Below, one piece after another: positions 1 to 64,000 of a stretch of DNA of 64,000 nt (its first letter is position 1; every line of letters starts with the position of its first letter). Source of the stretch: Portibacter lacus (GTDB taxonomy: Bacteria; Bacteroidota; Bacteroidia; Chitinophagales; Saprospiraceae); contig NZ_JAJNKA010000014.1 in NCBI RefSeq assembly GCF_021533215.1, positions 62,001 through 126,000 of the forward strand, given 5' to 3'. A program made the translations under genes and the position numbers. Under the pieces are notes generated by a model. The model made no database searches. It saw only the letters and a list, made by a program, of their open reading frames with translations, and was not told the DNA's origin.

Positions 1-214
1 CTAATCTAGGTATTGGCTTTAATTTACCAGCTAATTGCTGAGCGAGTTTTATACCGCTTCCTACACAGACAATGTCCATATCTTTCGATGGACGGTTTAA
101 TAAGCGATCTCTCACATATCCACCTACGACATATGTAGGGTAACCTAATTCTTCTGCACAATCTCCGATCAATTCGAAAATTTTCCTTTCGTATTTCTGA
201 ATTCTAAATATCAT
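1..214 (-). CDS. cca: CCA tRNA nucleotidyltransferase, N-terminal part (runs off window)
   Basis: Only the first 71 codons are in the window. The translation carries the class II nucleotidyltransferase head signature: VVGGYVRDRLLNR, followed by a KDMDIV stretch holding the metal-binding Asp pair, then VGSGIKLAQQLAGKL. This is the beginning of CCA-adding enzymes/poly(A) polymerases; in Bacteroidota the single copy is normally the CCA-adding enzyme, which builds or repairs the 3' CCA of tRNAs. The ATG (214-212) overlaps the TGA stop of the upstream dihydrouridine synthase gene as ATGA, so the two tRNA-maturation genes are probably translationally coupled. The tRNA-Lys at 61956 has no encoded CCA, so such an enzyme is needed. 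The HD and RNA-binding domains lie outside the window, so poly(A) polymerase cannot be formally excluded. Confidence 0.85.
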   Translation of the reverse strand, partial: MIFRIQKYERKIFELIGDCAEELGYPTYVVGGYVRDRLLNRPSKDMDIVCVGSGIKLAQQLAGKLKPIPRL

Positions 215-1203
215 ACGGTTACATGATCTGCATAGCGCTCTCTAATCGTTTCTAATGTGTCTTCTAGCTCATTTATATCATGTGAAGTCACCAGAACTGC
301 TCGAAAAGGCTTAATATGTGGATAACCTCTAAAATAATTTGTATAATGTCTTCTCATTTCTAGGATTCCTAAAACTTCTCCCTTCCATTCAAGACTTTTC
401 TTCAAGTGTTGTTTTGCAGCATCTACTCTTTCATCTATAGTAGGTGGTGCGAGTTCTTCACCTGTTTTAAAGTAATGCTTAATTTCTCTAAATATCCATG
501 GATTGCCAATGCTTGCTCTTCCGATCATGATTCCGTCCACACCATATCTATTCTTATATTCTAAGGCTTTAGGCCCAGAATCTATGTCCCCATTACCGAA
601 AATCGGGATATGTACTCTTGGATTCTCTTTGATTTTACCAATCAGAGACCAGTCAGCCTCTCCTTTGTACATTTGTTTTCTAGTCCTTCCGTGGATCGAT
701 AACGCTTTAATCCCCACATCTTGCAGTCTTTCTGCAACCTCTTCTATAAACTTTGTATTATCATCCCATCCAAGTCTTGTCTTCACGGTCACGGGAAGAT
801 TCGTACTTTTCACAATATGATCTGTGAGCTTAACCATCTTGTCGATGTCTTGCAGAATTCCAGCTCCAGCCATCTTACAGGTTACCTTTTTCACTGGGCA
901 ACCGAAATTGATATCTAGTAATTCTGGTTCAGCTTCTTCTACGATTGCCGCAGCGCGAGCCATAGAATCTAATTCCGCTCCGAAGATCTGAATACCGATA
1001 GGCCTTTCATCATCATAGATGTCCAGTTTCTGGACACTTTTAGTAGCATCCCGGATAAGACCTTCCACAGAGATGAACTCTGTATACATCATATCACAAC
1101 CTTGTTGCTTGCACAACGCGCGAAAAGGAGGATCGCTTACATCCTCCATCGGAGCAAGTAATAATGGGAATTCTCCTAGCTCTGTTTTACCTATTTTGAC
1201 CAA
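211..1203 (-). CDS. dusB: tRNA-dihydrouridine synthase (DusB-like)
   Basis: FMN/NADPH-dependent enzyme that reduces specific uridines in the tRNA D-loop to dihydrouridine. Visible signatures are LLAPMEDVSDPPFRALC near the N terminus, the INFGCPVKKV motif with the catalytic Cys, SIHGRTRKQMYKG, and the flavin-phosphate region GNGDI ... DGIMIGRASIGNPWIF. The frame stays open to 1275, but family members begin at MVKIG. The sequence here is TTG-GTC-AAA-ATA-GGT, so I choose the TTG at 1203 (330 aa); the 24-residue upstream extension has no family resemblance. The stop overlaps the start of the downstream CCA-adding enzyme gene. DusB is the most common Bacteroidota paralogue, but the substrate position cannot be read from sequence alone. 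Confidence 0.9.
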   Translation of the reverse strand: MVKIGKTELGEFPLLLAPMEDVSDPPFRALCKQQGCDMMYTEFISVEGLIRDATKSVQKLDIYDDERPIGIQIFGAELDSMARAAAIVEEAEPELLDINFGCPVKKVTCKMAGAGILQDIDKMVKLTDHIVKSTNLPVTVKTRLGWDDNTKFIEEVAERLQDVGIKALSIHGRTRKQMYKGEADWSLIGKIKENPRVHIPIFGNGDIDSGPKALEYKNRYGVDGIMIGRASIGNPWIFREIKHYFKTGEELAPPTIDERVDAAKQHLKKSLEWKGEVLGILEMRRHYTNYFRGYPHIKPFRAVLVTSHDINELEDTLETIRERYADHVTV

Positions 1204-1383
1204 GTTTATTTCTTTTTGAATCCACAAAAATAAGGCTATTTTTCTAAAGTCATAGAATAACCTGCTCAATAACAAAATCTCCTATTGACATAAGTCTATA
1301 TTTTATATTTATTCAAAAAATAATATTGTCAAAATTTTTAGTTAGTCTAGTAAATCTTTATGTTTCCGTAAAATTAGCCAACT

Positions 1384-2757
1384 ATGTTTTTAGCTATTGT
1401 TCTATGTTTTATTCTTGGATATATTGCTATCGTCCTTGAACACCCTTTAAAATTAGATAAAACCGTACCTGCTCTTATTATGGGTGCTCTGTGTTGGGCA
1501 TTTCTTGCAGTAGGATTTCATAAAGGTTTAATAACTGCAATCGATACACACGAAAATCTTTGGTCTCTTGCTGGCATTACAGACCATGCAGGGGAAGCTT
1601 ATCTGCATAACGAAGAAGGTTTCGTGAATGGATTACTTCACCACTTAGGAAAAACAGCGGAAATCCTCGTTTTCTTGATTGGAGCAATGACCATCGTCGA
1701 GATTATTGATCTTCATAGAGGATTTGATATCTTAAAAGGTTGGGTAAAAACAAAAAATAAAAGAAAGCTGCTTTGGATAATCGGAGTATTAGCCTTTATC
1801 CTTTCTGCTATTATAGATAACTTAACGGCAACGATTGTTCTAGTTACTTTATTGAGAAAAATATTCCACGACAGAGAGACGAGAATATGGTATGCTTCGA
1901 TGGTCGTTATTGCTGCAAACGCAGGTGGAGCTTGGTCGCCGATCGGTGATGTAACTACAACGATGTTATGGATAGGCAAGAAAGTAAGTACACTAGGATT
2001 AATTGAATGGTTAGTTATTCCTTCTGTAATATGTTTTGTTGTACCATTCGCGATTGCGAGTTTCATGAAACCATTCAGAGGAGAAATTGTCATTCCTGAC
2101 GATCATGAAGAAGTAGACCGCTTATTAAGTAGTAAGACCATGTTATTCTTAGGTCTTGGTGCCATTGTATTTGTACCGTTTTTCAAAACATTTACCCACC
2201 TACCTCCCTATATAGGTATGATGCTTAGTATGGGAGTGGTCTGGCTAGTATCGGAATACATACACCCTGAAGAGGATTTTGACGAAGATAAAAAGATACT
2301 GTACTCAGCACACAAAGCGCTGAGTAGGATAGAAATGTCTAGTATTTTATTCTTTTTAGGAATATTAATGGCCGTAGGTGCACTTGAAACATTAGCTGTG
2401 GATGGTGTAGGAACCTTACGTTATTTAGCTGAATTGCTAGAAAATGCAATCCCGAATCAAGATATCGTGATCATGCTGTTAGGTGTCGGTTCTGCAATAA
2501 TTGATAATGTGCCACTAGTAGCCGCTTCGATGGGTATGTATGATCAACCTATGGATGCAAAATTATGGCACTTTATTGCTTATGCTGCAGGAACGGGAGG
2601 ATCTATGTTGATTATTGGATCTGCCGCTGGAGTTGCTGCGATGGGTATGGAAAAAATAGACTTTATTTGGTATGTTAAAAAGATCAGTTGGTTAGCAGCA
2701 GTCGGATTCGTAGCAGGTAGTATAGTGTTCTTAGGCCTATACAGCGTATTGCATTAA
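1384..2757 (+). CDS. nhaD: NhaD-family Na+/H+ antiporter
   Basis: Polytopic inner-membrane protein of 457 aa, the usual NhaD length, with about a dozen hydrophobic segments. It exchanges cytoplasmic Na+ (or Li+) for protons and belongs to the ion transporter superfamily. Conserved polar segments inside membrane stretches are AIIDNLTATIVLVTLLRK (about residues 140-157), AANAGGAWSPIGDVTTTMLW (about 177-196) and, in the second half, GVGSAIIDNVPLVAASMGMY plus GTGGSMLIIGSAAGVAAMG. The paired IDN motifs in each half reflect the inverted-repeat fold. It is transcribed divergently from dusB. The presence of NhaD fits a marine or alkaline habitat. No ligand-binding regulatory domain is present. Confidence 0.9.
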   Translation: MFLAIVLCFILGYIAIVLEHPLKLDKTVPALIMGALCWAFLAVGFHKGLITAIDTHENLWSLAGITDHAGEAYLHNEEGFVNGLLHHLGKTAEILVFLIGAMTIVEIIDLHRGFDILKGWVKTKNKRKLLWIIGVLAFILSAIIDNLTATIVLVTLLRKIFHDRETRIWYASMVVIAANAGGAWSPIGDVTTTMLWIGKKVSTLGLIEWLVIPSVICFVVPFAIASFMKPFRGEIVIPDDHEEVDRLLSSKTMLFLGLGAIVFVPFFKTFTHLPPYIGMMLSMGVVWLVSEYIHPEEDFDEDKKILYSAHKALSRIEMSSILFFLGILMAVGALETLAVDGVGTLRYLAELLENAIPNQDIVIMLLGVGSAIIDNVPLVAASMGMYDQPMDAKLWHFIAYAAGTGGSMLIIGSAAGVAAMGMEKIDFIWYVKKISWLAAVGFVAGSIVFLGLYSVLH

Positions 2758-2796
2758 GATGATTTAAAATCATTCCACTACATAAATAAATCAAGT

Positions 2797-5700
2797 ATGA
2801 AAGCCATCATTTCTTATGCACTAAGCGTAATGCTTTTGATATTCTTCAATGTCAATTCTTCTTACGGTCAGAACGAACAAGAATCAATTTTAAAGTCGGT
2901 AGAATATCGATTATTAGGACCTTTTAGAGGGGGAAGATCTTGTGCTGTTGTTGGTGTACAAAGAAAAGATAACCTTTTTTACTTCGGAAGTACTGGAGGT
3001 GGAGTATGGAAAACAATGGATGGTGGAAGGTCATGGGATAATATATCAGATGGCTTTTTCGGTGGAAGTATCGGCGCCATTGCCGTTGCGGAATCTGATG
3101 ATAATGTGATCTATGTCGGTGGAGGAGAAAAGACGGTTCGAGGTAATGTTTCTTATGGTTATGGCATGTGGAAGTCTGAAAACGCTGGAGAAACGTGGTC
3201 CCACATTGGCTTAGACGATTCTCGTCATATCAGCCGGATAAGGATTCATCCTGAAAATTCAGAGATTGTATTTGCTGCAGTGATGGGAGATTTATATAAG
3301 GATTCTGAAGAACGCGGAGTTTATAAAAGCACAGATGGAGGTAAAACATGGAAAAAAACACTTTTTGCCAATGCTTCTTCTGGAGCAGTAGATCTAATTA
3401 TCGATCCTCATAATTCCAGAGTGCTATATGCTTCCACTTGGACTATCAGAAGAACTCCTTATTCCCTAGAAAGCGGTGGAGAAGGATCTGCTATATGGAA
3501 AAGTACTGATAGTGGGGAAACTTGGGAAAATATCTCAGAAAATGAAGGATTACCTGAGGGCGTATGGGGAATATCGGGCATTACTGTTTCACCTGTAAAG
3601 CGAAATAGGATTTATGCATTAATAGAAAATAAAGATGGTGGAGTATATAGATCCGATGATGGTGGAAAAACCTGGACTAAGACCAATGATGATAGAAGTT
3701 TAAGACAGCGGGCTTGGTATTATACACGAATCTACGCTGATACACAAGATGAAGATGGACTTTTCGTGGTCAATGTATCTTATCACAAATCAAAAGATGC
3801 AGGAAAATCATTTAAATCTTACGGTGCACCACATGGTGATCACCACGACCTATGGATCGATCCATCGAATAATAAACGTATGATTATTGCAGATGATGGT
3901 GGGGCACAAGTAAGTTTCGATGGTGGAGAGACTTGGAGTACTTATCATAATCAACCTACTGCTCAGTTTTATAGAGTAACTACTGATAATCATTTCCCAT
4001 ATCGCATATATGCTGCACAGCAAGATAATAGCACTGTAAGGATATCTCATCGTACAGACGGTAGAAGCATCGGCGAATCAGACTGGGAATCGACAGCAGG
4101 TGGTGAATCTGCGCATATTGCAGTTGACCCTAAAGATGATGAAATCGTATACGGTGGAAGTTATGGCGGATTTCTTACCAGAGTAAATCACAGAACAGGA
4201 TCTAGAAGAGGGATCAATGTCTGGCCTGACAACCCAATGGGCTATGGTGCAGAAGGAATGAAATATCGATTCCAGTGGAACTTCCCTATATTCTTTTCTA
4301 AACATAATCCTAATAAATTATATACCGCTTCTAATCACCTTCATGTAACAACAAATGAAGGACAATCATGGGAATTAATAAGCCCAGATTTAACAAGAAA
4401 CGATCCTGATAAATTAAAATCTTCAGGTGGACCAATTACTCAAGACAATACCAGCGTAGAATATTACTGTACCATCTTTGCAGTTGATGAATCGCCACTT
4501 AAAGAAGGAGTCATCTGGACTGGATCTGATGATGGACTTATTCACTTAACAACTGACGGCGGGGAAAACTGGAAAAATGTTACTCCTTCTAACCTACCAG
4601 AGTGGGCTATGATTAATACCATAGAACCTGATCCATTCAATGAACAAGGTTGTTATGTTGCTGCTACCTTATATAAAAAAGGAGACTACACTCCGTATAT
4701 TTATAAGACTGAAAATAACGGAAAAACATGGAAGAAAATCACTTCCGGAATTCAAGAGGACCACTTCACAAGAGTTGTAAGAGCGGATCCTAATCAAAAA
4801 GGATTATTATATGCAGGTACGGAAACAGGGATGTATATTTCATTTGATGATGGAAATTCGTGGAGTCCTTTCCAGCAGAATTTACCAATTGTTCCTATAA
4901 CAGACCTTACCATTAAGAATAACAACTTAATCGTAGCTACTCAAGGACGTAGCCTCTGGATGATCGACGACCTTAATCCTGTTTATGAATTTAAAAATTT
5001 AAACAAAGCTTCTGATCTAATTTTATTTCCACCCAAAGATGTGATTCGCATGGGAGGAGGATATTCTGATAAAGTAAAAGGCGCTGGCATTAACCATCCT
5101 AATGGAGCCATCATCAATTATTATATAAAAGATTATGATGAAAAGGATACCATCAAAATGCAATTTTCAGACGAACTTGGGAATGAAATAATTACCTATT
5201 CTAATCAAGGTAAAGAAAATAAACTCAAGGTAGAAAAAGGCGCTAATCAATTCATCTGGAACCTTTACTACCCTAATGCGGAGAAATTTAAAGGCATGAT
5301 CATGTGGGCTGCAAGCCTCAGAGGAGCTAGAGCGATACCAGGTAACTATTCTGTAAGCTTAAGCAAAAATGGAAAGACTGTTTCAGAAAAAATTACCATC
5401 ATAGCAGATCCAAGAATGGAAAGTACTGTAGATGATTTAAAAGCTCAATTTGATTTCGTGCAAGGCATCAACGATAAAATTACAGAAGCGCACCAAGTTA
5501 TTAAAGACATTCGTATCCTAAAGGAAAAGATTACTCCGTTCAAAGATAAAGAGAAGATGGATGCTGAAATTGTTGATATGGCCTCAGAAATAGATTCAAC
5601 CATTTCTAACATCGAAAAAGAGCTTTACCAAACGAAAAATAGATCAGGACAAGATCCATTAAATTACCCCATAAAACTTACAAACAAATTAGGTGCCGTG

Positions 5701-5892
5701 GCATCAACTGCAGGATTTGGAGATTTCAGACCGACTGAACAGTCCATTGCGGTGAGAGATGAATTAATTGCTAAAATAAATGTCCAGTTGGATCTCTTTT
5801 ACGATATAAGGGATAAAAAATTACCAGAACTGAATACTTTGATTCGCGAGAAAGCAGTTGATATCATATCCGTACCTGTTAAAAAAGGTTAA
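2797..5892 (+). CDS. Exported BNR/sortilin-type beta-propeller protein
   Basis: 1031-aa exported protein beginning with a signal peptide (MKAIISYALSVMLLIFFNV, cleavage near SYGQ). The body is built from propeller blades with about ten Asp-box motifs of the S-x-D-x-G-x-T-W type, for example KTMDGGRSW, KSTDGGKTW, RSDDGGKTW and SFDGGETW, as in sialidase/BNR and VPS10-sortilin propellers. The last roughly 250 residues form a separate beta domain followed by a helical, coiled-coil-like region. This layout is common in Bacteroidota proteins annotated as 'glycosyl hydrolase, BNR repeat', but no catalytic residues can be assigned, so enzymatic activity is unproven. The protein ends in VPVKKG without a T9SS sorting domain, so it is probably periplasmic or released. 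It starts 39 bp after nhaD and may be cotranscribed. Confidence 0.8.
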   Translation: MKAIISYALSVMLLIFFNVNSSYGQNEQESILKSVEYRLLGPFRGGRSCAVVGVQRKDNLFYFGSTGGGVWKTMDGGRSWDNISDGFFGGSIGAIAVAESDDNVIYVGGGEKTVRGNVSYGYGMWKSENAGETWSHIGLDDSRHISRIRIHPENSEIVFAAVMGDLYKDSEERGVYKSTDGGKTWKKTLFANASSGAVDLIIDPHNSRVLYASTWTIRRTPYSLESGGEGSAIWKSTDSGETWENISENEGLPEGVWGISGITVSPVKRNRIYALIENKDGGVYRSDDGGKTWTKTNDDRSLRQRAWYYTRIYADTQDEDGLFVVNVSYHKSKDAGKSFKSYGAPHGDHHDLWIDPSNNKRMIIADDGGAQVSFDGGETWSTYHNQPTAQFYRVTTDNHFPYRIYAAQQDNSTVRISHRTDGRSIGESDWESTAGGESAHIAVDPKDDEIVYGGSYGGFLTRVNHRTGSRRGINVWPDNPMGYGAEGMKYRFQWNFPIFFSKHNPNKLYTASNHLHVTTNEGQSWELISPDLTRNDPDKLKSSGGPITQDNTSVEYYCTIFAVDESPLKEGVIWTGSDDGLIHLTTDGGENWKNVTPSNLPEWAMINTIEPDPFNEQGCYVAATLYKKGDYTPYIYKTENNGKTWKKITSGIQEDHFTRVVRADPNQKGLLYAGTETGMYISFDDGNSWSPFQQNLPIVPITDLTIKNNNLIVATQGRSLWMIDDLNPVYEFKNLNKASDLILFPPKDVIRMGGGYSDKVKGAGINHPNGAIINYYIKDYDEKDTIKMQFSDELGNEIITYSNQGKENKLKVEKGANQFIWNLYYPNAEKFKGMIMWAASLRGARAIPGNYSVSLSKNGKTVSEKITIIADPRMESTVDDLKAQFDFVQGINDKITEAHQVIKDIRILKEKITPFKDKEKMDAEIVDMASEIDSTISNIEKELYQTKNRSGQDPLNYPIKLTNKLGAVASTAGFGDFRPTEQSIAVRDELIAKINVQLDLFYDIRDKKLPELNTLIREKAVDIISVPVKKG

Positions 5893-5905
5893 AAGGAGTT
5901 AAGTA

Positions 5906-5938
5906 TTTGAAAAAGTAGTTTTTAAATATTTATATTTA
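5906..5938 (+). promoter_or_regulatory. Candidate promoter for the DUF2853 gene
   Basis: TTTG (5906-5909) and TATATTTA (5931-5938, 7 of 8 to TAnnTTTG) are 21 bp apart, at the long end of the Bacteroidota spacing, about 40 bp before the start codon. The region is very A+T-rich, so chance matches are likely. Confidence 0.3.
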
Positions 5939-5979
5939 ATCGCATATTAATTAATTTTTGAATTTAAAATAACGTTCAA

Positions 5980-6312
5980 ATGAGTAAGTTTGATGAAAAA
6001 TTAGCTTTTTATAAAGAGCAAATGGGTAAACTTGGTATTAAAGTAGATGACCAATTGATACATGATTGCACTAAGGCGTGCGGTCCTTCTATCTACAACA
6101 AGGATGCTGAAACAGTATCTGGATCTGATCAAACAGAATTAGATAGAGTAAAGAAAAATTACTTAATCAAGAAGCTAGGATTTTCTGCTAGTGATGATTT
6201 AGATGGCATGGTGAATTATGCTGTTGAAAAAATGGGAAAAAGTAACAGAAACAAATACAGAGCGATTTTTTACTACCTTCTATCTCAGAAGTCTGGAAAA
6301 TCTCCTGCATAA
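5980..6312 (+). CDS. DUF2853 family protein
   Basis: Small soluble 110-aa protein. The core CGPSIYNKDAETVSGSDQTE followed by LDRVKKNYLIKKLG, and the end SNRNKYRAIFYYLL, match the DUF2853 family (usually 105-110 aa, all-helical, function unknown). There is no signal peptide or membrane segment. It stands alone between the propeller gene and a strong terminator at 6353, so it may be monocistronic. The family assignment is firm; the function is not known. Confidence 0.85.
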   Translation: MSKFDEKLAFYKEQMGKLGIKVDDQLIHDCTKACGPSIYNKDAETVSGSDQTELDRVKKNYLIKKLGFSASDDLDGMVNYAVEKMGKSNRNKYRAIFYYLLSQKSGKSPA

Positions 6313-6352
6313 GAATTACGTTCCATTAGGATGTAAAATGAGAACCCAATGA

Positions 6353-6382
6353 AGCTGTCACCTTGTGATGGCTTTTTTTTTT
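6353..6382 (+). terminator. Rho-independent terminator after the DUF2853 gene
   Basis: A 9-bp stem (AGCTGTCAC pairing with GTGATGGCT, two G-U pairs) with a 3-nt loop is followed directly by a run of ten T. It lies 40 bp after the DUF2853 stop codon and points in the same direction. Confidence 0.85.
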
Positions 6383-6471
6383 GTCTATATGGAATACCCT
6401 TTGACTTCGTCTTGCAATAATTCGGATAATTGATTTTTTTCATACATCTTTAGTACGATTAAATTGCAATC

Positions 6472-8862
6472 ATGAAATTTCTACTATTCTTCGCTCTACT
6501 TACCAGTTCCTTTTTTGCAACTGCCCAAAACATAACCGCTCTATCCTTAGTGAATGCTTCTAATAATGAAGTCATTTTCGATATGAATGATGACATGACC
6601 ATCAATCTAACTGAAACTGGATCTCAATTAAATATTATCGCTACGATTGATGGTGAAGTTGGTAGTGTTCGATTTAGTTACGACTCAGATGATAATTATC
6701 AAACTGAAAATATAGCTCCATATGCTCTAGCAGGAGACAGCAATGGCAATTATAATGCATGGACGCCAGCTCTTGGAGACCACAACATTGTGGCAAGAGC
6801 TTATGCTGGATCAGGGGCAAGTGGAAATTTATTAGATTCTATCAATCTTAATTTTACGGTTGTTTCTAATGAATCAGATCCAATATTCCCTACTCATACT
6901 GGGAGTGGTGCAATTACTAAAAACGGAGAACCAAAGAAATGGCATAAACAAACCCTATCGATAGATGGACCTGCTTATTCGGAAAATTCAGCTGATGCTA
7001 ACCCTTTCCTTGATTTCAGATTAAATGTAACTTTCTCTAATGGAGAAACCTCTTACACAGTTCCAGGTTATTTTGCAGCTGATGGACGAGCTGGCGAAAG
7101 CAGTTCAGATTCTGGAAGTGTTTGGCGTGTGCACTTCACTCCAGATCTAGAAGGATTGTGGACTTATGAGTGTAATTTCGAATTTGGTAACAACATTGCA
7201 GTGTCCAATGAAACAGGACTTCCTGTAGATCCAATAGATGGATTAAGTGGCAATTTTAATATCGAACCGAATGATAAAACAGGAAGAGATCATCGCGCTC
7301 AAGGACGACTAAATGTTGTCGGAGAGCGATACCTCCAATTCCAGGAATCTGGTCAGTATTTCTTAAAGGGTGGTTCAGATGCCCCTGAAAACTTATTAGC
7401 TTATGAGGATTTCGACAACACGCCTAATCATGGTAATCGCAGAAAATCCTATTCGCCTCATGAAGTAGATTACCATGCAGGTGATCCCTCATGGCAAGAT
7501 GGGAAAGGCACAGAGCTGATAGGCGCGATCAATTATCTTTATTCTAAAGGAGTTAATGCTATATCCTTTCTAACAATGAATATTCAAGGAGATGATCAGA
7601 ACGTATTTCCTTATGTGGAGGATACTGATTTCACAAGATTCGATTGCTCTAAACTAGATCAATGGGAAGTAATATTTACGCATGCTGATTCTTTAGGTTT
7701 TTATCTACACTTTAAAACACAAGAAACAGAAAATGACCAGCTCTTAGATGGCGGAGAATTAGGAATACAGAGAAAGCTCTACTATCGAGAATTGATTGCA
7801 AGATTTGGTCATCATTTAGCCTTAAACTGGAACATGGGCGAAGAAAATACTCAGACAGACAATCAACGAAAAGATATGGCAGCTTACTTCGCGGAGAATG
7901 ATCCATATGGTCATCATGTTGTCATCCACACTTATCCTAACCAAACCGATAAAGTATACAATGAACTGCTAGGTGACCAGTCTTTATATTCAGGAATTTC
8001 TATTCAGACTAATTGGTCCAATGTTTATTCCGAAACGTCAAAATGGGTTAAGGCTTCGAACGAATCCGGCAAAATATGGGTCGTTGCGAATGATGAACAA
8101 GGTGGAGCAAACTTAGGCGTTCCTCCAGATCCTGGATATCCTGGATACGAAGGTAGCAACCCAGACTTTAACGATATTCGCAAAGAAGTTCTCTGGGGAA
8201 ATTTAATGGCTGGAGGGGCTGGTGTAGAATACTATTTCGGATACCAACAACCTGAATCAGACCTGAGCTTACAAGATTTCAGAAGTAGAGATAAAAGTTG
8301 GGAATTCGTAAACCACGCATTGACCTTTTTTAATAGTATTGAATTTTGGGAAATGCAGCCTAATAATGACTTAGTTTCTGATGGCTGGTGTATGGCGAAT
8401 CCTGGAGAACAATATCTAATCTACTTAAAGAATGGTGGTCAAACAAATATTGAATTTACTGATGATTCCATCTATAACACCTATTGGTTTAATCCAAGAA
8501 CTGGCGTCTTAAGTGAAGCAAGAGAAATTGCCGGACCAGGTATTCAAGAAATTGGTCCTCCGCCAACTGATCCAGAACAGGACTGGGCGATACTTGTCGA
8601 AAAAGTAAGGACTTCTTCAGTTGTAAAGCTAGAAAACATTGACCTAAAAATATTCCCAAACCCTTCTCATGGAATCTATCGCATCACTGGAGACTTGGAA
8701 AAATATCAACTTGCATTATCTGATGGAGTTGGCAAAAAAATCAAACAAGTTCAAGGTCAGACATTGGACATTCGAAACTTACCCGATGGCATGTACATCC
8801 TAGCTGTAAAGGAATTGAAAACTGGAAAAAAAACCTCTGTGAAGTTATTGAAAAAATATTAA
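6472..8862 (+). CDS. Exported DUF5060/TIM-barrel glycosidase-like protein with T9SS sorting domain
   Basis: 796 aa. A signal peptide (residues 1-19, ending FFATAQ) is followed by an Ig-like domain (about 25-130). Next is a DUF5060-type beta domain (about 150-265, containing VWRVHFTPDLEGLWTYEC), then a TIM-barrel-like region (about 280-600) with LNWNMGEEN around residue 450, where a glycosidase acid/base Glu would be expected. A small beta domain typical of 'putative collagen-binding' C-terminal modules follows (about 620-700). The last 75 residues form a T9SS type A sorting domain (IFPNPSHGIYRITG ... LPDGMYILAVKEL ... SVKLLKKY), which predicts export by T9SS to the surface or medium. The architecture resembles DUF5060/DUF4038 polysaccharide-degrading enzymes, but substrate and activity are inference. 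Confidence 0.75.
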   Translation: MKFLLFFALLTSSFFATAQNITALSLVNASNNEVIFDMNDDMTINLTETGSQLNIIATIDGEVGSVRFSYDSDDNYQTENIAPYALAGDSNGNYNAWTPALGDHNIVARAYAGSGASGNLLDSINLNFTVVSNESDPIFPTHTGSGAITKNGEPKKWHKQTLSIDGPAYSENSADANPFLDFRLNVTFSNGETSYTVPGYFAADGRAGESSSDSGSVWRVHFTPDLEGLWTYECNFEFGNNIAVSNETGLPVDPIDGLSGNFNIEPNDKTGRDHRAQGRLNVVGERYLQFQESGQYFLKGGSDAPENLLAYEDFDNTPNHGNRRKSYSPHEVDYHAGDPSWQDGKGTELIGAINYLYSKGVNAISFLTMNIQGDDQNVFPYVEDTDFTRFDCSKLDQWEVIFTHADSLGFYLHFKTQETENDQLLDGGELGIQRKLYYRELIARFGHHLALNWNMGEENTQTDNQRKDMAAYFAENDPYGHHVVIHTYPNQTDKVYNELLGDQSLYSGISIQTNWSNVYSETSKWVKASNESGKIWVVANDEQGGANLGVPPDPGYPGYEGSNPDFNDIRKEVLWGNLMAGGAGVEYYFGYQQPESDLSLQDFRSRDKSWEFVNHALTFFNSIEFWEMQPNNDLVSDGWCMANPGEQYLIYLKNGGQTNIEFTDDSIYNTYWFNPRTGVLSEAREIAGPGIQEIGPPPTDPEQDWAILVEKVRTSSVVKLENIDLKIFPNPSHGIYRITGDLEKYQLALSDGVGKKIKQVQGQTLDIRNLPDGMYILAVKELKTGKKTSVKLLKKY

Positions 8863-8871
8863 AACAGCTCG

Positions 8872-9585
8872 CTATCCTAATTCTAGAAACATTGCAGCAT
8901 GATCACTTAGACCCGTTAATCGTGAGTCGTGGTCATAATAACAATTGGTAACAATGGGAATTAAATCTTTACTCCCGTAGAAATGGTCATATCGATAACC
9001 ATTCCCTTGATGGCTTATCCACGAGTATTCTTCTATCTTACCATTTTTCAACCGGAATAGATCTGTAACTTCATTTTCCTCTAGCTCTAGAAGCTTCTCT
9101 TCGTACCAAAAACTATTTCCTTTCTGATCAAGTCCATTAATGCCAGAATTAAGGTCTCCGGCAATTATGGTCGGTCTATCCTTTGATAAATTATCGATCA
9201 TAAAATCAAATAATACATGCTTCTTTTTATGAGGAAGATAGCAGCCGTATAAGTCAAATGCCTTAAAGGATGCTTTGATAATATTTCCTGAATAAATGGG
9301 GTCTATATCCGCATAAATCTCACTACTAAATGGAATTTTAGAAGCAACTAAGACACTATTATCTTCAGTTTTAGAGGCGGAAACAGCCTGGTAGCGATAT
9401 CCATTTAACAATAATGAATTTCTCAGATTCAGTCCATTCAGATTGTTTCTAAATTCACTGAGCACAATTATTTTCGCACCTGTACTATTCAGATAGCTCT
9501 TTATAGCTTTCAACCTTGAGCCCCCACCCTGTCTTATATTCCATGATAAAATTCGTAACAAAATGTAAGGTTTTTTAGTATTCAA
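8872..9585 (-). CDS. Endonuclease/exonuclease/phosphatase (EEP) family protein
   Basis: 237-aa metal-dependent hydrolase of the EEP superfamily (DNase I/exonuclease III/inositol phosphatase fold). The ordered active-site motifs are present: LSWNIRQGGG at the N terminus, SEFRNN with the metal-binding Glu, GDLNSG with Asp and Asn, and SDHAAM with the terminal Asp-His pair. There is no signal peptide, so it is probably cytoplasmic, and the substrate (nucleic acid or phosphoester) cannot be told from sequence. The start is TTG at 9585; a second in-frame TTG eight codons further is also possible. It converges with the upstream DUF5060 gene with 9 bp between stops and lies about 100 bp downstream of ku in the same orientation, so it may be a loose extension of the NHEJ operon. 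Confidence 0.8.
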   Translation of the reverse strand: MNTKKPYILLRILSWNIRQGGGSRLKAIKSYLNSTGAKIIVLSEFRNNLNGLNLRNSLLLNGYRYQAVSASKTEDNSVLVASKIPFSSEIYADIDPIYSGNIIKASFKAFDLYGCYLPHKKKHVLFDFMIDNLSKDRPTIIAGDLNSGINGLDQKGNSFWYEEKLLELEENEVTDLFRLKNGKIEEYSWISHQGNGYRYDHFYGSKDLIPIVTNCYYDHDSRLTGLSDHAAMFLELG

Positions 9586-9684
9586 TGAGTGTATAAAGTT
9601 GAAAAATAATCATATTTTCCTTTTCATGCATTCTGATCATGACATCAAGGTATCATAGTATTCAGTGTCATAAAATCTTTTATT

Positions 9685-10479
9685 TTACCCTGCCTGCTTC
9701 TGACTTCCCTTAGCTTTTTCTATGCTCGCTTTCAATGCATCCATGATATCTACCACTTCTCCCGCTTCTTCTTCATCGCTCACATGCACGACTTCTTTTC
9801 CGTCAATTTTTTCTTGGACCAGTTCCATCACCGCATCTCTATATCGATCCGTAAAATCAACCTCCTCAAATTTCTTGGTAAACGCCGTAACCAAGTTAAT
9901 CGCGAGATCTAACTGAGCTTTTTCTATTTTTTCATTCTCAATGCCAGGAACATCATTGATCGACCTAATTTCATATGGATATCTCAATTTATACATGATA
10001 ATCGCCTCGCCTTCCGCAACTAAAAGGACGACATCTTCTCGATCTCTTAATATAATCCTACCTACTCCAGCCTTCCCTGTCTTCTTTAATGTTTCATTGA
10101 ACAGGTTAAATGTTTTCTGAGCAACTTCTCCATTAGGCGCCACATAATACACCGCTTCGAAACGCGAAGGATGCACCTCATCCACATCTACGAAAGCTTC
10201 TATATCAATAGCTCTCGTACTTTTTAACTTTAGGCTATTCAAGTCTTCCGGTTCAATAACCACGTATTGATCAGGCTCGTATTCAAATCCCTTTACAATA
10301 TCTTTCTTGGATAAAATACTTTCACAAGACTTGCAAGTTTTCTGATAACTAACTCGACCTAAATCACCCCTGTGAAGTTGATTAAACTTAATATTTTTGT
10401 TGGTTTCAACTGCATTAAAAATTTGAATAGGTATGGTTACCAATGAAAAACGAATATGCCCTTTCCAGACTGATCTCAT
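9685..10479 (-). CDS. ku: Bacterial Ku protein (NHEJ end-binding factor)
   Basis: 264-aa Ku homologue. Homodimeric Ku threads onto double-strand DNA ends and recruits LigD. Family motifs are the N-terminal RSVWKGHIRFSLVTIPI, YQKTCKSCES, VKGFEYEPDQYVVIEPEDL and the core SRFEAVYYVAP. It lacks a long Lys-rich tail; the end is the short KASIEKAKGSQKQAG. The frame extends upstream to 10581, but the ATG at 10479 matches the family N terminus and overlaps the ligD stop as ATGA. It is the last gene of moaC-mobA-ligD-ku, and its adjacency to ligD is the classical two-gene NHEJ arrangement. Confidence 0.93.
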   Translation of the reverse strand: MRSVWKGHIRFSLVTIPIQIFNAVETNKNIKFNQLHRGDLGRVSYQKTCKSCESILSKKDIVKGFEYEPDQYVVIEPEDLNSLKLKSTRAIDIEAFVDVDEVHPSRFEAVYYVAPNGEVAQKTFNLFNETLKKTGKAGVGRIILRDREDVVLLVAEGEAIIMYKLRYPYEIRSINDVPGIENEKIEKAQLDLAINLVTAFTKKFEEVDFTDRYRDAVMELVQEKIDGKEVVHVSDEEEAGEVVDIMDALKASIEKAKGSQKQAG

Positions 10480-12716
10480 AATTTGTCGTTTATTATTTTT
10501 ATAAATACAGGTTCCCTTAATGTGCCACTTTTGGTTAAAGATGCAAAATTGACTTCGCATTTTATGATTGGCTCCACCCATTTTGTCTTAGATGGTTCCG
10601 ATATTTCAGCTTCTATAAATTGTTTGGTCTCAGGTAATTTCTCTAAAAGGCTATAAATTTCTTTTAATGAGTCTTGGTTAAAACCACTACCCACTTTCCC
10701 GATATAAGTAAATTCTCCATCTTCTTGGCTTGCTAAATGCAATGCTCCAAAATAAGGATTACGATCCCCCGATCCTTCTGTATAACCAATAATATAAGCC
10801 ACGATTTCTGAGCGATATTTTACTTTCTGCCACACTGAATTTCTGTCGCCACTATGATATAAGCCATTGATGTCCTTCGCCAGCACGCCCTCGATCCCAA
10901 GATCTTTTCCTGCTGCAAATAAAGCCTTCCCATCTTCGAAGAAACCACTAATCCTGCAAACCTCATTCTTCTTAAGGATCACTTCTAACCAATCCTTTCT
11001 TTTACTTAATGGTTCGCTTTCTAGCCGTTTTCCATCGAGATAAATTAAATCAAAAGCATAGAAAACCGCGTCTTGATTTCCAGGTACACTTGAATGTAAC
11101 CGACTGATAACGCTAGGAAAATCAGAAACTCCTTTCTCATTCAATATCACAATTTCACCGTCTAAGACCCCACTCTGGGCATCTATTTCCAGGCTATCTA
11201 CGATTTCAGGAAACTTGGAAGTTAGATTCGATCCACTACGACTAATGATTTTTACTTGACCTTCATCGACAAAAATTAAGGCTCTAATGCCATCCCATTT
11301 CACTTCATATTGATATTCTTCACCAAAGCCATCCATAGACAGGGCAGCACTTGCTAGCATAGGTTTGTAATCCGGAATTGCTAGCGATTCACTTAATAAT
11401 TTCACTAACCATTGTTGCGCACCTGTATTGATCAATTTATATTCACCCTTGAAAAATTGACCTTCTAACTTGATCTGAATCTTCTTTTCTTCTAGTTCAA
11501 TAATACTATACTTCCCTCTATCCATGATCCACATCTCCCCTCCTCCATATTCATTCTTCGGAATCTTCCCTTCGAAATCCAAATACTTAATGGGATGATC
11601 CTCTGTTCTGATAGCCATTCTTGTTTCCAGCTTCGTTACGGGTAATGCTTTCGGTATCGCCCATGACCAAAGCACACCATCATATTCTAAACGCAAATCG
11701 TAATGCAAGTTACTTGCATCATGTAATTGCAACACAAATTGATCATTTCTTCCGTAAATAACTTCAGGAAGCGGTTCGTCAGTTTTTACAAAATCTCGCT
11801 TCTTTTCGTAAGAAGAAAGTGTAGTTGTAGTGGCTACTGTTGTGTTTCTTTGATCAGATAATTCTACAGCCTGCTCATGAAATCCTTCCCAGGCATCGTG
11901 ATTTATGTTTAAATCCTTTAATTTGAAATGTTGTGAATCCTTTATTTCATCAAGTAAACTCCATTCGAAGGGCATCGAAATGGGCGCATTTGGTTTTGCC
12001 CTAAGGCTATAAGGCGCGACACAAGAATTCGAACGATGATTCCTATAAATATCAAGTAACACCTTCCCGAGTCGCTTCTCTTTGCTCATCTTCAGGGTAC
12101 AAGTCTTAGGATTTTCCGAGACAAATTTCTGTGCTAAAGTCTTAATAGATTCATAAAATAATCCATGCTCATAAAGAGGTTTTATAGGAACATAAAGATG
12201 TAGTCCTTTACTTCCACTTGTTTTTATAAACACTTGGTATCCATTACTTTCTAAAAAGATCTTCAATTTTAAAGCAATAGATTTCAAATCAACAAAACTA
12301 AAACTAGGAGATGGGTCAAGGTCGAAAATAAAATGGTCTGGAAATTCGTATTCGGGACCGCGAATTTGCATGGGATGAATTTCAAGTGCTGCCAGATTCC
12401 CTAACCATACCAAGTCCGCAATTCGATGCGCAACCACATATTGATTATCGTCTTCTTCCAATTTAATATCTTGAATCCACTTCGGCGCCCAATCAGGTTT
12501 GTCCTTGGAATAAAATTTCTTGCCCTCTATTCCATCCGGAAATCGAATTAAGGTTAGCGGCCGATTACCAATATATTTCAGCATAATAGGTGCTACTTGC
12601 TGGTAATATTGAATAATTTCTGCCTTGATATAACCTGCCTCAGGAAATATTAATTTTTCAAGATTGGTGAGCTTGATTTTTCGTCCGTCTATTTCGGTAA
12701 AAATGGGCTCACTCAT
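10476..12716 (-). CDS. ligD: ATP-dependent DNA ligase D (LigD), Pol-PE-Lig order
   Basis: 746-aa three-domain NHEJ enzyme that trims, extends and seals broken DNA ends. The N-terminal polymerase/primase domain (about 1-285) contains GNRPLTLIRFPDGIEGK, the metal-binding FDLDPS and TSGSKGLHLYVP. The middle 3'-phosphoesterase domain (about 315-430) contains FVLQLHDASNLHYDLRLE and PIKYLDFEGKIPKNEYGGG. The C-terminal ligase (about 450-746) has the nucleotidyl-Lys motif EVKWDGIRAL, DGEIVIL and EGVLAKD. The Pol-PE-Lig order is that of mycobacterial LigD, not the PE-Lig-Pol order of Pseudomonas. Its ATG is one base after the mobA stop, and its own stop overlaps the ku start, so expression is tightly coupled to both. 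Confidence 0.95.
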   Translation of the reverse strand: MSEPIFTEIDGRKIKLTNLEKLIFPEAGYIKAEIIQYYQQVAPIMLKYIGNRPLTLIRFPDGIEGKKFYSKDKPDWAPKWIQDIKLEEDDNQYVVAHRIADLVWLGNLAALEIHPMQIRGPEYEFPDHFIFDLDPSPSFSFVDLKSIALKLKIFLESNGYQVFIKTSGSKGLHLYVPIKPLYEHGLFYESIKTLAQKFVSENPKTCTLKMSKEKRLGKVLLDIYRNHRSNSCVAPYSLRAKPNAPISMPFEWSLLDEIKDSQHFKLKDLNINHDAWEGFHEQAVELSDQRNTTVATTTTLSSYEKKRDFVKTDEPLPEVIYGRNDQFVLQLHDASNLHYDLRLEYDGVLWSWAIPKALPVTKLETRMAIRTEDHPIKYLDFEGKIPKNEYGGGEMWIMDRGKYSIIELEEKKIQIKLEGQFFKGEYKLINTGAQQWLVKLLSESLAIPDYKPMLASAALSMDGFGEEYQYEVKWDGIRALIFVDEGQVKIISRSGSNLTSKFPEIVDSLEIDAQSGVLDGEIVILNEKGVSDFPSVISRLHSSVPGNQDAVFYAFDLIYLDGKRLESEPLSKRKDWLEVILKKNEVCRISGFFEDGKALFAAGKDLGIEGVLAKDINGLYHSGDRNSVWQKVKYRSEIVAYIIGYTEGSGDRNPYFGALHLASQEDGEFTYIGKVGSGFNQDSLKEIYSLLEKLPETKQFIEAEISEPSKTKWVEPIIKCEVNFASLTKSGTLREPVFIKIINDKL

Positions 12717-12717
12717 T

Positions 12718-13830
12718 TCAGTTTCCTTCTATCTTTAAAGATACCTTTTCAAGTTCTTCTGGAGTATTCACATTGGTCATAAAATCTTGGTTTTCTATCT
12801 CAATGAGCTCTACCTCAGAATTGATTAACACTTTTCGAGGACAGGAATATCCTTGTGTTAAGAACCCCAGCATTCTTTGATACATTTTCGGTTCCCAAAT
12901 GCTAATTAGTGGTTCTGGAAACTGAGTGTGATTATTCAGAAATGCCGTCGCATATAGATGAGGGTTTCTTTTCGATGTCAATGTTTTAATGTGTGATTGT
13001 TCGAGCAGCGGTAAATCACAAGGAAGGACTATCCAGGCTGCATTCGGATCGGTCATAAAAGCTGACGCAATAGCACCAAAGGGTCCCAAATCTAAGAACT
13101 TATCATGAATCTGATTTTTGTCAGCATATTGCTCCGATTGTTCCGGTCGGCAACTCATATAGGTTTCGAACCCCATTCCTGAAAGCATACCATATAAGTA
13201 GCTTGCTTGGCCCACTCCATGATAGTTTATCTTTCCTTTATCTCTGCCCATTCTTACGCTCTTCCCACCTGCTAAGACTAATGCCTTAAGTCGTGGAACT
13301 TCAAAGTCATTTTTTATAAACTCCCAAATTTGCTGATGATCATGGATTGAAAAAACAGGTATAGCATCGATATCGTTGAGGTGATCTTTTAAAAAATCGT
13401 AAGGCTTAGCAACTCTTTCGGTTGTGAGAATAGCTCGAACATTGGTTAATCTGTCAAGCTTTTTGCTTAAGGATTCTTCCTTCTTCGAATCTAAGATGAC
13501 AATTTGTTTCTGAGCCGTGAAATGATTTCCATTGACAAAGCAAAAATCGTAGTGACTAAAGTTGATATAGTTCCCTGGTTTGTTCCATGATTTCGGTTGA
13601 GAAAAGGACTGAGCCTGACCCATTTTGGTTGTGATCGCAAGTTTTTCTGGCGTTGCTTCTTTATGGTGCGTTTCGTCAATGTAAAGAATCTGGTTTTCAG
13701 CAAGTTCAGCAATTCGCTCTACCAGTGATTTAATCTCTCCGCAAGGCGCTCCGATGAATGCCCATTCATTTCTCCCAAAGGATCCGAAACTTGGTTTGAC
13801 TAGGTTCGCGTGTTTACTTTTCTTCTGCAT
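12718..13830 (-). CDS. mobA: Molybdenum cofactor guanylyltransferase (MobA-like) with degenerate MobB-like N-terminal domain
   Basis: 370 aa. The C-terminal half (about 190-370) is a MobA-type NTP transferase: the signature LVLAGGKSVRMGRDKGKI is followed by LPCDLPLL and a PLISIWEP region. MobA attaches GMP from GTP to molybdopterin. The N-terminal half (about 1-185) is not part of canonical MobA. Its layout looks like a decayed MobB/P-loop domain: a beta-strand plus GAPCGEIKSL where a Walker A GxxxxGK[ST] would be, then YIDETHH and FVNGNHF. It shares 17 bp with the moaC end and is separated from ligD by one base. The MobA call is firm; the origin of the N-terminal domain is inference. Confidence 0.85.
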   Translation of the reverse strand: MQKKSKHANLVKPSFGSFGRNEWAFIGAPCGEIKSLVERIAELAENQILYIDETHHKEATPEKLAITTKMGQAQSFSQPKSWNKPGNYINFSHYDFCFVNGNHFTAQKQIVILDSKKEESLSKKLDRLTNVRAILTTERVAKPYDFLKDHLNDIDAIPVFSIHDHQQIWEFIKNDFEVPRLKALVLAGGKSVRMGRDKGKINYHGVGQASYLYGMLSGMGFETYMSCRPEQSEQYADKNQIHDKFLDLGPFGAIASAFMTDPNAAWIVLPCDLPLLEQSHIKTLTSKRNPHLYATAFLNNHTQFPEPLISIWEPKMYQRMLGFLTQGYSCPRKVLINSEVELIEIENQDFMTNVNTPEELEKVSLKIEGN

Positions 13831-14302
13831 TGTAATCCTTTTTTCCTCCAGATTTATGTATGAGTTTCACTTCTTTGATTTTGATTTCATGTGACATGGC
13901 CTTACACATATCGTAGATCGTAAGTGCCGCCACTGTAGCGCCTGTTAATGCTTCCATTTCAACACCTGTTTTCCCTGATGTTTTTACCAAGCAATCAACT
14001 TGCGCTTCCGTATCACTAATTATTTTAATATCCACATCTGCCTTATTTAATGCTAGTGGGTGACACAGTGGAATCAAGTCAGAAGTTCGCTTCGTTGCCA
14101 TAATTCCAGCTAGTGAAGCCACCTGAAAAACGGGACCTTTTTTGGTCTGAAAACCGTTATCTGTAATTTCCCTTACGATTTCATTTCCTAGTTCCACGAT
14201 AGCTCGCGCGATCGCAATCCGATCAGTTACTTTCTTATCTCCTACATCCACCATGCTTGGTTCTCCATCCTTGGAAATATGACTAAATCCGTGTTCGCTC
14301 AT
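13814..14302 (-). CDS. moaC: Cyclic pyranopterin monophosphate synthase MoaC
   Basis: 162-aa enzyme for the second half of the first step of molybdenum-cofactor synthesis, converting the MoaA product 3',8-cyclo-GTP to cPMP. Recognisable motifs are MVDVGDKKVTDR near the N terminus, the catalytic TSDLIPLCHPLAL, VKTSGKTGVEMEALTGATVA and YDMCKAM. The length is typical (about 155-165 aa). It is the first gene of a four-gene reverse-strand operon and overlaps mobA by 17 bp. moaA, moaB, moaD/E and moeA are not in this window. The upstream region is the 188-bp repeat array, so its promoter should lie in about 14303-14390, which contains no clear TAnnTTTG box. Confidence 0.95.
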   Translation of the reverse strand: MSEHGFSHISKDGEPSMVDVGDKKVTDRIAIARAIVELGNEIVREITDNGFQTKKGPVFQVASLAGIMATKRTSDLIPLCHPLALNKADVDIKIISDTEAQVDCLVKTSGKTGVEMEALTGATVAALTIYDMCKAMSHEIKIKEVKLIHKSGGKKDYNAEEK

Positions 14303-14393
14303 TATTACTCCTTTTAATTTTTAAAATTGATAAAAATATACGGATTCTTATCAATGAACCTAATATTTGTGAATTTTTGGGTCCTTTTTCACT

Positions 14394-15501
14394 AAAACTT
14401 CATAGTATCACCTCTAGTGAGCCTATGAATGTTTTTTTGATCTGCGTAATCATCGAAATCTGCGGGAAACTTTTTCCACTGTCACCTTTCAAATTTAAAA
14501 TCAGCACTGCAATCCTGGCCTACGCCAAAGCCAGTGTTCGGCTTACAGATTTAATTCTTTAACTATCCATGATCATTGATAAAAACTTCATAGTATCACC
14601 TCAAGTGAGCCTATGAATGTTTTTTTGATCTGCGTAATCACCGAAATCTGCGGGAAACTTTTTCCACTCTCACCTTTCAACTTTAAAATCAGTTCTACAA
14701 TCCTAGCCTACGCCAAAGCCAGCGCTCGGTTTACAGATCTAATTCTTTAAACTAACTATCCATGATTATTGATAAAAACTTCATAGTATCACCTCATGTG
14801 AACCTATGAATGTTTTTTTAATCTGCGTAATCACCGAAATCTGCGGAAACTTTTTCACTCTCAACTTTCAGATTTAAAATCAGTTCTGCAATCCTAGCCT
14901 ACGCCAAAGCCAGCGCTCGGCTAACAGATCTAATTCTTTAACTATCCATGATCATTGATAAAAACCTCATAGTATCACCTCAAGTGAGCCTATGAATGTT
15001 TTTTTTGATCTGCGTAATCACCGAAATCTGCGGGAAACTTTTCCCCTATCTCCTTTCAACTTTAAAATCAGCTCTGCAATCATGGCCTACGCCATAGCCA
15101 GTACTCGGCTTACAGATCTAATTCTTTAATTATCCATGATCATTGATAAAAACTTCATAGTATCACCTCAAGTGAGCCTATGAATGTTTTTTTGATCTGC
15201 GTAATCACCGAAATCTGCGGAAAACTTTTCCACTCTCTCCTTTAAAATCAGCTCTGCAATCCCAGCCTACGCCAAAGCCAGTGCTCGGCTTACAGATCTA
15301 ATTCTTTAAACTAACTATCCCTGATCATTGATAAAAACTTCATAGTATCACCTCAAGTGAGCTTATGAATGTTTTTTTAATCTGCGTAATCACCGAAATC
15401 TGCGGAAAACTTTTCCCTACTTCCTTTCAAATTTAAATTCAGCTCTGAAATCCCAGCCTACACCAAAGCCAGTGCTCGGCTTACAGATCTAATTCTTTAA
15501 A
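14394..15501. repeat. Six tandem ~188-bp intergenic units, each with a bidirectional terminator-like hairpin
   Basis: Most of the 14303-15550 gap is a direct tandem array. The shared word CATAGTATCA starts at 14401, 14589, 14782, 14968, 15156 and 15341, giving spacings of 188, 193, 186, 188 and 185 bp. Each unit begins with a hairpin (14399-14429, 14587-14617, 14780-14810, 14966-14996, 15154-15184, 15339-15369): outer arms TTCATAG/CTATGAA, a 2x2 internal loop, inner arms TCAC/GTGA, and a 5-nt loop. It is followed by TG and a run of 7-8 T on the + strand, and by G plus five T on the - strand. Then come two ATCTGCG words, a short AAGCC/GGCTT hairpin, AGATCT, and the palindromic ATGATCAT spacer. 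Reading frames through it are short and not conserved, so it is non-coding. The 14303-14390 part shows no gene. Confidence 0.9.
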
Positions 15502-15550
15502 CTCTCCACTTTAAACTCTCTTCTATTCTCTATCCACTTTCATCTATCCA

Positions 15551-16732
15551 CTACCTAACGCTTTCCTCATAGATCGCATCCAATAATCCATTTTCTTCTT
15601 TTGTATCATTTCCTAATTGCCAAAACATAATTCCTCCCAATTTTTCTTCAATGGCATACCTTGTCTTTAATGTAACGGATTCTGGATCGTCATAAGTTAT
15701 AAATATACTATCCTTAACACTATATAAGTAAGGAGCCATGGCAATTGAATCCCAATGCCTAGTAAAATTCTTATCTTTTTCAAACTCAGATCTGATCTGA
15801 CTATAAGCACTCCAACCTATATATTCCCCTCTATTTTTTTGATATAATCCATTCATCGCAGGATCTACACCCTTCCATGCTCTACCATAAAATGCAGCTC
15901 CGATTACCAATTGCTCAGGTTTCACACCCTGTGCCAAGCAAAACTCAATAATCTTTTTAACAGATCGAGGTTCCCATGTCCTACCTCTTTTTGCCATTTC
16001 CTCCTTTCTTGACTGCATATGTTCATAAAGTGGATAACCTTCCATGCTTACCTCTGTAATATATCCAAGTGGAGTGTGATGACCTGTGTAAGGAGAAGTT
16101 GAAACAATCTGATCATAAGTCATGACATTCATGTAGTCAACATACTTCATTACCTCTTCAGTTTCTATGTAATTATAATAATCCTTCCACCCAGCAGAAG
16201 CAAATGTTAGCACTTGAGGTCGATCTAATTCGTCTAAAGCTTCCCGAAGTTGCTTCATTAATGAAGTGAAATTCTGCTTATCTTCCGGGCTTGCTCCGAT
16301 GCCTGCGGATGAACTCGTAGGATACTCCCAATCCATATCCATCCCGTCCAATTTGTATTCCTCAATAAATGCTATTGCACTTTCAACAAATTTATTTCTG
16401 CCTTCCGGAGTCCATGCCATTTCAGAGAATCCACCAGCACCCCAGCCTCCACATGCAATCATAACCTTTAGATCTTTGTTTCGCTTCTTCTGATCCACAA
16501 GTTGCTTTAACTTTTCACCGGCTTTCCTTGGATTGCTTAATTGCATTTTACCATCGATCACTTTACTAAAACTATAAATGATGTGCGTCAACTTTTCAAC
16601 TGGAATTTGTTCTGGTTTATAATCTCGTTCAGGCACATAATAAGCCATAATTACAGGATCTTCACTTAGCTGAACACTAGAATTCGCCAATGAAAAAAGA
16701 ATTGAAAAGAGTAAAAGAATTAATTTCATCAT
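15551..16732 (-). CDS. Exported GH18 family chitinase-like glycosidase
   Basis: 393 aa with an N-terminal signal peptide (MMKLILLLFSILFSLANS) followed directly by a single GH18 TIM barrel. The catalytic motif DGMDMDWEYP is intact: D129, D132, D134 and the acid Glu136. SxGG is represented by ACGGWGAGG around residue 95, and the C-terminal barrel strand has GIMFWQLGND. GH18 enzymes hydrolyse beta-1,4-GlcNAc links by substrate-assisted catalysis, here probably chitin or chito-oligomers. No carbohydrate-binding module or T9SS domain is attached, so the enzyme is probably periplasmic. It is transcribed divergently from an exported S1/P1 nuclease gene, which suggests nutrient scavenging. An endo-GlcNAcase activity is an alternative. 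Confidence 0.88.
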   Translation of the reverse strand: MMKLILLLFSILFSLANSSVQLSEDPVIMAYYVPERDYKPEQIPVEKLTHIIYSFSKVIDGKMQLSNPRKAGEKLKQLVDQKKRNKDLKVMIACGGWGAGGFSEMAWTPEGRNKFVESAIAFIEEYKLDGMDMDWEYPTSSSAGIGASPEDKQNFTSLMKQLREALDELDRPQVLTFASAGWKDYYNYIETEEVMKYVDYMNVMTYDQIVSTSPYTGHHTPLGYITEVSMEGYPLYEHMQSRKEEMAKRGRTWEPRSVKKIIEFCLAQGVKPEQLVIGAAFYGRAWKGVDPAMNGLYQKNRGEYIGWSAYSQIRSEFEKDKNFTRHWDSIAMAPYLYSVKDSIFITYDDPESVTLKTRYAIEEKLGGIMFWQLGNDTKEENGLLDAIYEESVR

Positions 16733-16846
16733 TAATTTATTTGGTGCGTTTAACTAACCGTGAAGTATTTTAAAAATAACGTTACATTCTATGCGAATAC
16801 TACATTATTGATTCGCTATTATTAAATTTACAAAAAACTTAGTCGA

Positions 16847-17761
16847 ATGAAAAAGATACTTGTCTTGACCTTGCTTATTAGTTTTTCTACTCAGCTAAAA
16901 GCGTGGTGGGATCCTGGACACTTAGTCGTTGCAATGATTGCCTATATGCAGCTTGATGATACAGCAAAAAAGGAAGTGAACCGCTTAACTAAAATTGCTC
17001 AGCGTGATTATCCATATACTAACCATTTTATTACATTAGGCGCTTGGCCTGATGACTTAAAAGCGGAAGGTGTTCGTTCTTTCGATACCTGGCACTATAC
17101 TAACATTCCATACAATCCCGACCGTGTGGCTTTACCTGATCATCAAGAAGTTGATGTCATCTGGGCTATAAACCAAATGAATCAAGTTTTGCGAACTGAG
17201 AAATCAAGGGATATTGACAAAGCTAGACACTTGGGTTTCTTAGTTCACTTTGTAGGCGATATTCACCAACCACTTCACTGCACCAGCCACTTCTCTGACG
17301 AAAATCCGTCCGGAGATGCTGGAGGAAACGAGTTTAATCTTCAAGGTAAATATCGTAATCTCCACTCGATGTGGGATGATGGCTGTGGATTCCTGAGTCA
17401 TATGAACGATATCAGCCCTTACGGCAAACCGAAAGAAGCATTGAAAGATGAAGGGATAAATCGATATCAAGAATTAGCCAAACAACTTCTGAGTGACTTT
17501 GATCAAGATATTTCTGTTTGCTTAGATGAAACAGATCCTGATTTCTGGGCATTGGAAAGCCATAAATTGGCTGTTAAATATGGTTACAAAGGTAAAATGG
17601 GAGTCGATGACCGAGGTCGTAATCAATATATTAAACCAGGAAATACACCATCCGATTTATACATTGAAAATGGAAAAAAGATTGTTCAACAGCAACTTGT
17701 AGTAGCAGGACTTAGACTCGGCAAAATGCTGAATGACATTTATGGAGAAACTGGGAAATAA
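16847..17761 (+). CDS. Exported S1/P1-type nuclease
   Basis: 304 aa. A signal peptide ends at Ala19, so the mature protein would start with Trp20. Trp1 of this family is itself a zinc ligand, and W20-x4-H25 (WWDPGH) reproduces the W1...H6 pattern of P1 nuclease. Other zinc-ligand motifs are GAWPDD, FDTWHYTN, VHFVGDIHQPLHC and NLHSMWDDG. The family is a tri-zinc enzyme that degrades single-stranded DNA/RNA and 3'-nucleotides outside the cytoplasm. There is no T9SS domain. It is divergent from the chitinase gene and followed at 43 bp by a cupin gene on the same strand. Confidence 0.9.
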   Translation: MKKILVLTLLISFSTQLKAWWDPGHLVVAMIAYMQLDDTAKKEVNRLTKIAQRDYPYTNHFITLGAWPDDLKAEGVRSFDTWHYTNIPYNPDRVALPDHQEVDVIWAINQMNQVLRTEKSRDIDKARHLGFLVHFVGDIHQPLHCTSHFSDENPSGDAGGNEFNLQGKYRNLHSMWDDGCGFLSHMNDISPYGKPKEALKDEGINRYQELAKQLLSDFDQDISVCLDETDPDFWALESHKLAVKYGYKGKMGVDDRGRNQYIKPGNTPSDLYIENGKKIVQQQLVVAGLRLGKMLNDIYGETGK

Positions 17762-17803
17762 AGATTTAAAACAACTACAATTGCTAAATTTAAATAAACA
17801 TCC

Positions 17804-18169
17804 ATGTCAGATCAAAAATTTACTATTCAGAGAAATCCCTTTGTTGTTCCTACTAATGATGGGAAATCAATAAAAGAACATCATGGTCTTGCTTCTACCC
17901 ATAATGAAGCAATAAGTATTGCACACATGGTTGCACCACCAAAATGGAGTGAACCCTACCAGACACCAGAATTTGATGAATTCACTTTTATCATCAATGG
18001 AAAGAAGCAGTTCATTATTGATGACGAAATCATTGTTTTGGAAAAGGGAGAATCAATACATATCCAGAAAGGAGCAAGAGTTCAGTATTCTAATCCATTT
18101 GATACGGCTTGTGAATATTTAGCAATTTGCCTACCAGCTTTTTCCATGGAAATGGTGAATAGAGAGTAA
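17804..18169 (+). CDS. Small cupin-domain protein
   Basis: 121-aa single-domain protein with a cupin-type double-stranded beta-helix pattern: FDEFTFIINGKKQFIIDDEIIVLEKGESIHIQKGARVQY. The first cupin motif lacks the usual H-x-H pair (PYQTPEFDEF instead), so metal binding may be altered or lost. There is no signal peptide. It sits in a compact run with the S1/P1 nuclease gene before it and a DUF4442 gene 22 bp after it. Function is unknown; a sugar or small-ligand binding role is only a guess from the fold. Confidence 0.7.
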   Translation: MSDQKFTIQRNPFVVPTNDGKSIKEHHGLASTHNEAISIAHMVAPPKWSEPYQTPEFDEFTFIINGKKQFIIDDEIIVLEKGESIHIQKGARVQYSNPFDTACEYLAICLPAFSMEMVNRE

Positions 18170-18191
18170 TTATTAAAACTTAGTTTAGCTT

Positions 18192-18680
18192 ATGGAGTAT
18201 AATAATCGATTGAATAGGTCTTTAGAGAAGGTAAACAAGTTGCCAAAATTTCTTCAAAATTGGGCGAGAAATAAGGCAATAGGCAGAGCTGTTCCTATGA
18301 TTGGTACTGCAGGTATTGTGTTCGATAAAATATCATGCTCTGAACTCGTTGCGCACATTCCGAATCACAAGAAAATCCAAAACCATATCCATCAAGTGCA
18401 TGCAGCGGCAACGGTATTACTTGCCGAAACCACTACAGGCATACTGCTCGGAATGAATATCCCGGATGATAAGTTGCCATTAATGAAAAAGCTATCAGTA
18501 AAATATATTAAGCGCAGCATAGGAAATCAGACTGCCACAGCAACATTGACAGAAGAAGCTATTCAACAAATTAGGGCATCAGAAAGTGGTGATCTCATCA
18601 TACCTGTTAAGTTAGTAGACGAATCTGGTGAAGATGTGGTGGTTGCAGAAATGAATTGGGCATGGATCAGTAAAAAATAA
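18192..18680 (+). CDS. DUF4442 hot-dog-fold protein (putative thioesterase)
   Basis: 162-aa cytoplasmic protein. The segments IPNHKKIQNHIHQVHAAA and TTGILLGMNIPD and the late AEMNWAWISKK match the DUF4442 family of hot-dog-fold proteins related to PaaI/YiiD thioesterases. The conserved H-Q-V-H-A stretch resembles the hot-dog central-helix region. Substrate and catalytic residues are not known, so the thioesterase role is inferred from the fold. It starts 22 bp after the cupin gene and may be cotranscribed with it. Confidence 0.75.
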   Translation: MEYNNRLNRSLEKVNKLPKFLQNWARNKAIGRAVPMIGTAGIVFDKISCSELVAHIPNHKKIQNHIHQVHAAATVLLAETTTGILLGMNIPDDKLPLMKKLSVKYIKRSIGNQTATATLTEEAIQQIRASESGDLIIPVKLVDESGEDVVVAEMNWAWISKK

Positions 18681-18802
18681 ATACTTAAGTCTCTATCTCT
18701 CAGTATAAAAACTATGTTTATTTATACTAACAACCCAATTTTATATGTAACTTTCAGAAAGAGATACCAACTCTCCAATTATTCTAAACAAAACTAACTA
18801 TT

Positions 18803-19315
18803 ATGCCTACGAACTGGTACATGTTTTTCGTTACTGGATTGATTCCTTTATTGATCGGCTTCCTTTACTATAATCCTAAAACCTTCGGGACCATATGGAT
18901 GAAGACGAATGGATTCACAGAAGAATCTATGAAAGGTGCAAATATGGGGCTCATTTTCGGACTTACTTATCTATTTTCCGTAGTCCTTTCTTTCTTTTTC
19001 ACTTCTGTCGTTATTCATCAGGGCGGTGTTTTTTCAATGTTAATGCCAGATGTCATGGTCTCCGGAAGCAGTGATCAGCAAGTATATAATGAACTCATGG
19101 TGGATTATGGAGATCGCTTCAGAACTTTTGGCCACGGTGTCATACATGGTATTATGGCTTCTGTATTCTTTGTTCTTCCCATTATTGCAATCATTTCATT
19201 GTTTGAAAGAAGGGGCTGGAAATATATTATGATCCATTTTGGGTTTTGGTTGATATGCTTAATGCTTATTGGTGGTGTTCTATGTCAGACGATTAATTAT
19301 GGTGCATTGAGCTAA
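18803..19315 (+). CDS. DUF1761 family membrane protein
   Basis: 170-aa inner-membrane protein with four predicted transmembrane segments: about residues 7-24, 50-70, 110-132 and 145-165. The start (WYMFFVTGLIPLLIGFLYYNP) and GTIWMKTNGFTEESMKG match DUF1761, a widespread four-helix family of unknown function. The long loop between helices 2 and 3 is probably extracytoplasmic. No partner is evident; the 122-bp gap before and the 390-bp gap after suggest an independent unit. Confidence 0.7.
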   Translation: MPTNWYMFFVTGLIPLLIGFLYYNPKTFGTIWMKTNGFTEESMKGANMGLIFGLTYLFSVVLSFFFTSVVIHQGGVFSMLMPDVMVSGSSDQQVYNELMVDYGDRFRTFGHGVIHGIMASVFFVLPIIAIISLFERRGWKYIMIHFGFWLICLMLIGGVLCQTINYGALS

Positions 19316-19596
19316 AATAACTAACCGTTAAATTTTATTTATTCAAGGGATCATTAGTATGTAATGGATTATTTCACATTGATATTTGTCAATTTAATTG
19401 CTATTAATTGACTTAAGATGCTGTAAATTAAATCAGCTCCTCTATCTTGAATATACCCAAAATTAAATCCCCCGTATTTTAAGCATTTAGCAAACTTTTG
19501 AATTTCAATTCACACAACTCCTGGACCTCTAAATTCTATAATCACCACCATACTCACATTTTATTACGAATATAAAACATTGACATACTGCAACTT

Positions 19597-19692
19597 AAAC
19601 ACTTTCTATAAAAATAAATTAAAGTGTTTGTAACAAATCTCACATCTGAGCTACTAACTAGATGAATCGATTCGAAAAAATTTTACAAACAC
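19597..19692 (+). promoter_or_regulatory. Leader with two mutually exclusive hairpins before the TraB/sigma operon
   Basis: The 390-bp gap 19316-19705 holds no gene. Near its end, AAACACTTT (19597-19605) pairs with AAAGTGTTT (19621-19629), while the overlapping GTGTTTGTAA (19624-19633) pairs perfectly with TTACAAACAC (19683-19692), 13 bp before the ATG. Both pairings cannot form at once. A 10-bp palindrome, GAATCGATTC (19664-19673), lies in the loop of the second pairing. A switch-like or start-occluding role is possible but untested. Confidence 0.35.
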
Positions 19693-19705
19693 AAAAAAAT
19701 AGAAA

Positions 19706-20569
19706 ATGAAAAATATATTCAAAATTATATTCCTTTTTGCAGTCCTTATTGGAGTTACAAAATTAAGTGCACAAGATGAAAAAATAGAAAATTCTACGCT
19801 TTGGAAAATTGAAGGGAATGGATTAACAGAAGCATCTTATTTATTAGGGACGATTCACGTTATGTGTGAAAGTGATTTTGTGATGAAAGACAAAGTTGTA
19901 AATGCTTTAAAAGAAACTAGCAACCTTGTTTTAGAGATTGATTTTTCAGACCCTGAAGAAATACAAGCTCTGCAAAAAACATTAATGGGAGATCAACCAC
20001 TCTCTGAAATTTATTCTGAGGACCAAATAGAAAAACTTGACCAACTACTAAAAAAGACAATGAATGCAGGCATAGAATCATTTGATCAGTTCAGTATCAT
20101 GGCTGTTTATTCCATGATTCTTCAAAAATCTATTTCATGTCCATCAGTTAAAATGTGGGAATTTGAACTTATTGCATTGGCCAATACACATGAAAAGGAA
20201 ATAAAAGGACTAGAAAAAATAGAAAGGCAAGCAGAATTTTTCAACAATGCTTTCCCGCCAGATGAAATGTTAGAACAACTATTAATAATGGATGAATATT
20301 CTGATGTATTTGATCTAATGGTGAGTACATACAACTCAGAAAAAATAACTGAACTTGGCACAGTGATATCTGATCCTCGCTTCATGAATAAGAATGCTGA
20401 ATACTGGATGTTAGAATACAGAAATAAAAATTGGTTAGAAAAAATGCCTGAAATGATGAAAGAAGAAAGTAATCTTTTCGCAGTAGGAAGTGCTCACCTC
20501 ATTGGAGAGTTTGGATTGATTCCAAATTTAAGAGCTTTAGGTTATAACGTAACACCAGTTTTCAACTAG
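19706..20569 (+). CDS. Exported TraB/GumN family protein
   Basis: 287 aa with a signal peptide (MKNIFKIIFLFAVLIGVTKLSAQ) and the two hallmark motifs of the TraB/PrgY/GumN family: LLGTIHVMCESDF near the N terminus and FAVGSAHLIGEFGLIPNLRALGY near the C terminus. Members of this fold (Tiki/EreA-like) are candidate metal-dependent hydrolases or proteases, but the bacterial GumN branch has no settled function. It is predicted to be periplasmic. It is followed by a sigma-factor gene after only 6 bp, and a membrane protein overlaps that gene, so the three genes form an operon linking an exported protein to a transcription factor. Confidence 0.85.
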   Translation: MKNIFKIIFLFAVLIGVTKLSAQDEKIENSTLWKIEGNGLTEASYLLGTIHVMCESDFVMKDKVVNALKETSNLVLEIDFSDPEEIQALQKTLMGDQPLSEIYSEDQIEKLDQLLKKTMNAGIESFDQFSIMAVYSMILQKSISCPSVKMWEFELIALANTHEKEIKGLEKIERQAEFFNNAFPPDEMLEQLLIMDEYSDVFDLMVSTYNSEKITELGTVISDPRFMNKNAEYWMLEYRNKNWLEKMPEMMKEESNLFAVGSAHLIGEFGLIPNLRALGYNVTPVFN

Positions 20570-20575
20570 AGCAAA

Positions 20576-21058
20576 TTGGAAGAGAACGAATTTCTAAAGT
20601 TGGTAGATGATCATAAAGGAATGATCGTGAAAATATGCCGAATGTACTTCGAATTGAAGCAAGATCAAGAGGACTTGTTCCAGGAAATCTTGCTTCAATT
20701 ATGGAATTCTATCTCCAAGTTTAAAGGGCAATCAAAATTTTCAACATGGGCCTATAGAGTAGCAATCAATACAGCATTAGTTTACTTTAAAAAAGAAAAC
20801 AAGCAAAAAGAGGTTATTCAATCTGAACCTGGACTTTGGTATGACTCTTCCCAAGATGATGAAGTTAAAATCTTCTACAAAGCTGTGAAGCATTTAAATA
20901 AAATAGAAAAAGCCTTGATCATTCAATATTTGGATGGCTTAAGTGGAGAAGAAATTGCAGCAAATTTGGGTATAAGTCCAGGAAACGTAAGGGTTAAAAC
21001 GAATAGAACTAAACAAAAATTACAAGACATTATTAAAGAGAACAAGTATGAATTTTGA
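20576..21058 (+). CDS. ECF-type RNA polymerase sigma factor
   Basis: 160-aa sigma-70 family factor with only regions 2 and 4. Region 2 (about 8-75) contains DQEDLFQEILLQLWNSISKF and STWAYRVAINTALVYFKKE. Region 4 (about 100-155) contains EKALIIQYLDGLSGEEIAANLG followed by ISPGNVRVKTNRTKQKL, the -35-binding helix-turn-helix. The start is a TTG (20576), which directs the sequence MEENEFLKLVDDHKG; no closer ATG fits. It shares 11 bp with the following membrane-protein gene, typical of a sigma/anti-sigma pair. Target promoters are unknown; autoregulation is likely but not shown. Confidence 0.92.
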   Translation: MEENEFLKLVDDHKGMIVKICRMYFELKQDQEDLFQEILLQLWNSISKFKGQSKFSTWAYRVAINTALVYFKKENKQKEVIQSEPGLWYDSSQDDEVKIFYKAVKHLNKIEKALIIQYLDGLSGEEIAANLGISPGNVRVKTNRTKQKLQDIIKENKYEF

Positions 21059-21668
21059 TAACTTAAAATCTAAAATATCAAGTGAATCTAACGATTTTCA
21101 AATTCCAAATTCTTTATCAGATTTAAGAAAAAGTCAATTGCCTATCGATAAAGTAAGGGCATCAATGAAAAGTGAAATCATAACCCAACTATGCTTCATT
21201 CTAGTATTCTTTTCCGTACTTTTCTTCGTAGAATTATATCCTCTAGCATTCTCGGTTTACGTAATAATGATGACTTTAGCATCCATCATTACGCTCATGT
21301 ACCTCGTTCGAATGATGAAATTCGTAAAAAACACTAACAAAATTAGCGGTGACTCGAAATCATCCATATTGTATTTCGTGCATGAGTTAAAACTTACTCT
21401 AGAGGTATATAAGACTGCCGTAATGGGAAGCAGTCTATTGCTGCCCGTTCCTGTAACTGCACTGTTTTTTGGAAATACAAAAACTACTAGTCCTGATTTA
21501 TTTTCAAGATACTTCTTATTTGAAGGCGATATTGTTACTACGATTATTTGCATCTCAATTATAATAATCGTTGGTATCTTATTCTATTTTACTACCATTT
21601 GGTGGGCAGAGAAGCTATACGGAAAGTACATTACACAATTAGAAGATCTGCTAGAAGCCTTGGATTAA
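21048..21668 (+). CDS. Four-helix membrane protein, putative anti-sigma partner
   Basis: 206 aa. I do not recognise a named family. A hydrophilic N-terminal region of about 45 residues is followed by two adjacent transmembrane helices (about 47-65 and 68-88), a charged cytoplasmic stretch (about 89-120), and two more helices (about 124-142 and 163-184), ending in KYITQLEDLLEALD. It overlaps the sigma-factor gene by 11 bp, the position usually held by an anti-sigma factor, and a cytoplasmic N-terminal segment before the first helix fits such a role. It lacks a recognisable zinc-finger HxxxCxxC anti-sigma motif, so the role is inferred from context only. Confidence 0.6.
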   Translation: MNFDNLKSKISSESNDFQIPNSLSDLRKSQLPIDKVRASMKSEIITQLCFILVFFSVLFFVELYPLAFSVYVIMMTLASIITLMYLVRMMKFVKNTNKISGDSKSSILYFVHELKLTLEVYKTAVMGSSLLLPVPVTALFFGNTKTTSPDLFSRYFLFEGDIVTTIICISIIIIVGILFYFTTIWWAEKLYGKYITQLEDLLEALD

Positions 21669-21919
21669 AATTTGAAGTCATGGCATCCGAAACCCGAGCT
21701 ATTACTCTAAGCTCTCCTTGGATAGATAAAAGGCCTTTTCGTATCTAGTTATCAGTCAAAGTTCTATAATCATACAAAAGCCGGTGCTTCTGTTAATGTA
21801 TTTCAAAATACTTGTTAATGAATATAAATATATCACGATCAATCATAAAAGCATGTAGATTACAAAAAATTAAAGCTTATAAATAAGTGAGTTTATCATT
21901 ATCCTTGTAAGGCTTTCAC

Positions 21920-21927
21920 TAACTTTG
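21920..21927 (+). promoter_or_regulatory. -7 box of the outer-membrane barrel gene
   Basis: TAACTTTG is a perfect match to the Bacteroidota -7 consensus TAnnTTTG, 21 bp before the ATG at 21949. No good -33 TTTG is seen at the right distance. The preceding 250 bp after the membrane-protein gene show nothing else. Confidence 0.4.
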
Positions 21928-21948
21928 TCATCTTAATATCAGTTTTAT

Positions 21949-24276
21949 ATGTCCATAAATAGAATTGTTCCCGCCTTTTGTTTTTGCTTACTTTTCATTC
22001 TGTCAGCAACAGCTCAAAATGGCAAAGTCCAATTAAGTGGACGTGTATTAGATGCTGATACTAAGCAAAAAATCCCCTATGTAACCGTTATTGCTAATAC
22101 CCCAGAAATGGTTTATGTAGAAGGTACGGCTACAGATCATGACGGAGAATACAAATTAGAATTACCAAAAGGAAATTATGTCCTTCAGTTTAGTTTTATC
22201 GGTTACAAAAACAAAGAAAAAACGATAGAGCTAGTAGGAAGTAAAGATGTTGAAATATTACTATCAAGTGATTTAATCACTATGGAAACGGTTGTAATAA
22301 GTGGAGAACGAACCTCGGTAGAACAAAAGATAGACAGAAAAGTAATCAATGTAGGCAAGGATTTGCAATCAGGAGGTGGAGACGCAGTAGAAGTGCTAAA
22401 TCAATTATCAGAAGTGCAAACGGGAATAGATGGTGGCATAGAATTAAGAGGATCAGGTAATATTAACCTCTTGATTAATGGAAAACCCTCTCCACTTGCT
22501 CCACAGGATGTCCTCCAACAAATAGATGCGAGTGAAATTCAACAAATCGAATTGATCACTACACCATCTGCCAAGCATCGTGCTGATGGATTAACAGGGA
22601 TCATCAATATTATCACTAAGAAAAAAAAGGAACAAGGTTTCTCTGGTACCCTTTCTGGAAGCGCCAGCACTAATCAACAATATCTTACGGGACTTGCCTT
22701 GTCGAATGGATTAAAAAAGGTCAACTTGAGTTTAAATTTAAATTTTGCAGATAGAGCTACAGAATCAATTAATAGTCGAAGTCGGATTTCAGATGCGTTG
22801 AATTATTCTCAGTCTGGAGATAATTTGTTTGATGCTCAAGTTAAAAGTATCAAGGCTGGTATAGATTGGTTTTTAGATGATAAAAATGAATTTTCCTTTT
22901 CTGGTGGTTATACTGATAATTCGCATGATATTATTAATACAACTCGAATTATAGAGAATGCCGCTGATTATAAATTTATATCCAATAATCGACATGAACA
23001 TCTAAGTGCTGAATATAATGCTAATTACCGTCGAATCTTCAACAACAAAAATCACTATTTAGAGGCAGATCTTCATTACACAGATAATCGAAACGATCTA
23101 AGCGCCGCTTATCAAGCAGGTAATAATTTCAGGGATGATTTTTTAGAATATGATTCTAAGGTCAGTAATTTTTCTTTAGACTATGTACAGCCATTAGGTA
23201 ATGGATCGAGCATAGAAACGGGGATGCTTTACACCATCAAAGATGTAATTAATGACCAAATTGTGAATGATTACGATAATACTAATCGACAAAATCGTTT
23301 TATGTTTGACGAGAAGAATCTTGGTTTATACTCCCTAATCAAAAAAGAATGGAGCAACTTGAAAGGCCAGTTTGGTGTTAGGTATGAAGGATTTTGGTCA
23401 GAAAGCCAGTTTGAAAATACAGAGTTACAAGTCAGTCGTACTTTCCATAACTTCTTTCCGTCAGCTCATTTCACCTATGGTTTCACGGAAAACAATAGTG
23501 TTAATTTTGGTTACAATCGAAGAATTTCTAGACCTAGTTTAAGACAGGTTAATCCATTTTCTAATTCCTTTGACCGATTTTACAATCGACAAGGTAATCC
23601 AAGTTTAAATCCTGAATATTCGAATAGTTTTGAAGTCAATTCACTCAATAGCTACGATAAATGGTCTTTTAACCCTGGAATCTTTTATCGGTACAAGACT
23701 AGCATTATTTTACCTTTATATATTACGAACGAAACTGACAATACCATCTTCCAAAGCTATACCAATGACGGCACCAGCCATGCTTATGGAACTGAAATAG
23801 CTTTATCTCTTTATCCTTATAAATTTCTAAAGACCAACATCAATGGTAATTTCTACTTCGAAAAAATCAACACAACTGTCGATAATGATTTAGGTTTCCT
23901 TGATCTTAACAACAGTAATTTGACCATCAAAAACCTCTTTAATATTAATAAGAAATTGAGCTTTGATATTACCTGGATTTATCGAGGAGCAAGTACTAAT
24001 CGTTATAGTAAAGCAGTGGAAACACAGAAGTTTGATACTGCCTTAAGATGGAAAATCTTAAAAGGTAAAGGAAGCTTGACGTTTAGAGTTACAGATATTT
24101 TTGATACTTTTCAATCGGAATCGATTCTATTTGGCGACGGCTTTGAAGAAAGATCACTGCGAAAAAGAGAATCAAGGATTGGCTACCTTTCTTTTAGTTA
24201 CCAGTTTGCCAAAGGAGTAATTACAAATAAGAGAAATCGAAAGGAACGAGAATTTGATTCAGGAGCATCGGAATAA
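21949..24276 (+). CDS. Outer-membrane beta-barrel protein with carboxypeptidase-regulatory and plug domains
   Basis: 775 aa. After the signal peptide (cleavage after LSATAQ) comes a carboxypeptidase-regulatory-like/DUF4480 domain (about 27-105: VQLSGRVLDADTKQKIPYVTV ... FIGYKNKEKTIEL). A TonB-plug-like domain follows (about 115-225: VLNQLSEVQTGIDGGIELRG ... GLTGIINIITKK). The rest is a long barrel rich in alternating aromatic/polar strands, ending in YLSFSYQFAKG and a short basic tail. This is the 'outer membrane beta-barrel family protein' group of Bacteroidota, smaller than SusC. The plug suggests TonB-energised uptake, but no TonB box is obvious and the substrate is unknown. There is no adjacent SusD-like gene. 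Confidence 0.85.
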   Translation: MSINRIVPAFCFCLLFILSATAQNGKVQLSGRVLDADTKQKIPYVTVIANTPEMVYVEGTATDHDGEYKLELPKGNYVLQFSFIGYKNKEKTIELVGSKDVEILLSSDLITMETVVISGERTSVEQKIDRKVINVGKDLQSGGGDAVEVLNQLSEVQTGIDGGIELRGSGNINLLINGKPSPLAPQDVLQQIDASEIQQIELITTPSAKHRADGLTGIINIITKKKKEQGFSGTLSGSASTNQQYLTGLALSNGLKKVNLSLNLNFADRATESINSRSRISDALNYSQSGDNLFDAQVKSIKAGIDWFLDDKNEFSFSGGYTDNSHDIINTTRIIENAADYKFISNNRHEHLSAEYNANYRRIFNNKNHYLEADLHYTDNRNDLSAAYQAGNNFRDDFLEYDSKVSNFSLDYVQPLGNGSSIETGMLYTIKDVINDQIVNDYDNTNRQNRFMFDEKNLGLYSLIKKEWSNLKGQFGVRYEGFWSESQFENTELQVSRTFHNFFPSAHFTYGFTENNSVNFGYNRRISRPSLRQVNPFSNSFDRFYNRQGNPSLNPEYSNSFEVNSLNSYDKWSFNPGIFYRYKTSIILPLYITNETDNTIFQSYTNDGTSHAYGTEIALSLYPYKFLKTNINGNFYFEKINTTVDNDLGFLDLNNSNLTIKNLFNINKKLSFDITWIYRGASTNRYSKAVETQKFDTALRWKILKGKGSLTFRVTDIFDTFQSESILFGDGFEERSLRKRESRIGYLSFSYQFAKGVITNKRNRKEREFDSGASE

Positions 24277-24389
24277 AAAGGATCTAAAATTCTTCAATAT
24301 CTAAAATAGAAATGGGTCTCATAAGGCGTGTACTATTCCACAAAAAAACAAAACTTACTCTGAATTGTTAGATATAAAAATTAACCATT

Positions 24390-25385
24390 ATGACATCCGT
24401 ACTCCGAGTAAAAAATTTGAGTTTCCCGTGGCAAACACAAGATCCATTTCTTTTTTGTGTATTTCATAAGGATGATTATCCAGAAGGAAATGAAGACATG
24501 ACGCCAAAAGCTTCCCTTGCAGGAAGAAATCTTGGAAATGATTTTGGTAATCCAAGTGGATGGAGCATGTATCATGGAAAATCAGTTCCAGGATTCCCAG
24601 CTCATCCTCATCGAGGATTTGAAACCGTAACAGCCGTCCAAAAAGGAATTATAGATCATTCCGATTCTTTAGGCGCTGCAGGAAGATTTGGCAACGGAGA
24701 TGTTCAGTGGATGACGGCAGGAAAAGGCGTTCAACATAGTGAAATGTTTCCTATGTTAAACCAAGACAAAGAAAATCATACCGATTTTTTCCAAATTTGG
24801 CTTAACCTTCCAGCAAAGAATAAGTTCGTAGAACCACATTTCTCCATGTTATGGAATAAGTCTATCCCAGTAGTCATAGAAGGAGCGGCTTCCGTTCGAT
24901 TAATTGCAGGTGAATATAAAGGAGAACAAGCACCACCACCAGCACCTAATTCTTGGGCAGCTGACAAGGCAAACAATGTTCAAATCTGGACCATTAATAT
25001 TGATGCTAATGGAAGCTTCACCATTCCTGCTGTAGATGGGACTGTTAATCGAAGTCTTTACTTTTTCGAAGGAGATGAAATAAACATTGAAGGAAAAAAA
25101 TATGGAATTAATAAAGCCTTAGAACTAGATGGAAGCCAAAGCACATTGATAGAAAATGGGAGTAAAAGTGGTCGATTCCTTATGTTACAAGGCAAACCGA
25201 TCGGTGAACCAGTTGCACAGTATGGCCCATTTGTAATGAATTCTCAACAAGAAATCATGGCTGCAATGGACGATTACAGAAAAACTGAATTTGGCGGTTG
25301 GCCGTGGGATACGATCGACCACGTTCATCCACGAGAAAAAGGGAAATTTGCTCTTTATCCAGATGGTAAATTGGAAACACCTTAA
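24390..25385 (+). CDS. Pirin family protein
   Basis: 331-aa bicupin of the pirin family. The N-terminal cupin has the metal-binding HPHRGFETVTAV motif, then GDVQWMTAGKGVQHSEMFP, which supplies the other His/Glu ligands. The C-terminal cupin is less conserved (LMLQGKPIGEPVAQYGPFVMN). Pirins are Fe-binding; some act as quercetin dioxygenases, others as redox-responsive regulators, and the role here cannot be assigned. No signal peptide. It is convergent with the DUF983 gene, with 13 bp between stops. Confidence 0.9.
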   Translation: MTSVLRVKNLSFPWQTQDPFLFCVFHKDDYPEGNEDMTPKASLAGRNLGNDFGNPSGWSMYHGKSVPGFPAHPHRGFETVTAVQKGIIDHSDSLGAAGRFGNGDVQWMTAGKGVQHSEMFPMLNQDKENHTDFFQIWLNLPAKNKFVEPHFSMLWNKSIPVVIEGAASVRLIAGEYKGEQAPPPAPNSWAADKANNVQIWTINIDANGSFTIPAVDGTVNRSLYFFEGDEINIEGKKYGINKALELDGSQSTLIENGSKSGRFLMLQGKPIGEPVAQYGPFVMNSQQEIMAAMDDYRKTEFGGWPWDTIDHVHPREKGKFALYPDGKLETP

Positions 25386-25398
25386 ACTTTAGAAATAG

Positions 25399-25782
25399 CT
25401 ATTGCTTTAATTTCATTTCTTCTCTGAATTGATCTCCTTTGTATTTCACGTCAAAGTGTATATACATCGAACGAGAAATTCTCATCACGAAGAAAAAAGA
25501 AGCGATAGCTATTGCTATTAAAAGTGCAAACGATTTCTCTACACTCCAGTCCAATACCATCAAACAGAATCCTACAACAACAAGACAAACGCCTCCTGTC
25601 CACATATAGGAAATGTACATAGCTCCGAAATAATATCCTGGTTCAGGTTCGAATCGCTGATTGCAGACTGAGCATTTCTCAGGCATTTCGAGCGGTTTCG
25701 CAATATTAAAAGGCTTAACAAATAGATCCCCTTCCCTACATCTTGGACAAGTGTAATTCCAAATACTTTTTATTAAACTCAT
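25399..25782 (-). CDS. DUF983 family zinc-ribbon membrane protein
   Basis: 127 aa. The N-terminal half has a four-Cys zinc ribbon (CPRCREGDLF ... CSVCNQRF) followed by EPGYYFGAMYISY, the DUF983 hallmark. Two transmembrane helices follow (about 58-78 and 82-102), then a short basic tail. Function is unknown; homologues occur widely in Bacteroidota and Proteobacteria. It lies about 100 bp downstream of the YgiQ-type gene in the same orientation. Confidence 0.85.
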   Translation of the reverse strand: MSLIKSIWNYTCPRCREGDLFVKPFNIAKPLEMPEKCSVCNQRFEPEPGYYFGAMYISYMWTGGVCLVVVGFCLMVLDWSVEKSFALLIAIAIASFFFVMRISRSMYIHFDVKYKGDQFREEMKLKQ

Positions 25783-25878
25783 TGATAATCATAGATTAGA
25801 AATCAGAAAACATAATCAATATGTTTTCTAGTCATGGTGAATATTCCTTATATCACAAAATTAGAAAATTACTTAGGA

Positions 25879-27798
25879 TCACCTCCTTCTTTTGGTAAAT
25901 TTCTTATTCTTTTTCACACGACCTTGAATGATTTCTTTTTTCTTAGCTTTCTTTTTATCACTTAATAGTTTCTCTATTAAATCAGGACGTCCTAGATTAG
26001 TCAGTTTATCCTTGATTTCTTGATAATTTTCTCGCTTGTGCCAGAAGAAAAACATGTGTTGTTTCTTCTTTTCTTTCTTCGTCCTTGCAGTATATACAGG
26101 ACGCAGTGTATAAGGATGAAGGCCAGTATAATAAATAATGGTAGCAACCGTCATAGGAGTTGGTGTAAAATCCTGTACTTGCTCTAATCTAAAGCCCATA
26201 TCTTTCGTTTCCGCCGCAAGATTCGCCATCTCTTCTTCAGTAGAACCTGGGTGACTCGAGATAAAGTAAGGAATTAGAGGTTGCTTTAATCCAAATTTCT
26301 TATTTACTTTCTCATACTTTTCTTTAAACTCATGGAAGTGTTTGAATGAAGGTTTTCTCATCACCCTCAAGGTTGCATCCGAAGTATGTTCTGGTGCAAC
26401 TTTTAATCGCCCACAAACGTGACGTGAAACCAACTGATCCATATATTCATCTTGAGAACCGTCAGCATTCTTATTATATGAATCAACTAATAAGTCATAC
26501 CTGATTCCACTACCTACATAAGCATGTTTTACTTTCGGATTAGCATCGACTTTCTTGTAAATATTTGTCATTGCTTTATGACTCGTATCTAGATTACTGC
26601 AAATGACTGGATGGATGCAAGAAGGAGCAACGCATCGATCACAGATAGACTGAATCTTCCCTTTCATCCCATACATATTCGCAGAAGGACCACCAAGATC
26701 CGAAATCACACCTTTGAAATCAGGCATATTTGTAACTTTATCTACTTCCTTCAGAATGGATTCCTCCGAACGGCTTGCAACAAATTTTCCTTGGTGAGCA
26801 GATATAGTACAAAAGCTACAGCCACCGAAACATCCACGGTGCATATTGATCGAAAATTTGATCATTTCATATGCTGGAATTGCTCCTCTTTTATTGTATT
26901 TTGGATGTGGCAACCTCGTATAAGGCAAATCAAATGAAGTATCTATTTCATCCTCAGTCATCGGAGGATAGGGAGGATTGATTACCAAATTATGATCTCC
27001 TACTCCTTGTACTAAACGTTTCGCTTGAACTTTATTAGATTCTTGCTCAATGTGTTTAAAATTAGCAGCAAATGCAGTTTTATCCCGCAAACATTTCTCA
27101 TGTGATGACAGCACCAAGTCTTCCCATTTTTTACTCTTCGGTAAATCAGCATTTCGATCAACCAATACACCGGTTTGAGGAATCGTCTTTAAAGATTCAA
27201 AAGGCACTCCTTTTAATAAGAGCCTAATAATTTCCCTTAATGGCATTTCACCCATCCCATAAACTAATAGATCTGCACCACTATGCGTCAGAATATTTGC
27301 GAACAACTCATCTTTCCAATAATCATAGTGCGTAACTCTTCTTAGAGATGCTTCTATACCTCCGATTAAAACAGGTACGTCAGGATATAATTTCTTTAAA
27401 ATTTTCGTGTATTCTGTCAATGCATAATCAGGTCGAAATCCAGCTGTTCCTCCCGGCGTATAAGCATCAGTCGATCGCCTACGCTTAGAAGCGGTATAGT
27501 GATTCACCATGGTATCCATACATCCGGATGTTACTCCAAAAAACAACCTAGGTTTTCCGAATTTCTTGAAATCTCTCAAGTCATCCTGCCAGTTAGGTTG
27601 CGGAAGTATAGCAACTCGAAGACCTTCACTTTCCATAATCCTACCGATTACAGCAGTTCCGAAAGCTGGATGATCCACGTACGCATCACCTGAAACCAAC
27701 ACCACATCTACGTCTTGCCAACCACGAGATTCTACTTCCGCTTTCGTGATCGGAAGCCAATCTTCTAATTTGTTCTTGATTACTGGTAATTCTATCAT
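25879..27798 (-). CDS. YgiQ family radical SAM protein
   Basis: 639-aa radical SAM enzyme. The N-terminal region (about 1-280) carries the UPF0313/YgiQ pattern LPITKAEVESRGWQDVDVV, GDAYVDHPAFG and GGIEASLRR. The radical SAM core has the [4Fe-4S] motif CFGGCSFC around residue 325, preceded by SINMHRG. A second Cys group, CDRCVAPSCIHPVIC, lies about 50 residues later. The end is Lys-rich (KKAKKKEIIQ ... KNKKFTKRRR), which may bind RNA. The reaction is not known. I chose the ATG at 27798, because the longer frame begins with a TTG inside the -7 box TAAATTTG (27815-27808). Confidence 0.9.
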   Translation of the reverse strand: MIELPVIKNKLEDWLPITKAEVESRGWQDVDVVLVSGDAYVDHPAFGTAVIGRIMESEGLRVAILPQPNWQDDLRDFKKFGKPRLFFGVTSGCMDTMVNHYTASKRRRSTDAYTPGGTAGFRPDYALTEYTKILKKLYPDVPVLIGGIEASLRRVTHYDYWKDELFANILTHSGADLLVYGMGEMPLREIIRLLLKGVPFESLKTIPQTGVLVDRNADLPKSKKWEDLVLSSHEKCLRDKTAFAANFKHIEQESNKVQAKRLVQGVGDHNLVINPPYPPMTEDEIDTSFDLPYTRLPHPKYNKRGAIPAYEMIKFSINMHRGCFGGCSFCTISAHQGKFVASRSEESILKEVDKVTNMPDFKGVISDLGGPSANMYGMKGKIQSICDRCVAPSCIHPVICSNLDTSHKAMTNIYKKVDANPKVKHAYVGSGIRYDLLVDSYNKNADGSQDEYMDQLVSRHVCGRLKVAPEHTSDATLRVMRKPSFKHFHEFKEKYEKVNKKFGLKQPLIPYFISSHPGSTEEEMANLAAETKDMGFRLEQVQDFTPTPMTVATIIYYTGLHPYTLRPVYTARTKKEKKKQHMFFFWHKRENYQEIKDKLTNLGRPDLIEKLLSDKKKAKKKEIIQGRVKKNKKFTKRRR

Positions 27799-27807
27799 AT
27801 ATGGTGG

Positions 27808-27815
27808 CAAATTTA
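27808..27815 (-). promoter_or_regulatory. -7 box of the YgiQ-type gene
   Basis: On the - strand TAAATTTG matches TAnnTTTG exactly and would start transcription only a few bases before the ATG at 27798, giving an almost leaderless mRNA. A TTG is upstream at 27832-27830, but the 14-bp spacing is short. Confidence 0.4.
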
Positions 27816-28017
27816 CAAATTATAATTGTCAATGTTTGTGTTCTGAAAATCCACAGACCATTATAATCAAACATTGACCTATAAAGTTCAAAATCATCAT
27901 TTTATACACGGATACTAATTGCGCTAAATGGCTAATAAAATATAGAACCCAATAAGCATTAAACGCAAATTTTTACGCATCCAAGACACATTTAACCTTT
28001 TAGAACAATAAGATATT

Positions 28018-28025
28018 TAACTTTG
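28018..28025 (+). promoter_or_regulatory. -7 box of the OmpA-like lipoprotein gene
   Basis: TAACTTTG is a perfect TAnnTTTG match 21 bp before the ATG at 28047. The -33 element is weak (a TTTT about 16 bp upstream). The box overlaps the in-frame TTG at 28023, which argues against that codon as the start. Confidence 0.45.
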
Positions 28026-28046
28026 CTCGTTCTCAAAAGAAAAGAA

Positions 28047-28835
28047 ATGAAACAACTACATATACTTATACTCATCGTAGTCATAGCAATAGCGACATCA
28101 TGTAAGCGAAAAACGAGAGGTCAGTTAGAAAAAGAACTCGCCATAAAAACAGAGCAAGCTGATTTATACAAAGACCAGTTAGATAACCTGCAAGGTACGA
28201 ATGCTAGTCTATTAGATCGAATGTCAGAGTTGAGTATCGTTTCTAAAACGGGTGCTGAAAACATCTCTAAGTCTTTAGAAAATATTTCACAACAGTACAG
28301 TTTTATCGAAAATCTTTCAACTAAGATCCAAACGAAAGATTCGATCAATCTGGCTTTAGTCATGAATCTAAAGCGTTCACTAAATAATATTAATGACGAA
28401 GATGTGAAAGTAGAAGTTCGTGGAGGTATCGTAAATATTTCAATTTCAGATAAATTACTTTTTAATTCTGCATCCGCTACGATTAATAGTAGTGCTGAAT
28501 CTGTACTAGAGAAAATTGCATCCGTTATTAATGATCACTATGAACTGGATGTTATGGTGGAAGGTCATACAGACAATGTGCCTATTTCTAATAGTAAGTA
28601 TAAAGATAATTGGGATTTATCAGTTAACAGGGCAACCGCAGTAGTTAGGATACTGGCCTCTAAGTATGGTGTTACCCCAGAACGATTAGTTGCTGCAGGA
28701 AGAGGTGATAACATGCCTAAAGAATCAAATGATACCGCTACAGGAAGAAGTGCAAATCGAAGAACAGAAATTATTATCGCTCCGAAACTAGATCAGTTCT
28801 TCCAATTATTAGAATCTCCAGAGTTCAAAGGATAA
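28047..28835 (+). CDS. OmpA-family peptidoglycan-binding lipoprotein
   Basis: 262 aa. The N terminus MKQLHILILIVVIAIATSCKRK is a lipoprotein signal with Cys19 as the likely lipidated residue. A heptad-like coiled-coil segment follows (about 30-105: LEKELAIKTEQADLYKDQLD ...). The C-terminal OmpA domain (about 125-245) includes VMVEGHTDNVPIS, WDLSVNRATAVVRIL and GRSANRRTEIII, which bind the diaminopimelate of peptidoglycan. It probably tethers the outer membrane to the cell wall; MotB-like or Pal-like variants cannot be separated. The ATG is preferred because the upstream TTG lies inside the promoter. A terminator follows. Confidence 0.9.
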   Translation: MKQLHILILIVVIAIATSCKRKTRGQLEKELAIKTEQADLYKDQLDNLQGTNASLLDRMSELSIVSKTGAENISKSLENISQQYSFIENLSTKIQTKDSINLALVMNLKRSLNNINDEDVKVEVRGGIVNISISDKLLFNSASATINSSAESVLEKIASVINDHYELDVMVEGHTDNVPISNSKYKDNWDLSVNRATAVVRILASKYGVTPERLVAAGRGDNMPKESNDTATGRSANRRTEIIIAPKLDQFFQLLESPEFKG

Positions 28836-28870
28836 GAAATACTATGTTTGCTTGAAAGGAGAAGCCATAG

Positions 28871-28905
28871 AAAAAGCCCAACTAAAAACTAGCTGGGCTT
28901 TTTTA
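28871..28905 (+). terminator. Rho-independent terminator after the OmpA-like gene
   Basis: AAAAAGCCCA pairs with TGGGCTTTTTT across a 13-nt loop, and the T-run forms the tract; located 36 bp after the stop codon. Confidence 0.85.
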
Positions 28906-28944
28906 TTTGTTATCTTATAATAAAAACTCACTTTATCGTTTTCC

Positions 28945-29040
28945 TTATAAAGTTGAATTTAAAATAATAAGCATAACAACGCTTAATCCTGTTAATGTTA
29001 TAAGTCCAAGTTTACAATAACCACAAATTGAATTTTTCAT
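28945..29040 (-). CDS. Possible 31-aa membrane peptide with CxxC motif
   Basis: A short ATG-to-TAA frame on the - strand in the otherwise empty 28836-29571 gap. It encodes a Lys-bearing N terminus, a CGYC pair, and a single hydrophobic helix of about 18 residues (from LGLITLTG to MLIIL). This composition is typical of small single-pass membrane proteins and less typical of random A+T-rich sequence, but no homologue can be checked and no convincing promoter is seen upstream. Confidence 0.3.
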   Translation of the reverse strand: MKNSICGYCKLGLITLTGLSVVMLIILNSTL

Positions 29041-29286
29041 TTTTTAATATTTTTTTGTTTACAATTGATAAAACAAGAATTTTCTCGTTCACTATTATCA
29101 ACAAAGTTTCTTCCAATAAAATTTAAATTTGGTCGGGAGTTAAGACAAGTCCTAGAAAATTAACGATTTGTGGAGTAGAAATTCGACGAAAGTATCATTA
29201 TCTCCAGATAAAACACCTCACCCCTACGTACCCCTACGTAATTATCACTTTAAAATGTATAATAGTTTACATTTTATTTATTCTAC

Positions 29287-29318
29287 TTGACATTTACCTA
29301 ATAAATAGTTTATCTTTA
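29287..29318 (+). promoter_or_regulatory. Candidate promoter of the giant 3396-aa gene
   Basis: TTGACA (29287-29292) and TATCTTTA (29311-29318, 7 of 8 to TAnnTTTG) are separated by 18 bp. It would give a leader of about 245 nt containing a perfect 9-bp inverted repeat (GTTGTTAAT/ATTAACAAC, 29466-29489). The rest of 28906-29571 is A+T-rich, with a direct repeat CCCCTACGTA near 29220 and no large gene. Confidence 0.35.
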
Positions 29319-29571
29319 AACCAAATTGAGCAATCAGTTTATAAAACCTAAATAATTTTTAATTAACCTAAATCTTAAACCTAGACCTAAAGCATACCTT
29401 TTAACCTTAAATCTAATTTCAGTTACCCCTGAATACCAGATCAAATTACTACAAACACCTAAATTGTTGTTAATCACCTAATTAACAACCTACAAGTCTG
29501 TTTATATTCTTGAGTCATTAACTTGGCTAAGGTCAATAGATATGTTGTAAGTCTGTCAGAATTCCTCTATT

Positions 29572-32500
29572 ATGACATCTTATAATACTTCACACTTTAA
29601 TTCTAAATTTAATAACCCATTACGCTGTTTTAAATTTATTTTACTCCTATTTATTACTTCCAATGTTATTGGCCAAAATAGTGGCCCAAATTCTGAAAGT
29701 GCTTTTTGGCATCCGGAAAACTTTGCTATTTCTAATGATATTCATTCTGAAGTAAATAGTTATACAACATGCCCAAACTCTTTCTCTGGTACATTTGAAA
29801 ATGATTGTGGAACAGATCGATCATTAAAAACCTATATGAAAGGTTATTCGAGTTCTAATCACAATAGTGGTGATTACACAATCAATATTCCATCTTCTCC
29901 ATATGCAACGACTAGAGTTATCGTCGAGGTATGGATAGAAACCAATGATTGTAATGGTAACAATCCAGCTAATAACATCACTTTTGATTTTGGCGGCTTG
30001 GATAACATTTGTGTTAAGGGTGTCTTGGCAGTACAAAGTAGTGCTAGTGGTGTATCAGAATATTTTTATCGATACATCTATACAGGAAGCCCTACTTACG
30101 TTAATATCATTGATGTTAATGGTTGTGATCCAACATCAATGGTTGTAGTTGTGGAAAGAGATGAGCCTAATGCTACATCTTCATTAACTACATTTGATCA
30201 AGAATTGCACGGACAAAGTGCACCTGAATGTATTACTGACATTATACTATTAGGGCAGAATGATGTAGACAGAAATATTACTATTGCAGTTCCTATTCAT
30301 GAAAAAGATGAAGTTAGAAAAGTGACTGTCGAAGTTGAAATTAAAACTTCTGGTTCAAATACGGTTTTAGCAACACATTCTCAAGTTTTCAATACGGCAA
30401 CAGGCGCACAAGGAAACGGAGAAGCAGCATTATATGAAATCACCTTAGAAGATGTACCAGGCGGTGGAGATATTGCTGAAGTTACTGTATGCTCACCTTA
30501 TCCTAATGGAGATTCATTCGGTGTAGGTTCGATTACTGCAACAACCAACGAAATATGTGTTACTTGTTTATTAACGGGTGAAATGACAGATGATGAAATA
30601 TGCAAAGGAGAAGAGGCAAGTATTTCAGCTGATTACACGAGCACAAGTTATGAAGGCAATAATGATAATGGCAATCAGTTAGAAGTTTCTTATTTATGGG
30701 AAACCGGAGAAACAACTAGTACAATAAATGTATCACCTACCGAAACAACTACTTACAGCTGTACCATTACTGATGAATTAAATTGTAAAACAGTAGAAAC
30801 AGCAACAGTAACAGTTAATGAAATCATCATTGATAATTTCGATGATGAATATTTATGTGAAGACGAAGGAAAGCAGACTTCTTTCGGAGGAGCGACTCCG
30901 CTAGGAGGTGTGTATTCAGGTACCGGTGTTGAAGATAATGGAGATGGTGCGACGTATACTTTTAATCCTGCTACGGCAGGACCTGGAGTGCATGAAGTTA
31001 CTTATACGTATACTGATGATAACGAATGTAGTAACTCAGCTACCATAGAAGTTACAGTTTATCCAGGTCTTTCTATTCAGACGAATGGATTCTGTAATGA
31101 AGAAAGTGAAATCAATATTGGTATATCTATTACTGGAGGATCAGGAGACTTTCAGTATGAATGGGAAGGCCCTAATGGTTTCGAATCTACTAATAGTGAT
31201 CTGTTCAATGTTGAACCAGGTACATATTATGTTACTGTAACAGATAAATATGGTTGCTATGAAACTGCAAATGAAACTCAGATAGCATGTTGTTTGCCTC
31301 CAACTATAGATTGCCCAAGTGATGTTACTATTCAATGTGATGACTCGGATGATCCTTCGTTTACAGGGGAACCAACTACCGGTGAAGGATGTGGCGAAAT
31401 TACAGTGACTTACGAAGATAGTGATGAAGCGGGTGAGTGTGATAATGAGAGAATAATAACAAGAACTTGGAAAGCGAAAGATGCTGACAACAATTATATT
31501 ACTTGCGAACAAATCATAACGATAGTTGATACAGAAGGACCAGAATTTGAAACTCCTCCTGCTGATATCACTATTTCATGTCTTTCAGACTTGCCTGAGG
31601 CTGAAGAGCTTAATTGGACGGACAATTGTGATGGAGAAGGAAGTGTGTTAGGTGAAGACGAAAGTGATGGTGAAACTTGTCCAGAAACCATTACAAGAAC
31701 ATGGTCTTATACTGATGCTTGCGGGAATCCTGGAAGTGTTAGTCAAACGATTACTATTCATGATCAAACGAAACCAGAAATCACATCTAATTTTGATGAT
31801 GATGAGTTAGGTTGTAACCCTACTGTTGTGCCTCCGACTTTCAGTGTTAGTGACAATTGCCTTGATATTACAATGGAACCAACTGTTAATACAGATGGGC
31901 CTCAAAATACTGGTTGTGCATATACACAAAAATGGACAGCTACTTATATAGATGCTTGTGGCAATGAAGCGGATGAAGTTTCGATTACCTATACATGGAC
32001 TGAAGACAGTGAAAAGCCAGTAATTAATACAGAAGCTGAAGACAAGGACTTGGGTTGTAACCCAACAATTGTAGAACCTGTATTTACAGTTTCAGACAAT
32101 TGTCTACTTAAGAACATGACACTTACTCCAGAAACTGATGGACCAACTAACCAAGGATGTTATTATACACAGACATGGACTGCTAACTACACTGATGGTT
32201 GCGATAATATAGCAGATGAAGAAAGTGTTACTTATACATGGAAAATTGATACTGAAAAGCCTGTGATCTCAACTGATGCAGAAGATAAAGACTTAGGTTG
32301 TAATCCTACTATTGTGCCTCCGACTTTTATGGTAGAAGATAACTGCCTTGATGTAACTATGGACGCAGAAGTAACTTACGAAGGGCCTACTGCTGAAGGT
32401 TGTGTATTGACTAAATCTTGGACAGCTACTTATACAGACGAATGCGGAAATGAAGCAGTTCCAGTTACGGTTTCTTATACATGGACTGTTGATACTGAAA

Positions 32501-35500
32501 AACCAGTCATATCTACAGACGCAGAAGATAAAGACTTAGGTTGCAATCCTACTGTTGTGCCTCCTACTTTCACTGTTACGGATAACTGCATGGATGAAAC
32601 ACTAGATGTTACTCCTGTGACTGATGGACCAACAAGTCTTGGATGTTATTATACTCAGACTTGGACGGCTAATTATACGGATGCTTGTGGAAATATTGCA
32701 GTACAAGAATCTGTTACTTATAATTGGTCAGAAGATACTGAGAAGCCAGTGATTAGTTCTGATTCACAATCTAAAAATTTAGGTTGTAATCCAGAATTTG
32801 ACGCACCTATTTTCTATGTCAATGATAACTGTCTTGATATTGCAGATATGACTATAAGTGCTGTTACAGATGGACCTCAAAGCAATGGTTGTGCAATGAC
32901 TCAAACTTGGACGGCTAATTATAAAGACCATTGTAATAATGAGGCGGATGAAGCTTCAGTTACCTATACATGGATCTCTGATGCGCAAGAGCCAGTCATA
33001 TCCACTGACGCTGAAGATAAAGACTTAGGATGTAATCCTACTGTTGTGCCTCCGACTTTCACTGCGACAGATAATTGTCTAGATGCAACGGTCAATGTTG
33101 TTCCAGAAACAGATGGACCTACGAAGGATGGTTGTTACTATACACAAACTTGGACAGCCAATTATGGAACTTCTTGTGATACTCCAGCTGAGCCAAAAAG
33201 CGTTACGTACACATGGAAAATTGATACTGAAAAACCTGTGATCTCAACTGATGCAGTAACTAAAAACTTAGGTTGTAATCCTACTGTTGTGCCTCCGACT
33301 TTCAAAGTTGAAGATAACTGTCTTGATATTACGGTAGAAGCAGAAATTTTTGTTGCTGAACCGATTGCAACAGGTTGTGTAATGACTAAATCTTGGACAG
33401 CTACTTATACAGACGAATGTGGAAATGAAGCAGTTCCAGTTACGGTTTCTTATACATGGACCGTTGATACTGAAAAACCAGTCATCGAAACGGACGCAGA
33501 AGACAAAGACTTAGGTTGTAATCCTACTGTTGTGCCTCCGACTTTCACTGTTACGGATAACTGCATGGATGAAACACTTAATCTTACTCCTGTGACTGAT
33601 GGACCGACTAGTCTTGGATGTTATTATACTCAGACTTGGACTGCTAATTATACGGATGCTTGCGGAAATATTGCAGCACAAGAATCTGTTACTTATACTT
33701 GGTCACAAGATACTGAGAAGCCAGTGATTAGTTCTGATTCACAATCTAAAAATTTAGGTTGTAATCCTGAATTTGACGCACCTATTTTCTATGTCAATGA
33801 TAACTGTCTTGATATTGCAGATATGACGATAAGTGCAGTTACTGATGGACCACAAAGCAATGGTTGTGCAATGACTCAAACTTGGACGGCTAATTATAAA
33901 GACCATTGCAATAATGAGGCGGATGAAGCTTCAGTTACCTATACGTGGATCTCTGATGCGCAAGAGCCAGTCATATCTACTGATGCAGAAGATAAAGATT
34001 TAGGTTGTAATCCTACAGTAGTACCTCCTACATTTACCGCTTTTGACAAATGTCTAGATGCAACGGTCAATGTTGTTCCAGAAACAGATGGACCTACGAA
34101 GGATGGTTGTTACTATACACAAACTTGGACAGCCAATTATGGAACTTCTTGTGATACTCCAGCTGAGCCAAAAAGCGTTACGTACACATGGAAAATTGAT
34201 ACTGAAAAACCTGTGATCTTAACTGATGCAGTAACTAAAAACTTAGGTTGTAATCCTACTGTTGTGCCTCCGACTTTCACTGTTGAAGATAACTGCCTTG
34301 ATATTACGGTAGATGCAGAAATTTTTGTTGCTGAACCGATTGCAACAGGTTGTGTAATGACCAAATCTTGGACAGCTACTTATACAGACGAATGTGGAAA
34401 TGAAGCAGTTCCAGTAACGGTTTCTTATACATGGACCGTTGATACTGAAAAACCAGTCATCGAAACGGACGCAGAAGATAAAGACTTAGGTTGTAATCCT
34501 ACAGTTGTGCCTCCGACTTTCACTGTTACGGATAACTGCATGGATGAAACACTTAATGTTACTCCTGTGACTGATGGACCGACTAGTCTTGGATGTTATT
34601 ATACTCAGACTTGGACGGCTAATTATACGGATGCTTGCGGAAATATTGCAGTACAAGAATCTGTTACTTATACTTGGTCAGAAGATACTGAGAAACCAGT
34701 GATTAGTTCTGATTCACAATCTAAAAACTTAGGTTGTAATCCAGAATTTGACGCACCTATTTTCTATGTCAATGATAACTGTCTTGATATTGCAGATATG
34801 ACTATTAGTGCTGTTACGGATGGACCTCAAAGCAATGGTTGTGCAATGACTCAAACTTGGACAGCTAATTATAAAGACCATTGTAATAATGAGGCGGATG
34901 AAGCTTCAGTTACCTATACGTGGATCTCTGATGCGCAAGAGCCAGTCATATCTACTGACGCAGAAGATAAAGATTTAGGTTGTAATCCTACAGTAGTACC
35001 TCCTACATTTACCGCTTTTGACAAATGTCTAGATGCAACGGTCAATGTTGTTCCAGAAACAGATGGACCTACTAATGATGGTTGTTACTATACCCAAACT
35101 TGGACAGCAAATTATGGAACTTCTTGTGATACTCCAGCTGAGCCAAAAAGCGTTACGTACACTTGGAAAATTGATACTGAAAAACCTGTGATCTCAACTG
35201 ATGCAGTAACTAAAAACTTAGGTTGTAATCCTACTGTTGTGCCTCCGACTTTCAAAGTTGAAGATAACTGCCTTGATATTACGGTAGATGCAGAAATTTT
35301 TGTTGCTGAACCGATTGCAACAGGTTGTGTAATGACTAAATCTTGGACAGCTACTTATACAGACGAATGTGGAAATGAAGCAGTTCCAGTAACGATTTCT
35401 TATACATGGACCGTTGATACTGAAAAACCAGTCATCGAAACAGACGCAGAAGACAAAGACTTAGGTTGTAATCCTACTGTTGTGCCTCCTACTTTCACTG

Positions 35501-38500
35501 TTACAGATAACTGCATGGATGAAACACTAGATGTGACTCCTGTGACTGATGGACCAACAAGTCTTGGATGTTATTATACTCAGACTTGGACGGCTAATTA
35601 TACGGATGCTTGTGGAAATATTGCAGTACAAGAATCTGTTACTTATAATTGGTCAGAAGATACTGAGAAACCAGTAATCTATAGTGATTCAGAGGATAAA
35701 GATTTAGGTTGTAATCCGGAATTTGACGCACCTATTTTCTATGTCAATGATAACTGTCTTGATATTGCAGATATGACCATAAGTGCTGTTACGGATGGAC
35801 CACAAAGTGATGGCTGTAAATGGACACAAACTTGGACAGCTAACTATTCTGACTACTGTCAAAATGCAGCTGATCAAGTTTCAGTAACATATACATGGTC
35901 GGAAGACACTGAGAAACCTGTAATCTCTAGTGATTCAGAAGATAAAGACTTAGGTTGCAATCCTACTGTTGTGCCTCCGACTTTCACTGTTACGGATAAC
36001 TGCATGGATGAAACACTTAATGTTACTCCTGTGACTGATGGACCGACTAGTCTTGGATGCTATTATACTCAAACTTGGACGGCTGATTATACGGATGCTT
36101 GTGGAAATATAGCTGAACAAGAATCTGTTACTTATACTTGGTCAGAAGATACTGAGAAACCTGTAATCTCTAGTGATTCAGAAGATAAAGATTTAGGTTG
36201 TAATCCTGAATTTGACGCACCTATTTTCTATGTCAATGATAACTGTCTTGATATTGCAGATATGACTATAAGTGCTGTTACTGATGGACCACAAAGCAAT
36301 GGTTGTGCAATAACACAAACTTGGACGGCTAATTATTCTGACAACTGTCAAAACGTAGCTGATCAAGTTTCAGTGACATATACATGGTCGGAAGACACTG
36401 AGAAACCTGTAATCTCTAGTGATTCAGAGGATAAAGATTTAGGTTGTAATCCTGAAATCATACCACCAACATTTAGTGCAACAGATAATTGTAAAGAACT
36501 GAGAATAGATATTGCACCGACTACAACTGGTCCTAGTAATCAAGGATGCTATTATACTCAAACTTGGACGGCTGATTATACGGATGCTTGTGGAAATATA
36601 GCTGAACAAGAATCTGTTACTTATACTTGGATTAGTGCTTCTGAAAACCCAGAAATTACTACAGACGCTGAAAGTCAAGACTTAGGATGTAATCCTGAGG
36701 TCATTGCGCCAACTTTTGAAGTAATAGATAATTGTATAGAAAGTGGTAATGATGTTATAATTACTACAGAAGGTCAAGTTAATGAAGGATGTCATTATAG
36801 TCAAACTTGGACAGCTAACTACGAAGGAATTTGTGGCAGTGCAGAAGAAAAATCGATTACTTATACATGGACTATAGATACTGAAGATCCTGTAATCACA
36901 TTCATCAATCCAATGATGGAAGGGTTACAAAATGGAGACATCATGAAAATACAGTGTTATGGCCAAAATCCAAATTGGCAGATACCAGAAGCTTCAATTA
37001 ATGATGTATCCGTTTCAGATAACTGTGATGCAGAAGTTGAAGTCAATGTAACAGAAGTTAAAATAGGTGATGGAGATTGTGCACAAGATGGCTATATCCA
37101 AAGACTAAGATGTTCATGGACTGCTACTGATGCTTGTGGAAACTCAACATTACTATACATCTTCATGGATATCGTTGATGAAATACCACCGGTATTTACT
37201 TCTATACCATTGGATGCGACTGTTACTTGCGACAATATTCCAGATGCCCCAACAATGACTGCTGTAGATGAATGTCTATGCGCAGACGTAACATTCGAAG
37301 AGGAATTTATTGCAAGCGAATGTGTAAGAGATCAAATGATCAAAAGAACTTGGACTGCAACTGACTGTTGTGGAAACGAAGCAACAACAACTCAGACCAT
37401 ATTCTTTACTGATGACACGGCACCAACATTAACAATAGCATTGCCTGGTGATCTTGATATTACAGAAGACTTGACACTTACATTTGATTGTAATTCTGGT
37501 GGTATTCCATCTGAATATGATGCATTATCACTTGAAAATGCAACATCTACTGAAATGTGCAGTGGAATTCCAGTAATTACATTGGATGAGAATATATCGC
37601 TTTACGATAATTGTAATAATGGAGCATTAGAAGTTCAAACCTATACTTGGACAACATCAGATGCATGTGGAAATACTAAGAGTATCACACTAACTATCCG
37701 TGTAGTTGATACAGTAGCGCCAGTTATCGTTGGTTCTTCTGAATATGTTTGTGGAAGTGATGATGACATACCATTTGTATATTCATTAGATGCATGTGGT
37801 AATAGTAATATGTCCTTTTTTGATCGTGAAGTAGATGGAGCATGTGGAAATGTAGTAGAAAGAGTTTATGAAGCAGTTGACAGATGTGGGAATTACGCCA
37901 CTTTCGTTCAGACCATAATTTTTGATGATGTTACAAGTCCTGAAATTTCTATCAATGCTGAGGCATTAGTAGGTATTGCAAATGGCGATACTGTAAGCGT
38001 TAGTTGTGGTGAGAATTTCTTAAGCATTGGATTAGACGATGCAGTATTTACTGATGAGTGTGATAGACCATTAGAAACTTCTTTCGAAGAAATAGAGCAA
38101 GGAAGTATGAATTGTGATGAGGGTGGAAAATCACTAATGAAATTAGTATGGAAGGCAGAAGATTTCTGTGGAAATGTTTCTGAGTATGCAGTTTATGTTA
38201 GAACAATAGATACAGAGGCTCCAGTATTTGAAAACTTTAGAAGTGAATTAACTGTATCATGTGATCGATCAATTCCTGATACGGAAGCTATCGATAATTG
38301 TGGAAGTGCAACTGTTCAATATGAAGATGAAATTATTCCTGGAGATTGTCCGAATACATATGATGTCAAAAGAAGAATTTTAGCATCAGATGAGTGCGGT
38401 AATACTTCTGAGCGTACTCAATTGATTCATGTTGTGGATCAACAAGGCCCACAAATCTTAGGACTTGAAGAGTTCATATGTGAAGATATCTCTATGCCAG

Positions 38501-39762
38501 AAGTTAGTGCTGTAGATAATTGTGGAAATGCAGACATAGAAGTTTTCATGGTTCAGGACACGGTTTTCAGCGAAGAATGTGACGCACAGTACTATATCAG
38601 AAGAATGTGGTCAGCAACAGATTTATGTGGAAATACAACGGAAGTAGAACAAATGATTTCTATCCAAGATGTTACCGCTCCGGAATTGATTTATAATGAA
38701 GAGTTGAAAAAATACATGGGCAATAGTGCAACAGTGTATATGTCTAACCCTTCTGACATGCAATTCATCGACGAAATAGATTGGTATACTGTTCTAGGTA
38801 GAGATAATTGCGTAGGAGCGATCATTAACCCTGAGTTCACAGAAAATTCTATTAAATCAGAACAATGTGCAGAAGATGGATGGTATGAAAAGAGATCATA
38901 TACTTGGGAAGTGTCTGATGCTTGTGGAAACAAAAGCAGAATGGAGATCAACTTGATTATCATTGATGACATTCCACCAGTATTGGTTAATCAACCTCAA
39001 AGTGCTAACTTCGGTTGTAACCCAATTCCAGATCTTGGAAACTTAGAACCACCTACATTTGGTAGTTTGGTTGACTCAATGAGTGGAAGTATCACATTTA
39101 CTGAGATAGAAGATATGACAGATGATATCATGACTATTACGAATACTTGGTATGCACAAGATGAATGTGGTAATGTATCTCAAGCTGTTCAGACGCTTGC
39201 TTCTATTGTGAATTCTGACTTAGCTACGACTATCGAAACGGAAGAAAATATTAGATGTAACTCACATCAAAATATTGTAACCGCAGACGTAACTGGAGGA
39301 CAAGCACCTTTCACATATGAGTGGACAATTCAAGGAAAAGATTGTCAGATTCAAGGTGGCCAAGGTACTGAAACGATAGAAATTTATGTTGGGTTCCATA
39401 CGGTTAACTTAACGCTTCAAGTGACTGATGCAAACAATTGTATAACATTCAGTGAAAAAATCATAGAGTGTCTTACAAAAGGTGAGTTAGATGGTGAGAT
39501 TGAAACCTTAGCAATTGAGGAAATCACTCCTAACCCAAGCGTTGAATCATTTGAGCTTAATGTTTATTCAGCATTTGATCAAAATATTAATTACCAAATT
39601 GTTAATCCATTAGGACAATTGGTAAAAAATCAAAACGCAGATGTTATCAAAGGATTAAATTCATTGATGATAGATGTTAATGATTTCCCAGGTGGAACTT
39701 ACTACATCAAAGTAACCGATGGAGAATCTACCGATCTTAAGAAATTCATGAAGATAAAGTAG
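29572..39762 (+). CDS. Giant exported Cys-rich repeat protein (HYR/Ig-like) with T9SS sorting domain
   Basis: 3396 aa, signal peptide ending near NVIGQ. Residues about 40-330 are two beta domains, followed by Ig-like (PKD/SprB-type) and HYR-like domains up to about 735. Residues 736-2440 are 21 tandem modules of 80-82 aa. Each carries the words LGCNP, DNC, GC ... TQTWTA, a later Cys (CGN or variant), VTYTW and DTEKPV, so about four Cys per module. Twelve modules form three copies of a four-module unit of exactly 975 bp. Residues about 2441-3200 are diverged HYR-like modules (DACGN, D-x-x-x-P), then one PKD-like domain, then a T9SS type A sorting domain (ITPNPSVESFELNVY ... GGTYYIKVTDG ... KKFMKIK). 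Likely a cell-surface adhesin or fibre stabilised by disulfides; no catalytic motif is seen. Confidence 0.88.
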   Translation: MTSYNTSHFNSKFNNPLRCFKFILLLFITSNVIGQNSGPNSESAFWHPENFAISNDIHSEVNSYTTCPNSFSGTFENDCGTDRSLKTYMKGYSSSNHNSGDYTINIPSSPYATTRVIVEVWIETNDCNGNNPANNITFDFGGLDNICVKGVLAVQSSASGVSEYFYRYIYTGSPTYVNIIDVNGCDPTSMVVVVERDEPNATSSLTTFDQELHGQSAPECITDIILLGQNDVDRNITIAVPIHEKDEVRKVTVEVEIKTSGSNTVLATHSQVFNTATGAQGNGEAALYEITLEDVPGGGDIAEVTVCSPYPNGDSFGVGSITATTNEICVTCLLTGEMTDDEICKGEEASISADYTSTSYEGNNDNGNQLEVSYLWETGETTSTINVSPTETTTYSCTITDELNCKTVETATVTVNEIIIDNFDDEYLCEDEGKQTSFGGATPLGGVYSGTGVEDNGDGATYTFNPATAGPGVHEVTYTYTDDNECSNSATIEVTVYPGLSIQTNGFCNEESEINIGISITGGSGDFQYEWEGPNGFESTNSDLFNVEPGTYYVTVTDKYGCYETANETQIACCLPPTIDCPSDVTIQCDDSDDPSFTGEPTTGEGCGEITVTYEDSDEAGECDNERIITRTWKAKDADNNYITCEQIITIVDTEGPEFETPPADITISCLSDLPEAEELNWTDNCDGEGSVLGEDESDGETCPETITRTWSYTDACGNPGSVSQTITIHDQTKPEITSNFDDDELGCNPTVVPPTFSVSDNCLDITMEPTVNTDGPQNTGCAYTQKWTATYIDACGNEADEVSITYTWTEDSEKPVINTEAEDKDLGCNPTIVEPVFTVSDNCLLKNMTLTPETDGPTNQGCYYTQTWTANYTDGCDNIADEESVTYTWKIDTEKPVISTDAEDKDLGCNPTIVPPTFMVEDNCLDVTMDAEVTYEGPTAEGCVLTKSWTATYTDECGNEAVPVTVSYTWTVDTEKPVISTDAEDKDLGCNPTVVPPTFTVTDNCMDETLDVTPVTDGPTSLGCYYTQTWTANYTDACGNIAVQESVTYNWSEDTEKPVISSDSQSKNLGCNPEFDAPIFYVNDNCLDIADMTISAVTDGPQSNGCAMTQTWTANYKDHCNNEADEASVTYTWISDAQEPVISTDAEDKDLGCNPTVVPPTFTATDNCLDATVNVVPETDGPTKDGCYYTQTWTANYGTSCDTPAEPKSVTYTWKIDTEKPVISTDAVTKNLGCNPTVVPPTFKVEDNCLDITVEAEIFVAEPIATGCVMTKSWTATYTDECGNEAVPVTVSYTWTVDTEKPVIETDAEDKDLGCNPTVVPPTFTVTDNCMDETLNLTPVTDGPTSLGCYYTQTWTANYTDACGNIAAQESVTYTWSQDTEKPVISSDSQSKNLGCNPEFDAPIFYVNDNCLDIADMTISAVTDGPQSNGCAMTQTWTANYKDHCNNEADEASVTYTWISDAQEPVISTDAEDKDLGCNPTVVPPTFTAFDKCLDATVNVVPETDGPTKDGCYYTQTWTANYGTSCDTPAEPKSVTYTWKIDTEKPVILTDAVTKNLGCNPTVVPPTFTVEDNCLDITVDAEIFVAEPIATGCVMTKSWTATYTDECGNEAVPVTVSYTWTVDTEKPVIETDAEDKDLGCNPTVVPPTFTVTDNCMDETLNVTPVTDGPTSLGCYYTQTWTANYTDACGNIAVQESVTYTWSEDTEKPVISSDSQSKNLGCNPEFDAPIFYVNDNCLDIADMTISAVTDGPQSNGCAMTQTWTANYKDHCNNEADEASVTYTWISDAQEPVISTDAEDKDLGCNPTVVPPTFTAFDKCLDATVNVVPETDGPTNDGCYYTQTWTANYGTSCDTPAEPKSVTYTWKIDTEKPVISTDAVTKNLGCNPTVVPPTFKVEDNCLDITVDAEIFVAEPIATGCVMTKSWTATYTDECGNEAVPVTISYTWTVDTEKPVIETDAEDKDLGCNPTVVPPTFTVTDNCMDETLDVTPVTDGPTSLGCYYTQTWTANYTDACGNIAVQESVTYNWSEDTEKPVIYSDSEDKDLGCNPEFDAPIFYVNDNCLDIADMTISAVTDGPQSDGCKWTQTWTANYSDYCQNAADQVSVTYTWSEDTEKPVISSDSEDKDLGCNPTVVPPTFTVTDNCMDETLNVTPVTDGPTSLGCYYTQTWTADYTDACGNIAEQESVTYTWSEDTEKPVISSDSEDKDLGCNPEFDAPIFYVNDNCLDIADMTISAVTDGPQSNGCAITQTWTANYSDNCQNVADQVSVTYTWSEDTEKPVISSDSEDKDLGCNPEIIPPTFSATDNCKELRIDIAPTTTGPSNQGCYYTQTWTADYTDACGNIAEQESVTYTWISASENPEITTDAESQDLGCNPEVIAPTFEVIDNCIESGNDVIITTEGQVNEGCHYSQTWTANYEGICGSAEEKSITYTWTIDTEDPVITFINPMMEGLQNGDIMKIQCYGQNPNWQIPEASINDVSVSDNCDAEVEVNVTEVKIGDGDCAQDGYIQRLRCSWTATDACGNSTLLYIFMDIVDEIPPVFTSIPLDATVTCDNIPDAPTMTAVDECLCADVTFEEEFIASECVRDQMIKRTWTATDCCGNEATTTQTIFFTDDTAPTLTIALPGDLDITEDLTLTFDCNSGGIPSEYDALSLENATSTEMCSGIPVITLDENISLYDNCNNGALEVQTYTWTTSDACGNTKSITLTIRVVDTVAPVIVGSSEYVCGSDDDIPFVYSLDACGNSNMSFFDREVDGACGNVVERVYEAVDRCGNYATFVQTIIFDDVTSPEISINAEALVGIANGDTVSVSCGENFLSIGLDDAVFTDECDRPLETSFEEIEQGSMNCDEGGKSLMKLVWKAEDFCGNVSEYAVYVRTIDTEAPVFENFRSELTVSCDRSIPDTEAIDNCGSATVQYEDEIIPGDCPNTYDVKRRILASDECGNTSERTQLIHVVDQQGPQILGLEEFICEDISMPEVSAVDNCGNADIEVFMVQDTVFSEECDAQYYIRRMWSATDLCGNTTEVEQMISIQDVTAPELIYNEELKKYMGNSATVYMSNPSDMQFIDEIDWYTVLGRDNCVGAIINPEFTENSIKSEQCAEDGWYEKRSYTWEVSDACGNKSRMEINLIIIDDIPPVLVNQPQSANFGCNPIPDLGNLEPPTFGSLVDSMSGSITFTEIEDMTDDIMTITNTWYAQDECGNVSQAVQTLASIVNSDLATTIETEENIRCNSHQNIVTADVTGGQAPFTYEWTIQGKDCQIQGGQGTETIEIYVGFHTVNLTLQVTDANNCITFSEKIIECLTKGELDGEIETLAIEEITPNPSVESFELNVYSAFDQNINYQIVNPLGQLVKNQNADVIKGLNSLMIDVNDFPGGTYYIKVTDGESTDLKKFMKIK
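32506..35430 (+). repeat. Three exact-length 975-bp higher-order repeats (four modules each)
   Basis: Inside the giant gene, the word GATAACTGCA of the 'A' module recurs at 32581, 33556, 34531 and 35506, spaced 975 bp each time. One unit encodes modules A (81 aa), B (82), C (81) and D (81). The three units start at 32506, 33481 and 34456, and a fourth A-B begins at 35431. Corresponding modules in different units are nearly identical in DNA, while A, B, C and D within a unit differ clearly. Confidence 0.93.
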
Positions 39763-39807
39763 GTTTAGGTTTACTACTTACATGTTCCCATTAGGTTTAG
39801 GGAAGAT

Positions 39808-39842
39808 AAAGCCATCGCTCGAACTTTCGAGCGGTGGTTTTA
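39808..39842 (+). terminator. Terminator after the giant repeat protein gene
   Basis: A strong hairpin (CGCTCGAA with TTCGAGCG, extended by further pairs including G-U) is followed by GGTTTTA, 46 bp after the stop. The remaining gap to 40043 shows no gene. Confidence 0.75.
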
Positions 39843-40043
39843 CATTTGTGGTTGATTGAATTTTTATTGCTTTGCATTAAGATTATTTTAACAATCCTAA
39901 AACCGCATATAATAATACTGACTAATTCAAGGAATATAGATAATCAGAAAAGGCATAGAAATAACTATCGCCAATAATAGCCTTATACTACCGGTAAACA
40001 ATGTACGATTACGCTTAAACCTACATTGACATAAAAAATCTTC

Positions 40044-42677
40044 CTAATCTTCCAGCTCGAGAATGATGTTGCTTATAAGTGCAGTCCAACCTGTCTGGTG
40101 AGATGCACCAAGTCCCCTACCCGAATCGCCATCGAAAAACTCGTAAAATAAGTGATGATCCTTAAAATGTTTATTCTTAGAATACAACTTATTTTTGGTC
40201 TTTGTATGGTAATGATATTTCCCTTGCGAATCTCTTTCGAATAACTTTAAAAGTCTCACAGACAATTCATGAGCTATTTCTTTCAAGTTCATCATATTTC
40301 CTGAACCAGTGGGCATTTCGTATTTATACTCTGGGCCGTAATACTTATAATACCTTCTTAAAGACTGAATAATAAGGTAATTTAATGGGAACCAAATCGG
40401 TCCACGCCAATTCGAATTTCCACCGAACATATCTGTTCTACTTTCCCCTGATTCATATTTTATAGAATGTCTACCATGATGCTCAAAAACAAACGGATTC
40501 TTTTCATGATATTTTGATAATGATCGGATGCCATATTCTGAGAGGAATTCCTTTTCATCGAGCATTCTTTTCAGAACGTGTTCTAGTCTAAAGCCTCTCA
40601 TTATAGAAAACAAATAATTTCCTTCTTCATTCTCCTCTTCTATTCTTGAAATCAAGCGGGCTAAATCAGGTCTGGTTCTGGTCATGGTGCTGACCCTATT
40701 CTTAAACTCTTTCAGTTCGTCAAAAAGTTTTTTGTTAATGATCTCGATAGCAAATAATGGAATAATACCTACAAGTGATCGAACTTTTAATCGAGAAGTA
40801 ACTCCCGAATCCATTTCCACTACATCATAGTAGAAAGAATCCACATCATCCCAAAGCGAAATATCTTTAGAACCGATATGGTGCATCGCCCAAGCGATAT
40901 TTAGAAAATGCCTAAAAAACTTTGCGGCTGATTCTTCATAAGCCTTATTATATGTACACAGTTCAACTGAAATCCGTAACATATCCAAGGAGAACATGGC
41001 CATCCAACTTGTTGCATCAGCTTGTTGCATCTTTTTAATACCTCTAGGCATATTACTTCGATCAAACACTCCAATATTATCAAGTCCTAAAAACCCACCA
41101 TCAAAAAGACTATTTCCGCTAGAATCTTTTTGATTTACCCACCAAGTAAAATTAATCAGCAATTTCTGAAAACACTTCTCTAAGAAATCCCGATCTCCAA
41201 CATCATTATTCGCTTTTTTATCTTTCTCATAAACATCAAGAACTGCCCAAGAATGAACTGGAGGATTTACATCACTAAAATTCCATTCATATGCTGGTAT
41301 CTGACCATTCGGATGCATATAGGATTCCTTAAGCATAACAAGTAATTGATTCTTAGCAAAATCCGCATCGATTTCTGCAAAGGTCGTAGCGTGGAAAGCA
41401 AGATCCCAGACTGCATACCATGGATACTCCCACTTATCAGGCATAGAGATAATATCCCTATTGGTTAAGTGCGTCCAATTTTCATTTCGTTTTTCATTTC
41501 TGGAAGGAGGAATTTCCCCTGGTCCGCCTTCTATCCATTTATGTACATCTAAGTAATAGAATTGCTTAGTCCACAATAATCCAGCAAAGGATTTTCTTAA
41601 TATATGCTTTCTTTCTTCGTTAATTCCTTTCGGAGTAATGTTATCATAAAAGGTATTGGTTTCCTTAATTCTCTCAGTAAAAACATCTTCAAAATCTTCC
41701 CAAGCATTTTCTTTTTCTTTCTTCGACAATCTCACTTTAAAGACAACTTCTCCATTCGCTGGAACAACTTCATGATACCAAACCCCACATTTAGACCCAG
41801 ATAATTCAGGGTTTATGGAATCTTCACCATGGATGATGTGATTATTAATTCCGTCTTTTACAAATGGGATATCATTAGGAGTATTGTATATTTTTTCATT
41901 ATTGGTTTCATTTTCACAGAACAATGGTATTCCACCTTCAAAGTAAAAACGATACTTTCCATTTCGTATAGAATGTGAAAGGATTTCATTGTCCTTAGAC
42001 ATTGTAATGCTAGGCCTAGAATATCTCGGATTATGTTTCCAGAAGTTTCTAAACCACAGCTGAGGAATAACATGAATTTCAGCTTCTTGATCTGATCTAT
42101 TCTTCACTGTAATCTTAAGTAATAAATCATCAACATCTGCTTTCGCATACTCTAGGTAAATATCAAAGTATTTATCTTCATCGAAGACACCAGTATCGAC
42201 TAGCTCATATTCAGATTGTTCTTTACTTCTTTGATTATTGATGGTCAATTTTTCATATGGGTATGCTGCCATTGGGTACTTGTACAGCATTTTAGCATAT
42301 GAGTGAGTAGGACTTGATTCTAAATGGTAGTAAAGTTCTTTTACATCTTCTCCATGATTCCCTTGACCATTCGTTAATCCGAATAATCGCTCCTTCAATA
42401 TGGAATCATGACCATTCCAGAAAGCAGGTGCAAGGCACAGAATTTCTTGTACATCGCAAAATCCACCTATCCCCTCTTCGCCCCATCGATAAGCATTACT
42501 TCTTGCCATATCATGTGATATGAAATTCCAGGGATCTCCATTTGCACTATAATCTTCTCGAACGGTTCCCCATTGCCTATCGGTCATATAGGGGCCCCAT
42601 TTTTTCCAATTGGTGTTGTTTTGGGAAATTTTTAGCCTTTTTTGCTCTGCATTTAAAGCCTTATTCTGTCCGCTCAT
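40044..42677 (-). CDS. GH63-like (MGH1-type) glucosidase
   Basis: 877 aa, no signal peptide, so presumably cytoplasmic. The N-terminal half is a beta-sandwich beginning KKWGPYMTDRQWGTVREDYS and containing RWGEEGIGGFCD. The C-terminal half is an (alpha/alpha)6 barrel of the GH63/MGH1 type, with WYAVWDLAFHATTFAEIDA, PAYEWNFSDVNPP and GGNSNWRGPIWFPLNYL near the end. Bacterial and yeast members of this long family are annotated as glucosidases; relatives act on alpha-glucosides or glucosyl/mannosyl-glycerate. The conserved WD and EW acidic residues fit an inverting mechanism, but the substrate is unknown. It lies between two secreted-protein genes on the opposite strand and converges with the giant repeat gene. 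Confidence 0.82.
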   Translation of the reverse strand: MSGQNKALNAEQKRLKISQNNTNWKKWGPYMTDRQWGTVREDYSANGDPWNFISHDMARSNAYRWGEEGIGGFCDVQEILCLAPAFWNGHDSILKERLFGLTNGQGNHGEDVKELYYHLESSPTHSYAKMLYKYPMAAYPYEKLTINNQRSKEQSEYELVDTGVFDEDKYFDIYLEYAKADVDDLLLKITVKNRSDQEAEIHVIPQLWFRNFWKHNPRYSRPSITMSKDNEILSHSIRNGKYRFYFEGGIPLFCENETNNEKIYNTPNDIPFVKDGINNHIIHGEDSINPELSGSKCGVWYHEVVPANGEVVFKVRLSKKEKENAWEDFEDVFTERIKETNTFYDNITPKGINEERKHILRKSFAGLLWTKQFYYLDVHKWIEGGPGEIPPSRNEKRNENWTHLTNRDIISMPDKWEYPWYAVWDLAFHATTFAEIDADFAKNQLLVMLKESYMHPNGQIPAYEWNFSDVNPPVHSWAVLDVYEKDKKANNDVGDRDFLEKCFQKLLINFTWWVNQKDSSGNSLFDGGFLGLDNIGVFDRSNMPRGIKKMQQADATSWMAMFSLDMLRISVELCTYNKAYEESAAKFFRHFLNIAWAMHHIGSKDISLWDDVDSFYYDVVEMDSGVTSRLKVRSLVGIIPLFAIEIINKKLFDELKEFKNRVSTMTRTRPDLARLISRIEEENEEGNYLFSIMRGFRLEHVLKRMLDEKEFLSEYGIRSLSKYHEKNPFVFEHHGRHSIKYESGESRTDMFGGNSNWRGPIWFPLNYLIIQSLRRYYKYYGPEYKYEMPTGSGNMMNLKEIAHELSVRLLKLFERDSQGKYHYHTKTKNKLYSKNKHFKDHHLFYEFFDGDSGRGLGASHQTGWTALISNIILELED

Positions 42678-42914
42678 ATGTCAAGTATTATTGATCAGAA
42701 AATCGTGCAAGATAAGTAAATGTTTTATAAGCTTTTCATACAGCTAGAATTCTGTTCGAAACAACCTCTAGGTCTACGGATCCCATTTATCTGCACTTTT
42801 GTAAAATATTTTACATTTTATTTGGGGGGGAGTTCTTTATTAAACGTCTAACAATTACCAACCCAAAAGATTAATTTTTTTTACAAAATAGCTTAAGTCC
42901 TTTATAGTAGGCGA

Positions 42915-42947
42915 TTTGAATTAAAAAAACATATATAAATATATTTA
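42915..42947 (+). promoter_or_regulatory. Candidate promoter of the PKD metalloprotease gene
   Basis: The 434-bp gap 42678-43111 has no gene. TTTG (42915-42918) and TATATTTA (42940-42947) are 21 bp apart, the same arrangement as before the DUF2853 gene, and would give a leader of about 155 nt. A run of seven G at 42830 and long A+T stretches are the only other marked features. Confidence 0.25.
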
Positions 42948-43111
42948 ATTAGTTAATGAATATATATTTTTTAGAATTAAATTCGCATTCGCTTATGAGT
43001 AGTGGTTAGATGGAGAATTTGTTTCAATTAATAATACCCCATGTTCTGATTCGACTAAGCTATATTGAGAATGGCACTATTAATAATCTGGAAAGTAACT
43101 AAGAACGTTAA

Positions 43112-46100
43112 ATGAATTTACTAAGCAAGCTATCATATTTCTGCACAATACTTTTTCTAATCTTTTCTTCTTTTCTTCAGGCACAGGATTCAACCTTGGA
43201 TTACAATTTTAAATCGTATGAAATTGCAACATTTGATTCTAAAGCTTTAAAAGCTACTGCTGAACAAAAGAGAAATGATTTCATCAATATACCATTTAGG
43301 CTAAGTAAGAAGTATAGTTGGGATTTAGAACTTACCACTGATAAGGTATTTGCTGATCGATATATCAGTCAAGAAGGTTCTGTTTCTCGAAATAAAGAAT
43401 CCATTTCTCTTCCTATTGTTCTTAGAGGATACAGCGAAAATTCAAATAATATTAAAGCAACCATAACGGTTAATGATAACTTTTTATATGGCCGAGTGGA
43501 TCTAGAAGGTGAAATTATCTTTTTTGAGCCCTTATCCACTTTTGATAAAAATGCAAAACCAGATCAAATTGTAATTTATCGACAATCAGATGTCATAGAA
43601 AGAGAAAATGGTACATGTGCTGCACATGATTTAAAAAAGAAAAAAGATAAAATTAGCCTAACACAAGTTAAAAAGCATAACGAAAACTCGAGATTTCCTA
43701 CTGAATGTAGAGAAGTAGAATTAGCCATTGCAAATGATCATACCATGTATAGTCAATATGGTGCTAACGTTGCTAGTATGAACGCTGGTGTTATTGCCAA
43801 TGTAAATACGGATTATGATGATAATGATTTTGATTATGAAATAAGATTTGTAATCGTCGAGACTTATATTGCTCAGAATTCAGGTCAAAATGCCTGGGGA
43901 GCTACTTCTAATATAGGAGTTTTACTAGATAATTTTACAGCTTGGGGACCTAGCGGATTTAACAACACACATGATCTTGGAGAATTATGGTCTAGAACTG
44001 ATTTAATATATCACAATCAAGATGGTTCTACAAGCGCGTCTACAATTGGATTAGCGTGGGTTGGTACTGTTTGTAGCAGTTCATACAAATATCATGTATT
44101 AGAAGATTATGGAGGGAATGCATCTGGATTGAGAAATTTGGTTTCACATGAAATAGGTCATAATTTTAATTTAGGTCACATTGCAGCCTCTGGATACATT
44201 ATGACCGGTTCTGTAAGTGGGACAACAACATGGAATGCATCGTCAATATCAAATATTAATTCATACGTTTCTGGACTTAACTGCCTGAGTGTTTGTGAAG
44301 GAGGCGGAGGCCCTGGAGGAACTCCACCAGTAGCTAATTTTGATGCAAGTTTAATACAAGAATGTAATCCGACGAGAGTACAGATGAATGATTTATCTAC
44401 CAATAGTCCAACTTCTTGGTCTTGGCAGATTCAGAACGGATCACCTTCTACCTCTACACAACAAAATCCGATAATAGACTTACCAGGTGGAGGAACATAT
44501 GGTGTTACGCTCACAGCAACCAATGAGCATGGTTCTAACACTAAGGTTCTTAACATGAATCTTAACAATATTGGTAATCCACCGAATGCTGCATTTACTT
44601 ATAGTGTAAATGGAAATACAGTAACATTCGATAACAATACAACCAATGGATTAACTTATAGCTGGAATTTCGGAGATGGAAGTACTTCTGCCACTGCTAA
44701 TCCTAGTCATACTTATGCAAATCCTGGAACATACGCAGTAACCTTAACATCTAACAATGACTGTGGTACAGATTCGGAAGTTCAGAATGTAACTATTACA
44801 GATCAGGTTTTTGCTGGTTTCTCAGCAAATGCAACATCGATATGTGAAGGAGAATCTATTACATTTAGCAATCAGTCTTCATCTAATGTAGAAAGTTACT
44901 TTTGGGAATTTGAAAATGGTTCACCATCGACATCTACTCAAGAAAATCCAACAGTCACTTATAATTTCGCAGGCACATTTAATGCGAAACTGACGGTAAC
45001 TGGTGGAGGGACTAACGATGTAGAAACAAAAGTAAACTATGTAACGATTAACGATGTTCCAAATAGTTCATTTACGGAAACCATCGATGGTTATACCGTT
45101 GAATTTGATAACAATACTTTAGGAGGATTTACTTATAATTGGAGTTTCGGAGACGGCAATGCTTCTGCAGCTGCAAATCCAACACATACGTATTCAACTT
45201 CAGGAACATATAATGTCACGTTAACATCTAGTAATGATTGTGGAAGTGATATGTCTATTAGAACTATCACTATAGCAGATGAAGTAAATGCAGACTTTAT
45301 TGTAGATAAGACAACTGATTGTCAAGGAGAAGAATTCCAATTCACAAGTATTTCTACTGGAAATATTACAGAATATTTTTGGCAATTTCAAAATGGTACT
45401 CCTGCAACCTCTACTGAACAAAACCCAAGCGTAATCTTTTCACCAGTCGGCGCTCATACCGTAACATTAACTGTATCTAATTCATTATATAATGATACAG
45501 AAAGTAAAAATAATTTTGTTAAAACAACTGGAGCACCATTTGTAGACTTTGAATTTGATGTAACAGAGAACACAGTCATTTTTGATAACAATACAGTAGG
45601 AGGTTTTTTCTACGACTGGGATTTTGGTGATGGCCAGACCAGTACAAGTCCAAATCCAACGCATACTTATGCAGGACCTGGAGATTATACTGTAACTCTA
45701 GTTTCTGATAATGATTGTAGCGAGGATGAAATAAGTAAAATTGTAAGCATCGAGTCAGATATCGTTGCGAGATTCATTGTTGATCATACAGAGGTATGCG
45801 AAGGTGGTGCGATACAGTTTACGAATACTTCTGAAGGAGTTATTACAAGTTATTTCTGGGAATTCGAAGGAGGAAGCCCTGCAACATCTACGGCTGAGAA
45901 TCCGCAAGTTGTTTTTAATCAAGCTGGAACCTACAATGCAAAGTTGACAGTAAGTGATGGTTCTGCTTCAGATTCAGAAAATAAAATTAACTATATCACA
46001 ATTAACGATGAGCCATCAGCTAGTTTCACATCAAACGTTTCAGGCTATGAAGTAACTTTCGATAACAATTCACTGAATGCCAACTCATATTCTTGGAACT

Positions 46101-48892
46101 TTGGAGATGGCGAAACAAGTGCAACAGCTAATCCAACTCATAGTTATGCAGCACCTGGCAGTTATGATGTAACATTGACAGCAACAAATAATTGTGGAAG
46201 CGATATTGATGTAAGAGAAATTACCATTATAGAAATTGTAGAAGCAGATTTTGATGTATCTGTAGAAGAAATATGTGAAGGAGAAAGCGTTACATTAAAT
46301 AACAATTCTGCAGGCGAAATAGCAAGTTACCTTTGGGAGATAGAGGGAGGCAGCCCAGCAACTTCTACTTTAGAAAACCCAACGATAACGTTTGATAATG
46401 CTGGAGATTTTAATGTAAAACTTACCATAACGGGAGACTTTGGTGCAGTTGACACTAAAACATTGACAGACATAATACAAGTTTCAGATTCACCTGCTGC
46501 TGATTTTTCCTATGTACTGAATGAACTCACAGTGACTTATAGTAACCTTAGTGAGCACTTCGAAACCGTTTCTTGGGATTTTGGAGATGGAACGAATTCT
46601 TCGGATCAAAGCCCGACACATACCTACGCTGCAGAAGGAAATTATAGTGTTACACTTACTGTGACAGGGCTTTGTGGTAACGAGACAAAAGTTATTGAGG
46701 TCCCTGTTTTCAATGAACTATTAGCTAATTTTACAGCTTCTGAAACTACGCTTTGTCCAGGTGAAACATTGGTATTAAATGATTTATCATCTGGTAACCC
46801 TACTGAATGGAACTGGGTAATAGAAGGAGAAGAGATGATTTATGTAACAGAACAAAACCCTGTTATTAATTTGGAAGAGCCAGGCATGTACAATGTGGAG
46901 CTTACTGTAAAAAATTCAGAAGATGAAGACAGCAAGATCATTCAGCAATATATAGAAGTTATGCCTTTACCAGAGGCAGGATTTTCCTACGTTCAAGACG
47001 AAATGCTGATCACCTTTCAAAACAATTCACAGAATGGGAAAAGCTATTCTTGGGATTTTGGCGATGGAACGACAAGTAACTTGCCGAATCCGACTCATGA
47101 ATTTGCAAATGAAGGGAATTACAATGTAAAGTTAATTGTAGAGAATGACTGTAGTCAGATAGAAACCAACCTAGATGTCCCAGTTTTCAATAAATTAGTT
47201 GCAGGGTTCAATACAGATGTAACAGATATCTGTGCGACTAATAATATTCAGTTTACTGATCAATCCTCAGGAAATGCAACTTCTTGGAACTGGACCTTCC
47301 CAGGAGGAACACCAGCGACATCTACAGAACGAAATCCAGTAGTTAGCTATGAAAATGCAGGTACATATGATGTTATTCTTAAGGTAAATAGTGAAACAGA
47401 AGAAATTATAGAAACGAGAACTGATTTTGTCAATGTTAGTGAATTACCTATTTCAGAATTCCAATATGAGGTAGATAAAAACAAAGTTCAATTCTTTAAT
47501 TTGTCTAAAAACGGCGACGAATTTAAGTGGAGTTTCGGCAGTGATGAACTGAGTCCTGTTTTTGAATTTGATGAAGAAAAGGCATATGAGGTTAGTCTGA
47601 TTACTTTTAACAGTTGTTCGTCAGATACCATGACGCAAATAATTGACTTATATAATGAAGCGGACACCTATGGTAACTTTAGCATCTCTAGTAATTCTTA
47701 CTGCTTATCTGATGAAATTTCATTTATAGATTTATCATCTGAAGATATTACAGAATGGTTGTGGGAATTTCCGGGAGGCACGCCATCCACTTCTACAGAA
47801 AAAAATCCAAAAGTAAACTACGAGGCTTTCGGGGTGTATGATGTTAAACTAACCGTAACTAATGGTTTTAATACTAGAGTTGTAGAGTTAGAAGATTATG
47901 TTACTATAATTGAAAAGCCGACTGCTGGATTTGATATAACGCAAATTGATAACAAAATTTTGGTAGAAGATCTTTCTACATTCGGTAGTCATATTAACTG
48001 GACAATAAATAAAAAGATTTCTTTCGATACGCTTACGGAGTTTACCTTTACAAAGAATGGGACATTCGTAGTGGAACAAGAAGTATCTAATTCATGTGGT
48101 TCAAGTATTACAAATGATACCGTTTCCATAACTGTTTTCCCATCAGCTGGATTCTCTTTAGATAGAGCTCAAGGCTGTGCTCCACTAAAGGTCAGTTTTG
48201 AGAGTAGATCTACTGAGAATGCTGATGAAGTTACATGGTTGTTACCTGGAAGTGATCAAGAAGAGATCTCTGGGTATACTCCAGAGGTAGTTTATGAGAC
48301 ACCCGGCAACTATGGAATTAAAGTCATTGCAACTAATTCATTTGGATCAGATACGCTAGAATTGAATTCCATAATAGAAGTATATGCTCAACCAGAAATT
48401 GACGTTGACTTTATTGTTAATAATTTGGAAGTCAATTTTAATGCTGCTTCAGAACGTTACGATTCTATCGTTTGGGATTTTGGAGATGGAAGTGATACTC
48501 AGACTGGAGAAAACGTTACGCATACATATGATGCTGTAGGAGATTATATGGCTGTAGCTACTATTTATTTAGGAGAATGTTATACAGTTTTCAAAAGTGA
48601 AATTTCATTGCTTTCGTCTGGAATAAACGAAGTGGAAGAAATTGATAATTTCCACGTATTCCCTAATCCTGCTAATAAACACTTAGATCTTTCTTTTGAT
48701 GGAATAGAGAATGTTAAGCAAGTAGAAATAATTGATCAATTAGGTCAACAATTATTGGTAAGAGAAATAGATAATCAACGAAGTTCGATCAGAATAAACG
48801 CCCTGAAAAATCTTCCAGCTGGTCAATATTTTGTTGCTTTGATATTAAGCGACAAACCTGCAGTTTATAGAAAATTAATAATTGTCCATTAA
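43112..48892 (+). CDS. Exported reprolysin-like metalloprotease with 18 PKD modules and T9SS sorting domain
   Basis: 1926 aa. Signal peptide ends at FLQAQ, and a prodomain-like region follows (about 26-205). The zinc-metalloprotease domain (about 205-395) has the metzincin site HEIGHNFNLGH (H346, E347, H350, H356) and a Met-turn candidate YIMTGS. After a Gly/Pro linker come 18 PKD-type modules (about 410-1830). Odd modules carry a Cys and a GSPSTST-x-x-NP word; even modules carry the classical WxFGDG and HTYAxPGxYxVTL. The final 80 residues are a T9SS type A sorting domain (FHVFPNPANKHLDLSF ... LPAGQYFVALILSDK). It is predicted to be displayed or released outside the cell and to degrade protein; the PKD stalk may space the protease from the surface. 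Confidence 0.9.
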   Translation: MNLLSKLSYFCTILFLIFSSFLQAQDSTLDYNFKSYEIATFDSKALKATAEQKRNDFINIPFRLSKKYSWDLELTTDKVFADRYISQEGSVSRNKESISLPIVLRGYSENSNNIKATITVNDNFLYGRVDLEGEIIFFEPLSTFDKNAKPDQIVIYRQSDVIERENGTCAAHDLKKKKDKISLTQVKKHNENSRFPTECREVELAIANDHTMYSQYGANVASMNAGVIANVNTDYDDNDFDYEIRFVIVETYIAQNSGQNAWGATSNIGVLLDNFTAWGPSGFNNTHDLGELWSRTDLIYHNQDGSTSASTIGLAWVGTVCSSSYKYHVLEDYGGNASGLRNLVSHEIGHNFNLGHIAASGYIMTGSVSGTTTWNASSISNINSYVSGLNCLSVCEGGGGPGGTPPVANFDASLIQECNPTRVQMNDLSTNSPTSWSWQIQNGSPSTSTQQNPIIDLPGGGTYGVTLTATNEHGSNTKVLNMNLNNIGNPPNAAFTYSVNGNTVTFDNNTTNGLTYSWNFGDGSTSATANPSHTYANPGTYAVTLTSNNDCGTDSEVQNVTITDQVFAGFSANATSICEGESITFSNQSSSNVESYFWEFENGSPSTSTQENPTVTYNFAGTFNAKLTVTGGGTNDVETKVNYVTINDVPNSSFTETIDGYTVEFDNNTLGGFTYNWSFGDGNASAAANPTHTYSTSGTYNVTLTSSNDCGSDMSIRTITIADEVNADFIVDKTTDCQGEEFQFTSISTGNITEYFWQFQNGTPATSTEQNPSVIFSPVGAHTVTLTVSNSLYNDTESKNNFVKTTGAPFVDFEFDVTENTVIFDNNTVGGFFYDWDFGDGQTSTSPNPTHTYAGPGDYTVTLVSDNDCSEDEISKIVSIESDIVARFIVDHTEVCEGGAIQFTNTSEGVITSYFWEFEGGSPATSTAENPQVVFNQAGTYNAKLTVSDGSASDSENKINYITINDEPSASFTSNVSGYEVTFDNNSLNANSYSWNFGDGETSATANPTHSYAAPGSYDVTLTATNNCGSDIDVREITIIEIVEADFDVSVEEICEGESVTLNNNSAGEIASYLWEIEGGSPATSTLENPTITFDNAGDFNVKLTITGDFGAVDTKTLTDIIQVSDSPAADFSYVLNELTVTYSNLSEHFETVSWDFGDGTNSSDQSPTHTYAAEGNYSVTLTVTGLCGNETKVIEVPVFNELLANFTASETTLCPGETLVLNDLSSGNPTEWNWVIEGEEMIYVTEQNPVINLEEPGMYNVELTVKNSEDEDSKIIQQYIEVMPLPEAGFSYVQDEMLITFQNNSQNGKSYSWDFGDGTTSNLPNPTHEFANEGNYNVKLIVENDCSQIETNLDVPVFNKLVAGFNTDVTDICATNNIQFTDQSSGNATSWNWTFPGGTPATSTERNPVVSYENAGTYDVILKVNSETEEIIETRTDFVNVSELPISEFQYEVDKNKVQFFNLSKNGDEFKWSFGSDELSPVFEFDEEKAYEVSLITFNSCSSDTMTQIIDLYNEADTYGNFSISSNSYCLSDEISFIDLSSEDITEWLWEFPGGTPSTSTEKNPKVNYEAFGVYDVKLTVTNGFNTRVVELEDYVTIIEKPTAGFDITQIDNKILVEDLSTFGSHINWTINKKISFDTLTEFTFTKNGTFVVEQEVSNSCGSSITNDTVSITVFPSAGFSLDRAQGCAPLKVSFESRSTENADEVTWLLPGSDQEEISGYTPEVVYETPGNYGIKVIATNSFGSDTLELNSIIEVYAQPEIDVDFIVNNLEVNFNAASERYDSIVWDFGDGSDTQTGENVTHTYDAVGDYMAVATIYLGECYTVFKSEISLLSSGINEVEEIDNFHVFPNPANKHLDLSFDGIENVKQVEIIDQLGQQLLVREIDNQRSSIRINALKNLPAGQYFVALILSDKPAVYRKLIIVH

Positions 48893-49072
48893 GCAGCGAA
48901 AATAGTTTATAGTGTGTCAATTATAAGTAAAGACAAAAAATATGTATTATTTGTCTTTACTGCTTCTTCCAAAAATGGTAGGGGTTGGTCCATTTGTTTT
49001 TTGTCTTAATATTAAGCATTATATTAGAGTCTTAGTACACCTGAATTAATTGAAAAAACCACATTGGAACAC

Positions 49073-52000
49073 ATGAATATTTGTTGCAAAACACTCTTTG
49101 CATTACTTTTTTATTTTACTGCCTTAAGTCTTCACGCTCAATGTGCAAATGTATTTGGATCATTTGATATTCCAGACAATACAGATACCTGTTTAGTTGT
49201 CAATGTTTCTGGGGTTATAAATGATGATTTATCACTTGGCACAATTTTGTCCGGCTTAGAAATCGAATTTGAGCATGATGCTTTAAGCGACTTATTAATG
49301 ATACTCACTTCACCTTCAGGGCAAGAAATAACATTAATAGGAGACTTAGATCAAAATGGAAGTTTAACTCCAGGCGCCAATTGGAATATTTTATTTACAG
49401 AATGTTTAGGCGGCGCTATCCCTCATAGTGGTACTTCAGAAATTTGGGACAATAGTGAATTTAATCAAATAGGTGGTAATTATACTGGAATTTATTATCC
49501 TTCAGATGGTTGTTTTGAAGATTTTAATGTGGGCTCTGTAAATGGTGATTGGACATTGTGTATTATAGATGGTTTTGAGTTTAATACGGGGCATATTTCG
49601 AGAATAGGCTTTATTTTAAATGGAAATGCTACTTGTGTTAGTAACACTTGCAATGCTGAGGCTGGAACCCAAGATATATCAGATATCGAAGTTTGTCTAA
49701 ATGATGATCTTAATTTAGACTTGGGATTGAACGGAGAAATTAATGATCCTGAATATACCATAGCATATTTAATAAGTCAAAATGATGTTTTAACATCTAT
49801 CAATTTAGACGGAAACTTTATAGGAATAGACGCTGGAATCTATGATATATGTGCTGTCTCTGTAAATAATGATGACTTATTGAGTTTTATAAATTCCCCA
49901 TTGACCTATACAGAATTAATTACAGGAATTACCTTAGGCAACCTTCCATTCTGTATTGACTTAACTGATAATTGCACAACTGTAGAATTTATAGAAGCTC
50001 CTGCTGTAAGAGTAATGGATGAAGTAATCTGCAATGGAGAGGAAGTAATAATAGGAGGAGAAGTATTTAATACTGAGGGTACTTTTTCAGCAACGGCTCC
50101 ACGAATGGCTGGTGATTTATGTGATACCACAGTTGTCCTAAATTTAGAAATAATTGGTATTCAGCCTATCATTCAAGCTTCTGCTCCTGAATTGAACTGT
50201 AATACAACGACAATTACACTTGATGCCTCAGGATCTATAGAAGAGAATGGAAGCACGTTTTTATGGACAACTACAGACGGCTTAATCACATCTGATCCTA
50301 CACAGCTAACAATAGACATCTCACAACCAGGAACATATTTTTTAGAACAATCCGAGAATGGCTGCCAATTATCAACATCAATAAATATTACGTTAGATGC
50401 TGCAGTGCCTCAATTTACGATAAGCGCTCCTCCTTTATCTTGTGTAGATGAGAGTGTATTATTAAGTGTAAATTCAAGTGCTAATATTGTGTCTGCTATT
50501 TGGACAGGCCCATTCGAATTTACAAGTACTACAATAGAACCTACAGTTTCTCATGCAGGTAGATATACAGCTCTTTTAACAGATGATGCAGGTTGCCAAG
50601 TTATGGGATTTTACGATCTCGAACAAGGTCCTGACCAACCTACAATAGAAGCAACTGCTCCAAATATTTCATGTACAGTTTCTTCAGTGCAAATTTCTGT
50701 AAGCGATAATTCATATTCGATCTATAGATGGACTGGTCCCTTAGGCTTTGTTTCTAATATAGCGGAACCAATGGTTACTATTCCAGGAGAATATTTTCTA
50801 GAAGTCCATAATGCCGATGGTTGTAAAGGTTATACTTCATTAGTGGTTATCGGAGATGTAGGAATATTTGATTATGAAGTTACTGGGGAAGATTTCTTGT
50901 GTAATGGCGGTGTCGTTACCATCAGTGCTAGTTCAGAAGCTAGTAATGCTATTTACAGTTGGACAGGTCCTAATAACTTCTTTTCTTCATCCGCTACAAA
51001 TTCAGTTGCGTCAGAGGGGACCTATTACGTTGAGATATTTGCGAACGGCTGTTATGTAAGAGATTCTGTTACCTTAATAAGAGACATATCAGATCTACCT
51101 GATTATAATGTAATGGTAGAGAACATAGGAGATTGTGAAAATCCATTATGGAGATTAACCGCGATTCCGTTAGCTAATGAATTTCAGACGTCGTTGGTGA
51201 GGTGGGGATTAACAGGTGTTGCTGTTCTTGGAACAGGTAATCAAATTGATGTTAATACAGCTGGCAACTATTTCCTTTTAATAAACACGTTTAATGGTTG
51301 TAGTGTTGTTTATCGTTTTACAATAGATCCGATTAATGGAACTCCAACTTTTAACATTATTCAAAAAACAAATGTGTCGTGTACTACTGGACCAAACTCC
51401 GGTGTTATCGGTATAACACAAAACCCAGATTATGCGTATAATTGGACTTCTGATGGTGGTTTTACTGCTGACACTTCCTACATTGCAAACCTTGCACCAG
51501 GATTTTACTATTTAACAATCACAGACATTAATACAGGTTGCGTATCACTTTATAGTGATCGGATAATAGCTGATACCATTCCAAGAACCAGTTCTATATC
51601 TAATACTGAGATAAATTGTATCAACCCTGAAGCAAACATATTCCTCACTGCGAACGGTGGTGGAAATACGTACGCATGGAGCGGCCCGAATAACTCATCG
51701 TTTACTACTAAAAATTTATCAATAAGTGAGCCTGGCCAATATATGGTAACCATAACCGGAGGCAATGGATGTATTACTTTAGATACTGCAACCGTTATCC
51801 AAGACACAGATCCTCCAGTTTTTTCACTTGCTGATACTAGTCTAGAATGTGAAACTCAATCTGCAACGTTGAATGCTAACGTAACAGATCCCGGAGTTAT
51901 CTATCAATGGGAAGGCCCTAATGATTACAGTTCAAGTATTGCTTCTCCAGTTGTTTTTGGAACAGGACAATACAATCTTACACTAACAGGCCAAAATGGA

Positions 52001-53767
52001 TGTATTTCAAATACAAGCATTCTTGTTTCACCTAACCCAGATACACCTATACCATCTATTTCTGCACTTGATACATTGACATGCGCAGATACTTTGGTCT
52101 CAATCTCTGCTGAAGCCAATGTTCCAATTGCTTCTTACCTATGGGACGGTCCTGGTCTTTTCACCTCCGACTTACAAAATCCTATGGTAAGTGAACCTGG
52201 TGAATATATCGTAACAATCGAAAGCCAAGAAGGATGTATCGCTTTTGATACGATAGAAGTAATTCAAGAATTAATTCTGCCTGAAGTAACTTATAGTTTT
52301 GATGGATCAGTTGAATGTATTGATATTGAATCACAATTAAAAGGAATAACCACCGATCCAGGAGCTACTTTTCTATGGACAGGACCCAATGGTTTTTCAT
52401 CAACTGATCAAAATACAGTTGCGTTAGATACCGGTGAATATATTTATACAATACGTGGTTCTAACAATTGTGTAGATAGCGATACTTTTAATATAAGCTC
52501 AATTGATATCGATGTTATCAATACTTCTAACCTCATAAACTGCTATAATCCCAACATAGATATTTCTGAATTATCTGATAGTCTATCATACGACATCGAA
52601 TGGGCTAGTCCTAGTGGAGTTGTTTCCAATGTTGAATTCCTAATACCTAATGAAACTGGTATTTATACTGGAATTGTAAGAGGCAGTAATGGATGTAATG
52701 CTCAAGTTGAGGTAGATATCTCCTACGATACGATAAAACCATTTGCTATGATTCAACAGGCTGGAACTATTCGTTGTGATGAAAATATTATTTCTCTAAA
52801 TGCTAATGGTTCTTCAACTGGCAATGAATATTCTTACTCTTGGATGACTAACGATGGCATAATCCTTAATGGAATCGATTCTTTTGTGACTCAGATTCAA
52901 GGGATCGGCAATTACGATCTAATAGTTACCAATAACAATAATGGTTGTATTCGCAATACTACATATTTTGCACAAGAAGCACCTGTTGAATTTATTGATA
53001 TTACATTGGAAAGTGAAAATCCAAGATGTTTCGGAGAAAATAATGGCTCCGTCAAATTTATAGAAGGATTAGGTGGAACAGGACCGTATACTTTTTCACT
53101 TGACAATCTTTTTTACGCAGATGATTCATTATTGAATAATTTATCACCTGGTGAATATACATTCTTTGCTAAAGACAGTTTTGGATGTATAGTGGAACAA
53201 ATGTTCACAATTTTTGAAACAACTGCTTTAGAACTAGAACTTGGTGATAATATAGATGTTTTCCTAGGTGACGAAACTGAAATTTCTGCAAATACTAATC
53301 TTACTATGGATCAAATTGAATCTATAAGGTGGCAGATTGAAAATCAAATTGGTTGTGGAGATTGTCTTTCCTTTACTTTAACACCTAATGAAGATCTACT
53401 CGTTGAATTAACGATTATAGATGAAAAGGGTTGTACAATTACCGATCAAGTAAGGGTAAGAGTTGACCAAGAACCTGTTCTATTTAAACCCAATGTTTTT
53501 TCTCCGAATGATGACGGTGTAAATGACATTTTCTACATTTCGTCAAATCCTGGTGTAGCTCAAATTAAGTCAATTCTTATATTTGATAGATGGGGAAATA
53601 AAGTACATGAAAATTTTAATTTTCCTCCTGGTGATATGTCTGCTGGATGGGATGGTAAAATGAATGGACAGGTTCTTCAACCTGGTGTTTATGTATATAA
53701 AGTAATTGTAGAAATGATTACTGGTGACCAACGAATTGTGAATGGTGATGTAACTATATTAAAATGA
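49073..53767 (+). CDS. Exported P-domain/Ig-like repeat protein with CHU_C (T9SS type B) terminus
   Basis: 1564 aa from the ATG at 49073 (an in-frame TTG lies three codons upstream). Signal peptide ends near LSLHAQ. Residues about 22-185 resemble the proprotein-convertase P-domain (LEIEFEHDALSDLLMILTSP ... GDWTLCIIDGFEFNTGHI), without any subtilisin catalytic domain. A long series of Ig-like modules follows, with the recurring word W-x-G-P-x-x-F (for example WTGPFEF, WTGPLGF, WTGPNNF, WEGPNDY), at least eight times. The last 95 residues are the gliding-motility-associated C-terminal domain: PNVFSPNDDGVNDIF, IFDRWGNKVHE, GWDGKMNG, PGVYVYKV. Type B domains retain cargo at the surface or release it through T9SS with PorP-like partners. 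Likely an adhesin; no enzymatic motif is seen. Confidence 0.87.
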   Translation: MNICCKTLFALLFYFTALSLHAQCANVFGSFDIPDNTDTCLVVNVSGVINDDLSLGTILSGLEIEFEHDALSDLLMILTSPSGQEITLIGDLDQNGSLTPGANWNILFTECLGGAIPHSGTSEIWDNSEFNQIGGNYTGIYYPSDGCFEDFNVGSVNGDWTLCIIDGFEFNTGHISRIGFILNGNATCVSNTCNAEAGTQDISDIEVCLNDDLNLDLGLNGEINDPEYTIAYLISQNDVLTSINLDGNFIGIDAGIYDICAVSVNNDDLLSFINSPLTYTELITGITLGNLPFCIDLTDNCTTVEFIEAPAVRVMDEVICNGEEVIIGGEVFNTEGTFSATAPRMAGDLCDTTVVLNLEIIGIQPIIQASAPELNCNTTTITLDASGSIEENGSTFLWTTTDGLITSDPTQLTIDISQPGTYFLEQSENGCQLSTSINITLDAAVPQFTISAPPLSCVDESVLLSVNSSANIVSAIWTGPFEFTSTTIEPTVSHAGRYTALLTDDAGCQVMGFYDLEQGPDQPTIEATAPNISCTVSSVQISVSDNSYSIYRWTGPLGFVSNIAEPMVTIPGEYFLEVHNADGCKGYTSLVVIGDVGIFDYEVTGEDFLCNGGVVTISASSEASNAIYSWTGPNNFFSSSATNSVASEGTYYVEIFANGCYVRDSVTLIRDISDLPDYNVMVENIGDCENPLWRLTAIPLANEFQTSLVRWGLTGVAVLGTGNQIDVNTAGNYFLLINTFNGCSVVYRFTIDPINGTPTFNIIQKTNVSCTTGPNSGVIGITQNPDYAYNWTSDGGFTADTSYIANLAPGFYYLTITDINTGCVSLYSDRIIADTIPRTSSISNTEINCINPEANIFLTANGGGNTYAWSGPNNSSFTTKNLSISEPGQYMVTITGGNGCITLDTATVIQDTDPPVFSLADTSLECETQSATLNANVTDPGVIYQWEGPNDYSSSIASPVVFGTGQYNLTLTGQNGCISNTSILVSPNPDTPIPSISALDTLTCADTLVSISAEANVPIASYLWDGPGLFTSDLQNPMVSEPGEYIVTIESQEGCIAFDTIEVIQELILPEVTYSFDGSVECIDIESQLKGITTDPGATFLWTGPNGFSSTDQNTVALDTGEYIYTIRGSNNCVDSDTFNISSIDIDVINTSNLINCYNPNIDISELSDSLSYDIEWASPSGVVSNVEFLIPNETGIYTGIVRGSNGCNAQVEVDISYDTIKPFAMIQQAGTIRCDENIISLNANGSSTGNEYSYSWMTNDGIILNGIDSFVTQIQGIGNYDLIVTNNNNGCIRNTTYFAQEAPVEFIDITLESENPRCFGENNGSVKFIEGLGGTGPYTFSLDNLFYADDSLLNNLSPGEYTFFAKDSFGCIVEQMFTIFETTALELELGDNIDVFLGDETEISANTNLTMDQIESIRWQIENQIGCGDCLSFTLTPNEDLLVELTIIDEKGCTITDQVRVRVDQEPVLFKPNVFSPNDDGVNDIFYISSNPGVAQIKSILIFDRWGNKVHENFNFPPGDMSAGWDGKMNGQVLQPGVYVYKVIVEMITGDQRIVNGDVTILK

Positions 53768-53816
53768 TTGCACTTTACTTAGAATACCAAGATGAAAATG
53801 AACCTAAAGATTGATT

Positions 53817-54488
53817 CTAATGGTCTTCTTCTTGGCTTCGCCGAACGATATCTATTACCTTTTCAAGTTGCTCCTCTCTAGTTAATTTGGAATTATCAAT
53901 AACGATAGCATCATCAGCAACCTTTAACGGACTATCTTTCCGATTTGAATCTATATAATCTCTTTTCTTTAGGTTCTCAAGCACTTCGGTAATATTTGCT
54001 TCGACTCCTTTTTTCTTATATTCTTTCAACCTACGCTCTGCTCTTATTAATGGATCAGCTGTAATAAAAAGCTTAACCTTGGCATCAGGAAATACAACTG
54101 TTCCGATATCTCTACCATCCATTACAACATCTAGGTGGTCACTCATCGCTCTTTGAATCTCCACTAGTTTTTTTCTTACCAATGAAATTGTCGCAACTTC
54201 ACTAACAAGACCTGATACCTCTTTCGTTCTGATTAGAGATTCAATGTTCTCTCCATTTAAAAGACATTCATTCAGTCCTTTGCTATGGTCAAATGATATA
54301 ACGATATTCTCTAAAGCAGAACTTACAGCTTCCATATCTTCAAGATTAATATCATTTCTAATGAAATATAAAGTCACTGCTCTATACATTGCCCCAGTGT
54401 CAATATAAACAGCTCCTATTTCACTCGCCAGAGCTTTAGCCATAGTGCTTTTCCCGCACGCCGAATATCCGTCTATTGCTATTATCAT
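53817..54488 (-). CDS. cmk: Cytidylate kinase
   Basis: 223-aa essential nucleotide kinase that phosphorylates CMP/dCMP with ATP. The P-loop GYSACGKST is at residues 7-15; next come DTGAMYRAV and VMDGRDIGTVVFP, and the LID region LIRAERRLKEYKKKG then RDYIDSNRKDSPL. The length is typical (about 220-230). It lies directly behind a terminator hairpin whose T-tract ends three bases before the ATG, so its transcription probably depends on readthrough or an upstream promoter. It is convergent with the CHU_C gene. Confidence 0.95.
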   Translation of the reverse strand: MIIAIDGYSACGKSTMAKALASEIGAVYIDTGAMYRAVTLYFIRNDINLEDMEAVSSALENIVISFDHSKGLNECLLNGENIESLIRTKEVSGLVSEVATISLVRKKLVEIQRAMSDHLDVVMDGRDIGTVVFPDAKVKLFITADPLIRAERRLKEYKKKGVEANITEVLENLKKRDYIDSNRKDSPLKVADDAIVIDNSKLTREEQLEKVIDIVRRSQEEDH

Positions 54489-54524
54489 ATAAAAAAAGCC
54501 TTGCAGTTTTTGTTTGCAAGGCTT
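54488..54524 (-). terminator. Terminator between the DUF2795 gene and cmk, abutting the cmk start
   Basis: A perfect 10-bp stem (AAGCCTTGCA with TGCAAGGCTT, 54496-54505 and 54515-54524) with a 9-nt loop is followed on the - strand by seven T (54497-54491), ending three bases before the cmk ATG at 54488. It can act as terminator for the gene upstream or as an attenuator for cmk. Confidence 0.8.
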
Positions 54525-54542
54525 AAGTTAATTTTTTCTCTT

Positions 54543-54764
54543 TTAATACTCGTCCTCATTAAAAAGAAAATCATCTTTTCTTGGATAATCAGGCCAAATA
54601 TCCTCCATCGTATCATAAATCTCTCCTTCATCTTCCATGGCTTGTAGATTCTCAATTACTTCTAATGGTCTACCAGACCTTATTGCGTAATCTATTAACT
54701 CATCTCGAGTCGCCGGCCACGGAGCATCCTCTAAATGGTGGGCTAGTTCTAATGTCCAATACAT
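54543..54764 (-). CDS. DUF2795 family small protein
   Basis: 73-aa acidic protein. The pattern LAHHLEDAPWPATRDELIDYAIRSG followed by PLEVIENLQAMEDEGEIYD matches DUF2795, a small helical family (about 60-75 aa) of unknown function, often encoded near housekeeping genes in Bacteroidota. There is no signal or membrane segment. It lies upstream of cmk with a terminator between them. The 243 bp before it (54765-55007) show no other gene. Confidence 0.85.
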   Translation of the reverse strand: MYWTLELAHHLEDAPWPATRDELIDYAIRSGRPLEVIENLQAMEDEGEIYDTMEDIWPDYPRKDDFLFNEDEY

Positions 54765-55007
54765 AATTAATTGGTTCTAATTTTAAATATAAATAATACT
54801 CATATTTCCCACAAAAATAAAAAAATAAAAAATCCACACAAGATTTTCTTGCTTTTATCCTGAGAAAATATTAAACATCCCTTCCGATTGGATGACTACC
54901 CAATCAGTTGTTCTAGATTCTCACGAGAATATTTAGGGAATGTTGTTCATCTATATTAATGAGAAAATCCAAAAAAGATTCCCAATTCACTAAAAAAAAT
55001 GAATTTA

Positions 55008-56072
55008 TTATAATATAAGCATTGCATCACCGTAAGAAAAGAAATTATACTTTTCTTTTACCGCTTCATTATAGACCTCCATTGCTAATTCATGACCTGT
55101 GAATGCTGATATCATAATCAACAAGCTAGTTTTCGGTAAATGAAAATTAGTTATCATCGAATTAGCTATACTAAACTCATATGGAGGATAAATAAATAAA
55201 TTAGTCCACCCTTCCGCAGCTTTCAAGTTACCTGTCGCACTTACAGCAGATTCTATACTTCTCATTGAAGTTGTTCCTACTGCACAAACTTTCTTTCCAG
55301 CTTTTTTCGCCTTGTTAACTTTCTGTGCTGCTTCGTCCGTAATTTTGAAATACTCGGCTTCCATCTTATGCTTAGATAGATCTTCTACCTCGATAGCTCT
55401 AAACGTACCTAAGCCAACGTGAAGCGTAAGCTCTGGCAGTTCCACACCCTTCAGCTCTAATCTCTTCATAAGACTTCTGCTAAAGTGCAATCCCGCAGTT
55501 GGCGCAGCAACAGCTCCCACCTCCTTCGCATAGATAGTCTGGTAACGCTCATCATCTAAAGCTTCCACTTCTCTAGTGATATATTTAGGTAACGGAGTGT
55601 TACCTAATTCATTTAATACTTTGTAAAATTCATCATCTGTTCCATCATAAAAGAATCGAATCGTTCTTCCTCTAGAAGTTGTATTATCTACTACTTCAGC
55701 AATAAGAACATCATTTCCAGCTTCATCCGTAAAATAAAGCTTGTTTCCAACTCTAATTTTCCTTGCTGGATCAACGAGCACATCCCAAAGCTTAGAATCT
55801 CTGTTTAACTCTCTCAAAAGAAAAACCTCAATTTTAGCTCCAGTTTTTTCTTTAGTACCATACATTCTAGCAGGAAATACTTTGGTATTATTAAAAATTA
55901 AAGCATCTCCTTCATCGAAATAATCTATAATATCTTTGAAAACTTTATGCTCAATTTTACCTGTATCTCTATGAACTACTAACAATCTTGCAAGATCTCT
56001 CTCCTTACTTGGATATTGAGATATCAGCTCTTCTGGTAACTCAAAAGAAAAATTTGATAATTTAGTTCTCAT
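55008..56072 (-). CDS. queA: S-adenosylmethionine:tRNA ribosyltransferase-isomerase
   Basis: 354-aa enzyme of queuosine synthesis that transfers the ribosyl part of SAM to preQ1 in tRNA and isomerises it to epoxyqueuosine. Family motifs are [20 protein letters not shown] at the N terminus, [41 protein letters not shown] and [10 protein letters not shown], then [17 protein letters not shown]. The length is typical. It is 34 bp downstream of the T-tract of the rplT terminator, so it needs a very close promoter or readthrough. Confidence 0.96.
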
Positions 56073-56106
56073 TCTATTTTAATTTATGATGGTTATAACC
56101 AATACT

Positions 56107-56137
56107 AAAAAAAGCACGTCAGTATCCCTGACATGCC
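56107..56137 (-). terminator. Terminator of the infC-rpmI-rplT group
   Basis: GCATGTCAG pairs with CTGACGTGC (one G-U) around a 5-nt loop and is followed by seven T on the - strand. It is 24 bp after the rplT stop and 34 bp before the queA ATG. Confidence 0.85.
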
Positions 56138-56161
56138 ATTATTTATATTTTAACTAGAAGA

Positions 56162-56506
56162 TTACTTAACAGAATCTACGATCGCCTTGAATGATGCAGG
56201 GTGGTTCATTGCTAAATCAGCTAACACTTTTCTATTAAGCGTTGATCCTGATTTACTTAAACCGTGGATTAAAGTGGAATAAGTCATTCCGTTTAATCTT
56301 GCTGCTGCATTTATTCTTGCAATCCACAATCTTCTAAATACACGTTTCTTATTTTTTCTATCTCTGTAAGCATACGAAAGTCCTTTCTCAACTGCATTTT
56401 TTGCAACTGTATAAACTTTTGATCTTGCTCCGAAATAACCTCTTGCAGCTTTAAGGATTTTTTTTCTCCTTTTTCTTGAAGCCACAGCATTTACTGATCT
56501 AGGCAT
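56162..56506 (-). CDS. rplT: 50S ribosomal protein L20
   Basis: 114 aa, standard L20 length, beginning [20 protein letters not shown] and continuing with [31 protein letters not shown] and [18 protein letters not shown]. It binds 23S rRNA early in 50S assembly. It follows rpmI by 77 bp and closes the conserved infC-rpmI-rplT order. In several bacteria L20 represses its own operon by binding mRNA; whether this holds here is not visible. Confidence 0.97.
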
Positions 56507-56583
56507 TTTTTTCTAATTTAGTTCGAATCAGAGGACATAAAATCACTTTTCACCTGATTCCTCGTTAAATAATTAATTTTTAA

Positions 56584-56778
56584 TTAAAGACAAAGCATGT
56601 CTTTTACTCGTCCCATGTCTGATTTATCAACTAATGTTGATCCTACCAATCTTGTCTTCGCCTTATTAGACTTCTTTCTTAATAAGTGAGAAGTACCAGC
56701 TTGGAATCTTTTAATTTTACCAGAACCTGTTACTTTGAATCTTCTTTTTGCACCTGAGTGCGTCTTCATTTTTGGCAT
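56584..56778 (-). CDS. rpmI: 50S ribosomal protein L35
   Basis: 64-aa basic protein with the L35 sequence MPKMKTHSGAKRRFKVTGSG and TSHLLRKKSNKAKTRL, of normal length. It has its own promoter-like element 38-45 bp upstream, so rpmI-rplT can be expressed separately from infC. Confidence 0.97.
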   Translation of the reverse strand: MPKMKTHSGAKRRFKVTGSGKIKRFQAGTSHLLRKKSNKAKTRLVGSTLVDKSDMGRVKDMLCL

Positions 56779-56815
56779 AATAAAATATTTAATGCACGTT
56801 TTTTCAAATAGTGTG

Positions 56816-56845
56816 CAAAGATACGAATTAAATTGATAATTGAAA
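56816..56845 (-). promoter_or_regulatory. Promoter of rpmI-rplT
   Basis: On the - strand TATCTTTG (56823-56816) matches TAnnTTTG exactly, and TTTC (56845-56842) is 18 bp upstream in the -33 position (one mismatch to TTTG). It predicts a start about 30 nt before the rpmI ATG. Confidence 0.5.
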
Positions 56846-56973
56846 ATGCACCTCTTACAATTTTATATACGACTATAAAAATTACATTTCAATCAACCTT
56901 GTACGATTGTATTTTTCTGAGACTCCGCTAGATTATTAACTTCACTAAAGTCTAGCTTTCTTTTTTATATGGA

Positions 56974-57558
56974 TTAACTCTTCTTTTTCTTCTTAGGAGA
57001 TACAATTACGATCATTCTTCGTCCTTCCATCTTTGGTAAAGCCTCCGCTGCACCATATTCCTCTAATTCTTTCAAGAATTTTAGTAACAATAACTCTCCT
57101 CTATCTTTAAACACGATCGTTCTTCCTCGAAAATGAACATAAGCTTTAACTTTTGCTCCGTCTTCTAAGAACTTCATTGCATGCTTTACTTTGAAATCAA
57201 AATCATGGTCATCTGTATTAGGGCCAAATCTAATCTCCTTAATTACAGTCTTTGCAGTCTTTGCTTTGATTTCTTTCTCCTTCTTCTTCTTATTATAAAG
57301 GAATCTCTTATAATCTATGATTTTACATACGGGTGGCTTAGCATTAGGGCTAATTTCTACCAAATCCATACCTAACTCTTCCGCCCATTTTTTCACTTTA
57401 TAAGTGTCATAAATTTCAGGTAAGATTTTTTGACCAGCTACTTCACTTACATCGTCTAAATTATCTCCGACTAGTCTGATTTTTGGGATTCTAATGTTTT
57501 CGTTGATTCTGTGTTCTGCTTCTTTGCGAACTACTTTGCCGCGTGTTCTTCTTGCCAA
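56974..57558 (-). CDS. infC: Translation initiation factor IF-3
   Basis: 194 aa. The N-terminal domain HRINENIRIPKIRLVGDN is joined by a Lys-rich linker (about 85-105, with KKKKEKEIKAKTAK) to the C-terminal domain KEIRFGPNTDDHDFDFK ... HFRGRTIVFKDRG, with a basic tail PKKKKKS. IF-3 prevents subunit reassociation and proofreads the initiator codon. The only plausible start is a TTG (57558), giving the usual MARRTRGK N terminus. A non-AUG start of infC is known from E. coli (AUU), where it serves autoregulation. A long hairpin lies 47 bp upstream. Confidence 0.95.
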   Translation of the reverse strand: MARRTRGKVVRKEAEHRINENIRIPKIRLVGDNLDDVSEVAGQKILPEIYDTYKVKKWAEELGMDLVEISPNAKPPVCKIIDYKRFLYNKKKKEKEIKAKTAKTVIKEIRFGPNTDDHDFDFKVKHAMKFLEDGAKVKAYVHFRGRTIVFKDRGELLLLKFLKELEEYGAAEALPKMEGRRMIVIVSPKKKKKS

Positions 57559-57604
57559 ATGTTTTTTTATTTAATTAATTAATATTGTTTTATTTCAAAA
57601 TTGA

Positions 57605-57642
57605 AATAAGAAGTACTCCTTAACTAAGGAATACTTCTTATT
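57605..57642 (-). promoter_or_regulatory. Long hairpin between clpC and infC
   Basis: AATAAGAAGTA pairs with TACTTCTTATT (11 bp). After a single mismatch, TCCTTA/TAAGGA extends the stem, giving about 16 pairs and a tiny loop. It begins 17 bp after the clpC stop and ends 47 bp before the infC start. The - strand tail is U-rich but interrupted, so it is either a clpC terminator or a structured infC leader. Confidence 0.6.
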
Positions 57643-57658
57643 GAAAGTTCATTTTAAT

Positions 57659-60205
57659 TTATTTTTTAATATCCTCCGACTTCGTTTTTTTAGCGAATTC
57701 AATAACTAACCCATCTTTTTCCTTATTCATCTTAGCAACTAATTTGCTCTTTTCATCAGGATTATGAGTTAATATAAATTCAGCCAAAGGATCTTCAATA
57801 TACTTCTGTATAGCTCTATTTAATGGTCTTGCTCCATATTGTGGATCAAACCCTTTCTCAGCAACAAACTCTTTTGCTGGGTTAGATAATTCAAGATCAT
57901 AGTTCATTCCTTCTAACCTTTTGAATAGGTCTGAAAGACTGATATCAATAATTTTGAAGATATCTTCTTGACTTAAACTATTAAAGATTACTAAATCGTC
58001 TATTCTATTCAAGAATTCTGGCGAGAAAGTTCTTTTTAGTGCACCCTGAATAACAGATTTAGAATGCTCTTCTGTCGAATCTTTTCTCGATTTAGTCGCA
58101 AACCCTACACCTTGACCAAAATCCTTTAATTGTCTAACTCCAATGTTAGAAGTCATTATAATTAGTGAGTTTTTGAAATCAACTTTTCTACCAAGTCCGT
58201 CTGTTAACTGTCCATCATCTAATACTTGTAATAAGATATTATACACATCTGGATGCGCTTTTTCTATCTCATCAAGAAGTATAACAGAGTAAGGCTTTCT
58301 TCTTACTTTTTCAGTTAACTGACCACCTTCTTCATAACCTACATATCCTGGAGGCGCTCCTATCAATCTACTTACAGAAAATTTCTCCATGTACTCACTC
58401 ATATCTATTCGGATCAATGAATCTTCATTATCGAACATATATCGAGCTAGTGCTTTTGCTAATTCCGTCTTCCCAACTCCCGTTGGTCCTAAGAAAATAA
58501 ACGAACCAATAGGTTTCTTTGGATCCTTCAACCCTACCCTATTTCGCTGTATAGCTTTCGTAATCTTCTTTATCGCTTCATCTTGTCCGATCACCATTTT
58601 CTGGAGATCTTCACCCATATGAACCAACTTATTACTTTCACTTTGAGCAACACGAGAAACTGGAATACCAGTCATCATCGCAATGACTTCAGCAATATTC
58701 TCTTCTATTACTGGATAACGCTTAGACTTAGCTTCTTCTTCCCAATCTGCCTTACCTTGTTCTAGTTTCCTAATCAACTTAGACTCACTATCTCTTAAAT
58801 CAGCTGCTTTTTCATATTGCTGATTCTTCACTGCTTGATTCTTAGATTCTTTAATATCCTCGATCTTCTGCTCTAACTCTTCTATATATTTAGGAACATG
58901 AATATTCTTCAAGTGTGTTCTGGCACCTACTTCATCTAAAACATCAATAGCTTTATCTGGAAGGAAACGATCACTGATATATCTATCACTGAATTTCACA
59001 CATGCTTCTATCGCATCGTCAGAATAATCTACATTATGAAATTCTTCATATTTAGACTTGATATTATGCAAAATGTGAATCGCCTCTTCTGGTGATGGCG
59101 GCTCGATCAATACTTTCTGAAATCTTCTATCTAAAGCTCCATCTTTTTCAATGTGCTGACGGTATTCATCTAAAGTAGAAGCTCCGATACATTGCAATTC
59201 ACCTCTTGCTAGTGCTGGCTTAAAGATATTACTTGCATCTAAAGAACCTGTAGCTCCACCTGCTCCTACGATAGTGTGAATTTCGTCAATGAAAAGAATC
59301 ACATCTCTAGATTTCTCTAGCTCGTTCATAATCGCTTTCATTCGCTCTTCAAACTGACCTCTATACTTAGTCCCAGCTACTAATGCAGCAAGATCAAGCA
59401 TCACCAATCTTTTATTAAAAAGTGACCTACTTACTTTCTTCTGATTAATTCTAAGCGCTAATCCTTCTACGATGGCCGTTTTACCAACTCCAGGTTCTCC
59501 GATCAAAATAGGATTATTCTTTTTCCGCTTACTCAATATCTGAGATACACGCTCTATTTCTTTTTCACGCCCTATAATAGGATCTAATTTTCCTTCCAAA
59601 GCTAATTTCGTAACATCTCTGCCGAAATTATCTAGTACTGGTGTTCTTGACTTAGAAGTACTCTTTCTTGAGTATCCTTCTGATCCTGCATCTTCTTCCA
59701 TAGGCACATCTGAATCGGATGGTGTTTCATCCATATATTCTGTAAAAAATTCGTTTTCTTCCTGACTCACGTATTCTAACTCACTTTTAAAGTTTTCATA
59801 ATCAATATCGTACTCATAAAGCACTTTGGCTGCTAAATTTTCACGATGTCTTAGAATGGAAAGCATTAGATGCTCAGGACTTATTTCATCATTCTTGTAC
59901 ATCTTAGCTTCTAAAAAAGTAACCTTTAATACTTTTTCAGCTTGTCTATTCAGTGGAATGTTTCCTACATTCAACTTTGTATCACCAGACTTATTAGAAC
60001 TGGTATTCTCTTCTACCTTGTATTTAATCTCATTTAAGTCAATATCCATCGAACCCAAGACTTTTACTGCTAAGCTTTCTTTGTCCTTTAAAACGCCTAA
60101 CAATAAATGTTCCGTGCCGATATAATCATGACCTAATCGTAAAGCTTCATCCCTGCTATGAGAAATGATTTTCTTTACTCTAGGTGAAAATTTCTTATTA
60201 TTCAT
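57659..60205 (-). CDS. clpC: ATP-dependent Clp protease ATP-binding subunit ClpC
   Basis: 848 aa from the ATG at 60205 (an in-frame TTG seven codons upstream gives no family sequence). Class I Clp/Hsp100 unfoldase with two N-terminal repeats (about 1-145: [30 protein letters not shown]). AAA1 has Walker [14 protein letters not shown] (about 235) and Walker [11 protein letters not shown]. The UVR-like middle segment [20 protein letters not shown] identifies ClpC rather than ClpB/ClpA. AAA2 has [13 protein letters not shown] (about 565) and [16 protein letters not shown]. ClpC feeds substrates to ClpP; clpP is not in this window. A possible -7 box, TATATTTG (60379-60372, - strand), lies upstream. 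Confidence 0.95.
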
Positions 60206-60439
60206 ATATTTATTTAGGTATAACAATTATACTATTAATTCTGTTAGTTATCAATAGTAACTATGTTCTATTTACTAAAAAAAACGTGCCACTGTAAATT
60301 AACTGTTAAAATGGCGTACATTTAAGAACCATTTTACTTAATAAAAGTTAACAAGAGGAACAATTTTAACGCAAATATAACGGTTCACTTATAAATGTGT
60401 TCATTATCAGGAATTTATATCTTTATTGTAAATTTATAC

Positions 60440-60469
60440 TTTGAAGTCATTTTATTTTAAATAAATTTG
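60440..60469 (+). promoter_or_regulatory. Promoter of the STAS-rnz pair
   Basis: TTTG (60440-60443) and TAAATTTG (60462-60469) are both perfect to the Bacteroidota consensus, with an 18-bp spacer, about 46 bp before the STAS start codon. Confidence 0.6.
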
Positions 60470-60515
60470 CAAAGATTGCTATTCCCAAAACCGCTTAACA
60501 TAAAAGTCAACATAG

Positions 60516-60896
60516 ATGAAATACAATGTAGATAAGGAAGATAAGTATTCTGTTTTTCAATTACAGGAAGAAAATCTTAACTCTTTAATCGCCCCGAATT
60601 TAAAGTCAGAATTCGTTTTTCTGAGAAATGAAGGTGTTAGAAATTTAATTTTTGATTTATCAGGCGTAAAGTATGTCGATTCGTCAGGCTTGAGTGCCAT
60701 TTTGACCGCAAACCGACTATGGAAAGGTTACGGATCATTTGTATTAACTGGAATCGACCACCCAAGTGTGCAGAGATTAATCGAAATTTCTAGGTTAGAA
60801 ACCATTCTAACACTTATGCCATCTTTACAGAAATCGATAGATTACGTCGATACTGAAGAAATAGAACGAACCTTAGATAAGGAGGTAGAGGATTAA
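60516..60896 (+). CDS. STAS-domain protein (anti-sigma-factor antagonist type)
   Basis: 126-aa single STAS domain. The motif FDLSGVKYVDSSGLSAIL holds the Ser that SpoIIAA/RsbV-type antagonists have phosphorylated by a cognate kinase. No HPK/RsbW-type kinase or PP2C phosphatase is in the window. The C-terminal tail is acidic (DTEEIERTLDKEVED). The stop is one base before the rnz ATG, so the pair is certainly cotranscribed and probably translationally coupled. The role in the cell, general stress signalling or a transport/membrane partner, is unknown. Confidence 0.88.
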   Translation: MKYNVDKEDKYSVFQLQEENLNSLIAPNLKSEFVFLRNEGVRNLIFDLSGVKYVDSSGLSAILTANRLWKGYGSFVLTGIDHPSVQRLIEISRLETILTLMPSLQKSIDYVDTEEIERTLDKEVED

Positions 60897-60897
60897 T

Positions 60898-61818
60898 ATG
60901 AGCTTAACGCTTACAATTTTGGGCTGCAATTCTGCAGTCCCAACTCTTTCTCGTTTTACAACTTCTCAAGCGCTCCAAAATAGCAGCAAGACCTATCTTA
61001 TCGATTGTGGTGAAGGTGCTCAAATTCGCCTGAAAGATCTTAAAATCAAAAGAACTAAAATTCACGAAATCTTTATTAGCCACTTGCATGGTGATCATTT
61101 TTTCGGCCTACCCGGTTTAATCACTTCACTTAACTTATCAGGAAGATTAACACCTCTGACCATCTATGGCCCTGCAGGCCTATCCAAGTTCATCCATACA
61201 CTTAAAGAAATAGGAAGTATTTATTTGAACTTCGAACTAATCATCCATGAATTGCAAGCAGATGTCTTCCAGAAAGTATTCGAGGATCAATATTTAGAAG
61301 TATATTCTATCCCTCTAAAACATAGAATACCTACTACTGGCTTTCTTTTTAAAGAAAAAGAGCACCCTCGGAATATTTTGCCTCCTTCTATAAAAAAACA
61401 TAAGCTTTCTATTGAAGAGATCAAAACATTGAAAAACTCTAAAGATGTTACTCGTCCTGATGGTTCTACACTTTATTATATGGATCACACCATCATCGCC
61501 AATAAAGCTGAATCCTATGCTTTTTGCTCAGACACCATCTACGATGAAGAATTAATTCAATACATCCAAAATGTGGATTTACTCTATCATGAAGCGACCT
61601 ACTTACATGAATTAAAAACTAAAGCAAGAGAAAGAGGTCATGCAACTGCTCACGAAGCTGCATTGATTGCACAAAAATCAGGAGCGAAAAAACTTATTTT
61701 AGGCCATTATTCATCCAGATATAAAGATCTTTCTGTTTTTATTGATGAAGCTGAGAAAATATTTTCGAATGTTGATTTAGCGCTGGATGGCAAGGTTTTT
61801 CAAGTATCTGAGCACTAA
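60898..61818 (+). CDS. rnz: Ribonuclease Z (tRNA 3' processing endonuclease)
   Basis: 306-aa metallo-beta-lactamase fold enzyme that removes tRNA 3' trailers. Zinc-ligand motifs are FISHLHGDHFFGLPGL (HxHxDH) and, later, YHEATYLHE, GHATAHEAA and LGHYSSRY. The length matches bacterial tRNase Z short forms (about 300-310). It fits the CCA-less tRNA-Lys just downstream, whose 3' end would be a substrate. No terminator is seen between rnz and the tRNA promoter. Confidence 0.93.
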   Translation: MSLTLTILGCNSAVPTLSRFTTSQALQNSSKTYLIDCGEGAQIRLKDLKIKRTKIHEIFISHLHGDHFFGLPGLITSLNLSGRLTPLTIYGPAGLSKFIHTLKEIGSIYLNFELIIHELQADVFQKVFEDQYLEVYSIPLKHRIPTTGFLFKEKEHPRNILPPSIKKHKLSIEEIKTLKNSKDVTRPDGSTLYYMDHTIIANKAESYAFCSDTIYDEELIQYIQNVDLLYHEATYLHELKTKARERGHATAHEAALIAQKSGAKKLILGHYSSRYKDLSVFIDEAEKIFSNVDLALDGKVFQVSEH

Positions 61819-61876
61819 TTGCACCTTCCAATTTTAATCTTTTTTCAAAAAAAATAAATTTTCTAAATCAAACTTC

Positions 61877-61906
61877 TTGGAAATTTTAGATATACTTCTA
61901 TCTTTG
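61877..61906 (+). promoter_or_regulatory. Promoter of tRNA-Lys
   Basis: TTG (61877-61879) and TATCTTTG (61899-61906) are spaced by 19 bp, a textbook Bacteroidota promoter, about 50 bp before the mature tRNA. Confidence 0.65.
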
Positions 61907-61955
61907 CAATCCCATTTGAGAAATCAAGTGTTTCTGATCATTTCAGAAATGGATT

Positions 61956-62028
61956 GATCGGTTAGCTCAGCTGGTAGAGCAACGCCCTTTTAAGGCGTGG
62001 GCCCTGGGTTCGAGCCCCAGACCGATCA
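61956..62028 (+). tRNA. trnK: tRNA-Lys (anticodon TTT)
   Basis: Complete cloverleaf of 73 nt: acceptor GATCGGT/ACCGATC, D arm GCTC/GAGC, anticodon stem ACGCC/GGCGT with loop CTTTTAA (anticodon TTT, reading AAA/AAG), variable GGGCC, T arm CTGGG/CCCAG with TTCGAGC loop, discriminator A. The 3' CCA is not encoded (ACTTC follows), so it must be added after RNase Z cleavage. Confidence 0.97.
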
Positions 62029-62035
62029 CTTCTTA

Positions 62036-62071
62036 AAGACTCAATAATTAATTTTATTGGGTCTTTTTTTA
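62036..62071 (+). terminator. Terminator of tRNA-Lys
   Basis: AAGACTCAATAA pairs with TTATTGGGTCTT (one G-U, 12 bp) around a short loop and is followed by TTTTT, starting 8 bp after the tRNA. The following 165 bp to 62237 show no gene. Confidence 0.9.
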
Positions 62072-62237
62072 TACACCCTATTCTCGGAATTGAAATAAAT
62101 AAATTAATTGGACACCTTTCACTCTTCGTATCCGATTGAAAGCAAAACTATAGACCTAAAAAAAATAGAATAATGAAATGCTGGTCACTCATTAATGAAT
62201 TACCTTCTCAAGGCATGCTTTAACATTGACCTAAATA

Positions 62238-62996
62238 TTAATGCGCTCCTCCGAACCAGTTCTTAAAATCACTTACTCTCTCCCGACTAACGACCACCTC
62301 ATCTGAAAATTCAGGATCAAGGGAAAGTTTTAATCGCCTATTAGAATGCACAATTACATCACTTATCGAAGAAATATTGACAATAAAGCCTCTATTAATC
62401 CTTTTAAATCTCGAAGCATCCACAAACCCTTCAATCTCCTCGATCGTATATTCAATTAAAAACTTTCTTCCAGATTGATGAACCAATAGGACGTCCCTTC
62501 CTTCCGCATAGAAGTAATGGATTTCATTTGTCAATATAGATTGAATGTGATTCCCCTTCTTAACTAGAAATCTCTGTTTATATCCTTTCTGTTTTATTTG
62601 CGTCAGCACTGGTCTTGAAATCGGCTGTGTATATTGACTCTTCAGATTATCATACTTAATCAGTGCCTTGGACAAAGACGTAAAACTGATCGGCTTTAAC
62701 AAATAATCGATGCTATTCACCTTGAATGCATCTATGGCATACTCATCGAAGGCAGTCGTAAAAATCACTGGTTTTGTTACGTTCACTTTAGAAAATATTT
62801 CGAAACTAAGCCCATCCGCTAACTGGATATCCATGAAAAAGAGATCTACTTCATCATGATGGTCCATTATCCACGTAATACTCTCTTTTATGGATGTCAA
62901 TTTCACCAGCAGTGTGATATCGATAGAACATTTATCAAAATACCTTTCCAGCTTCTCCGCAGCTAGTGGCTCATCTTCAATTAATACTACTTTCAT
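62238..62996 (-). CDS. LytTR family response regulator
   Basis: 252 aa. The receiver domain (about 1-120) has an acidic pocket at IEDEP (E7, D8), phosphoacceptor Asp56 in FFMDIQLADG, TTAFDEYAIDAF and the conserved YLLKPI Lys. The LytTR DNA-binding domain (about 150-250) has RFLVKKGNHIQSI, EIHYFYAEGRDVLLV and FKRINRGFIVNISSI. It is a transcription factor that would bind tandem sites when phosphorylated. It overlaps the sensor-like gene upstream by 20 bp. Its target genes are unknown, and the partner's histidine appears to be lost, so the phosphate source is unclear. Confidence 0.93.
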   Translation of the reverse strand: MKVVLIEDEPLAAEKLERYFDKCSIDITLLVKLTSIKESITWIMDHHDEVDLFFMDIQLADGLSFEIFSKVNVTKPVIFTTAFDEYAIDAFKVNSIDYLLKPISFTSLSKALIKYDNLKSQYTQPISRPVLTQIKQKGYKQRFLVKKGNHIQSILTNEIHYFYAEGRDVLLVHQSGRKFLIEYTIEEIEGFVDASRFKRINRGFIVNISSISDVIVHSNRRLKLSLDPEFSDEVVVSRERVSDFKNWFGGAH

Positions 62997-64000
62997 AGAG
63001 TTGGAGTTTTGGCAATGAAATCACTTTTTCATCAATGGTTTCCTTCAAATGTATTTCTTGATCTGAATAGATTCTATATTTTTCGACGACTGGATTCAAT
63101 GTTTCGGTGGTCAATCTCGAGTTCAACTTTTCAACAGGTACATATTTAATAACAATTCTACCTGAATCAAATCCAATATTTATACGCATTGGTTCTGCTA
63201 AAGCGTAAATCGTACTTCTAATAATCTTCTCAAAGATAAATATCATGCTGCCAGGCGGCACATATCCTTCCAGATCTTGACGATACGCCACCTCCGTTTT
63301 TCGGTACGGCATTGCATTATAAATTCTGATGAGGATTTCGACCATCTCTATCTCCTCATTGACCTCCACCAACTCTCGATCCATTTTTAATAAGTTGTAT
63401 CGATACAGTTGAGAAAAATCGTCTGTCAATCGTTCTGCCATATCTGGATCTTCCTTCATGATCACAATTAATGTCTCCAGACAGTCGTACAGCAAGTCAG
63501 CATTGATCTTATGACTGTAATCAATAAAATCATGTCTTACTTTTTTAATCAAGGCCTTCTCCCCTTCTAACTTATGTTTATTAATCGTATACATTAACTG
63601 ATTCCCTTTATATAACAACAAATACATAAGCGTAATAAAGCCAAAAATGGAATTAAAAATGAGGAGCTCTCGCAAATTTGGCGTGTAACCTAGCACTTTA
63701 CTAAAATATAGATTTATGGAAAAGGTTACTATCAAAACCGATCCAACGATAATCACTAAAAACTGAAATATTGTCCTTATGATTAAGGCATCTAGTTTAT
63801 CAAACTTGGCAAAGATCAGTAATGAAAACCGACTGTATTCTTGAATAATAAATGCTAAACCTATGCAAACGTATAGTTCTTGGCCAAGGAAATTTTCACT
63901 TAACTGTTCTACATTGTTATTGATTAGCAACATTAACAAATAGACAATTATTCCGCTAAACAAGGGACTTAGCAATCGAAAGAATGGAAGATGTATGAAC
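62977..64000 (-). CDS. Degenerate LytS-like sensor protein (5' end outside window)
   Basis: At least 340 codons; the frame stays open to the window edge and continues into hydrophobic sequence, so the true start is probably just outside. About four transmembrane helices occupy the first 120 or so visible residues, as in LytS-type sensors. Then comes a helical region where the family has the phospho-His motif NPHFLFNSL; here the equivalent reads NADLLYDCL, with Asp for the phospho-acceptor His. The C-terminal part (from about residue 215) looks like a worn-down ATPase fold without recognisable N-box or G-box. It overlaps the LytTR regulator gene by 20 bp. I read it as a pseudokinase; an intact kinase is unlikely. 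Confidence 0.7.
   Translation of the reverse strand, partial: FIHLPFFRLLSPLFSGIIVYLLMLLINNNVEQLSENFLGQELYVCIGLAFIIQEYSRFSLLIFAKFDKLDALIIRTIFQFLVIIVGSVLIVTFSINLYFSKVLGYTPNLRELLIFNSIFGFITLMYLLLYKGNQLMYTINKHKLEGEKALIKKVRHDFIDYSHKINADLLYDCLETLIVIMKEDPDMAERLTDDFSQLYRYNLLKMDRELVEVNEEIEMVEILIRIYNAMPYRKTEVAYRQDLEGYVPPGSMIFIFEKIIRSTIYALAEPMRINIGFDSGRIVIKYVPVEKLNSRLTTETLNPVVEKYRIYSDQEIHLKETIDEKVISLPKLQLYESSIN

Follow-up and report, generated by a model that had tools for sequence, protein, structure and literature searches.

The 64,000-nucleotide stretch of the Portibacter lacus genome analyzed here (the window) carries a giant surface-protein gene, whose parts are listed in Table 1. The Pfam profile HYR_4C (PF23237) matches its product in 11 stretches with a whole-protein score of 249.9 bits, against a cut-off of 27 (E = 1.3e-75). 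At the C-terminus lies a sorting domain recognized both by Pfam (PF18962, E = 3.3e-8) and by NCBIfam (TIGR04183, E = 6.2e-9, 35.7 bits against a cut-off of 23). Such a C-terminal type A sorting domain is what marks a protein as type IX secretion cargo, and it points to a position on the cell surface. A hydrophobic, signal-peptide-like segment can be seen by eye at the N-terminus. The head region that lies close to it gave no Pfam match at E values up to 0.01 and an empty PDB sequence search at E values up to 1, and a single-sequence structure model of it was unusable (pLDDT 43). The C-terminal part is conserved in three genes from two genomes of the same genus.

Table 1. Features of the surface-protein gene, as nucleotide positions in the window, followed by two entries from the comparisons.
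Feature	Position	Strand	Basis or remarks
Giant surface-protein gene	29572-39762	+	3396 aa; HYR_4C modules, with a T9SS type A sorting domain at the C-terminus
N-terminal head region, about aa 36-331	29677-30564	+	related sequence in 16 genomes (own included) of 150 from the family
Array of 21 LGCNP modules	31807-36924	+	starts from 31807 to 36682; mostly 81 or 82 codons start to start
Maximal-scoring lag-975 block	32222-35843	+	3.71 copies, 94.3% identity; ends inside m2 and m17
Unit 1: m4 A, m5 B, m6 C, m7 D	32536-33510	+	module spacing, tree
Likely conversion tract in unit 1, beginning of m6 (C)	33025-33078	+	m8 matches at 48 of 54 nt, m10 at 40 of 54
Unit 2: m8 A, m9 B, m10 C, m11 D	33511-34485	+	module spacing, tree
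Unit 3: m12 A, m13 B, m14 C, m15 D	34486-35460	+	module spacing, tree
Two-module repeat A-B'-A-B' (m16-m19) and part of m20	35447-36630	+	lag 489, 88.2% identity
C-terminal 945 aa, HYR-like domains and sorting signal	36925-39762	+	colinear, 47-49% identical in L051, L053 and L054
L147 array with unlike module	residues about 2009-3998		of a 4249-aa frame
Aureispira grappling hook protein A fragments	PDB 9g8b, 9flw, 9fly, 9flu, 9flx, 9fls		Foldseek matches

Four cysteine columns, at positions 3, 18, 37 and 51 of module A, run by eye through the alignment of all 21 modules and suggest disulfides. Modules 4 to 15 (m4-m15) form a four-module unit, A-B-C-D, that occurs three times in frame. The first-pass annotation of this DNA had described such a unit, and its module lengths of 81, 82, 81 and 81 codons, making 975 bp, agree with ours; the marker word it followed was recovered at all four places (32581, 33556, 34531 and 35506). 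Across the three units, the pairwise DNA identities of equivalent modules are 95, 95 and 97% for A, 96, 97 and 96% for B, 94, 92 and 98% for C, and 97, 98 and 98% for D. Equivalents within m4-m15 are thus 92-98% identical in DNA and 94-100% in protein, whereas neighbouring modules share only 59-67% of their DNA and 51-58% of their protein sequence, as the annotation had stated in qualitative terms. The annotation had named a module tree without A/B/C/D clustering as a refutation; the tree instead separates the four classes with FastTree local supports of 0.972 (A), 0.991 (B), 0.999 (C) and 0.987 (D) on a codon alignment. Class A holds m4, m8, m12, m16 and m18, class B m5, m9 and m13, class C m6, m10 and m14, and class D m7, m11 and m15, while m17 and m19 (B') are sister to B. 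Equivalents closer than neighbours and a constant multi-module period together identify a higher-order repeat. The best lag score is 2039, against 12-15 in 20 codon shuffles, and when the module order of a 31-module run of the gene was shuffled 1000 times, no shuffle produced a peak as high as the one observed at lag 4, whichever lag between 2 and 9 was considered.

The repeat extends further than the interval first assigned to it (32506-35430), which located it correctly but set its limits too narrowly: the lag-975 block is wider on both sides, although it is only downstream of about 32400 that 100-bp segments exceed 90% identity at this lag. Upstream of unit 1, m3 resembles D (85% DNA identity) and m2 resembles C more distantly (70-72%). 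Unit 3 is followed by A, B', A, B' and then by two diverged modules. Because neighbours beyond the block are somewhat more alike, with up to 72% DNA identity (m18-m19), the block pattern falls short of the whole array. Matching module lengths keep the reading frame wherever the ends of the lag-975 block fall, and the gain or loss of a unit would be in frame and change the protein by 325 aa, as the annotation had reasoned.

Compared two at a time, the units show 45, 42 and 28 differences in 975 positions, and third codon positions account for 36, 37 and 22 of these; the repeat first called exact is therefore exact in length but not in sequence. By the NG86 method, dS between units is 0.170, 0.173 and 0.101, and dN/dS is 0.093, 0.064 and 0.099. 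Module B shows no amino acid change in any pair, against 11, 7 and 9 silent changes. Each unit carries 12-29 substitutions of its own, and 15 of the 29 sites at which unit 1 alone differs fall at the beginning of module C (offsets 488-539). With offsets 486-540 left out, dS becomes 0.113, 0.116 and 0.108, which makes all three units roughly equidistant. The segment left out lies at the start of m6 and matches m8, a module of another class, better than its class mate m10 (Table 1); over the following 186 nt, m6 and m10 are 99.5% identical. The simplest reading is a conversion tract, likely with another module class as donor.

The unit copies are under purifying selection, and these values suggest that they have long been neighbours in the gene and are neither recent nor frequently turned over; frequent exchange between units should have erased such differences. 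The origin first proposed, in effect tandem duplication of a multi-module block, is supported; its being recent is at odds with a dS of 0.10-0.17 and a dN/dS of 0.06-0.10, and slippage is not demonstrated. The longest exact matches between units measure 169, 107 and 113 nt, enough for homologous recombination, and all exact repeats anywhere in the gene are shorter than 175 nt.

We also considered whether islands of exact identity between diverged modules are a general feature of such genes, and rejected this idea: exact runs of at least 35 nt were found in only 9 of 5839 pairs of diverged modules (at most 150 pairs sampled per run of modules) and in 7 of 70 runs. Three of the nine are in the window gene, and none arose in any of five synonymous randomisations. 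Within the window gene, A and D agree at silent sites in all 16 comparable codons among the first 18, against 15 of 28 elsewhere (Fisher p 0.0013), with the 18-codon border picked after viewing the binned data. No such excess appears between A and C (6 of 15 against 16 of 38, p 1.0) or between C and D (6 of 14 against 17 of 28, p 0.33), and the A-D island at the module start is suggestive only.

The AlphaFold2 model of one unit consists of strands throughout and contains no helix, with a mean pLDDT of 88.1. Its pTM is only 0.53, so the orientation of the domains is uncertain. The alignment folded (A3) had 29 rows and was derived from a gappy alignment (A2) of 49 four-module stretches and 675 columns by removing the 20 rows less than 45% identical to the first. 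Foldseek gave 27 matches at E values up to 0.001, all with low query-normalised TM-scores (0.16-0.36); the best are tandem beta-sandwich ectodomains such as those of protocadherin and cadherin. A PDB sequence search with the unit alignment returned nothing at E values up to 1. Ig-like domains are about 3.5-4 nm long, and on this scale one unit would measure 14-16 nm and the whole array of 21 modules roughly 75-85 nm.

A syntenic gene in a same-genus genome (L051, in G002) has only 8 modules, counted by eye by their LGC, LGY or FGC motifs, against 21 in the window gene. Similarity in its array falls from lag 1 onwards, with no higher-order pattern. Its downstream neighbour is 75.8% identical to the gene at 40044-42677 (opposite strand), the next gene along is 46% identical to that at 43112, and its C-terminal part is colinear with that of the window gene at 47% identity. 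Residues 1-520 of the window protein gave no tblastn match above 60 bits to this gene. The head region has relatives elsewhere in the family (16 of 150 genomes, own included) yet none above 60 bits in this syntenic gene, so heads may be swapped over a conserved C-terminal part. In a second gene (L052/L152) of G002, a metagenome-assembled genome (MAG), a period of two modules continues as far as the contig end, with a mean DNA identity of 68% at lag 2 against 54% at lag 1 and a best lag of 495 bp.

Repeats of other kinds lie nearby. The adjoining reprolysin-PKD gene (43112-48892) has a two-domain period in its PKD region, with an identity of 0.44 at lag 477 against 0.32 at lag 237, and the best lags in its syntenic counterpart are 474-477. 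Between the MoaC and GH18 genes, an intergenic tandem array (14394-15508) holds about 5.9 copies of about 188 bp, or has a period of 379. A 379-bp piece of it has 76 matches in its own genome, and the array seems to belong to a dispersed element family, some members of which are also tandem.

HYR-type arrays were surveyed with a two-module query. Of 150 genomes from the family, 64 (own included) gave a match. From the matches listed, 80 stretches were chosen on their score and the length of their open frame, without regard to repeat structure; the own genome contributed one. In these stretches and the window gene together, an iterated profile detected 1545 domains. Runs of at least 9 modules entered the test for similarity peaks, and runs of at least 7 the lag profiles and a strict criterion requiring tandem blocks of at least 85% DNA identity with diverged neighbours. 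Short arrays at contig ends were thereby left out, among them L052 (best lag 495 bp) and L057 (474 bp), with periods of two modules each. Similarity peaked at a distance in 10 of 57 runs, window included (p < 0.01 against 1000 order shuffles; about 0.6 expected by chance), although runs from one genome are not independent. Three of these peaks lie at lag 2, two at lag 4, three at lag 6 and one each at lags 5 and 8. Three of 70 runs, window included, satisfy the strict criterion, and the window gene alone does so with a four-module block. Single-module tandem copies of at least 85% DNA identity are commoner than block copies (16 of 70 runs), and an adjacent pair of at least 85% amino acid identity occurs in 14 of 57 runs.

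An even-number (dimer) rule was rejected. Nine of the ten significant peaks have even lags, but odd-even alternation was positive in 29 of 57 runs (Wilcoxon p 0.72), significantly in favour in 10 and in the opposite sense in 3. In an array from Bacteroidales bacterium UBA4345 (L147), an unlike module (WDKSDAP) recurs by eye at spacings of 5, 4, 4, 6 and 4 modules, and mean identity is 76% at lag 4 against 68% at lag 1. Module A has counterparts with up to 66% identity over their best segments in Hanstruepera isolates (L132, L133, L135-L139, L142, L143, L146), more than the 57% that the same-genus MAG reached in that search; horizontal exchange or constraint might account for this. A search of titles and abstract beginnings in part of the literature found no description of HYR arrays with higher-order repeats.

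Such arrays tend to interrupt assemblies. Among loci from named genomes, the matching module is no more than 1 kb from the end of its contig in 23 of 39 (3.1 expected), and on contigs of at least 40 kb in 13 of 23 (0.44 expected); the count uses one listed module per locus, includes several loci per genome and assumes random placement. Another HYR-like gene of the own genome (L070) has an open frame of 2710 aa that runs to the contig end, and so the own assembly also breaks in such a gene. The number of units in the window gene may be a lower bound. Since arrays sit at contig ends, the survey probably under-counts near-identical arrays, and given this excess the full extent of many giant surface proteins in Bacteroidota may be hidden. 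The readiness of such arrays to break assemblies could also suggest that the A-B-C-D repeat itself is an assembly artefact. We consider this highly improbable: an assembler would not create silent substitutions under purifying selection, every unit has its own substitutions, and no exact repeat reaches 175 nt.

Our best reading, to which we give a probability of about 0.72, is that the array forms a stalk at the cell surface, which lengthened as blocks of modules were duplicated and now and then underwent gene conversion. The gene would encode a surface protein exported by type IX secretion, and HYR_4C domains, beta-sandwiches that carry cysteines, would make up its extended stalk. The higher-order repeat would form the middle of this stalk, the N-terminal head would be presented away from the cell, and the conserved C-terminal part would form the base. 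The stalk would have grown by in-frame tandem duplication, of the A-B-C-D block more than three times and of the A-B' block twice, probably through homologous recombination, and matching module length would keep the frame at any breakpoint. Exchange between units would now be rare, with purifying selection keeping the modules and short conversion tracts occasionally copying the start of one module into another. Within this reading the data themselves show the array and its blocks, the purifying selection, the tract, the predicted all-beta fold and the shorter syntenic array, while the surface position, the role as a stalk, the disulfides and recombination as the route of duplication are inferences. 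A different possibility is that the stalk switches length as in Periscope Proteins, with 975-bp units often gained and lost by recombination within the species, altering the reach of the head. The head-stalk-anchor layout, the 95-97% identity of the units with exact stretches of up to 169 nt, and the 8 against 21 modules in the syntenic gene of the same genus all fit such switching. The silent divergence of the units, with dN/dS at most 0.10, indicates on the other hand that they have long gone unhomogenised. Because the copies in the one genome of the species are under purifying selection and appear old, we regard frequent length switching as unlikely.

Selection against similar neighbouring domains, which would misfold together, might also hold the block pattern in place. 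The gap between neighbours and equivalents four modules apart is what such selection would produce, other arrays likewise peak at a distance, and the parts of PMC1553488 consulted allow that anti-aggregation selection may favour the duplication of several domains at once. The same source nonetheless prefers block duplication as the cause, which alone yields the pattern; near-identical neighbours are common in the survey, and odd-even alternation is not general. We therefore find this explanation quite improbable. A broader proposal is that higher-order repeats are a third way to build a bacterial stalk, in which neighbours are too different to misfold and length changes by recombination in steps of whole blocks because long matching DNA is kept at the unit spacing. 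If true, this would reconcile two features that the Periscope paper describes as being in conflict, variable length and divergent neighbours, but we hold it to be decidedly doubtful. The gene does offer a natural test of whether repeated blocks of unlike domains can let a stalk change length without similar neighbours.

Several known systems invite comparison. In the A-band super-repeats of titin and in the higher-order repeats of alpha-satellite DNA, diverged monomers are arranged within a repeated multimer; the nested repeat is alike, while sequence and host are unrelated. Fragments of Aureispira grappling hook protein A, a giant bacterial surface protein, are among the Foldseek matches but rank below cadherins, and their query-normalised TM-scores of 0.19-0.25 at only 10-12% identity give no sign of common descent or function.

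Periscope Proteins, as presented in the sections of PMC8201768 and PMC9704523 drawn on here, have highly similar tandem domains and change length from strain to strain, as in Sgo_0707 (SHIRT), Rib and SasG (G5/E). The window gene shares with them a layout of head, stalk of tandem domains and C-terminal anchor; its separate N-terminal region, with relatives in the family, is a candidate for the functional domain that such a stalk would carry. It differs in that near-identity is reached only four domains apart and in that its units are old. The variation in module number observed, 8 against 21, is between species. The dissimilarity of its neighbours is a soft departure: the four-domain unit itself repeats at 95-97% DNA identity, and the G5/E units of SasG are themselves a repeat of unlike domains (PMC9704523, in part), so that the Periscope class can hold unlike neighbours.

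A further parallel is the expansion of several domains at a time, an established process that PMC1553488, in the parts cited, describes in a survey of 24 proteomes, with repeats found mainly in eukaryotes and a seven-domain unit in nebulin. There, as in the window gene, a block of related domains is duplicated in tandem and similarity peaks several domains away. The window gene provides a clean bacterial example of this process, described mainly in eukaryotes. Unlike the cases in that source, it encodes a bacterial secreted protein whose blocks are still similar enough in DNA for silent changes to be counted and for breakpoints, selection and conversion to be read.
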